A DNA stretch of 64,000 nucleotides from an uncultured Bacteroidales bacterium (GTDB taxonomy: Bacteria > Bacteroidota > Bacteroidia > Bacteroidales > CAIXZF01), in NCBI GenBank assembly GCA_903923925.1, contig CAIXZF010000061.1, positions 31,325 through 95,324 of the forward strand, read 5' to 3'. The position numbers and the translations under genes were made by a program. Below are positions 1 to 64,000 of the stretch, piece after piece; position 1 is the stretch's first letter; each line of letters begins with the position of its first letter. The notes under the pieces were generated by a model. It did not search any database. It was not told the origin of the DNA and saw only the letters and a list, made by a program, of their open reading frames with translations.

Positions 1-1347
1 GCTTGGATTGCATTTTTTTTTGCATCATGTGCATCCATAAAACCTGAGAAACCCGCTGAAAATTACATTTCCACTGCTCCTGCATTAAAGGCATCTTACA
101 TCAGCATTCCACTCAATCTGAATATTGCTGACCTTGAGAAAATGCTCAATGAGGAATTGCAGGGTTTAGTTTATGAGGACAACGACCTCTCCGACAATAT
201 TGCTGTTAAAGCCTGGAAGAAAGAAGATTTTAAGATTGGGCTTGACGGAAGCACACTTACATACAGGGTTCCATTAAAGCTCTGGATCAAAGCCGGCTGG
301 AAAGTGGAACAATTTGGAGTAAGTTTATCCGATTACAGGGAAATTAATGCAGAAATCGCACTTAATTTCAAAACCTCGGTCGCACTTAATCCCGACTGGA
401 CAATAACTACTGCCACTACCTCAGATGGATATGAGTGGCTTAGCTCGCCTGTTCTTAAAGTTGGTCCTGTAAATGTCCCAATACGAACAATTGCAGATCT
501 GATCCTTAAAACCAATCAAAAAACTATTAATAAGAATATTGATGAGTCGATAAAAGAAAATCTGGACCTGAAAAAATATATGCAGCAGGCATGGATTGCC
601 ATACAAAAGCCAATTAAGGTGAATGACGAATACAATATTTGGCTGAAAGTTCAGCCTTTGGAAGTGGAAAGCACTCCATTTGCAGGAGAATCGGGCAAGC
701 TAAAATATTCTTTTGCTGTAAAGAGCATCACTGAAGCATTTATAGATCAGGAACCGCCAGCCGGGATCCCGCTGCCTTTACCCAAATTGACAATTCAGAA
801 TAAGATAAACGACAGTTTCAAAATGAACCTGGTTGCAGACATCCCCTTCAAACGAATTAATGACATTTCGAAGCAGTATATGAAAGATAAGAGCTTCCAG
901 CAGGGGAAATATACCCTTGTTGTGAGGGATATCGACATTTACGGAAGCGAAGGCAAACTTGTGATTCATCTTTTAGTTTCAGGCAGTTTGAAAGGTGATT
1001 TGTACTTTACTGCCGTACCATTTTATAACAGCGAAAAACAAAGCCTCCAGGTTAAGGACCTTGACTATGAATTTCACACCAGAAATGCACTTGCAAAAAC
1101 AGGAAGCTGGCTTTTTAAAAGTATCCTGCTTAAAATGATCCGCGAAAGCATGGAATATCCGATGACCGAACAGATCAACTCTGCCAAGAGCCTGATCCGG
1201 GAAAATATCAAAGATTACCAGATTGTTAAAAATATTTACCTGAATGGGACCATTGATAATTTATCAGCAGATGATATCATCTTAACACAAAATTCAATTA
1301 AAACTAACATTGTGTTAACAGGCAAACTGAACATCAAAATACATTAA
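1..1347 (+). CDS. DUF4403-like lipoprotein, 5'-truncated by window edge
   Basis: The frame of ORF 142..1347 stays open to base 1 and reads AWIAFFFASCASIKPEKPAENYIS..., a lipobox-like FASC followed by the mature domain. The true start therefore lies upstream of the window, not at 142. Confidence 0.7.
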   Translation, partial: AWIAFFFASCASIKPEKPAENYISTAPALKASYISIPLNLNIADLEKMLNEELQGLVYEDNDLSDNIAVKAWKKEDFKIGLDGSTLTYRVPLKLWIKAGWKVEQFGVSLSDYREINAEIALNFKTSVALNPDWTITTATTSDGYEWLSSPVLKVGPVNVPIRTIADLILKTNQKTINKNIDESIKENLDLKKYMQQAWIAIQKPIKVNDEYNIWLKVQPLEVESTPFAGESGKLKYSFAVKSITEAFIDQEPPAGIPLPLPKLTIQNKINDSFKMNLVADIPFKRINDISKQYMKDKSFQQGKYTLVVRDIDIYGSEGKLVIHLLVSGSLKGDLYFTAVPFYNSEKQSLQVKDLDYEFHTRNALAKTGSWLFKSILLKMIRESMEYPMTEQINSAKSLIRENIKDYQIVKNIYLNGTIDNLSADDIILTQNSIKTNIVLTGKLNIKIH

Positions 1348-1391
1348 CTGATTGTTTTATAGCTATTTAATCTATTTTTACGATTACCGAC

Positions 1392-1430
1392 TTAACAATT
1401 TCTTAACATTAAATTAATATAAGCTTAACC
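1392..1430 (+). promoter_or_regulatory. Pho-box-like array: TTAACA-N5-TTAACA-N5-TTAATA-N5-TTAACC (11-bp period)
   Basis: Direct reading of 1392-1397, 1403-1408, 1414-1419 and 1425-1430. It lies just upstream of the phosphate porin/pst genes, with a TAATTTTG (-7 like) element at 1451-1458. Confidence 0.6.
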
Positions 1431-1485
1431 TATATATGAATAAAGCAGTCTAATTTTGCCGGTATAAAAATCAAATTTTCATACC

Positions 1486-2988
1486 ATGAGGAAATTGTTA
1501 AACACATCAAAGTTCATTTCAGTTTTCATGATAAGTTTTATCATGGGAGTAGCAGTTAATGCACAGAATAACCCGGACACAATTCCGGAAAAAATTACAG
1601 AACTGAAAGACCAGGTAAGCGGTCTGAATGAGCGCCTGCTCACAGCCGAAAGTGATCTTGCGAAACATAACAAGATCAAAATCTCAGGGTACACCCAGGC
1701 CCAATGGGAACATTATGAACTTGCCACTGCATATCCTAACCAGCAATTTACACTCAGAAGAGTACGTATTAAAGCTACCTATGAAGCAGCAGATGGTGTA
1801 AAATTTGTATTACAACCAGACTTCTCACCTGGAGCACTTGCATTAAAAGATGCATATGTAGTATTAAATGACCGCTGGACAAAGTCGTTCTCATTAACTA
1901 TGGGGCAGTTTAACAGGCCTAACTATGAAGTTGAATATTCATCAAGCCAGCGCGAAGTTCCTGAACGTTCAAGAATTGTAAGGGCATTGTATCCGGGCGA
2001 GCGCGCAATTGGTGCAAAACTCGAATATAACCCGACTAACATGCCTTTAAAAATCCAATTGGCGATTTTCAATGGTAATGATGGTTCAACTTATAAGGAT
2101 GCACTTGGAGCTAATATTAACCCTACAAACAAGGATTTCGATAATTTTAAGGATATTATGGCCAGAGCAACCTATAGCATTAAGCTTGGTTCATTTGGCG
2201 GACTTGATTTTGGCGCACATGCCTATTTCGGAGCAATTAAAGCAACAACAGATACCATTGTAAAGGGTGACTATACCAAAGATGCTTACATTAAAATCGG
2301 CGACCCTCTGAAACGCAGCTGGGCAGGTCTGGAATTCCAGTTGTTTGCTGATGTACTTGGAGGAATGTCATTAAAAGGAGAATATATCATGGGAACAAAT
2401 GTAACACCGGGCAATACTGGATCAACCTCAGGCACAGCTCTTGCTTCTGTTTTCAAAAATGACACCTTATTCAATACAACTACTATAACCAATACTACCA
2501 CAAGAACACCGAATTTCACAACGAAATTCTCTGGTTACTATCTCTATTTCATCAAGAATGTAGGCAAAAAGAATCAATTTGCTTTACGTTACGATGTTTA
2601 TGATCCAAACACCGATATTAAAGGAACAGACGTAATGTCGACTCTTAAATATGAAAATTCAGTTACAAAAACAGCTTCAGCGTCTACAACTACAAATAAT
2701 ACTGTAAATACCACTACAACAAAAACAGTGACCAAAACCAGTATTAAAAGCAGTGTAGCAGACCTCTCTTATTCAACCCTTACCTTAGCCTGGCATTATT
2801 ATTTCGATGATAATATCAGAATAACTCTTGCATACGAAATGCCGGTAAATGAAAAAGTAGGACAGGATGCATTAGGAAACTCAAACCTTTCAACCACTTC
2901 ATCAGTAAATAATGTTACAAAAACATTAAATTACAATACTGTTTTCCCACAAAATACCCTGACCCTGAGGTTACAGGCGAAATTTTAA
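1486..2988 (+). CDS. Phosphate-selective porin O/P-like outer membrane protein with N-terminal coiled coil
   Basis: Signal peptide ending ...VNAQN, short coiled coil (ITELKDQVSGLNERLLTAESDL), then a beta-barrel pattern (KISGYTQAQWEHYE...FTLRRVRIKATYE) ending in ...LTLRLQAKF; located upstream of pstS. Confidence 0.8.
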   Translation: MRKLLNTSKFISVFMISFIMGVAVNAQNNPDTIPEKITELKDQVSGLNERLLTAESDLAKHNKIKISGYTQAQWEHYELATAYPNQQFTLRRVRIKATYEAADGVKFVLQPDFSPGALALKDAYVVLNDRWTKSFSLTMGQFNRPNYEVEYSSSQREVPERSRIVRALYPGERAIGAKLEYNPTNMPLKIQLAIFNGNDGSTYKDALGANINPTNKDFDNFKDIMARATYSIKLGSFGGLDFGAHAYFGAIKATTDTIVKGDYTKDAYIKIGDPLKRSWAGLEFQLFADVLGGMSLKGEYIMGTNVTPGNTGSTSGTALASVFKNDTLFNTTTITNTTTRTPNFTTKFSGYYLYFIKNVGKKNQFALRYDVYDPNTDIKGTDVMSTLKYENSVTKTASASTTTNNTVNTTTTKTVTKTSIKSSVADLSYSTLTLAWHYYFDDNIRITLAYEMPVNEKVGQDALGNSNLSTTSSVNNVTKTLNYNTVFPQNTLTLRLQAKF

Positions 2989-3021
2989 AAGTGAAAAGTG
3001 AAAAGTGAAAAGTGAAAAGTG
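2987..3021 (+). repeat. Five tandem copies of heptamer AAAAGTG
   Basis: Read directly after the porin stop codon: aaaagtg x5, then aaaaa. Confidence 0.9.
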
Positions 3022-3048
3022 AAAAATTTATTTAAACTATAAATAATT

Positions 3049-3876
3049 ATGAAAAAGAGTATAATTTTTTCGATACTGGGAGTTGTAACCCTGATTAGTT
3101 TTGCCTTCATGGCTCCTGAAAAGATCACGATTAAAGGTTCTGATACAATGGTAATCCTTTCTCAGAAGTGGGCAGAAGTTTACATGAAAACCAACCCGAA
3201 TGCATCAGTCCAGGTAACCGGAGGTGGTTCAGGAGTGGGTATCTCAGCGCTTATTAATGGTGCAACAGATATTGCAAACTCAAGCCGTCCGATGAAACAA
3301 CCGGAAATTGAAAAGCTAAAAAGCCGGTATAATACTTTAGGTGTAGAAATCCCATGTGCAAAGGATGGAATTACAGTATTCCTTAACGAATCTAATCCTG
3401 TTAAAGAACTAAGTATCCAGCAGTTAAGTGGTATTTTTTCAGGAAAAATCACAAACTGGAAAGATGTTGGTGGATCAGATGCTCCAATAACACTTTATGG
3501 TCGCGAGAACAGCTCAGGTACCTATGTTTATTTCAAGGATAATGTTGTTAAAAACGATTATGCAGCAAGTTGCCAAACCTTACCAGGCACTGCAGCAGTA
3601 GTAAATGCTGTAAAAAAAGATAAGAATTCAATTGGTTATGGTGGTGCGGCTTATGCAGCAGGAGTAAAACACTGTAAAGTAAAGAAAGATGCAAAAAGTA
3701 TTGCCTACGAGCCAACAGCTGAAAACGTAAAAGCTAACTTATACCCTATTTCCAGATATTTATATATGTATACAAGAAATCGTCCTACTGGTGCTATGAA
3801 AGCCTTTATTGACTGGGTACTGGGACCACAGGGACAAAAACTTGTTACAGAAGTTGGATATTTCCCTGTAAAATAA
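3049..3876 (+). CDS. pstS: Phosphate ABC transporter substrate-binding protein
   Basis: KGSDTMVILSQKWAEVYMKTNP...VTGGGSGVGISALINGATDIANSSRPMK and YGRENSSGTYVYFKD are typical of PstS; adjacent to pstCAB. Confidence 0.92.
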   Translation: MKKSIIFSILGVVTLISFAFMAPEKITIKGSDTMVILSQKWAEVYMKTNPNASVQVTGGGSGVGISALINGATDIANSSRPMKQPEIEKLKSRYNTLGVEIPCAKDGITVFLNESNPVKELSIQQLSGIFSGKITNWKDVGGSDAPITLYGRENSSGTYVYFKDNVVKNDYAASCQTLPGTAAVVNAVKKDKNSIGYGGAAYAAGVKHCKVKKDAKSIAYEPTAENVKANLYPISRYLYMYTRNRPTGAMKAFIDWVLGPQGQKLVTEVGYFPVK

Positions 3877-3936
3877 CACCTATTCCAGAATAAAATCAGT
3901 TTCTTATTTCCAATTTTTCTAATTTAGTGCCTAGAA

Positions 3937-5196
3937 ATGGAAGAACTTTCGAAAGAAGAGAAGAAGAAAAAAAGGAAAAACAAGGAATTTGTTTTTACCA
4001 GAGAATCGCTCAAAAAGAAATTCCGCTTGTCGGAATTTCTTGCTGAGAAAGTAATCAGTTCGGTAGCATTTTTATCAATAGCAGTAATTGTTCTGATTTT
4101 TATTTTTGTTTTCAGGGAGACATTGCCAATATTCCAGACTAAGGATAGTCAAAAAGCCTCAACTGAGCAAATACCGACAAGTACAAATTCCACCGGAGGC
4201 GAACTGAAACAGGAAAGCTATGGTGGAACTGAAACAGCTGAGCCTGCAAGCAATGCTCCGTTAAAACAGGAAACCTATGGAAGTACAGGCTCCGAAACTC
4301 CCGCAAGCGGGGGAGAAAAACAGGAACAATATGGCGTTGTAACAGATTCAAATCTGGCAGCAATGGAAACATCTATGCCAGAAGTGCATGATACAGCGCG
4401 TGAATCAATGGCAAGCCAATACAATGAAAATCAATCCGCCTTACGCACATTAGCTTCAAAAGACTGGCAACCAGTTTCTGACCGTCCGCGTTATGGATTG
4501 TTACCCTTAATTTTAGGTACTTTAAAACTGACTCTGATCGCTATCCTTTTTGCCGCTCCAATTGCAATAATGGCAGCTTTATATTCATCGACATTTGCTC
4601 CGAAATGGGCTCGTGAAACAATTAAACCTGTGATCGAGCTCCTGGCGGGTTTTCCTTCGGTTGTAATCGGTTTCTTTGCACTTATGGTAATGGCAACACT
4701 CTTCCAGGATCTTTTCGGTTATGCAAGCCGTTTAAATTCATTTGTAGGAGGAATTGCCTTATCGTTGGCAGCTATACCGATTATTTATACAATTACAGAA
4801 GATGCCTTAAATGCGATTCCGAACACTTATAGGGAAGCGAGCCTGGCCCTGGGTGCTACAAAATGGCAAACAGCCTACAATGTAGTACTTCCTGCAGCAA
4901 CTCCCGGAATATTTGCAGCTGTATTATTGGGAGTAGGCAGAGTATTTGGTGAAACAATGATCGCCCTGATGGCCACAGGAAATGCAGCCATGATCTCGGC
5001 AAACCCATTCGATTCTATACGCACACTTTCAGCAACAATTGGCGCAGAAATGGCCGAAGTTGTTTTCGGCGACACCCATTATAGCATACTCTTCCTCATA
5101 GGCTCCCTGCTGTTCATTTTCACATTCGCCTTGAATTTCATTGCGGAGTTTTATATCAAAGGTAAACTGATGAAACGCTTTCAGGGAAAATCATGA
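3937..5196 (+). CDS. pstC: Phosphate ABC transporter permease PstC with a long low-complexity insert after TM1
   Basis: [51 protein letters not shown] permease signature; operon position. Confidence 0.9.
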   Translation: MEELSKEEKKKKRKNKEFVFTRESLKKKFRLSEFLAEKVISSVAFLSIAVIVLIFIFVFRETLPIFQTKDSQKASTEQIPTSTNSTGGELKQESYGGTETAEPASNAPLKQETYGSTGSETPASGGEKQEQYGVVTDSNLAAMETSMPEVHDTARESMASQYNENQSALRTLASKDWQPVSDRPRYGLLPLILGTLKLTLIAILFAAPIAIMAALYSSTFAPKWARETIKPVIELLAGFPSVVIGFFALMVMATLFQDLFGYASRLNSFVGGIALSLAAIPIIYTITEDALNAIPNTYREASLALGATKWQTAYNVVLPAATPGIFAAVLLGVGRVFGETMIALMATGNAAMISANPFDSIRTLSATIGAEMAEVVFGDTHYSILFLIGSLLFIFTFALNFIAEFYIKGKLMKRFQGKS

Positions 5197-6095
5197 AAAA
5201 GCGAAGAGATATACCGGGCAAAATCGCAATTGGACTCACAGGAATGAGTGTGGTGATAATTATTGCAATTATTGTAGTAATGTTCACTGTAATTATTATT
5301 GGAGGTAAAGATAAATTTACCTGGGAGTTCCTTAGTACATTCCCACAGGATGGCATGACTAAAGGCGGAATCTTTCCCGCCATTTACGGGACTGCCCTAT
5401 TGGTAATAATTATGGCGATTGCTGCTGTTCCATTCGGCACAATAACAGCAATTTACCTAACTGAATATGCCAGTGAAAAATCGGTAATTGCCAAGATTAT
5501 ACGTTTTGCTGTGAGAACACTGGCCGTAGTTCCTTCGATTATTTTTGGGTTGTTCGGTTTGGGGTTTTTTATCAAATTTGTTGGTACCGGTATTGATACT
5601 GCTTTTCTCGGTGGAAATCTGCACTGGGGTCAACCGAATATTTTATGGGCCAGCCTCACAATGTCCTTGTTAACACTTCCGGTGGTTATAGTCTCAGTTG
5701 AAGAAGCTATATTAACTGTACCACGCGAATACAGGGAAGCGAGCCTGGCACTTGGAGCGACCAAATGGCAAACGATTAAAAAAGTTGTAATCCCCGGCTC
5801 ACTTCAGGGAATTCTTACTGGAACAATTCTGGCAGTTGGTCGTGGTGCCGGTGAAGTTGCACCTATTCTGTTTACAGGAGCGGCATATTACCTGGCAACA
5901 TTGCCCGGTTCTCTGAGCGATCAGTTCATGTCGCTGGGTTACCACATTTACATCATGTCTACACAATCGTCGAATGTAGATCAAACTATGCCTATTCAAT
6001 TTGCTACAACACTTGTTTTATTACTTTTAACGTTCGTGCTGAACCTGATTGCTGTTGTAATACGCGTCAGAATCCGCAGAAAACAGTATAAATAG
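5193..6095 (+). CDS. pstA: Phosphate ABC transporter permease PstA
   Basis: [52 protein letters not shown]; 4-bp overlap with pstC. Confidence 0.92.
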
Positions 6096-6120
6096 ATCTA
6101 TCGGAAAAAGATTTCAGGAG

Positions 6121-6879
6121 ATGAAGGAAATAAAAATAGTTGCTAAAGACCTTTCGATCTATTATGGTGAGAAGGTTGCCATTAACAATATGTCTATTGA
6201 TATACCCGGCTATAAGGTCACAGCATTGATCGGACCGTCGGGTTGCGGTAAATCTACCTTTCTCAGAACAATTAACAGGATGAACGACCTTATTCCTTCT
6301 TTCAGGCATATGGGAGAGGTAACTGTTGATGGATTAAATATTTATGATAAAGATATTGACGTTGTGAATCTCAGGAAAAAGATCGGAATGGTTTTCCAGC
6401 GGTCTAATCCCTTTGCTAAATCTATTTTTGAAAACGTAGCCTATGGCCCTCGTATCAACGGTCTTAAAGCTAAAGGTCAACTCGAAGAGATTGTGGAAAA
6501 TTCACTGAAGAAAGCAGCTATATGGGATGAAGTAAAAGACAGACTTCACGATTCTGCTCTTGGGCTATCAGGTGGCCAGCAACAACGTCTTTGTATTGCC
6601 AGAACTCTTGCTGTTAATCCTGAGATTATCCTCATGGATGAACCCGCCAGCGCGCTTGATCCAATCTCCACTTCAAAAATAGAAGAATTAATCCACCAGC
6701 TGAAAGAAAGCTATACCATCGTTATCGTAACTCATAATATGCAACAAGCCGCCAGAGTAAGCGATTATACAGCCTTCTTCTACCTTGGAGAATTAATAGA
6801 AATGGATAAAACTAAAGATATATTTACCAAACCTGCAAAAAAACAAACCGAAGATTATATCACTGGTCGGTTTGGTTGA
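6121..6879 (+). CDS. pstB: Phosphate ABC transporter ATP-binding protein PstB
   Basis: Walker [10 protein letters not shown], signature [17 protein letters not shown], Walker [14 protein letters not shown]. Confidence 0.95.
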
Positions 6880-6909
6880 TTTTAATATTTCCCAAAACTG
6901 AATATTATT

Positions 6910-7587
6910 ATGGAAAGACATTTTGAAATAGAGCTTAAAAAATTAGAAAGCCGTATTCTGGAGATGGGCAATTTAGTTCAGCAGCAAATGCAGCAAACTA
7001 TGCTTGCATTCATTAACAGCGACGTTGAACTGGCTAACCAGGTAATAGAAAACGATAATCAGGTAGATATTCTTGATGTTAAAATCGATAAACTCTGTCA
7101 AAGAGTCTTTGCACTGCAACAACCTGTTGCTTCCGATCTCAGGTTTATTATGTCGGCACTCAAAATAAATAACGATTTGGAAAGAATGGGCGACCTGGCC
7201 GTATATGTAGCCAAGCGTGTTGATTCATTCAGTGGATACGAAGAAGTACTTATTGACCTTCACATCGATGAAGTTGCAAATATGTCGGTAATGCTTGTTA
7301 AGGAAGTGAATAGCCTTTTAAGCAGCAAACAAATCGTTCTTGTAAGAGACATTCTTGATGCATCCCAGGCATTGAAGACAAAAGTAAAAGGCATTTCTTC
7401 AAAAATAGTTGAAGAACTCATGCACAAAAGCCATGATGTTATTGTTGTAGCAACCACCCTGATATTAATATTGAACCAGGTAGAACGCATTTGCGCATTA
7501 TCAAACAATATTGCTGAATCTGTTTACTTTATCATTGAAGGTAAAATCGTAAAACATTCAAGAGATTTTCTTGAAGATCAGTCGTAG
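6910..7587 (+). CDS. phoU: Phosphate signalling protein PhoU
   Basis: Repeated helical PhoU motif (LRFIMSALKINNDLERMGDLAVYVAKRV) directly after pstB. Confidence 0.93.
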   Translation: MERHFEIELKKLESRILEMGNLVQQQMQQTMLAFINSDVELANQVIENDNQVDILDVKIDKLCQRVFALQQPVASDLRFIMSALKINNDLERMGDLAVYVAKRVDSFSGYEEVLIDLHIDEVANMSVMLVKEVNSLLSSKQIVLVRDILDASQALKTKVKGISSKIVEELMHKSHDVIVVATTLILILNQVERICALSNNIAESVYFIIEGKIVKHSRDFLEDQS

Positions 7588-7609
7588 AAAAGGAAAAAAC
7601 AGATAATCT

Positions 7610-8644
7610 TTATACAATTTTAGAATACAGCTTCATGAACTGAACCCGTTCATAAGCAGCCGGATTTTTAACATTTACCTGGCTTAGTTTACCCCTAAAA
7701 TCACTGATATTTTCAAAATTCTTCTTTTCCATCCATTTCTGGAGGTCAGCGAGTACATGTGAAATCTGATCAAAGCCGTTTTTATAAAAAACAGAGGCCA
7801 TCTGAACCGCCTGAGCACCAGCCATCAGCTGCTTAATCATTGATTCGTAGTCATGAATACCAGTAGAGGCAATTAAATCGCAGCCAACTTTACCACTAAG
7901 AATGGCAATCCATCTTAATGTTAAAGCATATTCAACAGGATTGCTGAGAATATGAGTTGATGTGAGCTCCATGGTGTCAATATTTATATCAGGCTGATAT
8001 GGCCTGTTAAACAATACAAGTCCTTTAATCCCGGTATTTGAAAGCTCAACCATTGTATTTGCAAGTCCTGAAAAATAATAACTCACCTTCAGGGCCACAG
8101 GAATATTTACTTGTTTAATAACACTTTCAGCTATTTCGAGAACCATTCTCTCATTCTGGGCACCAGTACGGTCGATATCAGCCGGCAGAAGGTATACATT
8201 GAGCTCAAGTGCATCAGCACCAGCCGATTCAATACGACGGGCAAAATACGTCCAGTCATAAGGAGTTGCACAATTAATACTGGCGATCAGCGGAATATCA
8301 ATTGATTTTTTAGCCTCAGAAACAAACTTCAGATAATCGCTCAGGGTATGTTCCTTGGCAAAACTCTCAATGTAATTTAAGGCCTCAGCATAATCATACG
8401 CTCTGGAGTTCATTATATCTCCAAAACCTTTTTGCATTGCCTCCATCTTACCGCCTTCTTCTTTTAGGAGACGCTCTGTTTCATGCCTTATCTGTTCCTC
8501 AAATATTGATTTCAAAACTACAGCACCAGCACCTTTGGCCGCGATTTCTTTAAGCTCTGAAATTGAATTGGTAAGACCGGAACTTCCAACAACCAAAGGA
8601 TTCTTCAGTTGCAGTCCCATGTAGCTCGTTGATAGATTTACCAT
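7610..8644 (-). CDS. Dihydroorotate dehydrogenase-like protein (PyrD family, FMN TIM barrel)
   Basis: MVNLSTSYMGLQLKNPLVVGSSGLT...IPLIASINC...LEVNVYLLP; typical DHOD-like family start. Confidence 0.8.
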   Translation of the reverse strand: MVNLSTSYMGLQLKNPLVVGSSGLTNSISELKEIAAKGAGAVVLKSIFEEQIRHETERLLKEEGGKMEAMQKGFGDIMNSRAYDYAEALNYIESFAKEHTLSDYLKFVSEAKKSIDIPLIASINCATPYDWTYFARRIESAGADALELNVYLLPADIDRTGAQNERMVLEIAESVIKQVNIPVALKVSYYFSGLANTMVELSNTGIKGLVLFNRPYQPDINIDTMELTSTHILSNPVEYALTLRWIAILSGKVGCDLIASTGIHDYESMIKQLMAGAQAVQMASVFYKNGFDQISHVLADLQKWMEKKNFENISDFRGKLSQVNVKNPAAYERVQFMKLYSKIV

Positions 8645-8740
8645 GGCAGTAAGATTAAAAGGTATTTATGCTAAGATATACGTTGTCAAATATAGACAAT
8701 CGTAAAGAAACTCCAAACACCTCAGTGCAATTTATAGTGT

Positions 8741-9736
8741 TTAAAAAGAAGAGATGCCGATTATTTCGCGGATTTCCTTAATTGTTTTTGAAGCGCTTTC
8801 TCTTGCTTTCTCAGCACCCATCTTTGTTACTTTCCTGAGGTATTCGTTATCGTCCCTGATTTCAAGGATTCTTTCTCGTATAGGACTGGTGAACAAGATT
8901 ATATCTTCAGCAAGCTGCTTCTTAAGATCGCCATAACGAATTCTGCAATTCAGGTATTCGTCCTCAAAAAATGCAAGGGTCTCGGGTTTAGACATAATTT
9001 TCAGTAAACTGAAAAGGTTTTCAACTGCCTCGGTTTTGGCCTGCCCTTCTTCGGTAGGGCCGGCATCACTCACTGCCCGCATAACTTTTTTACGGATTAT
9101 TTCAGGTGAATCAACGAGAAAAATGGCATTGCCTTCGCTTTCCGATTTTCCCATTTTTCCGGAACCATCAAGCCCGGGAACTTTCACGAGTTCCTCACCA
9201 AAGTTGTAAGCCTGTGGTTCAGGAAAAAACTCTATATTATACATCCTGTTGAACCTGCGTGCGAAGGTCCTGGTCATTTCCAGATGCTGCTCCTGATCCT
9301 TTCCAACCGGAACTTTGTGAGCTCTGTGTAAAAGAATATCAGCAGCCATCAATGTAGGGTAGGTTAACAAACCGGCATTAACATTTTCCGGGTGTTTCCT
9401 GATTTTCTCTTTGAAAGAAGTACATCTTTCAAGTTCCCCGATATAAGCATTCATATTCAGCAGGAGGTAAAGTTCTGCAGTTTCAGGAAGGTCGCTCTGA
9501 ACATACAAGGTAGCTTTTTCAGGATCAAGCCCTGTGGCAAGAAATTCAGCAAGAACATTCCTGATGTTGCCATGAAGGTCGGCAGGAGTAGGATGAGTTG
9601 TTAATGAATGATAATCAGCAATAAAGAAATAACAGGAATTTTCCTCCTGCATCTTTATAAAATTTCTTACTGCTCCAAAATAGTTACCAAGATGAAGATT
9701 TCCGGTAGGACGGATTCCACTAAGTACAACTTCCAT
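8741..9736 (-). CDS. trpS: Tryptophanyl-tRNA synthetase
   Basis: SGIRPTGNLHLGNYFGAVRNF HIGH-type motif and GSGKMGKSESEGNAIFL KMSKS-type motif. Confidence 0.95.
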   Translation of the reverse strand: MEVVLSGIRPTGNLHLGNYFGAVRNFIKMQEENSCYFFIADYHSLTTHPTPADLHGNIRNVLAEFLATGLDPEKATLYVQSDLPETAELYLLLNMNAYIGELERCTSFKEKIRKHPENVNAGLLTYPTLMAADILLHRAHKVPVGKDQEQHLEMTRTFARRFNRMYNIEFFPEPQAYNFGEELVKVPGLDGSGKMGKSESEGNAIFLVDSPEIIRKKVMRAVSDAGPTEEGQAKTEAVENLFSLLKIMSKPETLAFFEDEYLNCRIRYGDLKKQLAEDIILFTSPIRERILEIRDDNEYLRKVTKMGAEKARESASKTIKEIREIIGISSF

Positions 9737-9795
9737 AATAGTTAAGGTTTTTTCCTGCCCGACAGCTGCATGAGAGGCGCGCTCCCAGGAAAAGG

Positions 9796-11346
9796 CTACA
9801 TTTTAATTTCATCTCCGGCCTGATTGTAAAAATGATATTCAAGAAAATGAAATGACGCCATTGATTTCAGGCGAATCCATTTGTGAAACTTGAAATACCA
9901 TTTTACCCTGGCCGAAATAATTCCTTTGGTAAGATAAGAGTAGATGAACGGGTGGAAAGATATTGTCAATTGCTTTTCGTTCTGTTCCTGAATAAGGTAA
10001 CGGATATTGTTTTCTACCTCATCAATAAAAATAATGCTTGGCTTAATCTCGCCGCTACCGTCACAAACGGGACATTTCTCAAGAATTTCAACATTCATTT
10101 CCGGCCTAACCCTTTGACGAGTAATCTGAACCAGTCCGAATTTTGATGGTGGCAGTATAGTATGTTTGGCATGATCCTTTGACATTTCATCGCGGAGCTT
10201 TTCAAATAAAAGTCTGCGATGAGATCCTTCGTTCATGTCAATGAAATCGACCACAATGATGCCGCCCATGTCACGGAGTCTTAGCTGCCTGGCAACTTCC
10301 TTTGCAGCTTCCAGGTTCACTTCCAGAGCATTTTGCTCCTGACTCATGTCGGTGTTCATTTTATGGCCACTGTTCACATCGATAACGTGCATTGCCTCAG
10401 TGTGCTCAATAACAAGGTAAACACCACTTTTTATGGTAACAACCTTTCCAAAGGAACTTTTAATCTGCTTATCAATTCCAACAACCTCAAAAACAGGAGT
10501 TCTGCTTTTATTAATCTTCAGAATATTAACCTTATCAGGGGCAATCTGCTGCAGGTATTGATGAATATCTTCAAATATCAGGGTATCGTTTACTGTTATA
10601 CTATTGAAGGACTCATTGAGCAGATCGCGAAGGATAACATTGGTTTTATCAAGTTCGCTTACAATCTTCTGAGGTGGTTTTGCAGCCATTAACTTTTTGG
10701 ACACTGACTCCCATTTAGCTACAAGGTTTTTGAGGTCGGCATCAAGGTCGGCAACCATTTTATTCTCGGCAACAGTTCGTATTATGACCCCATAATTTTT
10801 GGGTTTAATGCTGCTGATCAATCGTTTGAGGCGATTGCGTTCTTCAACACTTTTAATTTTCTGCGAAACCGAAATTTTATTTGCGAAAGGAACAAGAACG
10901 AGGTAACGACCAGCAAAGGCAATTTCTGAGGTTACCCTTGGACCTTTCGAGGAGATCGGTTCCTTGGCAATCTGAACTAAAATTTGCTGGTTCGGACTTA
11001 TTACAGAGGAAATTTTATTATTTTTCTCAATATCTTCTTCAAGGCTGAAAGCGTCCATTGAAATTAATTCACCTTTACCACTAAGGGCTATTTTAGTGAA
11101 TTTGAGAAGAGATTTTACCTGAGGACCAAGATCGAGGTAATGAAGAAATGCATCTTTTTCGTAGCCAACATCAATAAATGCAGCATTAAGGCCAGGCATG
11201 ATCTTTTTGACCTTACCCAGATAAACGTCACCAACGGAATAATTATTATTCGATTTCTCCTTGTGTAATTCAACAAGCAGCTTATCCTCCAGTAGTGCAA
11301 TTTCAACCCCGGAGGGTATTGAATTGATGATCAGGTCCCTAGTCAC
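9796..11346 (-). CDS. rng: Ribonuclease G/E family protein
   Basis: S1-like N terminus (GDVYLGKVKKIMPGLNAAFIDVGYEKDAFLHYLDLG), GGIIVVDFIDM, CPVCDGSGEI zinc-link; conserved Bacteroidota order next to HU. Confidence 0.93.
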   Translation of the reverse strand: MTRDLIINSIPSGVEIALLEDKLLVELHKEKSNNNYSVGDVYLGKVKKIMPGLNAAFIDVGYEKDAFLHYLDLGPQVKSLLKFTKIALSGKGELISMDAFSLEEDIEKNNKISSVISPNQQILVQIAKEPISSKGPRVTSEIAFAGRYLVLVPFANKISVSQKIKSVEERNRLKRLISSIKPKNYGVIIRTVAENKMVADLDADLKNLVAKWESVSKKLMAAKPPQKIVSELDKTNVILRDLLNESFNSITVNDTLIFEDIHQYLQQIAPDKVNILKINKSRTPVFEVVGIDKQIKSSFGKVVTIKSGVYLVIEHTEAMHVIDVNSGHKMNTDMSQEQNALEVNLEAAKEVARQLRLRDMGGIIVVDFIDMNEGSHRRLLFEKLRDEMSKDHAKHTILPPSKFGLVQITRQRVRPEMNVEILEKCPVCDGSGEIKPSIIFIDEVENNIRYLIQEQNEKQLTISFHPFIYSYLTKGIISARVKWYFKFHKWIRLKSMASFHFLEYHFYNQAGDEIKM

Positions 11347-11520
11347 ATGGAAGCAATTAAACTAATCCCACAATACAATCTTACATATTAAAAATGCCAC
11401 ATGAACATGAAGACTGGCTTTCCGGATATAAAATAGCTTGTCCAAAAACCCCAATTCATCTCTTAAACAAAAAAGGCGACGTCAGGAATTTTTGGACAAG
11501 TTACGATGTATCGTCAGAAA

Positions 11521-11610
11521 TTATTTCTTCTTATGTCTGTTCTTCCGTAAGCGTTTTTTGCGCTTATGAGTGGCCATTTTGTGTCTCTTTCTCTTCTTTC
11601 CGCTTGGCAT
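11521..11610 (-). CDS. 29-aa basic protein, AURKAIP1/COX24 (mS38-like) family
   Basis: Reverse complement reads ATG...TAA as MPSGKKRKRHKMATHKRKKRLRKNRHKKK. Lies between HU and rng on the same strand. Absent from the ORF track because of its length. Confidence 0.85.
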   Translation of the reverse strand: MPSGKKRKRHKMATHKRKKRLRKNRHKKK

Positions 11611-11631
11611 AACTCTGTAATTGACTGATGA

Positions 11632-11916
11632 TTACTGTTTTTTGTTTTTTACATCATGCATAAAACTCTTCGCAGGCTTGAAAGCAGGAATGTTATGTTC
11701 TGGGATGATGATTGTGGTATTCCTGGAAATATTCCTTCCGGTTTTTTGAGCTCTTTTCTTGATCGTGAAGCTGCCAAATCCTCTAAGATAGACATTATCA
11801 CCACTGATCATAGCGCCTTTTACAGCATCCATAAAAGACTCAACAGTTGCCTGCACTGCAACTTTTTCGATACCTGTTTTGTTAGCAATCTCGGTTACGA
11901 TTTCTGCTTTCGTCAT
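11632..11916 (-). CDS. HU-family DNA-binding protein
   Basis: MTKAEIVTEIANKTGIEKVAVQATVESFMDAVKGAMISGDNVYLRGFGSFTIKKRAQKTGRNI. Confidence 0.95.
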   Translation of the reverse strand: MTKAEIVTEIANKTGIEKVAVQATVESFMDAVKGAMISGDNVYLRGFGSFTIKKRAQKTGRNISRNTTIIIPEHNIPAFKPAKSFMHDVKNKKQ

Positions 11917-12038
11917 ATCTAAAAGTTTTTTAAAGTTTTGATAATAAATTTATTAATTGGGGTGCAAATATAAATCTTTTTTATTTTGCAGCAATTATTA
12001 TTCGCATTTTTATTCATCATTTACTTAATTAATTCATT

Positions 12039-13121
12039 TTGACTCAAAACTTTGCAAAGTTTCTTATAAAGTGGTATTCACTATATAGCCGGAAATTACC
12101 ATGGCGTAATTCCGGCGACCCATATAAAATCTGGCTTTCTGAGGTCATTTTGCAGCAAACACGTGTGGATCAGGGCCTGGCGTACTACAACTCTTTTGTG
12201 GAACATTATCCATCTATCCATGAACTTTCCAATGCTCACATCGACGAGGTAATGAAGTTGTGGCAGGGTCTGGGTTATTACAGTCGTGCCAGAAACCTTT
12301 ATGCCGGAGCCCAACAGATAGTTCGGGAGTTTAATGGAGTTTTCCCGGCTGATTATAAGTCAATTCGAAGTATTAAGGGTATAGGAGATTATACTGCAGG
12401 AGCAATTGCATCAATCGCTTTCAACCTGCCCTATCCGGCCATCGACGGAAATGTGCTCAGGGTAATCACTCGGATTGCTTCCATTTCAACTCCAGTTGAT
12501 ACAACTGCCGGAAAAAGTGAGATTCATAACTTCCTGATGGAAATAATTGATAAAAATCAGGCTGGTACCTTTAATCAGGCACTTATGGAACTTGGAGCCA
12601 CTATCTGCAAACCCAAATCGCCATTATGCAATGAATGCCCGGTAAATGAATTTTGTATTGCTTTTATTGAGAATACGCATCAGAACTTCCCTGTAAAAAG
12701 AACAAAACTAAAACCTAAGAACCGCTACTTCCTTTATCTGATCCCAACTTTTATGATTGGTGATGAGAAGAATACTTTGATGGGAAAGCGAAGCGGGAAA
12801 GACATCTGGTTTAATCTTTACGATTTTCCTTTGATTGAAGCATCAAAAGAAGAAGATCTTTCTAACAGTCAACTTCCGGAAATTCTGCAAAATACGTTTA
12901 CTAATCCGGATTTTACAGTTTTAAAAATATCAGGTCTCATTAAACACCAGCTTTCACACCAAACAATTTATACCCGTTTTCTTCACCTTGATTTCGCATC
13001 ACTACCAAAGTTTGTAGTACCGAATGATTACCGGTATATCCCATTAAACATGATTCATGAATTAGCAATTCCTCGTTTAATTGACCGATATCTTAGTGGC
13101 AAAAATGTTTTAATTTATTGA
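12039..13121 (+). CDS. mutY: A/G-specific adenine glycosylase (TTG start)
   Basis: WRNSGDPYKIWLSEVILQQTRVDQ, GIGDYTAGAIASIAFN HhH-GPD, CX6CX2CX5C Fe-S motif (CKPKSPLCNECPVNEFC). Confidence 0.95.
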   Translation: MTQNFAKFLIKWYSLYSRKLPWRNSGDPYKIWLSEVILQQTRVDQGLAYYNSFVEHYPSIHELSNAHIDEVMKLWQGLGYYSRARNLYAGAQQIVREFNGVFPADYKSIRSIKGIGDYTAGAIASIAFNLPYPAIDGNVLRVITRIASISTPVDTTAGKSEIHNFLMEIIDKNQAGTFNQALMELGATICKPKSPLCNECPVNEFCIAFIENTHQNFPVKRTKLKPKNRYFLYLIPTFMIGDEKNTLMGKRSGKDIWFNLYDFPLIEASKEEDLSNSQLPEILQNTFTNPDFTVLKISGLIKHQLSHQTIYTRFLHLDFASLPKFVVPNDYRYIPLNMIHELAIPRLIDRYLSGKNVLIY

Positions 13122-13243
13122 AATTCAATATTTTAAAATTTAGTGGCAAAAATAAATTAAAATAAATTGTTTTTTGAGTCCGAATTGCCTTCCTGAATTC
13201 GTATATATTTGTGAGAACCGAAAATAATTAAAAACGAACAAAG

Positions 13244-13666
13244 ATGGCAACAGGAATTAACAAGGTGATCCTTATTGGGAATTTGGGGAAAGATCCTGAA
13301 ACCCAAACCTTCGAAAACGGGCTAAAGAAGACCTCATTTTCGCTGGCAACAACGGAAGTATTTAAAACCAAGGACGGGAACCAGCATACAGAATGGCATA
13401 ATGTCGTGCTTTGGCAAAAAACTGCAGAGATTGCGGAAAAGTGGCTAAAAAAAGGGAATCAGATTTATCTGGAAGGCAGAATCAGGACGAGGCAGTGGGA
13501 AGATAAAGATGGTAACAAACGCTACACAACAGAGATCGTTGGCGATAACTTCATGATGATGGGAGGTGGAAAACCAGTCGACCCGGTAAATCCAGAACAT
13601 TCGCATCAGAATGACGAAAGTTATAAACCTGATCTTACTCAGCAGGAGGACGATCTGCCCTTCTAG
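13244..13666 (+). CDS. ssb: Single-stranded DNA-binding protein
   Basis: INKVILIGNLGKDPETQ...TEWHNVVLWQKTAEIAEKWLKKGNQIYLEGRIRTRQWEDKDGNKRYTTEIV, acidic tail ending DDLPF. Confidence 0.96.
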   Translation: MATGINKVILIGNLGKDPETQTFENGLKKTSFSLATTEVFKTKDGNQHTEWHNVVLWQKTAEIAEKWLKKGNQIYLEGRIRTRQWEDKDGNKRYTTEIVGDNFMMMGGGKPVDPVNPEHSHQNDESYKPDLTQQEDDLPF

Positions 13667-13687
13667 GCCAGATTGATCCTAAAGTGA

Positions 13688-13718
13688 AAAGGCTTGGCAG
13701 AAAATCTGCCAAGCCTTT
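13688..13718 (+). terminator. Intrinsic terminator after ssb
   Basis: AAAGGCTTGGCAGA-aaa-TCTGCCAAGCCTTT perfect 14-bp stem, followed by cattttt. Confidence 0.8.
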
Positions 13719-13783
13719 CATTTTTAAGGATTTTATCATATTTGTATTTTAGATAACTTTGCAGACTATCAAAATAAACAACC

Positions 13784-15139
13784 TTGCTGCAAATTTTTTC
13801 ATATATCGCTGCTGAGAATATTCTATCTGTACAACTTTTTGCACTCTTAAGGAGTTTCAATCTTCTTGATGCGCTCAGTTTAATAACCGTAATCATTTTT
13901 ATGGTTGTAAGTGCAGGTGTTTCTGCAGCAGAAACTGCCTTTTTCTCGCTCAAGCCTTCGCAGATAAAGGATATCAGGATTAACGATGACGATCATGATG
14001 ACCTTGTTGCGAATCTTCTCCAGAAACCAAAAAAACTTCTTGCAACAATTGTTATTTCAAACAACTTCATGAATATTGCGATTGTTATAATTTCAACTTT
14101 TATTATCTCTGGAATTTTTGATATCTCTCATTATCCGTTACTTGGATTCTTCCTTGAGGTAATACTCCTGACTATTATGATCCTATTCATTTGCGAGATT
14201 CTTCCAAAAGTCTATGCTACTCAAAATCCCGGAAAAGTTGCAGTTTTCATGGCAAAACCTCTTAACTCCCTGATATATTTACTACATCCATTCAGTACAC
14301 TTTTGGTTAACTCAACTGCTTTTGTTGATAAACGTTTAGCCAGAAAAGGAGGCAACATCTCAATGAGCGAACTTGAAGAAGCTTTGGATATTACAACAAA
14401 TGAAGATACTCCTGAGGACGAGAAGAAAATACTGAAAGGAATTGTAAATTTCGGAGAAATTGAAGCACGGGAAATTATGAAACCCCGGGTTTATGTTTCT
14501 GCTGTTGAAAACACCCTGAATTATAAGGATCTGCTCGCAAATGTTATGGATGCAGGTTATTCCCGGATTCCTGTTTACAAGGATAATTTCGATACTGTTA
14601 CAGGCGTTTTATACATAAAAGACCTTCTTCCATTTATCTCTAAAGAAGCTGATTTCGATTGGCTGAAACTGGTAAGACCGGCATTCTTTGTCCCTGAAAA
14701 CAAAAAGATTGACGACCTTCTCGAAGAATTTCAAAAGAAAAAAATCCATCTTGCTGTAGTTGTTGACGAGTACGGCGGAACATCGGGAATTATTACACTT
14801 GAAGACATTATTGAGGAAATTGTTGGTGAAATTAACGACGAATTTGACCTTGATCACGATAATCTCAATTTTTCCAAACTCGACGATCATAATTTTATTT
14901 TCCCCGGAGAAACAGCTCTGAACGATGTTTGCAGGGCTCTGGAAATTGACGACAACAGTTTTGATAAAGTAAAAGGAGAATCTGGAACTCTGGCAGGATT
15001 AATTCTGGAAATTGCCGGAAAAATACCAGATCAGAATGAGAAGATTATCTTCGATCGTTTCCTTTTCAGAATAGAATCGGTTGATAAACGGAGAATAAAA
15101 AAAATCAAAGTAACAATTTCCGATGCAACACACATTTAA
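13784..15139 (+). CDS. gldE: Gliding-motility-associated GldE (CorC/HlyC-like: DUF21 + CBS pair + CorC_HlyC)
   Basis: DUF21 membrane domain, CBS pair ([14 protein letters not shown]...), ending CorC domain; adjacent to gldD and ssb as in other Bacteroidota. Confidence 0.88.
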
Positions 15140-15746
15140 CAAACATGGCAGTCGGCAGTTTCTACTGATGATAATTGCATTGCCAGCTATTCTTTTTTCC
15201 TGTATTCAGGATTATGTTCCAAAACCCAGAAGCTATTTCAGAATCGACCTCCCTGCTAAAACATATCAGAAATTTGATACAACTTATCCCTACAGTTTTG
15301 AATATCCCTCCTATTCGAAGATTACTTTCAAGCAGGATTCTTTGTCAAAACCTTTTTGGATAAACCTCGAATTCCCCCGATTTAAAGGCACATGTTACCT
15401 AAGTTACAGCAAACTGAACGGGAATCTAAAGGAATACCTGGAGGAGTCGAGAGCTATGGCGTTAAAGCATATGCAGAAATCCAACGGAATTGATGAATAC
15501 ATCATTAACAGGCCCGGATCGAGAGTTTACGGAACTGTTTTCGAAATCAGCGGAAATGAAGCTGCAAGCGCTTACCAGTTTTATCTTACAGATAGTGTAA
15601 CTAATTTTCTGAGGGGAGCGCTTTACTTTAATATTGTTCCCAATAACGATTCCCTTTCACCAGTTATTGATTTTCTGAAAAAGGATATTGATCAGTTGAT
15701 GAAGACTTTAGAATGGAAGGCTATTGGAAAGATAACTAATAAATAA
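15123..15746 (+). CDS. gldD: Gliding motility lipoprotein GldD
   Basis: Lipobox ILFSC; PKPRSYFRIDLPAKTYQKFDTTYPYSFEYP; overlaps gldE. Confidence 0.9.
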   Translation: MQHTFNKHGSRQFLLMIIALPAILFSCIQDYVPKPRSYFRIDLPAKTYQKFDTTYPYSFEYPSYSKITFKQDSLSKPFWINLEFPRFKGTCYLSYSKLNGNLKEYLEESRAMALKHMQKSNGIDEYIINRPGSRVYGTVFEISGNEAASAYQFYLTDSVTNFLRGALYFNIVPNNDSLSPVIDFLKKDIDQLMKTLEWKAIGKITNK

Positions 15747-15753
15747 ACCAATT

Positions 15754-16863
15754 CTAATCCTTTTCCTGGCGATTCATAATATCCATCTGAATCTGGATGG
15801 ACTTTTCGTGCACAAGTTCGAGCATTTTCAGAAGAAATTCTTTATCAAGACCAGTCTTTGCACCAATTTCAAGCCTTTCATGAAGCATCTCCCTCCATCG
15901 TTTAATCTGAAGAATGGTGATGTTATTCTGCTTTTTGTATTCTCCGATTTCATCAATAATTTTCATACGCTGAGCAAGAATACTCAGCAATTCAGCATCT
16001 ATTTTATCGATTTCGGTACGCAGTTTTTCAAGACGATTCTGAAATTCGAGCGTGCCATTGGTTTTTCTGACTACTAATTTTGCCAGGATCTCGTGAAGCT
16101 GAGCCGGCGAAAGTTGCTGGGCAGCATCAGTAAGCGCAACGGAAGGATTATAATGAGACTCTATCATAAGTCCGCTCATCTCCAAATCCAGTGCTTTCTG
16201 CGAAATACTCAGTATATGCTCGCGTTTTCCGGAAATATGACTTGGATCGCAGATTAGTGGCAACGACGGATACAAACGCTTTAGTTCTATCGGAATTTCC
16301 CACATGGGCGAATTTCTGGTTTGTTGCCGCTGGTAATAGTGAAATCCCCTGTGAACCGCAATAATTCTATTAATACCAGCCTGATTAATCCTTTCGAGAG
16401 CACCTATCCATAATTTTAAATCAGGATGGATCGGGTTTTTTACCATAACCGGGATATCAATTCCCTTAAGGCATTCGGCAATTTCCTGAATAGAAAAAGG
16501 ATTAACAACCGTACGGGCACCTATCCACAGAAAATCGATTCCATATTCCAGTGCTTTTTGAATATGCTCAGGATTGGCAACTTCAATAGCTACAGGCAGC
16601 CCGGTTTCTTCCTTAACACGACTGAGCCATTTCAGCCCTTCTTCGCCAACTCCCTGAAATCCTCCCGGACGTGTTCTTGGCTTCCACACTCCCGCTCTGA
16701 AAACATTGATTCCAGGTTCCTGAGCCAAAGCATGAGCAGTTGTTAAAACCTGTTCTTCGCTTTCGGCGCTGCAAGGGCCAGCAATAACTAATATTTCTCC
16801 TGAATTGATTAACCAGTCTTTTATATGTAGTGTATCCAAAACGATCTGAGTATTGAAGTGCAA
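15754..16863 (-). CDS. Bifunctional 3-deoxy-7-phosphoheptulonate synthase / chorismate mutase type II
   Basis: ILVIAGPCSAESEEQVLTTA, FRAGVWKPRTRPGGFQGVGEEGL; C-terminal chorismate mutase (LEKLRTEIDKIDAELLSILAQRMKIIDEIGEYKK). Confidence 0.93.
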   Translation of the reverse strand: MHFNTQIVLDTLHIKDWLINSGEILVIAGPCSAESEEQVLTTAHALAQEPGINVFRAGVWKPRTRPGGFQGVGEEGLKWLSRVKEETGLPVAIEVANPEHIQKALEYGIDFLWIGARTVVNPFSIQEIAECLKGIDIPVMVKNPIHPDLKLWIGALERINQAGINRIIAVHRGFHYYQRQQTRNSPMWEIPIELKRLYPSLPLICDPSHISGKREHILSISQKALDLEMSGLMIESHYNPSVALTDAAQQLSPAQLHEILAKLVVRKTNGTLEFQNRLEKLRTEIDKIDAELLSILAQRMKIIDEIGEYKKQNNITILQIKRWREMLHERLEIGAKTGLDKEFLLKMLELVHEKSIQIQMDIMNRQEKD

Positions 16864-16941
16864 AATTACAAATTAATGCTTCATTTCTTTTTTTACCTTT
16901 GCGCCTGTTTTTTCAGAATGTAGAATTAGATATTAAATAAA

Positions 16942-18351
16942 GTGATGGAAACCTTAAAGAGGACTAGGATTGCAGATTTACTGAAATCCGGAAATACTGA
17001 ATGGATTGGTAAAGAATTTTGCGTAAAAGGCTGGGTTAGAACCAAAAGAGGGAACAAAAATGTAGCTTTTATCGCCTTAAATGATGGATCCATCATTCAT
17101 AATATACAAATAGTTGCAGAAGTGCAACAGTTTGAAGAAGAGCTTCTCAGATTGGTTACCACTGGGTCCTGTATTTCGATAACAGGAGTGTTGGTTGAGT
17201 CGCCGGGGCAGGGTCAACCTGTTGAATTACAGGCAAAGAGAATTGAAATTCTTGGTCCGGCTGATGCTGAAACTTACCCTTTACAGAAAAAAGGACATAG
17301 TCTGGAATTTCTCAGGGAAATCGCCCATCTCCGACCCCGAACCAATACTTTTGGTGCAGTGCTCCGCATTCGCCATGCAATGGCCTTTGCCATTCATAAA
17401 TATTTTAACGACAACGGCTTCTACTACATTCATTCCCCGATTATTACGGGATCAGATGCTGAAGGTGCCGGCGCTATGTTCAGGGTTACAACCCTGGATG
17501 CCAAAAATCCTCCTTTAACTGAAGAAGGGAAAATTGATTATAGTCAGGATTTCTTTGGTAAAGAGACAAATCTTACTGTTTCCGGACAACTGGAAGCCGA
17601 ACTTGCTGCACTTGCTTTAGCACAGGTTTATACTTTTGGTCCTACTTTCCGCGCTGAAAATTCAAATACCCCGCGTCATCTTGCCGAATTCTGGATGATT
17701 GAACCTGAAATGGCATTTTTTGACATAATCGATGATATGGATCTGGCGGAAGATTTCCTGAAATCTCTCATCCGTTATGCCCTCGAAAACTGTGCTGATG
17801 ATCTGGATTTCCTCAACAAAATGTATGATAATGAATTGATTGAAAGACTGAAAACTATCGTAGACAGTACTTTTGTGAGGTTAACCTATACTGAAGCAGT
17901 GAAAATCCTTGAATCATCAGGTCAGGATTTTGAATTTCCTGTTGGCTGGGGCACCGACCTACAATCAGAACACGAACGCTATCTTGTTGAAAAATATTTC
18001 ACTAAACCTGTAATCCTCACAGACTATCCGAAAGAAATCAAGGCATTCTATATGAAGCAGAACGATGATGGAAAAACTGTTCGTGCCATGGATGTTTTAT
18101 TTCCCCGAATTGGTGAAATTATCGGAGGATCTCAGCGTGAAGAGAACTACGAAAAATTGTTAAATAGAATTCATGAACTGGATATTCCTGAGAAAGATGT
18201 GTGGTGGTACCTGGAAACCAGGAAATTTGGCTCAGCTGTTCATAGTGGCTTTGGTCTTGGTTTTGAGAGACTTATCCTTTTTGTTACCGGAATGAGTAAT
18301 ATTAGGGATGTAATTCCTTTCCCAAGAACACCGCAGAATGCTGAATTTTAA
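16942..18351 (+). CDS. asnS: Asparaginyl-tRNA synthetase
   Basis: Class II aa[55 protein letters not shown]. Confidence 0.95.
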
Positions 18352-18381
18352 TTATCTTTATTTTCAGCAACTCAACATCAC

Positions 18382-19866
18382 ATGCTGAATCAGAAATTAC
18401 AGCAAAAACTACTACAGAAGCTATCGCCTCAGCAGATTCTATTAATGAAGCTGTTGCAGATTCCTACGATTTCACTCGATCAGCGCATAAAGCAGGAAAT
18501 TGAAGAAAATCCTGCTCTGGAAGATACTTCAGATCCTACGGACGAATCATGGGATGATGAGAAATCCGACTCCGAATTTGAGGAAGATGTAATTAAGGAA
18601 CACAGCCTTGATGACAAGCCTATCGAACAGGAGGAATTTAGATATGAAGATTATTTTGAAGAAGATGATATTCCTGCATATAAGCTTAAATCATCAAATA
18701 CAGGACCCGATGATCAGCGACCTGATATCCCTTTTGCCGAAACTACAAGCTTCAGTGATGCACTGATTTCGCAGCTCGGACTTCATAACCTTGATGAAAA
18801 AGAAATTCTGATTGGCCATATTATTATTGGCAACATCGACGACTCCGGCTATCTTCAACGTGAAATCAGTGCAATGGTCGACGACCTGATGTTCTCACAC
18901 AACATAAGCGCTACTGAAGATGAAATCAGGAAAGTACTTGCTGTTGTTCAGGAATTTGATCCGCCCGGAATTGGCGCCAGGAGCCTTCAGGAATGCCTCC
19001 TTATCCAGTTACGCCGGAAAGACAGCAGAAATGATGCGCTTGCGCTTGCAATTCAGATTGTAGACAAATATTTCGACGAATTCACAAAAAAGCACTTCGA
19101 TAAAATTATCAAACGCGCTCATGTAGAAGAATCAGACGTAAAAGCTGCCCTCGACATCATTCTGAAATTAAATCCCAAACCAGGAAATACAATAAGCGAA
19201 AGCTCAAGAGGAAGTCAGTATATTATTCCTGATTTTATTATTCATAGTGATGAGGGAGATATTGAATTAACGCTCAATTCAAAGAACACGCCTGAATTAA
19301 GAGTTAGCAGAACATATCAGGAAATGATGGAGGATTTTACAAACTCCAAAACAAAGTCAACCCAGCAAAAAGAGGCTCTTCAGTTTATCCGTCAGAAACT
19401 CGATTCTGCTAAATGGTTCATTGATGCCATAAAACAGCGTCAGAATACCTTGTATGTGACCATGAGTGCCATTATGGAATTTCAGCGGGAATATTTCCTT
19501 ACCGGTGATGAAACCAAGTTAAGACCGATGATTCTGAAAGATATCGCTGAGATCGTCAGTCTTGATATTTCAACAGTTTCCAGGGTTGCCAATAGCAAGT
19601 ACGTTCAAACTCCTTACGGGACCTTCCTGTTAAAGAGTTTTTTCTCAGAATCCCTGCAAAACGATAGTGGCGAAGAAGTTTCCACACGTGAAATCAAGAA
19701 GATTCTGAATGATTGCATTGATGCAGAAGTAAAGGATAAACCTTTAACTGACGAAGAATTAACCGATATCCTGAAAACAAAAGGATACAATATTGCCCGC
19801 CGAACTGTTGCCAAATACCGCGAACAGCTCAATATTCCAGTTGCCAGGTTACGTAAGGCTCTTTAA
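18382..19866 (+). CDS. rpoN: RNA polymerase sigma-54 factor
   Basis: LNQKLQQKLLQKLSPQQILLMKLLQIPTISLDQRIKQEIEENPALE and the RpoN-box equivalent IARRTVAKYREQLNIPVARLRK. Confidence 0.95.
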   Translation: MLNQKLQQKLLQKLSPQQILLMKLLQIPTISLDQRIKQEIEENPALEDTSDPTDESWDDEKSDSEFEEDVIKEHSLDDKPIEQEEFRYEDYFEEDDIPAYKLKSSNTGPDDQRPDIPFAETTSFSDALISQLGLHNLDEKEILIGHIIIGNIDDSGYLQREISAMVDDLMFSHNISATEDEIRKVLAVVQEFDPPGIGARSLQECLLIQLRRKDSRNDALALAIQIVDKYFDEFTKKHFDKIIKRAHVEESDVKAALDIILKLNPKPGNTISESSRGSQYIIPDFIIHSDEGDIELTLNSKNTPELRVSRTYQEMMEDFTNSKTKSTQQKEALQFIRQKLDSAKWFIDAIKQRQNTLYVTMSAIMEFQREYFLTGDETKLRPMILKDIAEIVSLDISTVSRVANSKYVQTPYGTFLLKSFFSESLQNDSGEEVSTREIKKILNDCIDAEVKDKPLTDEELTDILKTKGYNIARRTVAKYREQLNIPVARLRKAL

Positions 19867-19877
19867 ATCATTACAGA

Positions 19878-20489
19878 ATGGAAGAAAAATTCGCGAAAGG
19901 AATCTCAGTTGTTTTTCACCCCCTGATTATTCCAACATACGTGTATCTATTAATGTTGAATCAGGAATCTTTTTACGCATATCTCTTACCAGCAAAGGCC
20001 AAATGGCTAATTATCGGATTGGTTTTTATAACAACCTTCCTCCTTCCATTGCTTCTAAATTTGCTTTTATTAAACCGGGGAATAATAAAGTCCTTTATGA
20101 TGGAAACAAAGGAGGAACGTTTATTCCCTTTGTTGATAACCTCAATCTTTTTCTACCTCTGCGCTTACTTTATACATTCCTTCCAGCTCCCAAATCTGTT
20201 TTACCTTTTTTCGCTGGGTGCAACACTGGTAGCCATTTTTGTACTACTGATAAATTTCTGGATTAAAATCAGCATTCACATGGCAGCAATTGGTGGAGCT
20301 CTGGGAACCTTTCTGGGATTATCTTACAAATGGGAGGTTAATTTTATCATGATAATACTGGCTATTATCCTGTTAACCGGACTAGTAGGCTTCTCGAGAA
20401 TAAAACTCTCTGCACATAAGCAATTCGAAATTTATAGTGGTTTTTTGTTGGGATTTGGATTGATGTTCGGGCTTTACTTGGCTATTTGA
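19878..20489 (+). CDS. Polytopic membrane protein, PAP2-like family
   Basis: About six hydrophobic segments, IHMAAIGGALGTFLGLS; follows rpoN. Family assignment tentative. Confidence 0.5.
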   Translation: MEEKFAKGISVVFHPLIIPTYVYLLMLNQESFYAYLLPAKAKWLIIGLVFITTFLLPLLLNLLLLNRGIIKSFMMETKEERLFPLLITSIFFYLCAYFIHSFQLPNLFYLFSLGATLVAIFVLLINFWIKISIHMAAIGGALGTFLGLSYKWEVNFIMIILAIILLTGLVGFSRIKLSAHKQFEIYSGFLLGFGLMFGLYLAI

Positions 20490-20610
20490 CATCAGCAATC
20501 TGATTGTGATTTTATTTAGAATCATTCTTAATTGTATTTGCAGGTAATTGAAAACCATTTATTTACTTAAATGATGCATTTTGAGATGCAATTATATAGA
20601 TTAATCCATA

Positions 20611-20618
20611 TAAATTTG
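20611..20618 (+). promoter_or_regulatory. Candidate TAnnTTTG (-7) element (TAAATTTG) upstream of the bcr cluster
   Basis: Matches the Bacteroidota -7 consensus; lies in the ~240 bp gap before bcrC. No clear -33 seen. Confidence 0.3.
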
Positions 20619-20727
20619 GACTTCTCTAGTCAGAAATGATACTGTTTGGCTTTCATAATTGAATCTTGATGAAACTACAGTATCTTAATTAATATCTTAT
20701 TAATCAACAATTTAAACTGTATTCACA

Positions 20728-21915
20728 TTGGATACTCCAGATGTTATTATACGTAAATGCGAAGAATTGGCTTTTGACCTCAATTTTACAAGAGCAAAAG
20801 AATGGAAAGCACAGGATGCAAGCCGGGTTTTAGTTGGCAATATGCCAATTTATTTCCCGCGAGAACTGGTACATGCGGCTAATGGTTTGTGTGTAGGAAT
20901 TTTGGGAGGAGGCGATAAGAAATTGATTATTAAGGGTGATGCCTATTATCAGTCGTATATCTGCCATATGCCCAGAAGTATTGTAGAACTTGTGCTGGAC
21001 GGTCATTTTGAAGGATTCGATGGTTTTATCTTTCCTTCGATCTGCGATGTAATCCGAAACCTTTCGGGTATGTTTCAGCTCATGGGAAAAGGTACATTCG
21101 TGAAATATCTCGACTACCCGCAGAATTTTTCGGCATCAGTCAGTGAGGATTTCTACATCAATGAACTTCAATATGTTCTCGACCAGATTTATGCTATAAA
21201 TAAGGTTGAAGTAACTGCCGAACGCCTTAAGAATTCCATTCAGCTGTACAACAAAAACCGCAGCTTGATCACAGAATTGTACGACATCCGTCAGCAGTTT
21301 CCATGGAGGCTTACGGCAGCTGATGTCTACCATATTGTTCGTGCCGGCTATGTGATTCCTGTGGAAGAGCATAACGAAATACTTGAAGCAATGATTCAGC
21401 ATATCCAGGTTGACAGAGGGAAGCCGGTCGACAAAATAAAGGTTATGGTGATGGGCGCTTTTTGTGAGCAGCCCCCGGTTGGATTGATAAAAACCATTGA
21501 AATGGCCGGCTGCTATATTATTGAGGATGATTTTCTCCTGGGAGCACGATGGGTACAGGGAGATATTGAAACGACTTCCGGCAATCCTATGCACGATTTG
21601 TGTATGGCATATCTCGAAAAGAGTACTTTTTCATCATCAGTCTATGATGTAAATAATCCCAAAGAAAACCGTTTAATGGAGCTTATTAAAAAAAGGAAAG
21701 TCGATGGAATTATTTTCGCAGCTCCAAGTTTCTGTGATCCTGCCCTTCTCGATCACCCAATCCTTCAGAAAGCCTGCAACGATCACCACGTTCGGTTTAT
21801 AAGCTTCCTTTACAGCGAAAATACCGGGCAGTTCAAGGTAATTAAGGAACAGGTAGGCACATTCTCCGATTCCATTAAATTATGGGATGAGCCGGTAGTA
21901 ATTAATAATCTTTAG
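20728..21915 (+). CDS. bcrC: Benzoyl-CoA reductase, ATP-dependent class I, gamma subunit BcrC (TTG start)
   Basis: MPIYFPRELVHAANGLCVGILGGGDKKLIIKGDAYYQSYICHMPRSIVELVL...FPSICDVIRNLSGMFQLM; size and order match bcrCBAD of Thauera-type enzymes. Confidence 0.9.
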   Translation: MDTPDVIIRKCEELAFDLNFTRAKEWKAQDASRVLVGNMPIYFPRELVHAANGLCVGILGGGDKKLIIKGDAYYQSYICHMPRSIVELVLDGHFEGFDGFIFPSICDVIRNLSGMFQLMGKGTFVKYLDYPQNFSASVSEDFYINELQYVLDQIYAINKVEVTAERLKNSIQLYNKNRSLITELYDIRQQFPWRLTAADVYHIVRAGYVIPVEEHNEILEAMIQHIQVDRGKPVDKIKVMVMGAFCEQPPVGLIKTIEMAGCYIIEDDFLLGARWVQGDIETTSGNPMHDLCMAYLEKSTFSSSVYDVNNPKENRLMELIKKRKVDGIIFAAPSFCDPALLDHPILQKACNDHHVRFISFLYSENTGQFKVIKEQVGTFSDSIKLWDEPVVINNL

Positions 21916-21939
21916 TTTTTACTTTTTACCAATCATTAT

Positions 21940-23217
21940 ATGTCAACAGGAGTTGCCAAAGAAAAAAGTATGATCATCCAGAAAGAGATGATCGCACAGC
22001 TCTCAAAGGAGTTAAGTATGGCCAAAGATACCGGGAAAAAGGTTGTTTATACCTTTGTACCTGGTAATATTTCCGAGCTCATTCTTTCTTTTGATATGTT
22101 ACCCGTTTACCCTGAAATAAATGCATTGCAGTCGGGAATGCGGAAAAAATCGGAAGGATTTATACGTGGGGCTGAAAAGCATGGTCATTCTGAAGATGTG
22201 TGCACCTATGTGAAATGCGATGTTGGGATGATGCTGGCGGGCAATATCGGACCTAACGGAGAAACAGTACCTCCGCCTGACTTGTTGTTGCTGAGCTATA
22301 CCGGTTGCTTCACATTCATGAAATGGTTCGAAACGCTGGAACGCCTGTATCCTGGTGTTCCGGTTGCCTTACTTCATACTCCTTACCAGGAAGCCGGTCA
22401 TATTACGCCGGAAATGACCGCTTACATGGTCAAACAGCTTAAGGAAGAAGTAATCCCCAAGATGGAAAAGGTTTCAGGAAAAAAATACGATGAGGAGAAA
22501 TTAAAAATGCACCTTCGGAACTCATCAAAGGTAGAAGAGTCTATCATAAAAATATTCGACTCTACAAAAAACAGGCCTTCTCCAATTGATGCCTATTTCG
22601 CAGGTGTATACTACATTGGTCCTATTAACAATGGTTTCAGAGGTACCTCAGAAGCTGTGGATTACTATGATGAACTCTATAAAGAAATCATGGTAAGAGT
22701 TCAGAAAGGATTAGGTCCGATTACACCTGAAGGTGAAATTGAAGAAGAACGCTTCAGACTAGTTGTAGAGGGTCCGCCGAATTGGACACATTTCAGGGAA
22801 TTCTGGAAACTTTTCTACGACATGGGTGCTGTAATCGTAGCATCATCCTATACCAAAGTGGGCGGAGTTTATGATATGGGCTTCCGTGTGAATCCTGATA
22901 AGCCACTCGAAAGTCTTGCTGAATACTGTATGAACTGCTACACAAACCTTAACCTGAATCAGAGGGTTGATCTTCTTTCAAACTGCATCACCAAATTTCA
23001 TGCGGATGGTTTTCTGGTGAATTCAATTAAAAGCTGCAACTCATTTTCTGCAGGGCAATTGATGATTATGCAGCAACTCGAACGGAAACTGGAGATTCCT
23101 GTTGGCTTTATCGAGTCTGACCTCGTTGACCCAAGGTATTTTTCATACTCAAATATTAAAAACAGGCTGGAATCCTTTTTCCAAATGCTTGAACAAAGAA
23201 AATTAATGGTTAAATAA
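21940..23217 (+). CDS. bcrB: Benzoyl-CoA reductase class I, beta subunit BcrB
   Basis: DMLPVYPEINALQSGMRKKSEGFIRGAEKHGHSEDVCTYVKCDVGMMLAGNIGPNGE...LLLLSYTGCFTFMKWFE. Confidence 0.92.
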   Translation: MSTGVAKEKSMIIQKEMIAQLSKELSMAKDTGKKVVYTFVPGNISELILSFDMLPVYPEINALQSGMRKKSEGFIRGAEKHGHSEDVCTYVKCDVGMMLAGNIGPNGETVPPPDLLLLSYTGCFTFMKWFETLERLYPGVPVALLHTPYQEAGHITPEMTAYMVKQLKEEVIPKMEKVSGKKYDEEKLKMHLRNSSKVEESIIKIFDSTKNRPSPIDAYFAGVYYIGPINNGFRGTSEAVDYYDELYKEIMVRVQKGLGPITPEGEIEEERFRLVVEGPPNWTHFREFWKLFYDMGAVIVASSYTKVGGVYDMGFRVNPDKPLESLAEYCMNCYTNLNLNQRVDLLSNCITKFHADGFLVNSIKSCNSFSAGQLMIMQQLERKLEIPVGFIESDLVDPRYFSYSNIKNRLESFFQMLEQRKLMVK

Positions 23218-23232
23218 TTAGCAAGCAGGCGA

Positions 23233-24615
23233 ATGAAGAAATATTATTTAGGAATAGATCTGGGATCAACAACCTCAAAAGCCATCATAATTGATGATGA
23301 TGATAACATTATAGGAAGGGGAATCACCAATACCAGGGCAAACTATACTGTAGCCACAGAAATTGCAAGGCTTGAAGCCATTTACAACGCCAGGTTTTCT
23401 TTATTGAAGATGAAGTTGGGCGACGAAATAACAAGTAAGCCCGAGTACAACCGGTACATACAGGACCTTGAATCAGTGTTTCAGTACCTTCAGTTTAAAC
23501 GCAGGCTCGACAGGCTAAATGTACAATTTATTGATACAATCGAATCCAGCTTTCAGGATGAGAAAAAATTAGCAGTTTCTGGTTATATTGAGCATATAGT
23601 CAACACAATAGAGCCTGCCATTAAGGATGAATATATGAATTCAAACCTCGGTGGAAAGAATCAGTTTTTCAGAGATATTGTCAGCGAAAAATTCAATAAA
23701 GAACTTAATTTTATTGATAAAAACTACTTTGAGCCACTGATGATGGTTTACGACAAGAGCATAATCTCGGCAGAAAATGAGCTAACTGAGTACGACTTCA
23801 AAGAGCTTATTTTTCAGTCGATGGAACTGCTGAATGATAAATATGCCGGTCTTGAAAATACCTCTTCTGAGCATAGTAACGTTCAGTTCGACAATGAGTT
23901 GAATCTTTTAAAGGGAAATTACAAAGTTATTTACGATTCGCTGAAAGATCATATCAGTTTCGTTGCTAATATGGATATCCATATTACAAATATGGTTGGC
24001 ACAGGCTATGGCAGAGCCTTACTGCCATTCCCAGAAAAATCAATCCGTTCAGAAATCCTCTGCCATGCGTTTGGGGCACATGCGATATTCCCTAAAACTA
24101 AAACGGTACTCGATATTGGCGGTCAGGATACAAAAGCAATACAAGTTGACAGTCATGGACTGGTTACCAGTTTTCATATGAATGACCGTTGCGCTGCAGG
24201 ATGTGGAAGATATCTCGGTTATATAGCCGATGAATTCAACATTTCTCTTAACGAGCTTGGGCCGCTGGCAATGGAAGCTACCAATGAGGTAAATATTTGT
24301 TCAACCTGTACTGTATTTGCCGCAGCTGAGATCAGGGAATTAACCAATGTAGGGCAGAAACGAAGCGATATTCTTGCAGGGCTTCACAGAGCAATTGTGA
24401 TGCGTGCAATGTCCTTGCTGGCCAGATCTGGCGGTGTAAGGAACGAATTCACCTTTACCGGTGGAGTTGCAAGAAATCAGGCGGTATTAAAGTATGTTTC
24501 TGAACTTGTATATAAAAACTACGGTAACGATATCAAAATTAATATTCACACAGATTCTATTTTTATGGGAGCTCTCGGAGGCGCAATGTTTGCCAGGAGA
24601 AGTGCCGGTAATTAA
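23233..24615 (+). CDS. bcrA: Benzoyl-CoA reductase class I, alpha subunit BcrA (ASKHA ATPase/activator, long form)
   Basis: GIDLGSTTSKAIIID, DIGGQDTKAI, NDRCAAGCGRYL, NICSTCTVFAAAEI; 460 aa, with a large insert distinguishing BcrA/BadF from the short subunit. Confidence 0.9.
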   Translation: MKKYYLGIDLGSTTSKAIIIDDDDNIIGRGITNTRANYTVATEIARLEAIYNARFSLLKMKLGDEITSKPEYNRYIQDLESVFQYLQFKRRLDRLNVQFIDTIESSFQDEKKLAVSGYIEHIVNTIEPAIKDEYMNSNLGGKNQFFRDIVSEKFNKELNFIDKNYFEPLMMVYDKSIISAENELTEYDFKELIFQSMELLNDKYAGLENTSSEHSNVQFDNELNLLKGNYKVIYDSLKDHISFVANMDIHITNMVGTGYGRALLPFPEKSIRSEILCHAFGAHAIFPKTKTVLDIGGQDTKAIQVDSHGLVTSFHMNDRCAAGCGRYLGYIADEFNISLNELGPLAMEATNEVNICSTCTVFAAAEIRELTNVGQKRSDILAGLHRAIVMRAMSLLARSGGVRNEFTFTGGVARNQAVLKYVSELVYKNYGNDIKINIHTDSIFMGALGGAMFARRSAGN

Positions 24616-24645
24616 AGTGAATACAGTTTAACCAGGAGAAAATCA

Positions 24646-25476
24646 ATGAATCAGCATATTTATACACTCGGAGTAGATGTAGGCAGCAGCCTGATAAAAG
24701 TAGTTCTAATGGACTATTCAGATGAACCCGTCATTTTGGATAAAAGAACGGAAAAAATAAGGAAAAGGAATCCTGAAATGGTATCCGATTTGCTTATCGA
24801 CCAAATTCTCATTGACCACAATCTGACCTTCGCGGATATTGCCTACCTGGCATCGACTGGAGAAGGCGAAATGCTTGAACGTAAACTCGGGCACTTCTAC
24901 AGCATGACCACACATGCAAGAGGAGGCGTATTTCTTTGCCCCGGTTCGCTCACCGTAATCGATATGGGAGCTCTTTTTGTGAGGGCTATCAAAATAAATG
25001 AGGCAGGTAAGGTTCTGGATTACAAAATGACCGGACAATGCGCTTCAGGCTCCGGACAGTTCATCGAGAACATTTCACGTTATCTTGGGCTGTCAATTGA
25101 AGAAGTTGGAGCCACTTCATTAAAATCAAAAACTCCGGAAGTTCCCTCAGGAATCTGCTCTGTACTGGCCGAAACTGACGTTATTAATATGGTTTCCAGA
25201 GGCATATCAACACCCGACATTATTAAAGGAATTCATCTATCTATTGCCAATAAAATCATCAGGCTCCTCACCTCTCTCAAAGCAGAGTCGCCTGTAGTTC
25301 TTACCGGAGGAATGGCTATGAATAAGGGCATGATTCAGGCAGTTCAGGAACTTATTGAAGAAAGCAAATTAGGACTGGTAATCAAAGCTGATCCAGATTC
25401 CATTTTTGCCGGAGCAATAGGAGCTGCATTGTGGGGTGGATTCCGCTACTATAAATTAAATTCTACTAAAGATTAA
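24646..25476 (+). CDS. bcrD: Benzoyl-CoA reductase class I, delta subunit BcrD (ASKHA ATPase, short form)
   Basis: GVDVGSSLIKVVLMD, IDMGALFVRAIKI, TGQCASGSGQFIENI, SGICSVLAETDVINMVSRG; 276 aa, fourth gene of bcrCBAD. Confidence 0.9.
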   Translation: MNQHIYTLGVDVGSSLIKVVLMDYSDEPVILDKRTEKIRKRNPEMVSDLLIDQILIDHNLTFADIAYLASTGEGEMLERKLGHFYSMTTHARGGVFLCPGSLTVIDMGALFVRAIKINEAGKVLDYKMTGQCASGSGQFIENISRYLGLSIEEVGATSLKSKTPEVPSGICSVLAETDVINMVSRGISTPDIIKGIHLSIANKIIRLLTSLKAESPVVLTGGMAMNKGMIQAVQELIEESKLGLVIKADPDSIFAGAIGAALWGGFRYYKLNSTKD

Positions 25477-25502
25477 TCAGCTTAAAATCTCAGTTTAGCG
25501 TT

Positions 25503-27584
25503 ATGACCAATCCGCTGGATGCCTTATTTAAACCCAAAGCAGTAGCTCTTATCGGAGCTTCGCAGAAAGAATTATCGATAGGGAATGTAATCATTAAAAA
25601 CCTCTTGTTTTACAACTTCAATGGCCCCGTATACCCCATTAACCCCAAAGTTGAGGAGATCAGAGGACTAAAGGCCTATCCTTCTATTCTCGCAGTTCCG
25701 GGAGATGTTGACCTTGTTCATATTGTTATTCCTCCACCATTTGTTCCGGAAGAAGTTGAGAATTGTGGTAAGAAGGGGGTTAAAGCTATAATCGTAAATA
25801 CCGCTGGCTTTGCTGAAATGGGAGCTGAAGGGGAAGCCCTGCAGAATGATTTTCTTTCCAGAGCAAAGAAATACGGAATCCGGGTTGTTGGGCCTAATTG
25901 CCAGGGAATCATTAATAGCGACCCAAACTTTAAGGCCTATTGCAATTTTACTTTTACCTTTCCGGAGCCAGGCCATATTTCAGTTGTTGCTCAAAGTGGC
26001 GGTGTCGGAGCAGTAATTCTCCAGGCGTTTTATGATATGGGAATAGGCGTTGGGATGTATGCTTCTAATGGCAATGGCTCTGATGTTTCTATCCCGGAAA
26101 TCATGCGATATTATGGTGAGGATGATAATTGCCGGGTAGTTGTTCTTTATGTTGAAAGTCTTGATAACCCTAAGGAATTCATGGATGTTGCCCGTGAAGT
26201 ATCGAAGAAAAAACCTATTCTAGCGATAACAGCCGGACGTACAGATAAGGGTGCTGAGGCTTCCCGTTCACATATTGGCGGACTCGCCGGAAGCATTTCA
26301 ATGGAGCTGATTTTCAAAAAAACCGGGATATTAGGTTTCACGAATCAGCACGATTTATGCAATGCTGCTGTTGCCTTTTCGTATCAACCAATTCCCCAGG
26401 GAAACAGAGTAGGCATCATTACAAATACAGGAGGCCCTTCGGTAATTGCAATCGATGAACTTGTAAGTTGTGGTTTGGAGTTACCTCAGCTTTCTGAAAA
26501 AGCAGCTTCTCAATTAAAGGAAACAATGCTCGAATCTGCTTCCATCCATAATCCGCTTGATGTTGTTGCCACAGCTGGTCCGAACCACTTTAAAAGCGCA
26601 CTTGAAGTAATGCTCAATGAGCCACAATACGATAGTATTTATATCAATTTTGTTACTCCTCCTTTTGTTGATTGTGAAAGTGTTGCAAAAGAGATTGTGA
26701 GTGCTGCAGCTAAATCATCAAAACCGGTGGTTTGCAATTACATGACCGATAAACAAAAATGGCAGGGAACTTCTTCAATATTCAAAGCAGGCGAAATTCC
26801 ATGCTTCGATTTTGCAGAAACTGCCGCTCGTGCCTTATCCGACCTGGTACGTTATAAGCTGATGCGTTCCAAAAAAGCAGGAGAAATACGCGCATTTACC
26901 GATGTCAACAAGGAATCTGTTGCAGCAATTATAAGTCAGGCTAAAAGTCATAACCGGGAAGTACTATCAGCTCGTGAAGTATATAATATAATTAGTGCTT
27001 ATAACATTCCGGTGGCTCCCTGGAGCATTGCCTCAGATGTCACTCAGGCAATAAATTCTGCTGAATCACTGGGATTTCCGGTTGTAATTAAAGTTGACTC
27101 TGAAAAGTACATCCATAAAAGCGATGTTGATGGTGTTGCAGTAAATATTCGCGATGCCGCTGCTGTAAGAGAAGTTGTTGAGCGGATGCAGAGAACATTA
27201 GGTAATGATATTCAATTCTTTATCCAGCAGTTTCTGCCTCATCACAGGGAATTAATAATTGGAGCAAAGGCTGAAACGGGTGTTGGTCATCTTATAATGT
27301 TTGGTTTAGGTGGCATTTTTGTGGAAGTACTTAAAGACGTAGCCTTTACATTAAGTCCTGTAACAGACGCTGAAGCCTCAGAATTAATTGACTCAATTAA
27401 AGCAGTTGCTTTGCTCCATGGATTCCGTGGTGAAAAAGGCGTAAATACTGAACTTTTAATCGAAATAATACAACGAGTTTCTATGCTGGTTGTAGATTTT
27501 CCGGAAATCAGGGAGCTGGATATTAATCCGCTGTTTGCTTATAACGACACAATGTTCGCAGTTGATGCCAGAATTATTATTTAA
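25503..27584 (+). CDS. ADP-forming acyl-CoA synthetase (fused alpha-beta, acetate-CoA ligase (ADP-forming) family)
   Basis: CoA-binding N-terminus (LFKPKAVALIGASQKELSIGNVIIKNL), VAQSGGVGAVILQAF, C-terminal ATP-grasp (FPVVIKVDSEKYIHKSDVDGVAVNI). Confidence 0.88.
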   Translation: MTNPLDALFKPKAVALIGASQKELSIGNVIIKNLLFYNFNGPVYPINPKVEEIRGLKAYPSILAVPGDVDLVHIVIPPPFVPEEVENCGKKGVKAIIVNTAGFAEMGAEGEALQNDFLSRAKKYGIRVVGPNCQGIINSDPNFKAYCNFTFTFPEPGHISVVAQSGGVGAVILQAFYDMGIGVGMYASNGNGSDVSIPEIMRYYGEDDNCRVVVLYVESLDNPKEFMDVAREVSKKKPILAITAGRTDKGAEASRSHIGGLAGSISMELIFKKTGILGFTNQHDLCNAAVAFSYQPIPQGNRVGIITNTGGPSVIAIDELVSCGLELPQLSEKAASQLKETMLESASIHNPLDVVATAGPNHFKSALEVMLNEPQYDSIYINFVTPPFVDCESVAKEIVSAAAKSSKPVVCNYMTDKQKWQGTSSIFKAGEIPCFDFAETAARALSDLVRYKLMRSKKAGEIRAFTDVNKESVAAIISQAKSHNREVLSAREVYNIISAYNIPVAPWSIASDVTQAINSAESLGFPVVIKVDSEKYIHKSDVDGVAVNIRDAAAVREVVERMQRTLGNDIQFFIQQFLPHHRELIIGAKAETGVGHLIMFGLGGIFVEVLKDVAFTLSPVTDAEASELIDSIKAVALLHGFRGEKGVNTELLIEIIQRVSMLVVDFPEIRELDINPLFAYNDTMFAVDARIII

Positions 27585-27614
27585 CTGAAAAAAACTTTAA
27601 AAAGCACAAGAAAA

Positions 27615-28574
27615 ATGGAAAATTCTCCCCTAAAAATCGGAATCATCGGACTCGGTCCCATTGGCCAAACTCTTGCAGTACATCTTAAAGATGCAGGCGC
27701 AGAACTGGCGATTACGGATCTTGACAGGGAAAAACTAAACCTGATAAGAACTCAGGGAATAGAACTGGTTGGCAGATTTGAAAAGAAATCATATTTCAAG
27801 TATGTCTATTATTCCATTGAGGAGATGCTAGAGCATGACTTTGATATCCTGATTTCCGCTGTTAAAGACTACCATGTCGACAGCCTGGTCAGGTTAATAA
27901 AGCAAAATCTGAAAAAAGATGTTTACCTGCTCAGTGCTCAGAATGGTATTGATATCAGGAAGAAATACCAATGTCTTTTCCCTGAATCCTCAATTCTCCG
28001 GATGGTTATCAATTTCGCCGGAAACCTTCAGGCACCAAATGTCGTTGGGATTAATTTTTTCAATCCGCCCAATTACATTGGTTCAATGGACGACTCCCAG
28101 CTTAAACTGGCAAAAAGATTAGCTGACACGCTTACCAGTGTGGACCTTGAAACAGAACAGGTTACTTCTTTTAAAATCATTGACAAAATCTGGGAAAAAA
28201 CTATTCTCAACGCTGCCCTCAGCCCACTTTGTGCCATTTCCCGACTAACCATGAAAGAGGCTATGGATAATGGAGATACACTGGAAATTGTTGAACAGAT
28301 ACTCTACGAAGCAGTGGAAGTTGCTAAAGCTGAAGAAATAACATTACCGGAAAACTTTGTGAAACTTGCCATAAGATATCTTAGTAATGCTGGTAATCAT
28401 ATGCCATCTTTAGCTGTCGACTTAATCAACAAAAGAGATACTGAGATTGATTATATGAACGGAAAGATAGTAAGTTACGGCAGGAAACATTATATAAAAA
28501 CACCGCTGAACCTGATTCTTACCAATCTCGTTAATGCTATTTCCTGTAAGAACGGAGTAGGAAGATGTAAATAA
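27615..28574 (+). CDS. 2-dehydropantoate 2-reductase-like (ApbA/PanE family) oxidoreductase
   Basis: IGIIGLGPIGQTLAVHLKDAGAELAITD Rossmann motif, NAALSPLCAISRLTMKEAM, C-terminal TEIDYMNGKIV typical of PanE. Confidence 0.75.
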   Translation: MENSPLKIGIIGLGPIGQTLAVHLKDAGAELAITDLDREKLNLIRTQGIELVGRFEKKSYFKYVYYSIEEMLEHDFDILISAVKDYHVDSLVRLIKQNLKKDVYLLSAQNGIDIRKKYQCLFPESSILRMVINFAGNLQAPNVVGINFFNPPNYIGSMDDSQLKLAKRLADTLTSVDLETEQVTSFKIIDKIWEKTILNAALSPLCAISRLTMKEAMDNGDTLEIVEQILYEAVEVAKAEEITLPENFVKLAIRYLSNAGNHMPSLAVDLINKRDTEIDYMNGKIVSYGRKHYIKTPLNLILTNLVNAISCKNGVGRCK

Positions 28575-28638
28575 TTTAAACATGTATGATAACAATCATA
28601 CATATACTAACTCTAAGAAATTTTAAGAAGTTACTATT

Positions 28639-29706
28639 ATGGAAAACAAAATGTATTCCTGGCAAATGACAGCATTGGATGCCGATTTTCAGCTTGTTGA
28701 GAGTCCGTTGCCTGAACTGGGCGATAATGAGGCTCTCATTAAAATTGCCGGTTGCGGAGTATGCCATACCGATCTGAGTTTCTGGCATTATGGTGTAAAA
28801 ACAAAAAAAGAACTACCATTAACTTTAGGCCACGAGATAAGTGGAGAAGTTGTTGCAGGACCTGCCGAATGGCTGGGTAAAAAAGTAATTATTCCAGCTG
28901 TACTTCCTTGCGGTACCTGCGAATTATGCAAAAAAGGCCGTAGTAATATCTGTCAGAACCAGCTTATGCCTGGTAATGATTTTCATGGTGGCTTTGCATC
29001 ACATATTAAAGTTCCTTATCAATTTCTTTGTCCTGTGCCACAGGAAGTTCTCGATAAATACCCACTTGAGAAACTTTCAGTTGTTGCGGATGCTATTTCT
29101 ACGCCTTACCAGGTAATTAAAAAATCGGAACTCGAAGAGGGCGATTTTGCAATTATTGTTGGTGTTGGAGGCGTTGGAATTTATGCCGCACTTATTGCAG
29201 GAATAATGGGTGCTAAAGTTCTGGCTCTGGATATTTCTGCTGAAAAACTGGAAATCGCCAGGCAGAATGGTGTTTCAGCTACCTTGAATATCAAGGATAT
29301 GGACATGAAATCTATCAAGGAAAATGTAAGAAGTATTGCAAAAGAACTTGGCGTTTCGCGTTTTGGCTGGAAAATTTTTGAAATTTCCGGTACTAAGGCA
29401 GGACAGGATCTGGCCTTCAATCTTATTACGTTCACTTCCACCTTATCAATTGTTGGTTTCACAATGGAAAAACCAGAAGTAAGACTTAGCAACCTAATGG
29501 CCTTCGATGCAAAACTAATCGGTACATGGGGCTGTAAACCTGAACTTTACCCCGAAGTCCTCGACCTTATTGCTAAAGATAAACTAATAATTGATTCATT
29601 CATTGAAACCTTTCCACTTTCGAAAATCAATGAAGTATTTAAAAATACATTAGAACACAAATACAAAAAACGTTCAGTATTGGTTCCGGATTTTAATACC
29701 CAATAA
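28639..29706 (+). CDS. had: 6-hydroxycyclohex-1-ene-1-carbonyl-CoA dehydrogenase (zinc-type ADH family)
   Basis: GCGVCHTDLSFWHYGVKTKKELPLTLGHEISGEVV, CGTCELCKKGRSNIC, GVGGVGIYAALIAGIMGAKVLALD; context with oah and dch. Confidence 0.85.
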   Translation: MENKMYSWQMTALDADFQLVESPLPELGDNEALIKIAGCGVCHTDLSFWHYGVKTKKELPLTLGHEISGEVVAGPAEWLGKKVIIPAVLPCGTCELCKKGRSNICQNQLMPGNDFHGGFASHIKVPYQFLCPVPQEVLDKYPLEKLSVVADAISTPYQVIKKSELEEGDFAIIVGVGGVGIYAALIAGIMGAKVLALDISAEKLEIARQNGVSATLNIKDMDMKSIKENVRSIAKELGVSRFGWKIFEISGTKAGQDLAFNLITFTSTLSIVGFTMEKPEVRLSNLMAFDAKLIGTWGCKPELYPEVLDLIAKDKLIIDSFIETFPLSKINEVFKNTLEHKYKKRSVLVPDFNTQ

Positions 29707-29725
29707 TGTTCTGATCCCGTTACCG

Positions 29726-29803
29726 CTGTAGAGACCTAGCATGCTAGGTCTCAAAGACGCAGCGTGCCAGGCATCAGAGACCTAGCATGCTAGGTCTCTA
29801 CAG
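29726..29803. repeat. 27-bp perfect inverted repeat whose arms are each built around a 22-bp perfect palindrome (GAGACCTAGCATGCTAGGTCTC)
   Basis: Left arm CTGTAGAGACCTAGCATGCTAGGTCTC (29726-29752); right arm 29777-29803 is its exact reverse complement; 24-bp spacer aaagacgcagcgtgccaggcatca. Confidence 0.95.
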
Positions 29804-29838
29804 ATAATAAATATAATTAATTAATATTCAAAATCAGA

Positions 29839-30933
29839 TTGCATATGTTAGCAAGCCATAATCTTGTAGAAACAGAATTTAAAGAAATCCTTTTCGAAAA
29901 ACGCCCATGTTTGGATCATTCCGGAAATGCAGTTCCGGGTTTGTATAATGCGTGGATCATCCTTAATAATCCGCAACAATATAATTCCTACACAACGGAA
30001 GCCGTAAAAGAAGTTATTCTTGCAATGCGTGCAGCCTCCAACGACAGAACTGTTGTTGCCGTTGTATTTACAGCTGTTGGCGACAAAGCTTTTTGCACGG
30101 GAGGAAACACAAAGGAATATGCAGAGTATTATGCTTCAAATCCTCAGGAATACAAGCAATATATGCGTTTATTCAACGACATGGTTTCATCAATTCTTAT
30201 GAACGATAAGCCAGTTGTTAACAGGGTAAACGGCATGCGTATAGGTGGTGGCCAGGAAATTGGCATGGCCTGTGATTTTTCAATCGCTCAGGATCTTTCG
30301 CGCTTTGGTCAGGCAGGTCCGAAACACGGCAGTGCACCTGATGGAGGCTCTACTGATTTCCTTCCTCTTTTTGTCGGCATAGAGAATTCCATGTTTTCCT
30401 GTACCGTTTGTGATCCATGGTCGGCACACGAAGCGCTCAGATATGGTTTGCTTACCGAAATCGTTCCTGCTCTAAAATTAAATGGAGAATTCATTCCAAA
30501 CCCAATGGTTCACGTCGATAAGTGGGTTAACGAAAGAGGTGATATTATTTATGGCAAAAGCAAATCCGGCGAGGAGCTTGTAAAAGCCAAAGAAACACTG
30601 AAAGCATCAGTTGTTGATTTGTCAGCCCTTGATGAAGCAACAGAAAAAATTTGCACTAAGCTTATGTACCTGATGCCAAATTGTTTAAGCAAAACTATTA
30701 ATTCTCTGAGAAAACACAAACTGGAACATTGGGATAAAAATAAAGAAAGTAACAGGGACTGGTTAGCACTAAATATGATGACAGAGGCTAAGGCAGGATT
30801 CAGGGCTTTTAATGACGGGCCAAAGGGGCAACGGGAAGTTGATTTTGTTAAATTGAGGCAAATGCTTGCCCAGGGACACGAATGGAATGATGATCTGATC
30901 AGGGCAATTTCACCCCAATTTCAAGCTGAATAA
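29839..30933 (+). CDS. oah: 6-oxocyclohex-1-ene-1-carbonyl-CoA hydrolase (BamA/BzdY/Oah)
   Basis: Crotonase fold with VVAVVFTAVGDKAFCTGGNTKEYAEYY, NGMRIGGGQEIGMACDFSIAQDLSRFGQAGPKHGSAPDGGSTDFLPLFVG; typical of Oah. Confidence 0.92.
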   Translation: MHMLASHNLVETEFKEILFEKRPCLDHSGNAVPGLYNAWIILNNPQQYNSYTTEAVKEVILAMRAASNDRTVVAVVFTAVGDKAFCTGGNTKEYAEYYASNPQEYKQYMRLFNDMVSSILMNDKPVVNRVNGMRIGGGQEIGMACDFSIAQDLSRFGQAGPKHGSAPDGGSTDFLPLFVGIENSMFSCTVCDPWSAHEALRYGLLTEIVPALKLNGEFIPNPMVHVDKWVNERGDIIYGKSKSGEELVKAKETLKASVVDLSALDEATEKICTKLMYLMPNCLSKTINSLRKHKLEHWDKNKESNRDWLALNMMTEAKAGFRAFNDGPKGQREVDFVKLRQMLAQGHEWNDDLIRAISPQFQAE

Positions 30934-30953
30934 CAAACAATATAAACGCGGAA

Positions 30954-31727
30954 ATGGAAAAAATAAAAGTTGTATATACCCATGATGACTCTGTTGCAAG
31001 GATTTTTCTTGATGACGGAAAAGGCAATGTTCTCGACAATATTATGATGACAGAGCTGATTTCTCTGCTATCATCATTTAAAACAAACAAGGACATCAAG
31101 CTGATTACTTTCGAAGGCGCCGGGAATAATTTTTCCTATGGAGCCAGCGTGGAAGAGCATACAAAAGACAAGGCTGCTGCAATGCTCGAAAGTTTCCACA
31201 AATTGTTCTATACCATCATCGATTTACATATTCCTACAATGGCGAGGATCTCCGGACAATGTCTCGGAGGAGGTTTCGAATTACCACTTGTTTGCAATTT
31301 TATCTTTGCCGATAAGACTGCTAAGGTTGGTCAGCCTGAAATTTTACTCGGTGTATTTGCGCCTCCAGCCTCTGTGATGCTGCCATTAAAAATCGGTCAT
31401 GCAAGGGCTGAAGAATTACTTCTGACCGGGAAGATTATCGGAGCTGATGAAGCTAAGGCAATCGGTCTTTTTAATGATGTATTTGAAGACAGAGATACTA
31501 TGGATACCGCACTCGACACGTGGATCAGGAAAAACATTTGCGGCAAGAGTGCTTCATCCCTGAAATATGCTGTAAAAGCTGCCCGTTCCTCCTTCGATTT
31601 TTTCATGCAAAGAAATCTTCCTGTTTATACTAACATGTTTATCAATGAATTAATGGAAACAGAAGATGCTAATGAAGGCATTAATTCATTTATAGAAAAG
31701 CGCAAACCGCTGTGGACAAATCGTTGA
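30954..31727 (+). CDS. dch: Cyclohexa-1,5-diene-1-carbonyl-CoA hydratase
   Basis: Crotonase with GAGNNFSYGASVEEH, GQCLGGGFELPLVCNFIFADKTAKVGQPEILLGVFAPPAS; adjacent to oah. Confidence 0.88.
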   Translation: MEKIKVVYTHDDSVARIFLDDGKGNVLDNIMMTELISLLSSFKTNKDIKLITFEGAGNNFSYGASVEEHTKDKAAAMLESFHKLFYTIIDLHIPTMARISGQCLGGGFELPLVCNFIFADKTAKVGQPEILLGVFAPPASVMLPLKIGHARAEELLLTGKIIGADEAKAIGLFNDVFEDRDTMDTALDTWIRKNICGKSASSLKYAVKAARSSFDFFMQRNLPVYTNMFINELMETEDANEGINSFIEKRKPLWTNR

Positions 31728-31784
31728 AATTTTGAAAAAATGAAAAGTACCTATTCACTATAAGGCTAAAAGAGTAATCAGTCT

Positions 31785-33044
31785 ATGGAAAATAACAATA
31801 AACTGGAAAAAACAGAAATCGTAAAACTTGAGTCGGTAGCTGCCTTGCGCAAGACCATGGATGATTATTTCATGCGTTTGAAGGATGCCGCTGAAAACGG
31901 CACTGCAAAAATTGCCTGGTGTACCAGTGTAGGTCCGGCTGAATTACTTTATTCAATGGGGTTCGAGGTATATTTCCCCGAAAACCACGGAGCTATGCTG
32001 GGTACTACAAAAATCGCAGATAAATATATCCCTTCGGCAGTAGTAAAAGGTTATTCTCCTGATATTTGCTCATACCTTACCACAGATATTGGAGCCTTTC
32101 TCCAAAACGAAACTCCGCTTCAGAAAATGGGGTTCAAATCTGTACCCAAACCTGATATTCTTGTTTACAACACAAACCAATGCCGCGAGGTTGCCGACTG
32201 GTTTGGCTTTTATGCAAAGCATTTTGATGTACCCATTATTGGTGTAACAACTCCTCTGAATATTGGTGAACTTTCGCCGGCCATTATTGATAGTGTGAGC
32301 AAACAAATCATGGATCTGGTTCCGGAACTTGAGAAAGTTGCAACACAAAAATTCGACATGGATAAATTCCGTGAAAGAGTTGGCTTGTCGCATGATGGTT
32401 GCGCCCTTTGGCGCAAAGTTCTTGAAACAGCCAGGCATAAACCGTCGCCAATAAATTTCTTTGATTCAGCAATCCATATGGGGCCTATTGTTGTAATGCG
32501 CGGCACTCAATATGCCGTGGATTACTATACGATTCTGCTTGCAGAACTTCAGGAACGTGTGAAAAATAATACAGGATCAGTACCTAAAGAGAAATTCAGA
32601 ATATACTGGGATGGGATGCCTTTGTGGTACAAGTTAAGCAGCATGGCAAAACTGTTTGCAAAACTTGACGCTTGTATCGTTGCTTCAACCTATTGCAACA
32701 GTTGGATTTTTGATGATCTTGATCCGGCAGAGCCCTTTATTTCTTCAGCATTAGCTTACAGCAAACTCTTTATTGTAAGGTCTGATGAAGTAAAAGAAGA
32801 TGTATTGGAAAACCTGCTCAAAGACTTTTCTATTGATGGGATTATCTATCATGAATCAAAAACATGTGCAAGAAATTCCAACAACCGTTACGGCTTGCAG
32901 AACCGTCTGTTCGAAAAAACTTCTGTTCCTTTCCTGGAAATTAACGGTGATCTGAATGATCCACGCTGTTTCAGTGAGGAACAAAGCATTATTGCAATTG
33001 AGACTTTCATTGATCAGCTGGCGGGACAGAAGGCATTGGTTTAA
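31785..33044 (+). CDS. 2-hydroxyacyl-CoA dehydratase/BCR large-subunit superfamily protein, single-subunit (YjiM/double-cubane-cluster-protein-like)
   Basis: Superfamily features (WCTSVGPAELLYSMGFEVYFPENH, SPDICSYLTTDIG, IIYHESKTCARNS, LEINGDLNDPRCF); paired only with one activator gene. Confidence 0.75.
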   Translation: MENNNKLEKTEIVKLESVAALRKTMDDYFMRLKDAAENGTAKIAWCTSVGPAELLYSMGFEVYFPENHGAMLGTTKIADKYIPSAVVKGYSPDICSYLTTDIGAFLQNETPLQKMGFKSVPKPDILVYNTNQCREVADWFGFYAKHFDVPIIGVTTPLNIGELSPAIIDSVSKQIMDLVPELEKVATQKFDMDKFRERVGLSHDGCALWRKVLETARHKPSPINFFDSAIHMGPIVVMRGTQYAVDYYTILLAELQERVKNNTGSVPKEKFRIYWDGMPLWYKLSSMAKLFAKLDACIVASTYCNSWIFDDLDPAEPFISSALAYSKLFIVRSDEVKEDVLENLLKDFSIDGIIYHESKTCARNSNNRYGLQNRLFEKTSVPFLEINGDLNDPRCFSEEQSIIAIETFIDQLAGQKALV

Positions 33045-33079
33045 AAATTACGAATAATAATTGCTGTAGCTAAACATAT

Positions 33080-33823
33080 ATGTACAGACTCGGATTAGAT
33101 CTTGGTTCTTCCTACACAAAAGGTGTTGTTGTCGACGATCAGAATAAGATGGTCGACAACTATTGTGTTAAAACAGGATACAGTTTCGAGAAAGCTGCCG
33201 CAAAGATTATTGATAATTTTTCTGAAAATTATCAATTGCAGTCACCGTATTATACCTGCGGATATGGACGCGAGCAACTGTCGGTTCCATGTTCCTCAAA
33301 TTCTGAGATTATAGCCCTGGCAAAAGGTGTTTTTGAGCTGTACAATAGAAAATGTTCAATTATTGATATTGGCGGACAGGACACAAAGTACATTAAAATC
33401 AATGAGTCAGGACAGGTTGATAAATTCAAAATGAATCGGAAATGTGCAGCAGGCACCGGTTCTTTTCTGGAAGAAATCGCCTTCAGGCTTGATATCTCAC
33501 CACAGGAATTCAACGCATTTGGCGAACAGGCAACAGACGAAGTAAAAATTAACAGCTTCTGCACTGTTTTCGCAGTATCCGAAATAATTGGCATGATAAA
33601 AAACGGAACTTCACTGCCAAACATTATTGTCGGAATTTACAGTTCAATTGTCACAAGGTGCATCGAACTTTCACCAGTAGAGGATTATCTGGTTATTACC
33701 GGTGGTTTACCTGATACTCATCCGCTAATTGTAAAATTATTTAGCAAAGTTTTTACAAACTCGGGCAGTCCGGAACATTCACAGTTCCTGGCAGCTTATG
33801 GAAGTGTTTTATTAAATAAATAA
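33080..33823 (+). CDS. 2-hydroxyacyl-CoA dehydratase-type activator ATPase (HgdC/YjiL-like)
   Basis: GLDLGSSYTKGVVVDD, DIGGQDTKYIKI, MNRKCAAGTGSFLEEIA, NSFCTVFAVSEIIG. Confidence 0.85.
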   Translation: MYRLGLDLGSSYTKGVVVDDQNKMVDNYCVKTGYSFEKAAAKIIDNFSENYQLQSPYYTCGYGREQLSVPCSSNSEIIALAKGVFELYNRKCSIIDIGGQDTKYIKINESGQVDKFKMNRKCAAGTGSFLEEIAFRLDISPQEFNAFGEQATDEVKINSFCTVFAVSEIIGMIKNGTSLPNIIVGIYSSIVTRCIELSPVEDYLVITGGLPDTHPLIVKLFSKVFTNSGSPEHSQFLAAYGSVLLNK

Positions 33824-33850
33824 AATAATCAATAAATATTCCGTTCAACA

Positions 33851-35122
33851 ATGAACAACAATAAAAAAGAAGTAGTAATCGTAAGCGCAGCCCGCACCCC
33901 AATAGGCAAGCACGGTGGGTATTACAACAATCTTCCAGCCGAAGATCTGGCAGTCCTGGCTGTTAAAGAAGCTATCCTTCGCTCAGGTATCGACCTGGCG
34001 AAAACTAAAATCGACCAGGTAATTGCCGGTATGATTTACATTGACTCTCAGAACCAGCAAATTTATCTTCCCAGGAACGTAGCTGTGAGAGTGGCTGATT
34101 TATTAAATGATAAAGATAATCTGAAGACTGCCCCGGGAAATACCACACTTCGTATTTGTGGTACAGGTTTCCAGGTTCTTGCGGATGCATTCGACCATAT
34201 CACCGCTGATGGCCCTAATAAAGCAAATTGCATCATTAGTTTTGCAACAGAGAATATGTCGCAAACCAACCTCATCCATCAGGGAAGGCGTAAACGCGAC
34301 AGCGTTTGGGATTTCGAGGATGCGCCCACAAAAGATTATCTGATGGAAGGCTTCAATCATAATCTCTTTAAGACATTGATGCCTAAAACAGCTGACGTTT
34401 ATGGAAAGCAAACCGGCATTACACGTAAGGATTGTGACGAGTTCTCATATCTCAGCCATAAAAGAGCAATCGAGACTCAGAAAAACCAATGGAACAGATT
34501 TAAAGATTCAAACGACCATAACTATTTGATGGGAATTTTTACTGTTGATACTGTTGATAAAGCTGGAAATACGCTTTGTGTATGGCGGGATGAAGGCGTT
34601 AAATATGATGTTAACCTCGAAGAACTTTCAAACCTCAGGCCATTGCTGGGTAAAGGTGGATTAGTTACTCCAGGTACTGCAAGTCAGATAAGTGACGGCG
34701 CTGCTGCTGCAGTACTTATGGATAAAGATTTTGCTGATAAAAATAACATTCCATACCTGGCAATTATCAAAGGATACCAATTCTCCACTGTAGATCCTGA
34801 AATAATGGGACAAGGGCCAGTGCCTGCTGTCAGAGATCTTCTTAAACAACTTAATATGCAACAGTCGGATGTCGACCTTTTCGAGGTTAATGAGGCATTT
34901 GCAGCACAGTATCTTGGTGTGGAAAAAGAACTTGGCCTGCCACGGGAGAAAACAAATGTTAATGGTGGTGCAATTGCCATGGGACACAACATTGCCGCAA
35001 CTGGTTTAAGAATTACTACCGATCTGGTATATGAATTAAAACGCCGCGGACTTAAAACCGGGATTGCTTCAGCATGTATTGGCGGTGGTCAGGGTGGAGC
35101 TATTTGCGTTGAAATCGTATAA
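33851..35122 (+). CDS. Thiolase (acetyl-CoA C-acyltransferase family)
   Basis: VIVSAARTPIGKHGG, RICGTGFQVLADA nucleophilic Cys, NVNGGAIAMGHNIAATG, ASACIGGGQGGAICVE. Confidence 0.9.
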   Translation: MNNNKKEVVIVSAARTPIGKHGGYYNNLPAEDLAVLAVKEAILRSGIDLAKTKIDQVIAGMIYIDSQNQQIYLPRNVAVRVADLLNDKDNLKTAPGNTTLRICGTGFQVLADAFDHITADGPNKANCIISFATENMSQTNLIHQGRRKRDSVWDFEDAPTKDYLMEGFNHNLFKTLMPKTADVYGKQTGITRKDCDEFSYLSHKRAIETQKNQWNRFKDSNDHNYLMGIFTVDTVDKAGNTLCVWRDEGVKYDVNLEELSNLRPLLGKGGLVTPGTASQISDGAAAAVLMDKDFADKNNIPYLAIIKGYQFSTVDPEIMGQGPVPAVRDLLKQLNMQQSDVDLFEVNEAFAAQYLGVEKELGLPREKTNVNGGAIAMGHNIAATGLRITTDLVYELKRRGLKTGIASACIGGGQGGAICVEIV

Positions 35123-35190
35123 ACAATTGATAATTAAATAATAAGAAGATTCGGATATCCGAAAATTACAGTATAAAACATTAAAAATAT

Positions 35191-37656
35191 ATGGGAACTT
35201 GTTTTTCATTTGGAAATAAAATTCTACAGAAAGAAGCAGCCAGATTGAATAAAGTGAAGAAGGTTGCACTTATTGGCACTGGTACAATGGGTATAGGAAT
35301 TGCAATAGATCTGCTTAACAAAACCGGCTATGAAATCATCTGTATTGATATTTCTGATCAGGCTCTGGACAGGGCAAAAAATGAGATCGGAAATTATTTT
35401 ACCGGGATGTATCAGGGTGGGCGAATCATGGAAGATCAGCTTGCAGCTTATATGGGAAGGCTTTCGTACACAAAGGATTTTGAAGCATTGGCAAATGCGG
35501 AAATTATCTGGGAAGTAGCCACTGAACGTATTGATGTCAAAGAAATTATCTTTCGGAATATCGAAAAGTATGTTGATCAGTCAAAATTGATTTTTGTCTT
35601 TTCAAATACATCTTCTCATACTACCGAAGAACTTGCAATATTATTCAGCGACAGTTATTTAAGAGATAAATTTCTTACAGGTCATGGCTACTTTCCTTTT
35701 CATGCGAACCGATTGTTTGATGTTATGAAGGGAAAATATGCCAGCGAAGAAAGTTTTGTTGCTGCTGTTGCTTTTGCTGAACAGATTCTTGAAAAAAAGG
35801 TAATTGCATTGAGGAATGATCATCACGGATATGTGGCAGATCCAATTTTTGAAGGGATGGGGGCAATTATCAGCTGGGATATTAAAACAGGTCAGGATCT
35901 GGTCGAGCTACCGCAGGTTTTTGCCTTGCTTACCGCCAATCCTTTCGAGGTTCTCGACCGCACAGGTCACATGCCATATACCGAATGTGCCCGACATATG
36001 GGTAAAGCTCTGCCAGCTGATGATCGGCTCAGAGTTGTTTACAATCAAAATGACAGGCATTACCCTCAATGGATTGAAGACCTTGAAAAATCAGGAAAAA
36101 TCGGTATCAATTCAAAGGACAAGGAAGGCTTCTTTAAATGGACTGGTCCTGCTAACAGAGAGAAAGCAACTCTGGTATACAATCCGGAAACAAAGTCCTA
36201 TGTAGAAATAAATGAAATAAATTACCAGGATTACTGGTCGTTATCCGAAGCCGCAGCTCTCGATCATCGTGCATCTTCAATTAAAAGTATTGAAGGCCTG
36301 ATAAAGATTTCAGAAGCTGATGATAAAGGTGGGAAAACCTTTAGAAGATACGTCCTCCCAATCATGCTTTATACCCTCGATTTAATCCAGGATAATCATT
36401 GCACTGTTGCTGATGTAAATACCTCTTCCAAAGTTGGTTTGCGCTTTAAATATGGTCTCTGCGAGATCATTGACGGCTTTCTGAACCATTTCGGAATTGA
36501 TGGCTTAATTGCTTTGATAAAAAAAGCTGGCTGTGAGAATCCTGATCGCTCTGAACTGTTCGATGTTGATGGAAAAATTGGCCCCCGTTCCGGGAAACCA
36601 AATCTCCTTTATACTATGAAGAAGAAAGGTTGGAAGAACCTGCTTGGCTATGGTAGAATTTATGGAACACCGGTAAGTCAGTTGAATATCAATACCGGCG
36701 ACATGGAATTGTATTACTGCGACTTACGCTATGTTCATCCAACAAAAAAAGACCGTGTTGCCTCAATCATTTTTGATAATCCGCTGCGTGGGAATGTATG
36801 GAACAGAAACACACTCGACCAGCTCGATCATGCCATTGGCGTTTCTATGGAATTGTATGAAAAAGGTCAACTTGGCGCACTGTTTTTTACTGCCTCCGGA
36901 ACTGGAATGCGCATGCTGGGTGCCGATGCCCGTCAGTTTAATAAAGGCTGGTTTGATGCAAAAATCGGTTACCAATTCCTTGGTGAAGAAGATGCATCCT
37001 GGTTTACAAAAGCCGGCATGAAACTTTTCCGCTTTATCCAGGAAATGCCCATATGGACTGTAGGTGTTTTCGGTGAAAAATGGGGTGGTGGCGCTGAATT
37101 CACTTACTTCCTGAATCAACGTTTCGATGTTATCCTAAAAGGTGTAGAATTTGATTCACTTACACGTACGAATGTCTTTAAAGTCAAGAAAAACTACAAT
37201 CAACCGGAAATAGAATACGCTATCCTGGGTGGTTTTGGAGCTGTTCAGGAACTTGTAAGGCTTGGCTTCGGTGAATCACTCATCGATGAACTATTCATGC
37301 AGGGACTGACCGCTGAACGCGCCTATGCACTCGGCCTGTCAAATGGAATCGGAGAAAACGAATTTGAACTCCTGGAAAGGGCATTTGAAATTGCAAGATT
37401 GAAACAGAAATATGCAGTTCCATATTCAATGGCACTTTACAATCAGCAGAAAAAAAATGCATTCTATGAAGGTTGTAATGATGACAGACTTACTCAGGAA
37501 ACCGGTGAAACCTTCAATCCCGAAAAGAACCCTTACATTACAACTGGTTTATTGCGTCTTCTGAATATGGGCGGGCAAAATGCGCCGCTTGATCTTACTC
37601 CTAGAGGCGTTCTTCCGGGCTGGAAAAATAACTACCTTCAACTTTACAAAGATTAA
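35191..37656 (+). CDS. 3-hydroxyacyl-CoA dehydrogenase / enoyl-CoA hydratase fusion (dehydrogenase domain first)
   Basis: N-terminal KKVALIGTGTMGIGIAIDLLNKTGYEIICID Rossmann and 3HCDH regions; C-terminal crotonase-like region (LGALFFTASGTGMRMLGADARQFNKG ... IWTVGVFGEKWGGGAEFTYFLNQRF). Start codon uncertain. Confidence 0.82.
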   Translation: MGTCFSFGNKILQKEAARLNKVKKVALIGTGTMGIGIAIDLLNKTGYEIICIDISDQALDRAKNEIGNYFTGMYQGGRIMEDQLAAYMGRLSYTKDFEALANAEIIWEVATERIDVKEIIFRNIEKYVDQSKLIFVFSNTSSHTTEELAILFSDSYLRDKFLTGHGYFPFHANRLFDVMKGKYASEESFVAAVAFAEQILEKKVIALRNDHHGYVADPIFEGMGAIISWDIKTGQDLVELPQVFALLTANPFEVLDRTGHMPYTECARHMGKALPADDRLRVVYNQNDRHYPQWIEDLEKSGKIGINSKDKEGFFKWTGPANREKATLVYNPETKSYVEINEINYQDYWSLSEAAALDHRASSIKSIEGLIKISEADDKGGKTFRRYVLPIMLYTLDLIQDNHCTVADVNTSSKVGLRFKYGLCEIIDGFLNHFGIDGLIALIKKAGCENPDRSELFDVDGKIGPRSGKPNLLYTMKKKGWKNLLGYGRIYGTPVSQLNINTGDMELYYCDLRYVHPTKKDRVASIIFDNPLRGNVWNRNTLDQLDHAIGVSMELYEKGQLGALFFTASGTGMRMLGADARQFNKGWFDAKIGYQFLGEEDASWFTKAGMKLFRFIQEMPIWTVGVFGEKWGGGAEFTYFLNQRFDVILKGVEFDSLTRTNVFKVKKNYNQPEIEYAILGGFGAVQELVRLGFGESLIDELFMQGLTAERAYALGLSNGIGENEFELLERAFEIARLKQKYAVPYSMALYNQQKKNAFYEGCNDDRLTQETGETFNPEKNPYITTGLLRLLNMGGQNAPLDLTPRGVLPGWKNNYLQLYKD

Positions 37657-37674
37657 TCAAAATAAAACTCATTT

Positions 37675-38856
37675 TTGATGGCAACAATCAGATATAATGC
37701 ACCGGATTATTACCAGGTTGACGAGCTCTTGACCGATGAGCACAAACTTATACGTGGTTCGGTCCGCGACTGGGTGAACCGGGCTGTAATGCCGGAAATT
37801 GACGATTACAACCATCGTCACGAATTTCCAGTTCATGTTGTAAAAGAATTAGGTGAGCTTGGTGCTTTCGGACCATATATCCCCGAAAAGTACGGCGGAG
37901 CCGGCCTCGACCAGATTTCTTACGGACTTATTATGCAGGAACTCGAACGTGGTGACTCGAGCATCCGGTCCCTGGCATCGGTTCAATCATCATTGGTAAT
38001 GTATCCGATCTATAAGTTTGGCACTGAAGCACAACGCATGAAGTATCTGCCAAAACTTGCTACCGGTGAAATGATCGGAGCCTTTGGTTTGACTGAACCC
38101 AATCACGGTTCCGATCCTGGCGGAATGCTCTCACGAATCACAGATGCAGGCGATCATTATATCCTGAATGGGGCTAAAATGTGGATCACCAATTCCCCTA
38201 TCTGCCATGTAGCTGTTGTGTGGGCAAAAGATGATGCAGGTGTTGTTCGCGGTTTACTTGTAGAACGCGGAATGGAGGGCTTTACAACTCCTGAAACCCA
38301 TAAGAAGTGGTCGCTGCGATCATCCTCTACAGGTGAACTCGTGTTTGATAATGTAAAAGTTCCTAAAGAAAATCTTTTTCCTGATATTAAAGGTTTAAAA
38401 GGACCATTAACATGCTTAAGTTCAGCAAGGTATGGTATTGCATGGGGAGTTATTGGAGCCGCTATGGATTGTTACGATACTGCCTTGCAATATTCATTGG
38501 AACGTAAACAATTCGGTAAACCTCTGGCCGGTTTTCAGCTTACACAGAAAAAACTGGCAGAGATAATTACAGAAATCACGAAAGCTCAGCTTTTAACCTG
38601 GCGTTTAGGTGTATTAAGAAATGAAGACCGCGCAACTCCTGCTCAGATCTCAATGGCCAAACGCAACAATGTGAAAATGGCGTTGGATACTGCCAGAGAA
38701 TCACGTCAAATACTCGGCGCTATGGGCATTACAGGCGATTTTCCAATGATGCGGCACATGATGAACCTTGAATCCGTGATAACTTATGAAGGCACACACG
38801 ATATTCACCTGCTCATCACCGGAAATGATATTACCGGTGAAAGTGCTTTTACGTAG
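37675..38856 (+). CDS. gcdH: Glutaryl-CoA dehydrogenase (acyl-CoA dehydrogenase family)
   Basis: SVQSSLVMYPIYKFGTEAQRMKYLPKLATGEMIGAFGLTEPNHGSDPGGM, ARYGIAWGVIGAA, VITYEGTHDIHLLITGNDITG. Confidence 0.88.
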   Translation: MMATIRYNAPDYYQVDELLTDEHKLIRGSVRDWVNRAVMPEIDDYNHRHEFPVHVVKELGELGAFGPYIPEKYGGAGLDQISYGLIMQELERGDSSIRSLASVQSSLVMYPIYKFGTEAQRMKYLPKLATGEMIGAFGLTEPNHGSDPGGMLSRITDAGDHYILNGAKMWITNSPICHVAVVWAKDDAGVVRGLLVERGMEGFTTPETHKKWSLRSSSTGELVFDNVKVPKENLFPDIKGLKGPLTCLSSARYGIAWGVIGAAMDCYDTALQYSLERKQFGKPLAGFQLTQKKLAEIITEITKAQLLTWRLGVLRNEDRATPAQISMAKRNNVKMALDTARESRQILGAMGITGDFPMMRHMMNLESVITYEGTHDIHLLITGNDITGESAFT

Positions 38857-38957
38857 AAAAATTGGGCCAGTTTCCAGGGATTAACACTTTCTGCGAAAAT
38901 GTAATGCATCGATGCTATTTTTCAAACAATTAATAATAAATGAGTTAGCAATCAAGA

Positions 38958-41774
38958 ATGCAACAAATAAATCTGAAAATAAATAATAAACAATACCACT
39001 TTCTTGTTAGCGCCCATGAAATGTTATCACACGTTATCCGTGAAAAAGCCGGATTAACAGGTACCAAAATCGGATGTGAACAAGGAAGCTGCGGAGCCTG
39101 CACTGTACTTTTAAACAACGTGGCTGTGTTAAGTTGTATTACACCTGCCGTACGCTGTGATAATGCCGAAATTACTACTATTGAAGCTCTCGCAAAAGAC
39201 GGAAAACTCCATAAACTTCAGGAGAAATTCGTCGAAAAAGGTGCAATACAGTGCGGATTCTGCACACCTGGAATGGTGATGACAGCCTTAAGCCTCGCTC
39301 CCAATTTAAATAAAGAAGCCGGCATTGACTCGATGAAACAGGAAATCAAGGAAGGCTTGTCGGGCAATCTTTGCAGATGCACTGGCTACACAAAAGTAAT
39401 TGCAGCAGTGGCTGAATATGCACTTGAATTAAACGTTACCCGGAATTCTGATATCATTAGTGAGAATAATACCAATTGTCCAAAATCAGCAGTTGGAACG
39501 CCCAGACCCTATATCGAAGCTCAAAAGAAAGTACGTGGCGCCGCTGAATATGCTGATGACATCTCAACCAGAAATGCGCTGCATTGTAAATTCCTGAGAA
39601 GTATTTACCCACATGCAAGAATTGAAAATATTGATGTATCAGAAGCACTTAAATTACCTGGTGTTCATTTTATTTCCACCGGTATTGAAATCCCTGTAAC
39701 ATTTGGTGTACTCCCGATTTCTCAGGATGAAACGGCTATGGCTGTTAACAAAGTCCGGTATATTGGCGAAATTGTAGCAGCTGTGGCTGCTGATACTGAG
39801 GAAATAGCTGTTGAAGCATGCAGCTTAATCAAAGTGAAATACAGTGTATTAAAGGAATTTCTGACTATCGATGAATCTCTTGATGATGCGGGAGAGGATG
39901 AAAAGATTCATGAATACGGAAAGTTCAACAACAACATTCACAAGAAGGCTGAATTACGTTTTGGTGATCAGCAGCAAGGCCTCAGAGAAGCTGAAGTAAC
40001 AACAAAAATGTCCTTTGAATTTGATGGAATCAATCATGGCTTCACCGAACCCCATGCTGCAACTGCTTATTGGGATGAAAATGGACTTACAATAACTACT
40101 GCTACCCAGGTTCCGCATTATTTGCATCGTGCACTGGCAAAAGTAATGGAAGTTCCACTAAGCAGAGTTCGGGTTATTAAACCCTACCTTGGAGGCGGTT
40201 TTGGAGGCAAAAGCGATCCCTTTGCACATGAAATGATTATTGCCCATTTAGCACGAAAAACAGGAAGACCTGTGAGAGTCCGCTTGTCGCGGGAGGAAGT
40301 TTTCCTCACAAATCATGGCCGTCATCCATCAAAAATGACTGTTGAAATGGGTATTTCCAAAGATGGATTTTTGCAGGTTCTCGACGCTGATATCGCAATT
40401 GATGGTGGTGCTTACGGAAGTTTTGGTGTGGTAACTTCATATTACAATGGCGTCTTGCTTCAGGCGCCTTACAAACTCAGCAATTTCGGTTTCCGCACCT
40501 ACCGTGTATACACCAACAAGCCGCAATGCGGGGCTATGCGTGGCCATGGTGCTGTAAACTCCCGCTTTGCAGTGGAATCCCTGATTGACGATCTCGCTCA
40601 TAAAATTCAAATGGATCCTTGTGAATTGCGAATGCAGAATTTTCTCGATTCTAACTCTCTGACGGTTGGTCAATACCGGATTACATCAAACGGAAGCCGC
40701 GAATCTCTTCAGAAAGTGATGGAACAATCGCATTGGAAAGAAAGAATCGGTAAAATGGAAAAGGGGAAAGGCCTTGGCGTAGCCTGTGGTTTCTTTATCA
40801 GTGGCAGCGCCTTACCTATAATCTGGAACGAACTTCCACAATCTGTTGTTCATTTGAAACTCGATTTCGACGGCAGAGTTCTCGTAACATCAGGCTCCAG
40901 CGACATAGGTCAGGGTAGCGATACTATGCTCGCGATAATTGTTTCGGAAGTGCTCGGACTTTCTATCGACAATATTTTTGTGCTTGGCGCCGATACACTT
41001 TTAACTCCAGTTGATTTTGGAAGCTATTCAAGCCGTGTTACTTTTATGGCAGGTAACGCTGCAAAAGATGCAGCCGGAAACCTTAAAAAAGAGATCATTC
41101 AATCTATTGTAACAAAGTTTGAAATAAATCCTGACGAATTGAATTTTCATGATAACAGGATTTTTACCAACGATAAAACTATTGACCTTTCCTGGATGGA
41201 AGCTGTTGATATCCTAATGGCTAAACGCGGGGCTGTGAGCGTAAGCGGTAAATACATTTCACCTAAACTCGGTGGCGATTTTAAAGGAGCCGGTGCCGGG
41301 CTTAGTCCATCGTATTCATTTGGTGCTGTAATCGCCGAAGTGGATGTGGATACTGATACAGGCCAGGTAAAAGTAACAAATATCTGGGGAGCCCATGATT
41401 GCGGCAAAGCGCTCAATCCACTTGCCGTCCAAGGTCAGCTCGAAGGCTCCTGGCATATGGGACTCGGACAAGCTATTAGTGAACAGATGAAATATTATAA
41501 AGGACTATTATTCAACAATAATTTCCTCGAATATAAAATCCCAACTTCTCTCGACACTCCTGACATTCATGCCAACATTATTGAAACCATAGATCCGGAA
41601 GGACCTTTTGGTGCTAAAGAAGCGGGCGAAGGTGCAATTCATCCGGTAATTCCTGCCATTGCCAATGCAATCTACAAAGCTGTAGGCGTAAGGATAACTA
41701 AATTACCTGTGAACCCTGAAGATATCCTTGCAATGATGAAGCTGCAAAAAACAAGTGGAGGAAATTCAAAATGA
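38958..41774 (+). CDS. 4-hydroxybenzoyl-CoA reductase, fused gamma (2x[2Fe-2S]) and alpha (molybdopterin) subunits
   Basis: CEQGSCGACTVLLNNVAVLSC and CGFCTPGMVM...CRCTGYTK in residues 1-160, then the xanthine dehydrogenase-family Mo domain (GGGFGGKSDPFAHE, GQGSDTMLAIIVSEVLG, EGAIHPVIPAIANAI). Confidence 0.85.
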   Translation: MQQINLKINNKQYHFLVSAHEMLSHVIREKAGLTGTKIGCEQGSCGACTVLLNNVAVLSCITPAVRCDNAEITTIEALAKDGKLHKLQEKFVEKGAIQCGFCTPGMVMTALSLAPNLNKEAGIDSMKQEIKEGLSGNLCRCTGYTKVIAAVAEYALELNVTRNSDIISENNTNCPKSAVGTPRPYIEAQKKVRGAAEYADDISTRNALHCKFLRSIYPHARIENIDVSEALKLPGVHFISTGIEIPVTFGVLPISQDETAMAVNKVRYIGEIVAAVAADTEEIAVEACSLIKVKYSVLKEFLTIDESLDDAGEDEKIHEYGKFNNNIHKKAELRFGDQQQGLREAEVTTKMSFEFDGINHGFTEPHAATAYWDENGLTITTATQVPHYLHRALAKVMEVPLSRVRVIKPYLGGGFGGKSDPFAHEMIIAHLARKTGRPVRVRLSREEVFLTNHGRHPSKMTVEMGISKDGFLQVLDADIAIDGGAYGSFGVVTSYYNGVLLQAPYKLSNFGFRTYRVYTNKPQCGAMRGHGAVNSRFAVESLIDDLAHKIQMDPCELRMQNFLDSNSLTVGQYRITSNGSRESLQKVMEQSHWKERIGKMEKGKGLGVACGFFISGSALPIIWNELPQSVVHLKLDFDGRVLVTSGSSDIGQGSDTMLAIIVSEVLGLSIDNIFVLGADTLLTPVDFGSYSSRVTFMAGNAAKDAAGNLKKEIIQSIVTKFEINPDELNFHDNRIFTNDKTIDLSWMEAVDILMAKRGAVSVSGKYISPKLGGDFKGAGAGLSPSYSFGAVIAEVDVDTDTGQVKVTNIWGAHDCGKALNPLAVQGQLEGSWHMGLGQAISEQMKYYKGLLFNNNFLEYKIPTSLDTPDIHANIIETIDPEGPFGAKEAGEGAIHPVIPAIANAIYKAVGVRITKLPVNPEDILAMMKLQKTSGGNSK

Positions 41775-42751
41775 CTGTAATCTCCGAAAATAAATACATC
41801 AGCCCGAATTCTGTTGAACAGGCTGTTTCAGCAGCTGTTGAACACAAGGGAAGCTACCGCTACATCGCCGGTGGAACTGATGTTATGGTAAATAAGTTTC
41901 AGGGAAATGATACTGCTGATCTGCTGATTGATTTAACCGGAATTCAAGGATTGAAAGAAATCCTGAAAACAGATACTCACATTATAATAGGAGCCTTAAC
42001 AACACTGGAAGAATTGCAGAATCAGCAATTGCTTGCCACGCATTTCCCGATGCTGCCTGAAGCCGCTAAATCTGTTGCATCACCAACTATCCGGAAATCG
42101 GCAACTCTTGGTGGTAACCTGCTCTGCGAAAACCGCTGCATTTTTTATAATCAGAGTGAATGGTGGAGGGAAGCTGCGGGCAGATGCCTGAAATGTAATG
42201 GAGATATTTGCCTTGCTTCAGGCGGCAATAAATACTGTTATTCGAAATTTGTATCCGATATTGCAGTTGTATTGATAAGTTTGAATGCTGAAATCGAAAT
42301 AATTAATGAGCATGAAACTTCGGTTATTCCATTGGAAACCATTTATTCCGGTGATGGCATTAATCCAGTGTTGTTACCTAAAACTTCGATTATCAAATCA
42401 ATATATATCCCATTAATCGACGGCAATAGAAGTGCATTCAAAAAACTCAGAAAACGTGAAACCCTCGATTTTACTTCACTCACAACAAGTCTTACTATTA
42501 AAAACTCCGGATCTGTCAGGATCGTCCTTGGTGGTGCTCATGCAAAACCTGTTATAGTTGATGGTTCTGTAGAAGATGATCTGGAAGTATTGTTCTCACA
42601 AGTTGTTTCAAATACCAGAATTATTGAAAACGACACCTATTCAAGATCGTACAGAAAAGACATGATCCGCGTTTTCCTCAAAAGAAGCTTTGTTGAATTG
42701 AATTCAAAATCCCCATACTCAATTACTGGATCAAATGAACCTCAAAAATAA
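41771..42751 (+). CDS. hcrB: 4-hydroxybenzoyl-CoA reductase beta subunit (FAD + extra [4Fe-4S])
   Basis: FAD_binding_5-type fold (YRYIAGGTDVMVN, ATLGGNLL) plus insert C123-x15-C139-x7-C147-x8-C156, the HCR-specific 4-Cys loop; 4-bp overlap with the preceding gene. Confidence 0.88.
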   Translation: MTVISENKYISPNSVEQAVSAAVEHKGSYRYIAGGTDVMVNKFQGNDTADLLIDLTGIQGLKEILKTDTHIIIGALTTLEELQNQQLLATHFPMLPEAAKSVASPTIRKSATLGGNLLCENRCIFYNQSEWWREAAGRCLKCNGDICLASGGNKYCYSKFVSDIAVVLISLNAEIEIINEHETSVIPLETIYSGDGINPVLLPKTSIIKSIYIPLIDGNRSAFKKLRKRETLDFTSLTTSLTIKNSGSVRIVLGGAHAKPVIVDGSVEDDLEVLFSQVVSNTRIIENDTYSRSYRKDMIRVFLKRSFVELNSKSPYSITGSNEPQK

Positions 42752-43478
42752 AACCGCCATAGTTACAGGAGCCGCCACAGGAATAGGCGCTTCCATTGCC
42801 CTGAAATTAGCTTCCTATGGTGCAAACATTGCCATTATTGATAGGGCAAACCTTGATAATGCACAGCAAATTGTGAAGAGTATTCAGGAAATTGGAGGAA
42901 AAGCTGTCATCTATAATTCCGATATTTCAAACTTTGAAGCAGCTGCAAATACAGTAAATTCGGTTATCGAAGAATTTGGTAAACTCGACATCCTCGTAAA
43001 CAATGCGGGAATAAACCGCGACGGCGTTATCTGGAAAATGACAGAAGATCAATGGGATGCAGTAATCAATGTTAATCTCAAAGGATATTTCAATTATATC
43101 AGAGCTGTATCTCCTGTATTTCGCGATCAGCAAAGTGGAAAAATAGTCAACATAACCTCTATTAATGGTCTAAGAGGTAAATTTGGACAAGCAAATTATG
43201 CAGCTTCAAAAGCAGGCATCATAGGGCTTACGAAAACCGTTGCAAAAGAACTTGGCAAGTACAACGTAAACGTTAATGCAATTGCACCTGGTTTAATTGA
43301 AACTGAAATGATGAGAAATGCTGATGCCAGTGTTCGTGAAGCTGCTCTTGAGGACATTGTTCTTAAAAGACTCGGTCGGCCCGAAGATATTGCAAACCTG
43401 GTGGCCTTCCTTTGTTCTGACCTTGCCTGCCATATTACAGGTGAAGTCATTAAAGTAGATGGCGGACAATATATTTAA
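42735..43478 (+). CDS. Short-chain dehydrogenase/reductase (FabG-like)
   Basis: KTAIVTGAATGIGASIALKLA, NNAGINRDG, YAASKAGIIGLTKTVAKEL, VDGGQYI. Confidence 0.9.
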   Translation: MNLKNKTAIVTGAATGIGASIALKLASYGANIAIIDRANLDNAQQIVKSIQEIGGKAVIYNSDISNFEAAANTVNSVIEEFGKLDILVNNAGINRDGVIWKMTEDQWDAVINVNLKGYFNYIRAVSPVFRDQQSGKIVNITSINGLRGKFGQANYAASKAGIIGLTKTVAKELGKYNVNVNAIAPGLIETEMMRNADASVREAALEDIVLKRLGRPEDIANLVAFLCSDLACHITGEVIKVDGGQYI

Positions 43479-43495
43479 CATTATATCAAGCAATC

Positions 43496-44686
43496 ATGAA
43501 TCTGAACGATATAGTTATTGTTTCTGCCTGCCGCACAGCAATGGGAAAATTTGGCGGTACTCTGAAAAATATTCCTTCCTGGGATCTTGGTGCTATTGCG
43601 CTTAAACATGCTTTGCAAAGAGCTAATCTGCAGGGAAATCAGATTGATGATGTAATCCTTGGCAGCTGCCGCCAGGCTGGTAATGGACCGAATCCTGCAA
43701 GAACTGCTGCAGTTAAAGGAGGTATTTCAGCTTCTGTTCCTGCGATTACTCTTAATATGGCTTGCCCGTCAGGAATGCGCTCTCTGGCTATGGCTGCACA
43801 GGAAATTATGTCTGGTGATGTTGAAGTTGTATTAGCAGGTGGATTCGAAAGTATGAGCACTATTCCCTATCTGCTTAAAGGTACTCGCTGGGAAGGATTT
43901 AAAATGGGCAACAAAACTCTGGAAGATGGCTGGAGTGATAGCATTGATCCATTAATCGGACAAGGGATGGGTGAAACTGCAGAGAATCTTTACGATAAAT
44001 ACAAGATCTCCAGAGAGTCACAGGATTCATTTGCTGTTGATAGCCATCTGAAAGCCGCTGCCGCACAAAAAAATGGATGGTTTGATGGTGAAATTGTGCC
44101 TGTAGAAATTCCTGCTTCGGGTAGAAATCAGGCTGTACTGTTCGATAAAGATGAAACGATTCGTTACGATGCTTCTCTTGAAAAACTTTCTGGTTTGAAA
44201 CCTTCATTCCGCAAAGATGGTACTGTAACTGCAGGAAACTCATGCGGACTCAGTGATGGTGCTACTGCCATGATTGTAACACACAGAGAGAAAGCAAAAG
44301 CCCTGGGAGTTAATCCATTATTTTCAATCCGATCCTTTGCTCAGATGGCTGTTGAACCTTCAACTATGGGAGAAGGACCTGCATATTCGATTCCTCTGGC
44401 ATTAAAGCGTGCTGGTATGGAACTCAACGACATTGATCTTATTGAGGTAAATGAAGCTTTCGCAATTCAGGTACTCTCAAATGAGAAACTTCTTAAATGG
44501 GATAGTACAAAACTAAATGTGAATGGCGGTGCCATCGCACTTGGTCATCCTACCGGAATCAGCGGTGCAAGAATATTGGTAACTGCATACTATGCAATGA
44601 AACGGCTTGACAAGGAATTCGCTATCGCCAGTATTTGCGGAGGCGGAGGAGTTAGCACGGCAATTATTATCAAACGAGAATCCTGA
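43496..44686 (+). CDS. Thiolase (acetyl-CoA acetyltransferase family)
   Basis: IVIVSACRTAMGKFGG, NMACPSGMRSLAMAAQ, NVNGGAIALGHPTGISGARI, ASICGGGGVSTAIII. Confidence 0.92.
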   Translation: MNLNDIVIVSACRTAMGKFGGTLKNIPSWDLGAIALKHALQRANLQGNQIDDVILGSCRQAGNGPNPARTAAVKGGISASVPAITLNMACPSGMRSLAMAAQEIMSGDVEVVLAGGFESMSTIPYLLKGTRWEGFKMGNKTLEDGWSDSIDPLIGQGMGETAENLYDKYKISRESQDSFAVDSHLKAAAAQKNGWFDGEIVPVEIPASGRNQAVLFDKDETIRYDASLEKLSGLKPSFRKDGTVTAGNSCGLSDGATAMIVTHREKAKALGVNPLFSIRSFAQMAVEPSTMGEGPAYSIPLALKRAGMELNDIDLIEVNEAFAIQVLSNEKLLKWDSTKLNVNGGAIALGHPTGISGARILVTAYYAMKRLDKEFAIASICGGGGVSTAIIIKRES

Positions 44687-44711
44687 TGTTGTAAATCTTC
44701 AGAATTAATAG

Positions 44712-45404
44712 TTAAAAAGGACGTAGAGAAATACCAACTGAAATAGGATATAAATCAGGTCCGTTATCTTTCTTAAACAGCTTAGAAAGCCCGTAATAAC
44801 AATAAAGTTCTGCCGACTTATACCCAACCTTGGCTGTGAGGCCATAGCGCCACTTTTCAAGATTCTTTACATTCTGTGTCTTAAGTTTCAAAATACTTGG
44901 ATCTTCAAGAAGGTAATTATCACCCTTGTATTTTGTATGACTTCCTATCACGAATCCGAATTTCATTCCCATTGCTGCTTTAAAACCATTCGAATGCTTA
45001 TACCTGAACTCAAAAGGAAAATCAAAATAAGCAACAGTGATTTTATATTTCTTATATGATATCGGATCGCTTGGATTTAGGTCAGCGATTTTCTGAAATG
45101 TATAAACACCCGTACTGTCGTTTGCCACAAGAAAAGCGTTTGTAAATAGATTGTGAACACCTACACCTGCCCCAACCGAAAATGTTAATTTGCTGTTCTC
45201 CATCGGAATATTATACATACCAAATACATCTATCCCCTGGTTAATTGCTCTCGGAGTCATATTCGTAAAGCTACCTTTCCAGATATCACTGAAAAGTGTA
45301 ATTCCTGATGTAAATTTCTTCAGCCCCTCTGTTGTAGTTGCATCCTGCGCAAAAACGTTAAATGCCAAACATAGTATTATAACAATTAGAGAATTTTTCT
45401 TCAT
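44712..45404 (-). CDS. Predicted outer-membrane beta-barrel protein
   Basis: Signal peptide MKKNSLIVIILCLAFNVFAQ, alternating beta pattern, terminal ...PISVGISLRPF. Confidence 0.6.
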   Translation of the reverse strand: MKKNSLIVIILCLAFNVFAQDATTTEGLKKFTSGITLFSDIWKGSFTNMTPRAINQGIDVFGMYNIPMENSKLTFSVGAGVGVHNLFTNAFLVANDSTGVYTFQKIADLNPSDPISYKKYKITVAYFDFPFEFRYKHSNGFKAAMGMKFGFVIGSHTKYKGDNYLLEDPSILKLKTQNVKNLEKWRYGLTAKVGYKSAELYCYYGLSKLFKKDNGPDLYPISVGISLRPF

Positions 45405-45660
45405 AACAAGTAATTTAAAAAGTTCTTCAAAGGTACTGAAATATTAATTATTCAGATTCCTTTTAGTTGACTATTAGCAAACAGAAATTATACAACTAAA
45501 TTGTCTGAATTCAGGCTTTAGAAATCCCAATTTTAATTTCAATGATACCTAAGTTATAAATGGTGTATACTTTATTAAACTTTTTCTTAAAAAAAATTAG
45601 CCCTGTATAAAATAATATTCTATTTTTGCGTTATATAATTTTCTTTAATATTCGAAACGC

Positions 45661-46011
45661 ATGATATCAAACAATTTTATTAAAGGGCTTATTAAGCCGA
45701 TCATTCTCAAACTTCTGGCAGAGAATGGTAAAATGTACGGGTATGAGATAACCCGTAAAGTTGAGGACCTCACTGAAGGAAAAATCAAACTGACCTTTGG
45801 AGCTCTTTATCCGATTCTTCATAAACTTGAAGCTGATGGAATTGTTGGAACGGAAACGGAAATGGTGAGTAACCGGGCTAGGGTTTATTACTTGCTTACC
45901 GAACAAGGGAAATTTTCAGCCAGGGAAAAGATTGCTGAACTGGAAGATTTTGTATCTACCCTCAGCAAATTAATAAACCCGGAACCCGGATTATTGCCAT
46001 GTACCAGTTAA
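45661..46011 (+). CDS. PadR-family transcriptional regulator
   Basis: KPIILKLLAENGKMYGYEITRKVEDLTEGKIKLTFGALYPILHKLEADGIVGTE; TATTTTTG -7-like element at 45621. Confidence 0.9.
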   Translation: MISNNFIKGLIKPIILKLLAENGKMYGYEITRKVEDLTEGKIKLTFGALYPILHKLEADGIVGTETEMVSNRARVYYLLTEQGKFSAREKIAELEDFVSTLSKLINPEPGLLPCTS

Positions 46012-46856
46012 ACGATGAACAAATTAACCTCATTAAAAATGAGGTTGAGAGGCAGGATATTCACCTGGGGCATCTTGCAGCTGATCTTCTCGATCATATC
46101 TGCTGTGAAATTGAGGAACAAATATGGCAGGGCCAGAAATTTCAAACAGCATTTAACAACGTTCTGAATCTGATTGGAAACGATGGATTAACGCAAATTC
46201 AAAATGATACCCTTTATTTAACCGATAAAAAATACAGAACCATGAAAAATCTATTAAAAATTGCAGGTGTAGCAGGCATGGCCCTCATTTCAGCTGGCGC
46301 ATTATTTAAAATAGACCACTGGCCAGGTGCTAATGTGCTCTTCGTCCTTGGATTCTTTCTTTTAGGTGCTATTTTCTTTCCCGTATCCATCTTCACTATC
46401 CGAAAGGAATCAAGTAAACCTGAATCACCCGTCATTTATGGATCAGCTCTTATTGGAGGACTACTAACAATTTTTGCGCCAATGTTAAAAGTGTTACATT
46501 GGCCAGGTGCAAATCTGTTCTTTTTAGTTGGATATGCCCTGCTGGGAATAGTATTTCTCCCACTAATGCTAAATTCTTTGTTAAAAAACACCAAGGACAA
46601 TTTCTTCAGATCAACCTATATTGTAGGTGCCATTTCTCTATTTTTCTGCCTGGCAGGAAGCCTCTTTAAAATTCTCCACTTACCTGGAGCTTTCATTCTT
46701 GTGTTAACTGGTTCCTTGAGTTTAACCATGCTATTCCTTCCATTGTATACCTATAAAGTTTCCTCTGCTTCTTCACGTATCCCAACCAGTTATATTTTTC
46801 TGGTAATAGGCATTTTATATTTTAATTTATTTAATTTATTACTCTCAATCCATTAA
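45999..46856 (+). CDS. Membrane protein with three GldL-like FKIxHWPGA repeats
   Basis: GALFKIDHWPGANVLFVLGFFLLGAIFFP, APMLKVLHWPGANLFFLVGYALLGIVFLP, GSLFKILHLPGAFILVLTGSLSLTMLFLP; overlaps padR. Confidence 0.75.
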   Translation: MYQLNDEQINLIKNEVERQDIHLGHLAADLLDHICCEIEEQIWQGQKFQTAFNNVLNLIGNDGLTQIQNDTLYLTDKKYRTMKNLLKIAGVAGMALISAGALFKIDHWPGANVLFVLGFFLLGAIFFPVSIFTIRKESSKPESPVIYGSALIGGLLTIFAPMLKVLHWPGANLFFLVGYALLGIVFLPLMLNSLLKNTKDNFFRSTYIVGAISLFFCLAGSLFKILHLPGAFILVLTGSLSLTMLFLPLYTYKVSSASSRIPTSYIFLVIGILYFNLFNLLLSIH

Positions 46857-46867
46857 TAATCAACTAT

Positions 46868-47305
46868 ATGAAAAATCTCATTTATTTCATTGGCATTGGA
46901 AGTTTAAACCTCTTTCTTCTGGGGGCAATATCAAAAATGCTGTTATTGCCTGGGGCAGGTATTCTCATCACGCTTGGGTTAGGAATTTTTGCTGTTGTTT
47001 TCCTTCCAATAGCAACATGGGATGCCTACCAGGGACATAATGATAAAACACAATTTTGGGTATATATTACTGGTTTCATTTGTGCATTTGTCTGTATTAT
47101 TGGAGCCATTTTCAAAATCCAGCACTTTCAAGGATCTCAAATCCTTTTAACAATAGGGATTCCTCTTCCGTTTGTCGTTTATCTCCCGGTATTTCTGTAT
47201 AACAATCTTAGAAGCAAAACTCAATCAAATAATAACTTTCTGGGAATCATGTTTTTGATGACCTTTATTGCCATTTTTACAGCCTTTTTATCGATTAAAG
47301 CATAG
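46868..47305 (+). CDS. Membrane protein with two GldL-like motif repeats
   Basis: GAISKMLLLPGAGILITLGLGIFAVVFLP, GAIFKIQHFQGSQILLTIGIPLPFVVYLP. Confidence 0.7.
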   Translation: MKNLIYFIGIGSLNLFLLGAISKMLLLPGAGILITLGLGIFAVVFLPIATWDAYQGHNDKTQFWVYITGFICAFVCIIGAIFKIQHFQGSQILLTIGIPLPFVVYLPVFLYNNLRSKTQSNNNFLGIMFLMTFIAIFTAFLSIKA

Positions 47306-47326
47306 TTAAGAATAAGCCATTTTTAA

Positions 47327-47363
47327 GTTGCTCCATCTCATTTATAAAATGAAATGGAGCAAC
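47327..47363 (+). terminator. Hairpin GTTGCTCCATctCATTT-ataa-AATGaaATGGAGCAAC
   Basis: Near-perfect inverted repeat right after the GldL-motif gene; weak T-tract. Confidence 0.55.
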
Positions 47364-47457
47364 CTATATTAAAATAATTTGAATTATCCGTGATAATAAA
47401 TACTTTTACCGGTTATATAAAAAATCTTATACCCGTTTTTAGCTATTTTTTGTAGAA

Positions 47458-49359
47458 ATGCAGGATAAATTTATAGAATCTTTGAGTTTTGAATTATTTG
47501 ATATGGCTGGCGACATGATCGTCTTTTACAACCTATCGAAAGGTTTTATCTATTGTAATTCAGCAACAACGAAACTTTTAGGTTATACTCAGGATGAATT
47601 TTCAAGGTTCACTTTCGTTGATATTGTAAGTGCTGAATACCAACATATAGCAAAAGAATTAATTAATAACAAAACAAGCGGTATATTCGAATTAGCATTA
47701 TACCATAAAAATGGGACTACTTGTTTAGTTGAATTAAATACGAGTTGGGCTGATAAAGAAAATGAGTCTGTTATGATCGGCGTTTTCCGCAAAATTTCAT
47801 TTAGCAGAAATCATGAAGAAACTATTAGCCTTTCAGAAGAAAGATATCGTCTTTTAATTGAAAACCAGGGAGAAGGAATTGGAGTTGTAGACCTGAATGA
47901 GAATTTTGTTTTTGTCAATCCGGCAGCTGAACAAATATTCGGCGTCAATCCTGGGGAACTGCTTAACCGGAACCTTGCAGAATTTGTTTTCCCATCGCAA
48001 TTCAACGTAATTAATAATGAAACAGTTAAGCGATCCAAAGGAGAAAAGTCAAGCTATGAGATCGACATAATTGATGCTAAAAATCAACATATTAGCATAC
48101 TTGTTACTGCAACACCCCAGTTCAATTCAGCTGGTGAACATACCGGAACATTCGGTATTTTCAGGGATATAACCAAAAGAAAGGAAATTGAAATTGAATT
48201 AATCCTGGCTAAAGAAAAAGCAGAAGAACTAAATACGTTGAAATCCTCACTGCTTTTAAATATTAGTCACGAGCTCAGAACTCCAATGAATGGTATTCTG
48301 GGATTCAGCACTCTTTTAAAGGATGAATTGAGCGATTCAGAACTTAAAAATATGGCTGACATTATCTTACGGTCCGGCAACAGGTTAATGACTACCTTAA
48401 ACTCAATAATTGAGCTAGCACAGGTTGAAGCTGATAAAACTCAACTCCTTCTTGAAAATCTCGATATTGGAGAATTAACGTCAACAGTTATTGAAACAAA
48501 TGAAACTCTTTTTGATTTTAGCAGCCTTGTTTTGAAAGTAAATATTGAAACTGGCTTGTTTTCAATGATTGATAAAAAACTCTATACAAATATTGTTTTT
48601 CATCTTATTGATAATGCTGTTAAATTTACAAAAGAGGGTAGTGTTACTGTTGTTGTTACAAAGGAAATATACAATAATGAAGAATCCGTTGTTCTTAAAG
48701 TATCAGACACAGGCATCGGTATTTCTGATATCCAGCTTACTTACATTTTTGATGCTTTTCGCCAGGGAACAGAAGGCGTTGGCAGACGACACGAGGGCAC
48801 AGGTCTCGGCCTTACTTTGTGCATTAAATTTATAAGTATGATGAATGGAAGCATCGATGTTAGCAGTACTATCGGAAAAGGAACAACATTCACTGTCCGG
48901 TTTAAAGCATCGGCTTATCAACCCGGCAAAATAGCCAAGTCGCCTTTTGAAAATAACGGCAATTTCCTTATTTATGGAAATAAACCCAGAATAATGATTG
49001 TGGAGGATAATAAGTTTAATGCAGAGCTTATTACGATATACCTCGGTAATGATTTTATCTCAAATTTGGTTTTCTCAGGCCCTGAAGCTGTTAAGCTTGC
49101 AGGCATGATTCCATTTGATATGATTCTCATGGATATTAACCTTGGGCAGGATATGGATGGCATACTTGCAGCTAAAGAAATCCGCAGTATACCACGTTAT
49201 AAAGAGATCCCAATTATTGCAATAACCGGATATTCTTCCTTCGAAGAAAGAAAATATATTCTTGAACAGGGATTAACTGACCTTTTATCAAAACCCTTTG
49301 ATAAAAAGACGCTCATTTCAATTATAAATAATGTTTTCAGCAAATATTCAAACAAATAG
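47458..49359 (+). CDS. Hybrid sensor histidine kinase: PAS-PAS-HisKA-HATPase-REC
   Basis: ISHELRTPMNGILGFSTLL H-box; HLIDNAVKFTKEG N-box; DTGIGI; GTGLGLTLC; receiver domain IMIVEDNKFNAEL...DMILMDINLG. Confidence 0.93.
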   Translation: MQDKFIESLSFELFDMAGDMIVFYNLSKGFIYCNSATTKLLGYTQDEFSRFTFVDIVSAEYQHIAKELINNKTSGIFELALYHKNGTTCLVELNTSWADKENESVMIGVFRKISFSRNHEETISLSEERYRLLIENQGEGIGVVDLNENFVFVNPAAEQIFGVNPGELLNRNLAEFVFPSQFNVINNETVKRSKGEKSSYEIDIIDAKNQHISILVTATPQFNSAGEHTGTFGIFRDITKRKEIEIELILAKEKAEELNTLKSSLLLNISHELRTPMNGILGFSTLLKDELSDSELKNMADIILRSGNRLMTTLNSIIELAQVEADKTQLLLENLDIGELTSTVIETNETLFDFSSLVLKVNIETGLFSMIDKKLYTNIVFHLIDNAVKFTKEGSVTVVVTKEIYNNEESVVLKVSDTGIGISDIQLTYIFDAFRQGTEGVGRRHEGTGLGLTLCIKFISMMNGSIDVSSTIGKGTTFTVRFKASAYQPGKIAKSPFENNGNFLIYGNKPRIMIVEDNKFNAELITIYLGNDFISNLVFSGPEAVKLAGMIPFDMILMDINLGQDMDGILAAKEIRSIPRYKEIPIIAITGYSSFEERKYILEQGLTDLLSKPFDKKTLISIINNVFSKYSNK

Positions 49360-49815
49360 TTTTCACCTGCTGCAATATTAGTATAGCCAAAACCTTATAC
49401 TTTTATCCATTAATGGGAATCGTAAATTCCCTTCAGGCGTTCTTCCAAATGATGAATTTCTAAGAGAAAAAACTCGTTTATCAATAAAACAAGATAGTTT
49501 ATCATATTAATGTAAGCATTCATTAATTAGCAAACTATTTATTTTTATTTAGCAGTATTTTCGCAAATTGGAAATAATTTCAATATATGTGGAAGTTAAT
49601 AGAACTAAAAATAACAATAATTTGATATTGAGTTTTAAATGCCTTAATAAGTGCTATCCTTGATATTATTTTGAAAAAAAGAAACCGATATATTAGCTTT
49701 TTAATAATATTGACTACCTTTGGGAATTGCCCTTATTTCGACAAAAATATAATTGTATAAATAATGCAATATAAAGTATGCCATTTGCGTAAAAATTAAA
49801 ATAAAACAAAATAAC

Positions 49816-52800
49816 ATGAAAAAAAACATTTACCTCAGATCATGGATAGTTGTTATCCTAATGCTTTGTTCGGTTATAGGCTGGGCAACGACACGTAATG
49901 TACCAGGTACTTATTCAACAATTCAATTAGCAGTGAATGCAGCAGCTTCCGGTGATATTATCAGCGTGGCTGCAGGAACTTACGCTGAGAATGTAAATGT
50001 TAATAAATCTGTAATTATAGATGGTGCAGGTTCTGCCACCACCCATGTTACAACATCAACATCCACTCCTGTTTTCACTATTTCTGCTAATAATGTTCAA
50101 ATTAAGAATCTGGAAGTAACAAGCAGCACTGTGCAGCTTGCCGAAGGAATCCGTATAAGCGGTGCTTCCTCTGGTTTGATTCTTGATTATGTACACATTA
50201 CAAAAATTGGGAATAATATTCCAACAATGGTCTTTGCATACGGATTAAAGATAATGAACTCATTTTCAAATCTGTCTATTGATCACTCACTTTTTAGTGC
50301 TTCGTATGTGGGAACAGTTTCAGAGGGTATGGGAATCTATGCACCTGAAGAGATAACTCTTTCATCCATCCAAATCCAAAACACTACATTTAGCTATCTC
50401 TTTATGGGCTTATATTTGCAGTCAGGAATTGATGGTTTCACAGCTACCAGCAATACCTTTGGTCCACAGGAACTTCAGGATTGTATTTTAGGTGTTGCCT
50501 GTATTTATTTTGGTGATCAGAAAGCTGCTTCCGGCGAAATCAAAAATATTACTATCACCGGAAATACTTTTTCCAATTTCGCACGTGGGGTTTATTTCTA
50601 TGATGCTGCCACAGATGGTGTTATCGGAAGTGTAAATATTTCGAACAATATATTTAACACATCTATATTCAGCAGTCCTATCCGAATGATTACCAGAGGC
50701 ACGGCTCTTCCTTCGGCTGCAGAAGCCACACTGCTGGGTCCAGTAACCATTGATAATAATACTTTTAATCAAACCGCAGCAATAGCCGGGGGCGATGGTG
50801 TAGCAATGATCGACTTAAGAGCAGGAAAACAAAATTTAAGCAGCCAATTAAACATCACCAACAACCAGGTAACATTCAGCGGTGGACCATACGCTCTCCC
50901 TACTTATGGTGTTTTATTAAGAGGTCCTGTAACAAATGCTAATATCACCGGGAATACATTTGGTGGTGGTGGCGTTGGTGGCTCTTCATTAGAAATGCCA
51001 GAAACCTCAGGAATTGTAATATTTACAGATGATCCTAATTTTGGACCGATTTCATCATCTTGCATTATAAATATTAATGGTAACAATATTTCTTCTTTCT
51101 CAAATGCTATTAGTTTATATAACCATAATGGAAGTGTTTATGGCGGAGTACCTCCAGAATCCACTATCAATATTCACTATAATATTTTTGCAGCCACCAA
51201 TACTGTTGGTCTTTATTCAGGACCAGGAGGCGACGGTGTTTTAATGGCAGAACACAATTATTGGGGAGGTACCTTAGTTTCTGACGTATTACCTAATATT
51301 AAAGGAAATATTAATCCTCAACCCTGGTGTAATGAAACATTAACTATTTGTGATTTTGGTTTTAATCCATTAACTCCTATTTATAATGGTGTAACTGGTG
51401 AAGCATATTCTGACCCAGCAGCAGCTATAGAAAATGCTACAAGCGGAGAGCCTGTGCTTTTTACAGAACCTATTGAAATACATGGTTTCCCTCCAACAAC
51501 TGAAACTCTGGATTTTGTGAATCTATCTGATGGGGATATAACCGTTTTCGGAGCATCTCCTGCGCTTTCAATGTCCACAGGCGATCTTACCTTCGACCGT
51601 TTTAATTTTATAACTCCAACAAATACTCCTACTATACAAGTTACAGGTGGTGCTTTAAAACTCCGCAATTGCGTCATTGTTGCATCAAGTGGTTACAATA
51701 ATAATGCAATAGAAGTTAGTGGAACTGGAACAGTTGATGCCGGAAAAGATGGAGATCCTGGTTATAACCGTTTTCTTTATACTACAGGAGATCTGGCAAT
51801 TAAAAACACGGGGTCTGGTATTGTTGATGCATATTCAAATTTCTGGGGTAAGGGAACAGAAACTGTTCCAGTAGGCCCCGGAGCAGCAGTTTTAAACACT
51901 GGAAGCGGATCGCTTAATATTGGCACCAACTTTCCTGTTTATGATAAAACAAAAGTTGATATTGCACTTTACAATTATGCCTGCAGTAAGTTCTCTGTCA
52001 GACTAAGACCATTTGGAAAAGATATTGTAAACTCTACAACAAATTTTATAACTAATCTTGTTTTCACTATTCGCTGGCCTGCGGCTTCCGGAATCACCAC
52101 ACTCCCTGGTGTAAACATTCTATTCCCAACACTTGCACTTCAATCTGTTACTCTGGCAGATGGATATTATTACGCTGTTTATGCATTTGTAGGAAGCGTT
52201 CAGGTTGGTTGGCTTGCTAATACTGAACATGAAATCATGAACTTTACCTTACCTGGAACAGGTACTGGTACTGCAGACTTCTTTATTATTAATGATTCCT
52301 GGACTTTGGCAAACAACGCTGATTACTACTTTGAAATGACAAATACAGGTGTGCCTTTAACAACTGCTAGTGGTTATATCTATAAAATTGCTCCTGGAGC
52401 ACCGCTTAATTGCAATGTTTATGCAAAAGCATTGCTTACCGGCCCTTTAACAGGTTCTATTATGAGCACCAATTTAAATGTTGCACCAAACCTGATTCCA
52501 GCTGCACAGCCATTTAACACAAGTCCCTGGTATTATGCAGGAACTGAAACAACATCTGCTCTCGCCAATGTAACAGATTGGGTTCTGGTAGAATTGCGCA
52601 GTAACACAACTACCGTATACGATCGTAAGGCAGCTTTGTTAAATAAAAATGGCAATATCTACGATGTTGATGGAGTATCTCCTTTGGTGTTCCGTACCTT
52701 TGATTATCAAACCAATTATTATTTAGTAATTAATCATCGTAATCACTCACCAGTGATGTCGGCCTTGCCTATTACTCTTCCAAATACAATCCCTACCCGT

Positions 52801-53871
52801 TATGATTTCACTGTAGCTGCAAACCTTTATGGTTCAGCACCTGCTGTAAATACTGCAGGCCTTTGCTCAATGGTTCCCGGTGATATTAACCACGATGGAA
52901 AACTAAAATATAGTGGTGCCGGTAATGACCGTGCACTCATCATTGCAAAAATTGCTACTTTATTAAGTCCTTCTCCTGTTTATCTTAACTCTTTTTCTGC
53001 TGCAGGTTACTGGCTTGAAGATTTGAATTTAAACAAGCAGATTCTATATAGCGGACCTGGTAACGATGCTTCAGCTGTTATTTATCCTGCTATTGAAAAC
53101 CTAATACCGGGTGCTACACTCATCTCTGTTTGGACTTGCCCAGTTTCTACCGGTGCTAAAAATATTGAACCCTGTCCTCACAATGGAAGTATTGATGCTA
53201 CACTCTCTGTAAACGGCAACAATTTAGAAGTTAACCTAAGTACAAACGAACTTTTAACAGGAGCTTATGTTGATAATATTCAATTTGCTGTATCATGGGA
53301 TGCTTCACTGAAAAACGTTGAACAACTGCTTGGAAAATCAGTTTCCAATTTTAACCTGAAACCACAAGGAGAAGCTGTTCAATTTGGTGATAAAATGTAT
53401 CAGATGTTTGCAATGGTTGACTGGAAAGCTTTACCTGATGTTTTCAAACCAGGAACAGAAGTTACAGTTCTTTCTATTCCAGAAGCTTCTTCTCTATCCG
53501 GAAAACTCTTCCTGAATTCAAATGATATTATTAAAGATACTGATTTGGGATACTATGTTTCTGTATTTGGTAATGATAAAACCGGCCAGGTAAAAAATAT
53601 TGTACAGAATGGCGGTTTAAGCTCTGTAGTTATTTATCCTAATCCGGCAAACAATAACAATTTCACTTTAACATTAAATAGTGGTGTTGAAGATCAAATT
53701 AATTTGCAGGTTTATGATATGATTGGAAGAGTAGTTCTTCAAGAACAGCTTAACACAATTTCCGGTAAGAATAATTTCAAAATCGCTACCACTGGTTTAA
53801 CACCAGGAGCGTATCTGATTAAACTTTCTGGTACTACGTTAAACTATTCGGCAAAACTGGTAGTTCAATAA
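49816..53871 (+). CDS. Giant secreted protein: beta-helix repeats, duplicated dockerin-like module, T9SS type-A sorting domain
   Basis: Signal peptide; NVPGTYSTIQLAVNAAASGDIISVAAGTYAENV (pectate-lyase-like beta helix); C-terminal VVIYPNPANNNNFTLTL...GAYLIKLSGTTLNYSAKLVVQ. Confidence 0.85.
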   Translation: MKKNIYLRSWIVVILMLCSVIGWATTRNVPGTYSTIQLAVNAAASGDIISVAAGTYAENVNVNKSVIIDGAGSATTHVTTSTSTPVFTISANNVQIKNLEVTSSTVQLAEGIRISGASSGLILDYVHITKIGNNIPTMVFAYGLKIMNSFSNLSIDHSLFSASYVGTVSEGMGIYAPEEITLSSIQIQNTTFSYLFMGLYLQSGIDGFTATSNTFGPQELQDCILGVACIYFGDQKAASGEIKNITITGNTFSNFARGVYFYDAATDGVIGSVNISNNIFNTSIFSSPIRMITRGTALPSAAEATLLGPVTIDNNTFNQTAAIAGGDGVAMIDLRAGKQNLSSQLNITNNQVTFSGGPYALPTYGVLLRGPVTNANITGNTFGGGGVGGSSLEMPETSGIVIFTDDPNFGPISSSCIININGNNISSFSNAISLYNHNGSVYGGVPPESTINIHYNIFAATNTVGLYSGPGGDGVLMAEHNYWGGTLVSDVLPNIKGNINPQPWCNETLTICDFGFNPLTPIYNGVTGEAYSDPAAAIENATSGEPVLFTEPIEIHGFPPTTETLDFVNLSDGDITVFGASPALSMSTGDLTFDRFNFITPTNTPTIQVTGGALKLRNCVIVASSGYNNNAIEVSGTGTVDAGKDGDPGYNRFLYTTGDLAIKNTGSGIVDAYSNFWGKGTETVPVGPGAAVLNTGSGSLNIGTNFPVYDKTKVDIALYNYACSKFSVRLRPFGKDIVNSTTNFITNLVFTIRWPAASGITTLPGVNILFPTLALQSVTLADGYYYAVYAFVGSVQVGWLANTEHEIMNFTLPGTGTGTADFFIINDSWTLANNADYYFEMTNTGVPLTTASGYIYKIAPGAPLNCNVYAKALLTGPLTGSIMSTNLNVAPNLIPAAQPFNTSPWYYAGTETTSALANVTDWVLVELRSNTTTVYDRKAALLNKNGNIYDVDGVSPLVFRTFDYQTNYYLVINHRNHSPVMSALPITLPNTIPTRYDFTVAANLYGSAPAVNTAGLCSMVPGDINHDGKLKYSGAGNDRALIIAKIATLLSPSPVYLNSFSAAGYWLEDLNLNKQILYSGPGNDASAVIYPAIENLIPGATLISVWTCPVSTGAKNIEPCPHNGSIDATLSVNGNNLEVNLSTNELLTGAYVDNIQFAVSWDASLKNVEQLLGKSVSNFNLKPQGEAVQFGDKMYQMFAMVDWKALPDVFKPGTEVTVLSIPEASSLSGKLFLNSNDIIKDTDLGYYVSVFGNDKTGQVKNIVQNGGLSSVVIYPNPANNNNFTLTLNSGVEDQINLQVYDMIGRVVLQEQLNTISGKNNFKIATTGLTPGAYLIKLSGTTLNYSAKLVVQ

Positions 53872-53878
53872 TAGATCC

Positions 53879-53927
53879 AAAAGGATGACAGTCATACAAC
53901 TATAGCTGTATGGCTGTCATCCTTTTT
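53879..53927 (+). terminator. Intrinsic terminator
   Basis: AAAAGGATGACAGtCATAC...GTATGgCTGTCATCCTTTTT inverted repeat right after the stop codon. Confidence 0.8.
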
Positions 53928-53969
53928 AGTTTTAATAAAAAAAAGAACCTCTTCATGTGATGCACAAAG

Positions 53970-54006
53970 GCCCGTATATGTAGAAATCATCAATACGGGC
54001 TTTTCT
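53970..54006 (+). terminator. Second hairpin GCCCGTAT...ATACGGGC followed by ttttct
   Basis: Inverted repeat 53970-53977 / 53993-54000 with T-rich tail. Confidence 0.5.
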
Positions 54007-54107
54007 ATTTTGGTACTTATTGACAGGCGACCGGTAATTAAACCAAATATTCTATGTAGTTCAACCAACAGTTTCACTAACGTTATTATAATTCAAAACA
54101 TGATACA

Positions 54108-57100
54108 ATGAATAGAAAACAATACTTTTCAATTATCAGTTTGATATTGCTAATTATCAATTCTGTCACAGGTTGGGCAATAACTTCATCATATCCACCT
54201 GGAGTATATAATGTAACTTCAAGCACTTCCTATCCGACGTTACAATCTGCAATAACTGCAGCAGTTGATGGTGATTTAATAAGTTGTGGAACTGCAACTT
54301 CTTACCCCGGAATAATATATTCGGGTTCCATTTCCTTAACTGTAATAAACAGTAGTGGAGGAATTGTGAATATTCAGGGCTCCTCTCCTGCATTAGCTGT
54401 TAGTGGACCCGGGAGCATAAAATTTGATGGTTTCTCATTTAATGGAGTTACATCAAATGATCCGGCTATACGAGTAGATGGAGGAACTCTGATATTAAGA
54501 AATTCATCTGTTACTGCTTCAGTTGGGTTTATGCGGTCGGCAATTCAAATAAGTAATAGCGGATATCTGAATGCTGGTCTGATTAATGACTTTGGAAAGA
54601 ACACATTTATTTGTGATAACGATAGTGCGATTAATAATACCACATTAAGTAATTCAGATGCATATGGAAACTGGTGGGGTGATGCCAGCGGTCCGTCAAT
54701 CGCATCCAATCCCGGAGCAACAGGCTATCCTATAAGTAATTACATTAATTACAATCCGTTTTCTATTAATACTGGTTTTACAGGATCTAATGTTGTTGAT
54801 ATCGGATTATTTATTGGATCACAATGTGGAACTTTTGATTTAAAATTGAAACCTGGAACAACTACAACCGGAATTTTAACAGGTATTGTATTTACGATTC
54901 GTTGGGCATCTGGGGTTTATGATCAGGATCTTCAGAATATTGTTTTCCCGGCACCTTTTACCGGACTACTGAGTCAACAAGGACCAAGAATTACTACAGG
55001 AGGATACCATTATGTTACATTCGCCGGACTTCCGAATATTTCTGTAAACTGGGCATCTGCTTCAGAAAATCTATTAATGACATTTGGAATCACTGGCAGC
55101 TATTCAGGTACAATTACTTTTGAAGTAATGAACGACAGCTATACTTATGATACTAATAAGGATTATAGTATTGATATTGACGGCCAGTATAAAAATGGAT
55201 GTTTTTATCATCAGGCTGTAAATTCACCTTCGCCTGCAACGTGGACCAGTATTCTAACAACACAATGTAACAGTTCCACTGTATATGCCTTATCAGGAGG
55301 CACCCCACTTCCGGGAGCATACAGTGGACCAGGTACTTCGGGAACAAATTTCAGTGCATCTGCATCAGGAGCACCCGGAAGTCGTACTTTAACATACACT
55401 TTTACTGATCCTTTTTCGGGCTGCTCAAGTTCCGCTACAAACTCAATTCTGGTAATTCCCTCACCACCTGCTGTTGCAGGTGCTAACAGAGCTATTTGTT
55501 TAGGTGGCAGTTCGCAGATTGGGGCAGCAAGCGTTCCTGGTAACACATACAGTTGGGTATCAAACCCTGTAGGTTTCACTTCAACTCTTGCAAATCCGAC
55601 AGTTAGTCCTATAATTACTACAACTTACACAGTTGTTGAGACTATAACAGCCACCGGATGCACAGATACTCATAGTGTTATCGTAACCGTAAATCCATTA
55701 CCAGCTGCAGTTGCAGGAGCAGACAGAGCCATCTGTTTCGGTTCCAGTTCACAGATTGGAGCTGCAAGCGTCGCAGGAAGCACTTATAGCTGGACGTCAA
55801 ATCCTGCAGGTTTCACTTCAACCTTAGCGAATCCAACAGTAAGTCCGGCAGTTTTGACAACATATACAGTCGTTGAAACAATTACGGCAACGGGATGTAC
55901 AAATACTCACAGTGTAATCGTCTCAATTATTCCATTGCCTGCAGCAAATGCTGGAGCCGACAGATCAATTTGTTACGGAACCAGTTCTCAGATTGGAGCT
56001 GCCAATGTGGTTGGCAGCACATATAGCTGGACTTCTGTGCCTGCCGGTTTCACTTCGACTTTGTCTAATCCAATTGTAAGTCCAACCGCTACAACTACCT
56101 ACACTGTTGTAGAAACTGTTACTGCAACAGGCTGTGCAAATACGCATAGTGTCATAGTTACTATTATTCCATTACCTGCGGCAAATGCTGGTACTGGAAT
56201 AGTAATTTGTTTAGGTTCAAGTACTCAAATTGGAGCTGCAAACGTTGTTGGAAGTTCATATAGCTGGACTTCTGTTCCTGCTGGTTTCACATCAACTATA
56301 TCCAACCCAACTGTTAATCCAATAGTTTCAACAACCTATACTGTTGTTGAAACCAATACAACTACAGGATGTGTAAACTCAAATAGTGTTTTAGTTACAA
56401 TTATGACCTTGCCTTCTGCCGTAGCGGGAACTGACAGGTCCATCTGTACTGGAAATAATACTCAATTGGGTGCTGCTGCAGTTTCAGGAGCGACTTATAG
56501 CTGGACTTCTGTTCCTGCAGGTTTCACCTCAACATCTGCCAATCCAACTGTTAACCCAACAGTTGCAACAACTTATACTCTTGTTGAAACAATAACTGCC
56601 GGCGGATGTAACAATACAAATAGTGTTACAGTTTCTGTTAATCCTATACCTGCTGCTGCAGCGGGTACAGACAGATCAATCTGTTTAGGTGCAAATTCGC
56701 AGATTGGAGCCACTGCTGTTGTTGGAAATTCTTATAGCTGGACATCTGTTCCAGCAGGCTTTACTTCAACATTGGCTGATCCGATGGTCAGTCCTTCGGT
56801 TACTACGAATTATTCTGTTATAGAAACTATTTCAGCTACTGGGTGCACTAACACTCACAATGTTGTTGTTACAATTCTTCCATTGCCTGCTGCCGTTGCC
56901 GGAACTAACAGTTCTATTTGTCCTGGTTCCAGTGTACAGATTGGAGCTGCAAGTGTTGCCGGAAGTAATTATAGCTGGACTTCTGTTCCTGCTGGTTTCA
57001 ATTCAACATCAGCCAATCCTACTGTTAATCCAGCAGTATCTACTACATACACAGTTGTAGAAACTAACACCGCCACTACATGCGCAAACTCAAATAGTGT

Positions 57101-60100
57101 CGTGATTAGCGTAATAAGCTTACCAGCTGCAGTTGCAGGAACAGACAGATCAATCTGTACCGGAGCTTCAACTCAACTAGGAACTACAGCAGATCCGGGG
57201 GCTACCTACAACTGGGTTTCGGTTCCTGCCGGATTCTCTTCAACCTCAGCTAACCCAACTGTAAGCCCTGCTGTTACCACAACCTACACAGTTACAGAAA
57301 CAATTACTGCCGGTGGATGTAATAATTCAAACAGTGTTACTGTTACTGTCAATCCTATTCCGGATGCAGTTGCTGGCACCGACAGAATTATTTGTTCTGG
57401 ATCAAATACACAGATTGGAGCATCAGGCATAGCTGGAAATACCTATAGCTGGACTTCTATTCCTGCCGGATTCACCTCAACTTCCGCTAATCCAACAGTC
57501 AGTCCTCTTGTTAGCACAACATACACTTTAGTCGAAACTATAACAGCCACAGGATGTACAAATACTCACAGTGTTTTAGTTACAGTCTTAAGCACTTTTC
57601 CTGCAGCTGTAGCCGGTACAAACAGATCAATTTGTACTGGAAATGCTACTCAAATTGGAGCTAGTACAGTAGCGGGAAGTACGTATAGCTGGACTTCTGT
57701 TCCTGTTGGATTTACATCAACATCAGCTAACCCTTTAGTAAATCCAACCGTTACTACAACCTATACAATTGTTGAAACTATCACTATAGGGGGATGTTCC
57801 AGTACTAATAGTGTTACAGTTACAGTAAATCCTAATCCGGATGCAGTTGCCGGAGCTGACAGAACTATTTGTTTAGGCGCCAATTCTCAGATCGGGGCGT
57901 CGAGCGTTTTAGGGAGTACTTATAGCTGGACTTCGGTTCCAGCCGGTTACACTTCAACTTCTGCTAATCCAACAGTCAATCCTCTTGTTAGCACAACATA
58001 TACTTTAATTGAAACTATTACTGCAACTGGATGTACTAATACGCACAGCGTTATTGTTACAGTAAATCCGATACCTGCTGCAAATGCAGGAGCAAACAGA
58101 TCAATTTGTGCAGGTGTTTCTACTCAGATTGGAGCTGCAAGTGTTGCTGGCAATTCATATAGCTGGTCATCCGTACCTGCTGGTTTCACATCTACAACAG
58201 CTAATCCTTCGGTTAATCCAGCGCTTACTACTACATATACTTTAATTGAAACTATTACTCTCACTGGATGCACAAATACTCATAGCGTTATAGTTACAGT
58301 TAATCCATTACCAGCTGCAACAGCGGGAGCCGACAGAACTCTTTGTTTAGGTTCCAGTACACAACTAGGAGCTGCAAATGTGGTTGGAAGCACATATAGC
58401 TGGACTTCGGTGCCGGCCGGGTTCACATCTACTATTGCAAATCCAACAGTAACTCCATCTGTTGCAACAACATATACTCTTGTACAAACCATCACCGCAA
58501 CCGGATGTACTAATACTCACAGCGTTATTGTTTCAATTAATCCACTGCCTGCTGCAGTTGCTGGTTCAAATAGAGCCATCTGTACTGGTGAAAATTCGCA
58601 GATTGGAGCTGTTAGTGTTTTAGGAAATACTTATAATTGGACCTCAGTACCTGCCGGTTACACATCAACCTCTTCAAATCCAACTGTTAGCCCAACTATC
58701 ACTACAACGTATACAGTTGTTGAAACAATTACAGCCACAGGGTGCACAAATACTCATAGTGTTATTGTAACTGTTAATCCACTACCTGATGCATATGCCG
58801 GCCCAGACAGGACTATTTGCTATGGTGCAACCACACAGCTTGGTGCCTCAGGTTTTTCGGGAAACACTTATAGCTGGACTTCTGTTCCGGTTGGCTTTAC
58901 CTCAACAACAGCTAACCCGACAGTAAATCCAACAGCTTCTACGACATATACACTTGTGGAAACCAAAACAGCCACAGGATGTACAAATACTAACAATGTA
59001 ATCGTCACAGTTATTCCTGTTCCTGATGCAGTTGCTGGTGCTAACAGAGCAATTTGTATAGGATCCAGTTCACAGATTGGAGCAGTAAGTGTTGCCGGAA
59101 ATACTTATAGCTGGACTTCTATCCCTGCTGGTTTTACGTCAACATCTTCTAATCCAACTGTTAGTCCTGTCGTTACAACAACATATACTCTTGTAGAAAC
59201 TATTACTGCTACAGGATGTGCAAATACTCACAGTGTTGTTGTTACAGTAAATCCATTACCTGCTGCAATTGCTGGTGCAGACAGGACTATTTGCTACTCT
59301 TCCAATTCACAAATTGGAGATGTAAGCATAGTTGGAAATATATATAGCTGGACTTCTACCCCAGCTGGTTTCACGTCCAGCACAGCTAATCCAACAGTAT
59401 CCCCATTAATTACTACAACATATACCCTTATAGAAACTATTACTGCCTCTGGTTGTACAAATACTCATAGCGTTATTGTTACAGTTAACCCAATACCTTC
59501 TGCAGTTGCCGGTGCCGATAGAGCTATTTGTTCTGGTGGTAGTTCTCAGATTGGTGCAGCCGCTGTTGGAGGAAGTACCTACAGCTGGGCTTCCGTTCCT
59601 GCTGGGTTTACTTCAACCACTTCAAACCCTACAGTTAGCCCAATTGTAACTACCACTTACACTGTGGTGGAAACCATTACCGCAACTGGATGTACAAATA
59701 CTCACAGCCTTATTGTTACAGTAAATCCATTACCTGCTGCAATTGCCGGATCAAATAGAACTATTTGTTCTGGTGCCAGTTCTCAAATTGGAGCTTCGAG
59801 TGTTGTTGGAAATACTTATAGCTGGACTTCAGTTCCGGTTGGTTTCACATCAGCAACATCTAATCCAACAGTAAGTCCTGCTGTTTCTACAACTTACACT
59901 GTTTTAGAAACGATAACTGCAACTGGATGTTCAAGTTCGCACAGTGTTATTGTTACGGTTAATCCATTGCCTGCTGCTACCGCTGGTTCTAACAGAGTTA
60001 TCTGTTCAGGCAGCAGTTCTCAAATTGGTGCCGCTGTTGTTGCAGGAAGTACCTACACCTGGTCTTCAGTACCGGTGGGGTTCTCATCAACTTTAGCTAA

Positions 60101-62168
60101 TCCAAATGTTAGCCCAACTGTAACTACAACATACTCCGTTGTTGAAACCATAACTGCTACCGGCTGCACAAATACCCATAGTGTAGTTGTTACTGTTAAT
60201 CCTATTCCCGTTGCATTTGACGGAGATGACAGGGCAATCTGTTTAGGCACTACAACACAGCTAGGGGCTGTAAGTGTAGTTGGAAACACATACAGCTGGA
60301 CTTCCTTACCTGTTGGTTTCACATCAACTTTATCAAATCCTACAGTAAGCCCTGTGGTAATGACAACATTTACCATTGTTGAAACGATAACAGCAACAGG
60401 ATGTACAAATTCTCACAGCGTTACTGTGTCTGTTAACCCCTTACCTGTTGTAACATGGTCTGGCTCATTAACTGCTCAATGTATCAGCAATACTTCGTAT
60501 ACGCTTTCGGGAGGCTCTCCTGCTCTTGGAACATACAGTGGCAGCGGTGTTACCGGGACAAATTTTGACGCATCGGCTTCTGGCGCTGCCGGAACTAAAA
60601 CATTAACATATTCTTATACAAATCCTGTTAATGGTTGCGTAAATTCTGCAACAAAAAGCATTTCTGTTTCAGCAGTATTATGTGGCATATATATTAAGAC
60701 CATACTTCAAGGGGCTTATAGTAGCACATTACACGCTATGCGAACCGATTTACAATCAAAAACAGTTATACCTACAAACCAGCCATTTAATGTTTCTCCA
60801 TGGAACTACAGCGGTCTTGAATCACATACTAGTCCATTTCCTTCAAATGTTGTAGACTGGGTATTAGTAGAGCTTCGTGATGTTGATCACATGACCAGAA
60901 TTACCAGAAAAGCTGCATTATTACTAAATGACGGCTCAGTAGCAGATATCAATGGAAATGCACCCCTGTTTATGACCGGGTATCTTGATGCTCATCAATA
61001 TTATGTGACGATTTATCATAGAAACCATATTATTGCCATGACTTCTTCAGCAGTTTCTTTTCCTAACTCTATATTAAGTACTTTTGATTTTACTACTGAT
61101 CCTGCTACTTCCTTATGGGGAGGTTCAAATGCCACCATTCAGTTGGAACCTGGTGTATTTGGATTGATTGCAGGAGACATTAATAATGACAATATTTTGA
61201 TATATAGTGGTCTAAATAATGACAGAGGAAAAATAATTGATAGAATTGGAACTTTAGTTTCTCCACTTTTTTACAATTCGCTTGCATATGGTTATTATCC
61301 TGAAGATCTTACAATGAATGATACATTGAAATATAGTGGAAATGGGAATGATCAGGGAATAATTTTTGCCAATATTGACAATTTTACAGATCCATCTTTC
61401 CTTAACAGTATTTATACTGGGCCGGTTCCATTGAATTTTGCCAAAACATCAACAATACCGGATAAACCTCAAACTGGCCTTATCGATATAATGCTTAAAG
61501 AAACTTCATCGGAGCTAAAAGTTGTAATTTCAACCAGGGAACTAATAAAGCACTCATTTATAGACAATATACAGTTTTGTTTATCATGGGATGAAAACTC
61601 CACTGATATTAAGTACTTATTAGAAAACTATAGTAGTGAATATGAAATCAAGGCATTGAGTCCTCCAATATTATCAGATGGTAAGTATTATCAAACATTT
61701 GGTATGGTTGATTGGGTATTACTTCCGGACTACTTTTACCCAAATAACGAAATAACTGTATTGAAATTCCCTAAAGTCCAAGATTTTAGCCAGTTGAAAT
61801 TAATTTCGATTTCAAGCGATAGATTCACTAATGATAATAACTCATCTTATTATATTTCTCTTGCAGGTCGCGATCATACCGGGAAAATTTTTAATGGTGG
61901 CACAAATTCAAAAGGTAATAATTCAATAGTAATTTATCCTAACCCAAGTTCAGGAGGAATTTTCACCTTATTAGTTGACCAACCTCAATTAAATATTTCT
62001 AAAATTGTTATTCGTGATATTACCTCTAGAATTGTTTTCGAAGAAAATGATCTGGAAACAAATGCTAACTTGATTCGACTTGACTTAAGTAATTTAACAA
62101 ATGGTGTTTATCATTGTTTGATTAGCACAAATGAGGATGTAACTTACAAAATTATTATTAAAGAATAA
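54108..62168 (+). CDS. Giant repetitive surface adhesin-like protein (2686 aa) with 21 x 79-aa Ig-like repeats and T9SS sorting domain
   Basis: Signal peptide; repeat consensus AVAGADRxICxGxSxQIGAxxVxGxTYSWTSVPAGFTSTxANPTVSPxxTTTYTVVETITATGCTNTHSVIVTVNPLP; C-terminal IVIYPNPSSGGIFTLLV...YKIIIKE. Confidence 0.88.
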   Translation: MNRKQYFSIISLILLIINSVTGWAITSSYPPGVYNVTSSTSYPTLQSAITAAVDGDLISCGTATSYPGIIYSGSISLTVINSSGGIVNIQGSSPALAVSGPGSIKFDGFSFNGVTSNDPAIRVDGGTLILRNSSVTASVGFMRSAIQISNSGYLNAGLINDFGKNTFICDNDSAINNTTLSNSDAYGNWWGDASGPSIASNPGATGYPISNYINYNPFSINTGFTGSNVVDIGLFIGSQCGTFDLKLKPGTTTTGILTGIVFTIRWASGVYDQDLQNIVFPAPFTGLLSQQGPRITTGGYHYVTFAGLPNISVNWASASENLLMTFGITGSYSGTITFEVMNDSYTYDTNKDYSIDIDGQYKNGCFYHQAVNSPSPATWTSILTTQCNSSTVYALSGGTPLPGAYSGPGTSGTNFSASASGAPGSRTLTYTFTDPFSGCSSSATNSILVIPSPPAVAGANRAICLGGSSQIGAASVPGNTYSWVSNPVGFTSTLANPTVSPIITTTYTVVETITATGCTDTHSVIVTVNPLPAAVAGADRAICFGSSSQIGAASVAGSTYSWTSNPAGFTSTLANPTVSPAVLTTYTVVETITATGCTNTHSVIVSIIPLPAANAGADRSICYGTSSQIGAANVVGSTYSWTSVPAGFTSTLSNPIVSPTATTTYTVVETVTATGCANTHSVIVTIIPLPAANAGTGIVICLGSSTQIGAANVVGSSYSWTSVPAGFTSTISNPTVNPIVSTTYTVVETNTTTGCVNSNSVLVTIMTLPSAVAGTDRSICTGNNTQLGAAAVSGATYSWTSVPAGFTSTSANPTVNPTVATTYTLVETITAGGCNNTNSVTVSVNPIPAAAAGTDRSICLGANSQIGATAVVGNSYSWTSVPAGFTSTLADPMVSPSVTTNYSVIETISATGCTNTHNVVVTILPLPAAVAGTNSSICPGSSVQIGAASVAGSNYSWTSVPAGFNSTSANPTVNPAVSTTYTVVETNTATTCANSNSVVISVISLPAAVAGTDRSICTGASTQLGTTADPGATYNWVSVPAGFSSTSANPTVSPAVTTTYTVTETITAGGCNNSNSVTVTVNPIPDAVAGTDRIICSGSNTQIGASGIAGNTYSWTSIPAGFTSTSANPTVSPLVSTTYTLVETITATGCTNTHSVLVTVLSTFPAAVAGTNRSICTGNATQIGASTVAGSTYSWTSVPVGFTSTSANPLVNPTVTTTYTIVETITIGGCSSTNSVTVTVNPNPDAVAGADRTICLGANSQIGASSVLGSTYSWTSVPAGYTSTSANPTVNPLVSTTYTLIETITATGCTNTHSVIVTVNPIPAANAGANRSICAGVSTQIGAASVAGNSYSWSSVPAGFTSTTANPSVNPALTTTYTLIETITLTGCTNTHSVIVTVNPLPAATAGADRTLCLGSSTQLGAANVVGSTYSWTSVPAGFTSTIANPTVTPSVATTYTLVQTITATGCTNTHSVIVSINPLPAAVAGSNRAICTGENSQIGAVSVLGNTYNWTSVPAGYTSTSSNPTVSPTITTTYTVVETITATGCTNTHSVIVTVNPLPDAYAGPDRTICYGATTQLGASGFSGNTYSWTSVPVGFTSTTANPTVNPTASTTYTLVETKTATGCTNTNNVIVTVIPVPDAVAGANRAICIGSSSQIGAVSVAGNTYSWTSIPAGFTSTSSNPTVSPVVTTTYTLVETITATGCANTHSVVVTVNPLPAAIAGADRTICYSSNSQIGDVSIVGNIYSWTSTPAGFTSSTANPTVSPLITTTYTLIETITASGCTNTHSVIVTVNPIPSAVAGADRAICSGGSSQIGAAAVGGSTYSWASVPAGFTSTTSNPTVSPIVTTTYTVVETITATGCTNTHSLIVTVNPLPAAIAGSNRTICSGASSQIGASSVVGNTYSWTSVPVGFTSATSNPTVSPAVSTTYTVLETITATGCSSSHSVIVTVNPLPAATAGSNRVICSGSSSQIGAAVVAGSTYTWSSVPVGFSSTLANPNVSPTVTTTYSVVETITATGCTNTHSVVVTVNPIPVAFDGDDRAICLGTTTQLGAVSVVGNTYSWTSLPVGFTSTLSNPTVSPVVMTTFTIVETITATGCTNSHSVTVSVNPLPVVTWSGSLTAQCISNTSYTLSGGSPALGTYSGSGVTGTNFDASASGAAGTKTLTYSYTNPVNGCVNSATKSISVSAVLCGIYIKTILQGAYSSTLHAMRTDLQSKTVIPTNQPFNVSPWNYSGLESHTSPFPSNVVDWVLVELRDVDHMTRITRKAALLLNDGSVADINGNAPLFMTGYLDAHQYYVTIYHRNHIIAMTSSAVSFPNSILSTFDFTTDPATSLWGGSNATIQLEPGVFGLIAGDINNDNILIYSGLNNDRGKIIDRIGTLVSPLFYNSLAYGYYPEDLTMNDTLKYSGNGNDQGIIFANIDNFTDPSFLNSIYTGPVPLNFAKTSTIPDKPQTGLIDIMLKETSSELKVVISTRELIKHSFIDNIQFCLSWDENSTDIKYLLENYSSEYEIKALSPPILSDGKYYQTFGMVDWVLLPDYFYPNNEITVLKFPKVQDFSQLKLISISSDRFTNDNNSSYYISLAGRDHTGKIFNGGTNSKGNNSIVIYPNPSSGGIFTLLVDQPQLNISKIVIRDITSRIVFEENDLETNANLIRLDLSNLTNGVYHCLISTNEDVTYKIIIKE
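55470..60449 (+). repeat. Tandem array of 21 x 237-bp coding units (79 aa)
   Basis: Units counted in the translation. First unit starts at 55470, the 21st at 60213: 20 x 237 plus a single 3-bp insertion. Confidence 0.92.
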
Positions 62169-62185
62169 CTATACATAACATATAT

Positions 62186-64000
62186 ATGAAAAAGATTGTA
62201 CTAGGAATTATTGTAATAGTTTATTTCTGTTTTCAACCAGCTATTTCTCAGAATCTGGTGGACGGAGGAGTTTTCAGTTCCGCAACTGCTGGTCAATTTG
62301 AAGTCCGGTTAAGACCAAATTTCACCACATCACCGCCCGCTACGCTGGTAACGAATATTCAATTCACAATTAAATGGCCCGTGAGTAGTGGTGCCACTAT
62401 GTTAACAAATACGTCTGGTTCGCCGTTTTTTTTGACACCTCAATCACTTACAACTAACGGGGGATATTACTATCAGGTTTTTGTAACAACAACCCCATAT
62501 AATCCTACCTGGGTTGCAAATCAAGAATATATATGTTTAACTTTCACTTATACTAATAATACTTGTCCAACTTTTGAAATTGCTTCTGACGCATATACTT
62601 CCGGAATGAATGGAACATATTATGTGGAATTAAGTGGTTTAAATAAAACAGGTATACTTTATCAAGCCAGTTCGCCAGCGCCAGCTGTAGGTACACCCAT
62701 TTTTTCTTTAGGCGCAACATCATCCCGTTGCAAGGCTGCCGGCTCCGTTACATACTCCGCAACTGCAGTCAGATCCACGGGAATTAATTACACATTAGAT
62801 GCTGCTAGTACTTTAGCAGGTAATAGTATTATTCCTGCAACAGGCGCAGTAACCTATTTAAGCGGATGGTCAGGGGTTTCTACGATTACTGCAACAGCAA
62901 CAGGATGTAGTGGTCCATCATCCAGTACTCATGTAGTAACAATCAATCCTTTACCTGCTGCTGCTGCTGGTGTCGACCGGGCTATTTGTTCAGGGGCATC
63001 TACAGAAATTGGTGCAGCAAGTGTGGCAGGAAGTACATACAGCTGGACTTCTGTGCCTGCCGGGTTTACCTCAACATTAGCGAACCCTTCGGTCAGCCCT
63101 GCTGTACCTACTGCATATACTGTTGTAGAAACCTGCACTGCAACAACGTGTACCAATACTCATAGTGTTAATGTTACCATAAATCCTTTACCTGATGCTG
63201 TTGCTGGTACCGACAGAGCAATTTGCTCAGGCGGAAGTTCTCAGATTGGTTCAGCTTCTGTTGCAGGAAGTACTTATAGCTGGACTTCTGTGCCTGCCGG
63301 GTTCACTTCAATATTAGCAAACCCTTCGGTTAGTCCTATTTTAACCACAACTTACACTTTAGTAGAAACCATTACTTTAACAGGCTGTACTAACACACAT
63401 AGTGTAACTGTTACAGTTAATCCTTTGCCCGCTGCTGCTGCTGGTGCCGACAGGGCTATTTGTTCAGGGGCATCTACAGAAATTGGCGCTGCCAGTGTTG
63501 CAGGAAGTACTTACAGCTGGACTTCGGTACCTGTTGGTTTTACATCAACTGCTGCGAATCCTTCTGTCAGCCCAATATTAAACACAACGTACACCGTTGT
63601 AGAGACAATTACTGCTACAGGATGTACAACTTCGCATAGCGTAATTATAACTATTAATTCATTCCCAGCTGCTGTTGCTGGTGCCGATAGGGCTATTTGC
63701 ACAGGTGGCAGTTCTCAGATTGGTGCCACTGCTGTAGGAGGAAGTACCTATAGCTGGACTTCTGTGCCTGTTGGTTATACTTCAACAACTGCGAACCCAT
63801 CGGTTAGCCCTATAGTAACTACAACATATACTTTAGTGGAAACCATTACTGCGGGTGGTTGTACTAATACACATAGTGTTGTTGTTACCGTAAATCCTTT
63901 ACCTGACGCTGTTGCTGGTACAGACAGAACTATATGTTCAGGTGCAAGTTCTCAGATTGGTGCTGCAAGTGTTGTTGGAAATACCTATAGCTGGACTTCA
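62186..64000 (+). CDS. Third secreted repeat protein, 3'-truncated by window edge
   Basis: ATG at 62186; frame reads MKKIVLGIIVIVYFCFQPAISQNLVDGGVFSSATAGQFEVRLRP... and continues open into the 79-aa repeats at window end. Not in the ORF track. Confidence 0.85.
   Translation, partial: MKKIVLGIIVIVYFCFQPAISQNLVDGGVFSSATAGQFEVRLRPNFTTSPPATLVTNIQFTIKWPVSSGATMLTNTSGSPFFLTPQSLTTNGGYYYQVFVTTTPYNPTWVANQEYICLTFTYTNNTCPTFEIASDAYTSGMNGTYYVELSGLNKTGILYQASSPAPAVGTPIFSLGATSSRCKAAGSVTYSATAVRSTGINYTLDAASTLAGNSIIPATGAVTYLSGWSGVSTITATATGCSGPSSSTHVVTINPLPAAAAGVDRAICSGASTEIGAASVAGSTYSWTSVPAGFTSTLANPSVSPAVPTAYTVVETCTATTCTNTHSVNVTINPLPDAVAGTDRAICSGGSSQIGSASVAGSTYSWTSVPAGFTSILANPSVSPILTTTYTLVETITLTGCTNTHSVTVTVNPLPAAAAGADRAICSGASTEIGAASVAGSTYSWTSVPVGFTSTAANPSVSPILNTTYTVVETITATGCTTSHSVIITINSFPAAVAGADRAICTGGSSQIGATAVGGSTYSWTSVPVGYTSTTANPSVSPIVTTTYTLVETITAGGCTNTHSVVVTVNPLPDAVAGTDRTICSGASSQIGAASVVGNTYSWTS
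62960..64000 (+). repeat. 237-bp repeat units (4 full + 1 partial) of the same family
   Basis: Unit starts at 62960, 63197, 63434, 63671 and 63908, all exactly 237 bp apart. Confidence 0.92.

Follow-up and report, generated by a model that had tools for sequence, protein, structure and literature searches.

We identified a gene pair, encoding a 419-residue protein (X419) and a 247-residue activase (A247), that is real, widespread and undescribed as a single-subunit enzyme in the open-access literature searched. That literature yielded no description of a single-subunit 2-hydroxyacyl-CoA dehydratase, which is not proof of absence. Judging from its lineage, cluster ligands and gene context, the pair is probably an ATP-activated 2-hydroxyacyl-CoA dehydratase with a single kind of large subunit. 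An aryl-lactyl-CoA is a credible but tentative candidate for its substrate.

The pair lies in the window (the whole stretch of 64,000 nucleotides that was analysed), which belongs to contig C61 of a MAG of 4.6 Mb that is 100% complete and was assigned to Bacteroidota through its relatives. Both genes are co-directional and closely spaced within a bcrCBAD operon, with gaps of 57 bp between dch and X419, 35 bp between X419 and A247, and 27 bp between A247 and the following thiolase. The operon consists of bcrCBAD, an ADP-forming acyl-CoA synthetase, an ApbA/ketopantoate-reductase-type dehydrogenase, had, oah, dch, X419 and A247, followed by a thiolase, a HADH/ECH fusion, an acyl-CoA dehydrogenase, a 4-hydroxybenzoyl-CoA-reductase-like enzyme, an SDR and a second thiolase (Table 1). 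The initial annotation had described a 419-aa subunit and a 247-aa activator between dch and the thiolase, and both the open reading frames and their placement are borne out.

Table 1. Positions in the window of X419, A247, the invariant cysteine codons and the surrounding operon genes.
Feature	Position	Strand	Evidence
bcrC-bcrB-bcrA-bcrD, class I benzoyl-CoA reductase (context)	20728..25476	+	TIGR02263/02260/02261, TIGR02259
ADP-forming acyl-CoA synthetase, candidate for 2-hydroxyacid activation	25503..27584	+	ligase model, PDB 8wzu
ApbA/ketopantoate-reductase-type dehydrogenase, candidate (R)-2-hydroxyacid dehydrogenase	27615..28574	+	ApbA/ApbA_C, PDB 2ew2, 3wfi
had, oah, dch, ring-opening part of the benzoyl-CoA pathway (context)	28639..31727	+	TIGR03201, TIGR03200, TIGR03189
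X419, 419-aa HGD-D (HadB-type) single large subunit	31785..33044	+	HGD-D, HadB model, PDB, AF2/Foldseek
Cys46 codon (WCTS), invariant in 77 relatives, one off a DCC distal ligand column	31920..31922	+	
Cys95 codon (DICS), proximal [4Fe-4S] ligand = HadB C84 / BzdO C95	32067..32069	+	alignment; PMC11971306
Cys133 codon (NQC), proximal [4Fe-4S] ligand = HadB C117 / BzdO C128	32181..32183	+	alignment; PMC11971306
Cys304 codon (TYCNS), invariant, column of BzdN C263 (DCC distal ligand)	32694..32696	+	alignment; PMC11971306
Cys361 codon (KTC), proximal [4Fe-4S] ligand = HadB C346 / BzdO C380	32865..32867	+	alignment; PMC11971306
A247, 247-aa ATP-dependent activase (HgdC/HadI/DCCP-R type)	33080..33823	+	TIGR00241, PDB 1hux, adjacency
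Thiolase adjoining A247, candidate for acetyl-CoA + benzoyl-CoA release	33851..35122	+	TIGR01930
3-Hydroxyacyl-CoA dehydrogenase/enoyl-CoA hydratase fusion, divergent, 821 aa	35191..37656	+	weak FadB/HADH/ECH matches

Equivalog models were matched above cut-off by bcrC, bcrB and bcrD, while bcrA fell below (428.6 against a cut-off of 578). The models for had and oah were passed; dch scored 212.7 against 292.5 and was below. The ADP-forming synthetase matched a 4-hydroxybutyrate-CoA ligase model at 508 bits, below cut-off, and PDB 8wzu at 3.9e-127. The nearest solved structures of the ApbA-type protein, which has ApbA and ApbA_C domains, are 2ew2 and 3wfi, the latter of which we take to be D-mandelate dehydrogenase. 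The thiolase next to A247 reached 308 bits against a cut-off of 240.55. The HADH/ECH fusion is weak to all FadB/FadJ models, with a top score of 100 bits. In the 4-hydroxybenzoyl-CoA-reductase-like enzyme (window 38958-42751), the [2Fe-2S] and Mo subunits are fused in one 938-aa protein.

X419 is a member of Pfam HGD-D (2.2e-58). Models, solved structures, fold and tree agree in grouping it with 2-hydroxyacyl-CoA dehydratases, on the side of their catalytic, HadB-type subunit. Among curated models, X419 scored highest with HadB (2-hydroxyisocaproyl-CoA dehydratase alpha subunit; 226 bits, cut-off 750), followed by BcrB (TIGR02260; 155 bits, cut-off 486.55), BzdO (86 bits) and DCCP (NF040772; 53 bits, cut-off 350), none of them above cut-off. 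Six relatives from other genomes gave the identical ranking. The gene family is covered by no curated NCBIfam model, and X419 falls outside the BcrB equivalog as well, sharing 28% identity with the BcrB of its own operon. The top sequence match in the PDB was 3o3m_A (HadB), at 6.9e-51. An AlphaFold2 model (pLDDT 91, pTM 0.90) was closest to HadB in Foldseek (TM 0.88/0.92), ahead of MbdO and BzdO (0.86-0.87) and DCCP (~0.75). In a tree of HGD-D proteins, the X419 family forms one clade (support 1.000) inside the branch of B-type catalytic subunits, near HadB and the HAD-type subunits, with DCCP and YjiM on the opposite side; support is low at some nodes close to HadB (0.36-0.44), which leaves the exact sister group of the clade tentative.

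The initial annotation had counted eight cysteines, and X419 has exactly eight, at positions 46, 95, 133, 206, 297, 304, 361 and 395. Five (C46, C95, C133, C304 and C361) are invariant across 77 aligned relatives, with one gap at C361. The other three, C206, C297 and C395, are not invariant and were ruled out as ligands. Ser48 and Glu66, in the columns of HadB Ser37 and Glu55, which we take to be active-site residues, are also invariant in the 77 relatives. The Ser is kept in HadB and the other HAD-type subunits examined, whereas BcrB has P and MbdO has A in this column. For Glu65 of BzdO, which matches HadB E55, an active-site role is given in PMC11971306. The three proximal cysteines of X419 align with C95, C128 and C380 of BzdO, the ligands of its catalytic [4Fe-4S]-OH2 cluster (PMC11971306). 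X419 is a HadB-type subunit with the three Cys ligands and the Ser/Glu pair of a HAD enzyme.

The double-cubane ligand positions used for comparison were those of BzdN (C36, C73, C100, C263, C293 and C327; PMC11971306). C304 stands in the C263 column, and C46 stands one residue before the C36 column within an ungapped stretch. In the alignment, X419 has no counterpart of C293, the sixth ligand. Position 331, near C293, is V in 58 of 77 relatives including X419, C in 10 and N in 7. The DCCP cysteine set thus held up in part: the three proximal ligands and the C263 column are there, whereas the C36 equivalent is offset by one and the C293 equivalent is missing, leaving X419 without the six Cys ligands of an [8Fe-9S] cluster. 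C46 and C304 are two invariant cysteines beyond those of the B-type and dehydratase subunits compared, and with them a modified cluster in X419 is possible.

A247 scored 161 bits with TIGR00241 (cut-off 125) and matched Pfam BcrAD_BadFG at 5.1e-31 and HgdC (PDB 1hux) at 1.1e-31. Both cluster Cys motifs are kept, CAAGTG (C122) and CTVFA (C161), and A247 qualifies as the HgdC/HadI-type activase expected of a HAD system. An activase adjoins X419 in 67 of 80 scored loci. Elsewhere it is cut by a contig end (two loci), separated from X419 by an inserted ORF (L027, L074) or fused to an ApbA-type dehydrogenase, by Pfam in L082 (11812-13665) and by tblastn position in L093, where a 614-aa ORF has its activase match at 12781-13536. 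Four bzd- or bcr-linked loci (L075, L087, L090, L092) have no separate activase beside X419, and among the 80 scored loci none was found anywhere near X419 in L058, L073 and L080.

The initial annotation had also described one large subunit with one activator and no partner, and this is upheld by the own genome and by two closed chromosomes. The whole own genome encodes three HGD-D proteins, BcrC, BcrB and X419, and offers no HadC-type second large subunit except BcrC. Among 43 genomes that carry a relative, ten contain no HGD-D protein besides X419, among them the closed chromosomes CP070727 (L039) and CP070825 (L052). Searches of the own genome and these 43 did not reveal an unlinked partner subunit as a regular feature. 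Pairing of X419 with BcrC was rejected, since X419 is also kept in genomes without class I BcrB. To our knowledge, every 2-hydroxyacyl-CoA dehydratase and class I benzoyl-CoA reductase characterised so far combines two distinct large subunits, and electrons pass from the cluster of one to the cluster of the other. A homomer of X419 would need a new electron route.

Relatives of X419 were found on at least 80 genome contigs, and the pair with its activase recurs in many anaerobic phyla (organism names are those in the MAG records). One relative is encoded by Desulfocarbo indianensis SCBM (L086). Across phyla the neighbours are acyl-CoA ligases, genes of beta-oxidation and 2-hydroxyacid dehydrogenases that belong to three unrelated types. 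In Desulfobacterota loci, the genes are, in order, a GlcD/GlcF-type flavo-iron-sulfur dehydrogenase, X419, A247, an AMP-forming acyl-CoA ligase and a thiolase. Aminicenantes loci have X419, A247, an ADP-forming synthetase and a Na+/solute symporter; L035 and L037 also encode an Ldh_2 dehydrogenase upstream. Several Planctomycetota/Verrucomicrobiota have a zinc alcohol dehydrogenase, FadJ, X419 and A247. In the bzdNO loci L075, L087 and L090, the order is synthetase, X419, apbA, a HisC-like aminotransferase and apbA. A Nramp-family-like membrane protein, a possible substrate transporter, is encoded directly upstream of X419 in L015 (2640-3902) and L029 (8704-9978).

Within 6 kb of X419, a 2-hydroxyacid dehydrogenase of GlcD/F, Ldh_2 or ApbA type was present in 37 of 73 loci, an acyl-CoA ligase in 49 and a gene of thiolase/FadJ type in 39, compared with 3, 1 and 8, respectively, among 235 ORFs further away; this enrichment is partly circular, since the reference genes and categories were taken from those same neighbourhoods. 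No module genes were found in 10 of the 73 loci. X419 also occurs in genomes without sign of a nearby benzoyl-CoA pathway, and the substrate may therefore vary by lineage.

The class of ring reductase was surveyed in 24 genome handles, some of them duplicates. Class I BcrB was above cut-off in nine X419 genomes, and seven other X419 genomes have a BamB-like protein, at least 80% identical to an L019 AFOR, which itself matched BamB (structure 4z3w) across residues 1-650 at 1281 bits. The block acs-apbA-had-oah-dch-X419-A247 is kept with either reductase where the contig allows. Because X419 is retained across this switch between classes, it is unlikely to be part of the class I reductase. Of the two alternatives, class I BcrB and a BamB-like class II reductase, Bacteroidota with X419 carry one or the other, the remainder of the operon block being unchanged (window 20728-31727; G040, G059, G063, G104, G106, G107, G110).

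Compared with HadBC/HadI, the (R)-2-hydroxyisocaproyl-CoA dehydratase, X419 likewise has the HadB fold, the three Cys ligands, the Ser37/Glu55 positions and an activase of the same family, but it has no HadC-type subunit, carries two extra invariant cysteines and scores far below the HadB cut-off. FldBC/FldI (phenyllactyl-CoA dehydratase) is grouped here with HadBC, the features compared being those of HadB. DCCP/DCCP-R of Carboxydothermus and YjiM/YjiL of E. coli are alike in having one subunit with an activase, the same proximal ligands and one distal ligand column, whereas X419 is on a different branch, is without the third distal Cys, has C46 out of register and contains the B-type PEN motif. 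With BcrB, BzdO and MbdO, X419 shares the B type, the active-site Glu and the three ligands of the [4Fe-4S]-OH2 cluster (PMC11971306); it differs in having Ser48 in place of P or A and in requiring no heteromeric partner. An orphan "singular" gene of the benzene-degrading sulfate reducer BzS1, BzS1_13720, is ~30% identical to FldB according to excerpts of PMC13416013 (2026); those excerpts do not propose a single-subunit enzyme for it, and we liken it to X419 by that description.

The gene layout, the missing partner, the lineage, the cluster ligands and the recurring neighbourhood are established by the analysis, whereas the subunit composition, chemistry, stereochemistry and substrate of X419 are inferences from here on. 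X419 most likely forms a homodimer of HadB-like subunits, with its own activase as the direct reductant. In the Bacteroidota operons, an aromatic amino acid would yield an oxo acid that the ApbA-type dehydrogenase reduces to an (R)-2-hydroxy acid, which the ADP-forming ligase would convert to the CoA thioester (R)-3-aryl-2-hydroxypropionyl-CoA, that is, phenyllactyl-CoA or 4-hydroxyphenyllactyl-CoA. ATP hydrolysis by A247 would drive one low-potential electron to the [4Fe-4S] cluster of X419 held by C95, C133 and C361. This cluster would generate a ketyl radical on the 2-hydroxyacyl-CoA, with Ser48 and Glu66 at the active site, and loss of water would give the 2-enoyl-CoA. Cinnamoyl-CoA or coumaroyl-CoA would then pass through beta-oxidation, by the neighbouring thiolase and HADH/ECH protein, to benzoyl-CoA or 4-hydroxybenzoyl-CoA, with ring reduction next. 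When the own genome was searched with models, no hit to a canonical benzoate-CoA ligase exceeded its cut-off, in keeping with benzoyl-CoA coming from another source. Alternatively, benzoate itself could be activated by the ADP-forming synthetase, and the products of the thiolase and HADH/ECH genes could act on 3-hydroxypimelyl-CoA. This dehydratase account leaves C46 and C304 without a role; C304 lies in a distal double-cubane ligand column and C46 beside one.

A more far-reaching version, which we regard as doubtful, is that X419 is a homodimeric catabolic enzyme whose five invariant cysteines hold an unusual cluster, making a single type of subunit both the relay and the user of the low-potential electron on an aryl-lactyl route to benzoyl-CoA. 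Such a cluster may, for example, be a [4Fe-4S] site extended toward the lost distal cubane by C46 and C304. The initial annotation saw in the pair a candidate DCCP-like reductase. On such a reading, an X419 homodimer with a double-cubane [8Fe-9S] cluster would use ATP to reduce a small or alicyclic substrate at low potential. The single subunit with a dedicated activase is indeed the DCCP arrangement, both C304 and C46 are invariant at or one residue from distal ligand columns, and ten relatives have a Cys near the place of the sixth ligand. We nevertheless consider this quite unlikely, and DCCP membership was ruled out by the model score (53.3 against 350), the fold, the position in the tree among B-type subunits and the incomplete Cys set; the sixth ligand position is mostly V, as in X419, and the HAD-type Ser/Glu pair is kept. 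The gene context points to 2-hydroxyacyl-CoA dehydration in preference to the open-ended low-potential reductase of that proposal, whose link to aromatic acyl-CoA metabolism is supported.

Dehydration of a non-aromatic substrate, a branched or linear 2-hydroxyacyl-CoA, with only incidental co-location with ring-degradation genes, is unlikely but carries more weight than the DCCP-like enzyme. It would suit the wide spread of X419 in lineages without a nearby benzoyl-CoA pathway, beside FadJ, thiolases and transporters. It sits poorly with the tight, conserved position within acs-apbA-had-oah-dch in Bacteroidota of either reductase class, and with the bzd genes and aminotransferase next to X419 in L075, L087 and L090. 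It is very improbable that X419 is an alternative class I subunit that replaces BcrB and pairs with BcrC to act on a different aromatic acyl-CoA. X419 does lie in the bcrCBAD operon, where BcrC is the only heteromeric partner available in the genome, but X419 and A247 are kept in Bacteroidota with BamB-like proteins in place of class I BcrB, and its presence in genomes without any other HGD-D protein, above all the closed chromosomes, strongly disfavours such pairing.

A widespread single-subunit dehydratase would test the need for a relay subunit at all, and it would add a point to the proposal that sub-clusters were lost from a double-cubane ancestor (PMC11971306). It would also be a candidate link from aromatic amino acids to the benzoyl-CoA pathway in anaerobes outside the well-studied Proteobacteria. 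Should the cluster prove unusual, X419 would represent a third architecture beside DCCP and the heterodimeric dehydratases and reductases, and would open a route, so far unrecognised, that leads from phenylalanine or tyrosine via aryl-lactyl-CoA and cinnamoyl-CoA to benzoyl-CoA.

Further downstream, the window encodes a 2686-aa repeat-rich protein (54108-62168), probably secreted or surface-located, with many similar repeats of roughly 85 aa each.
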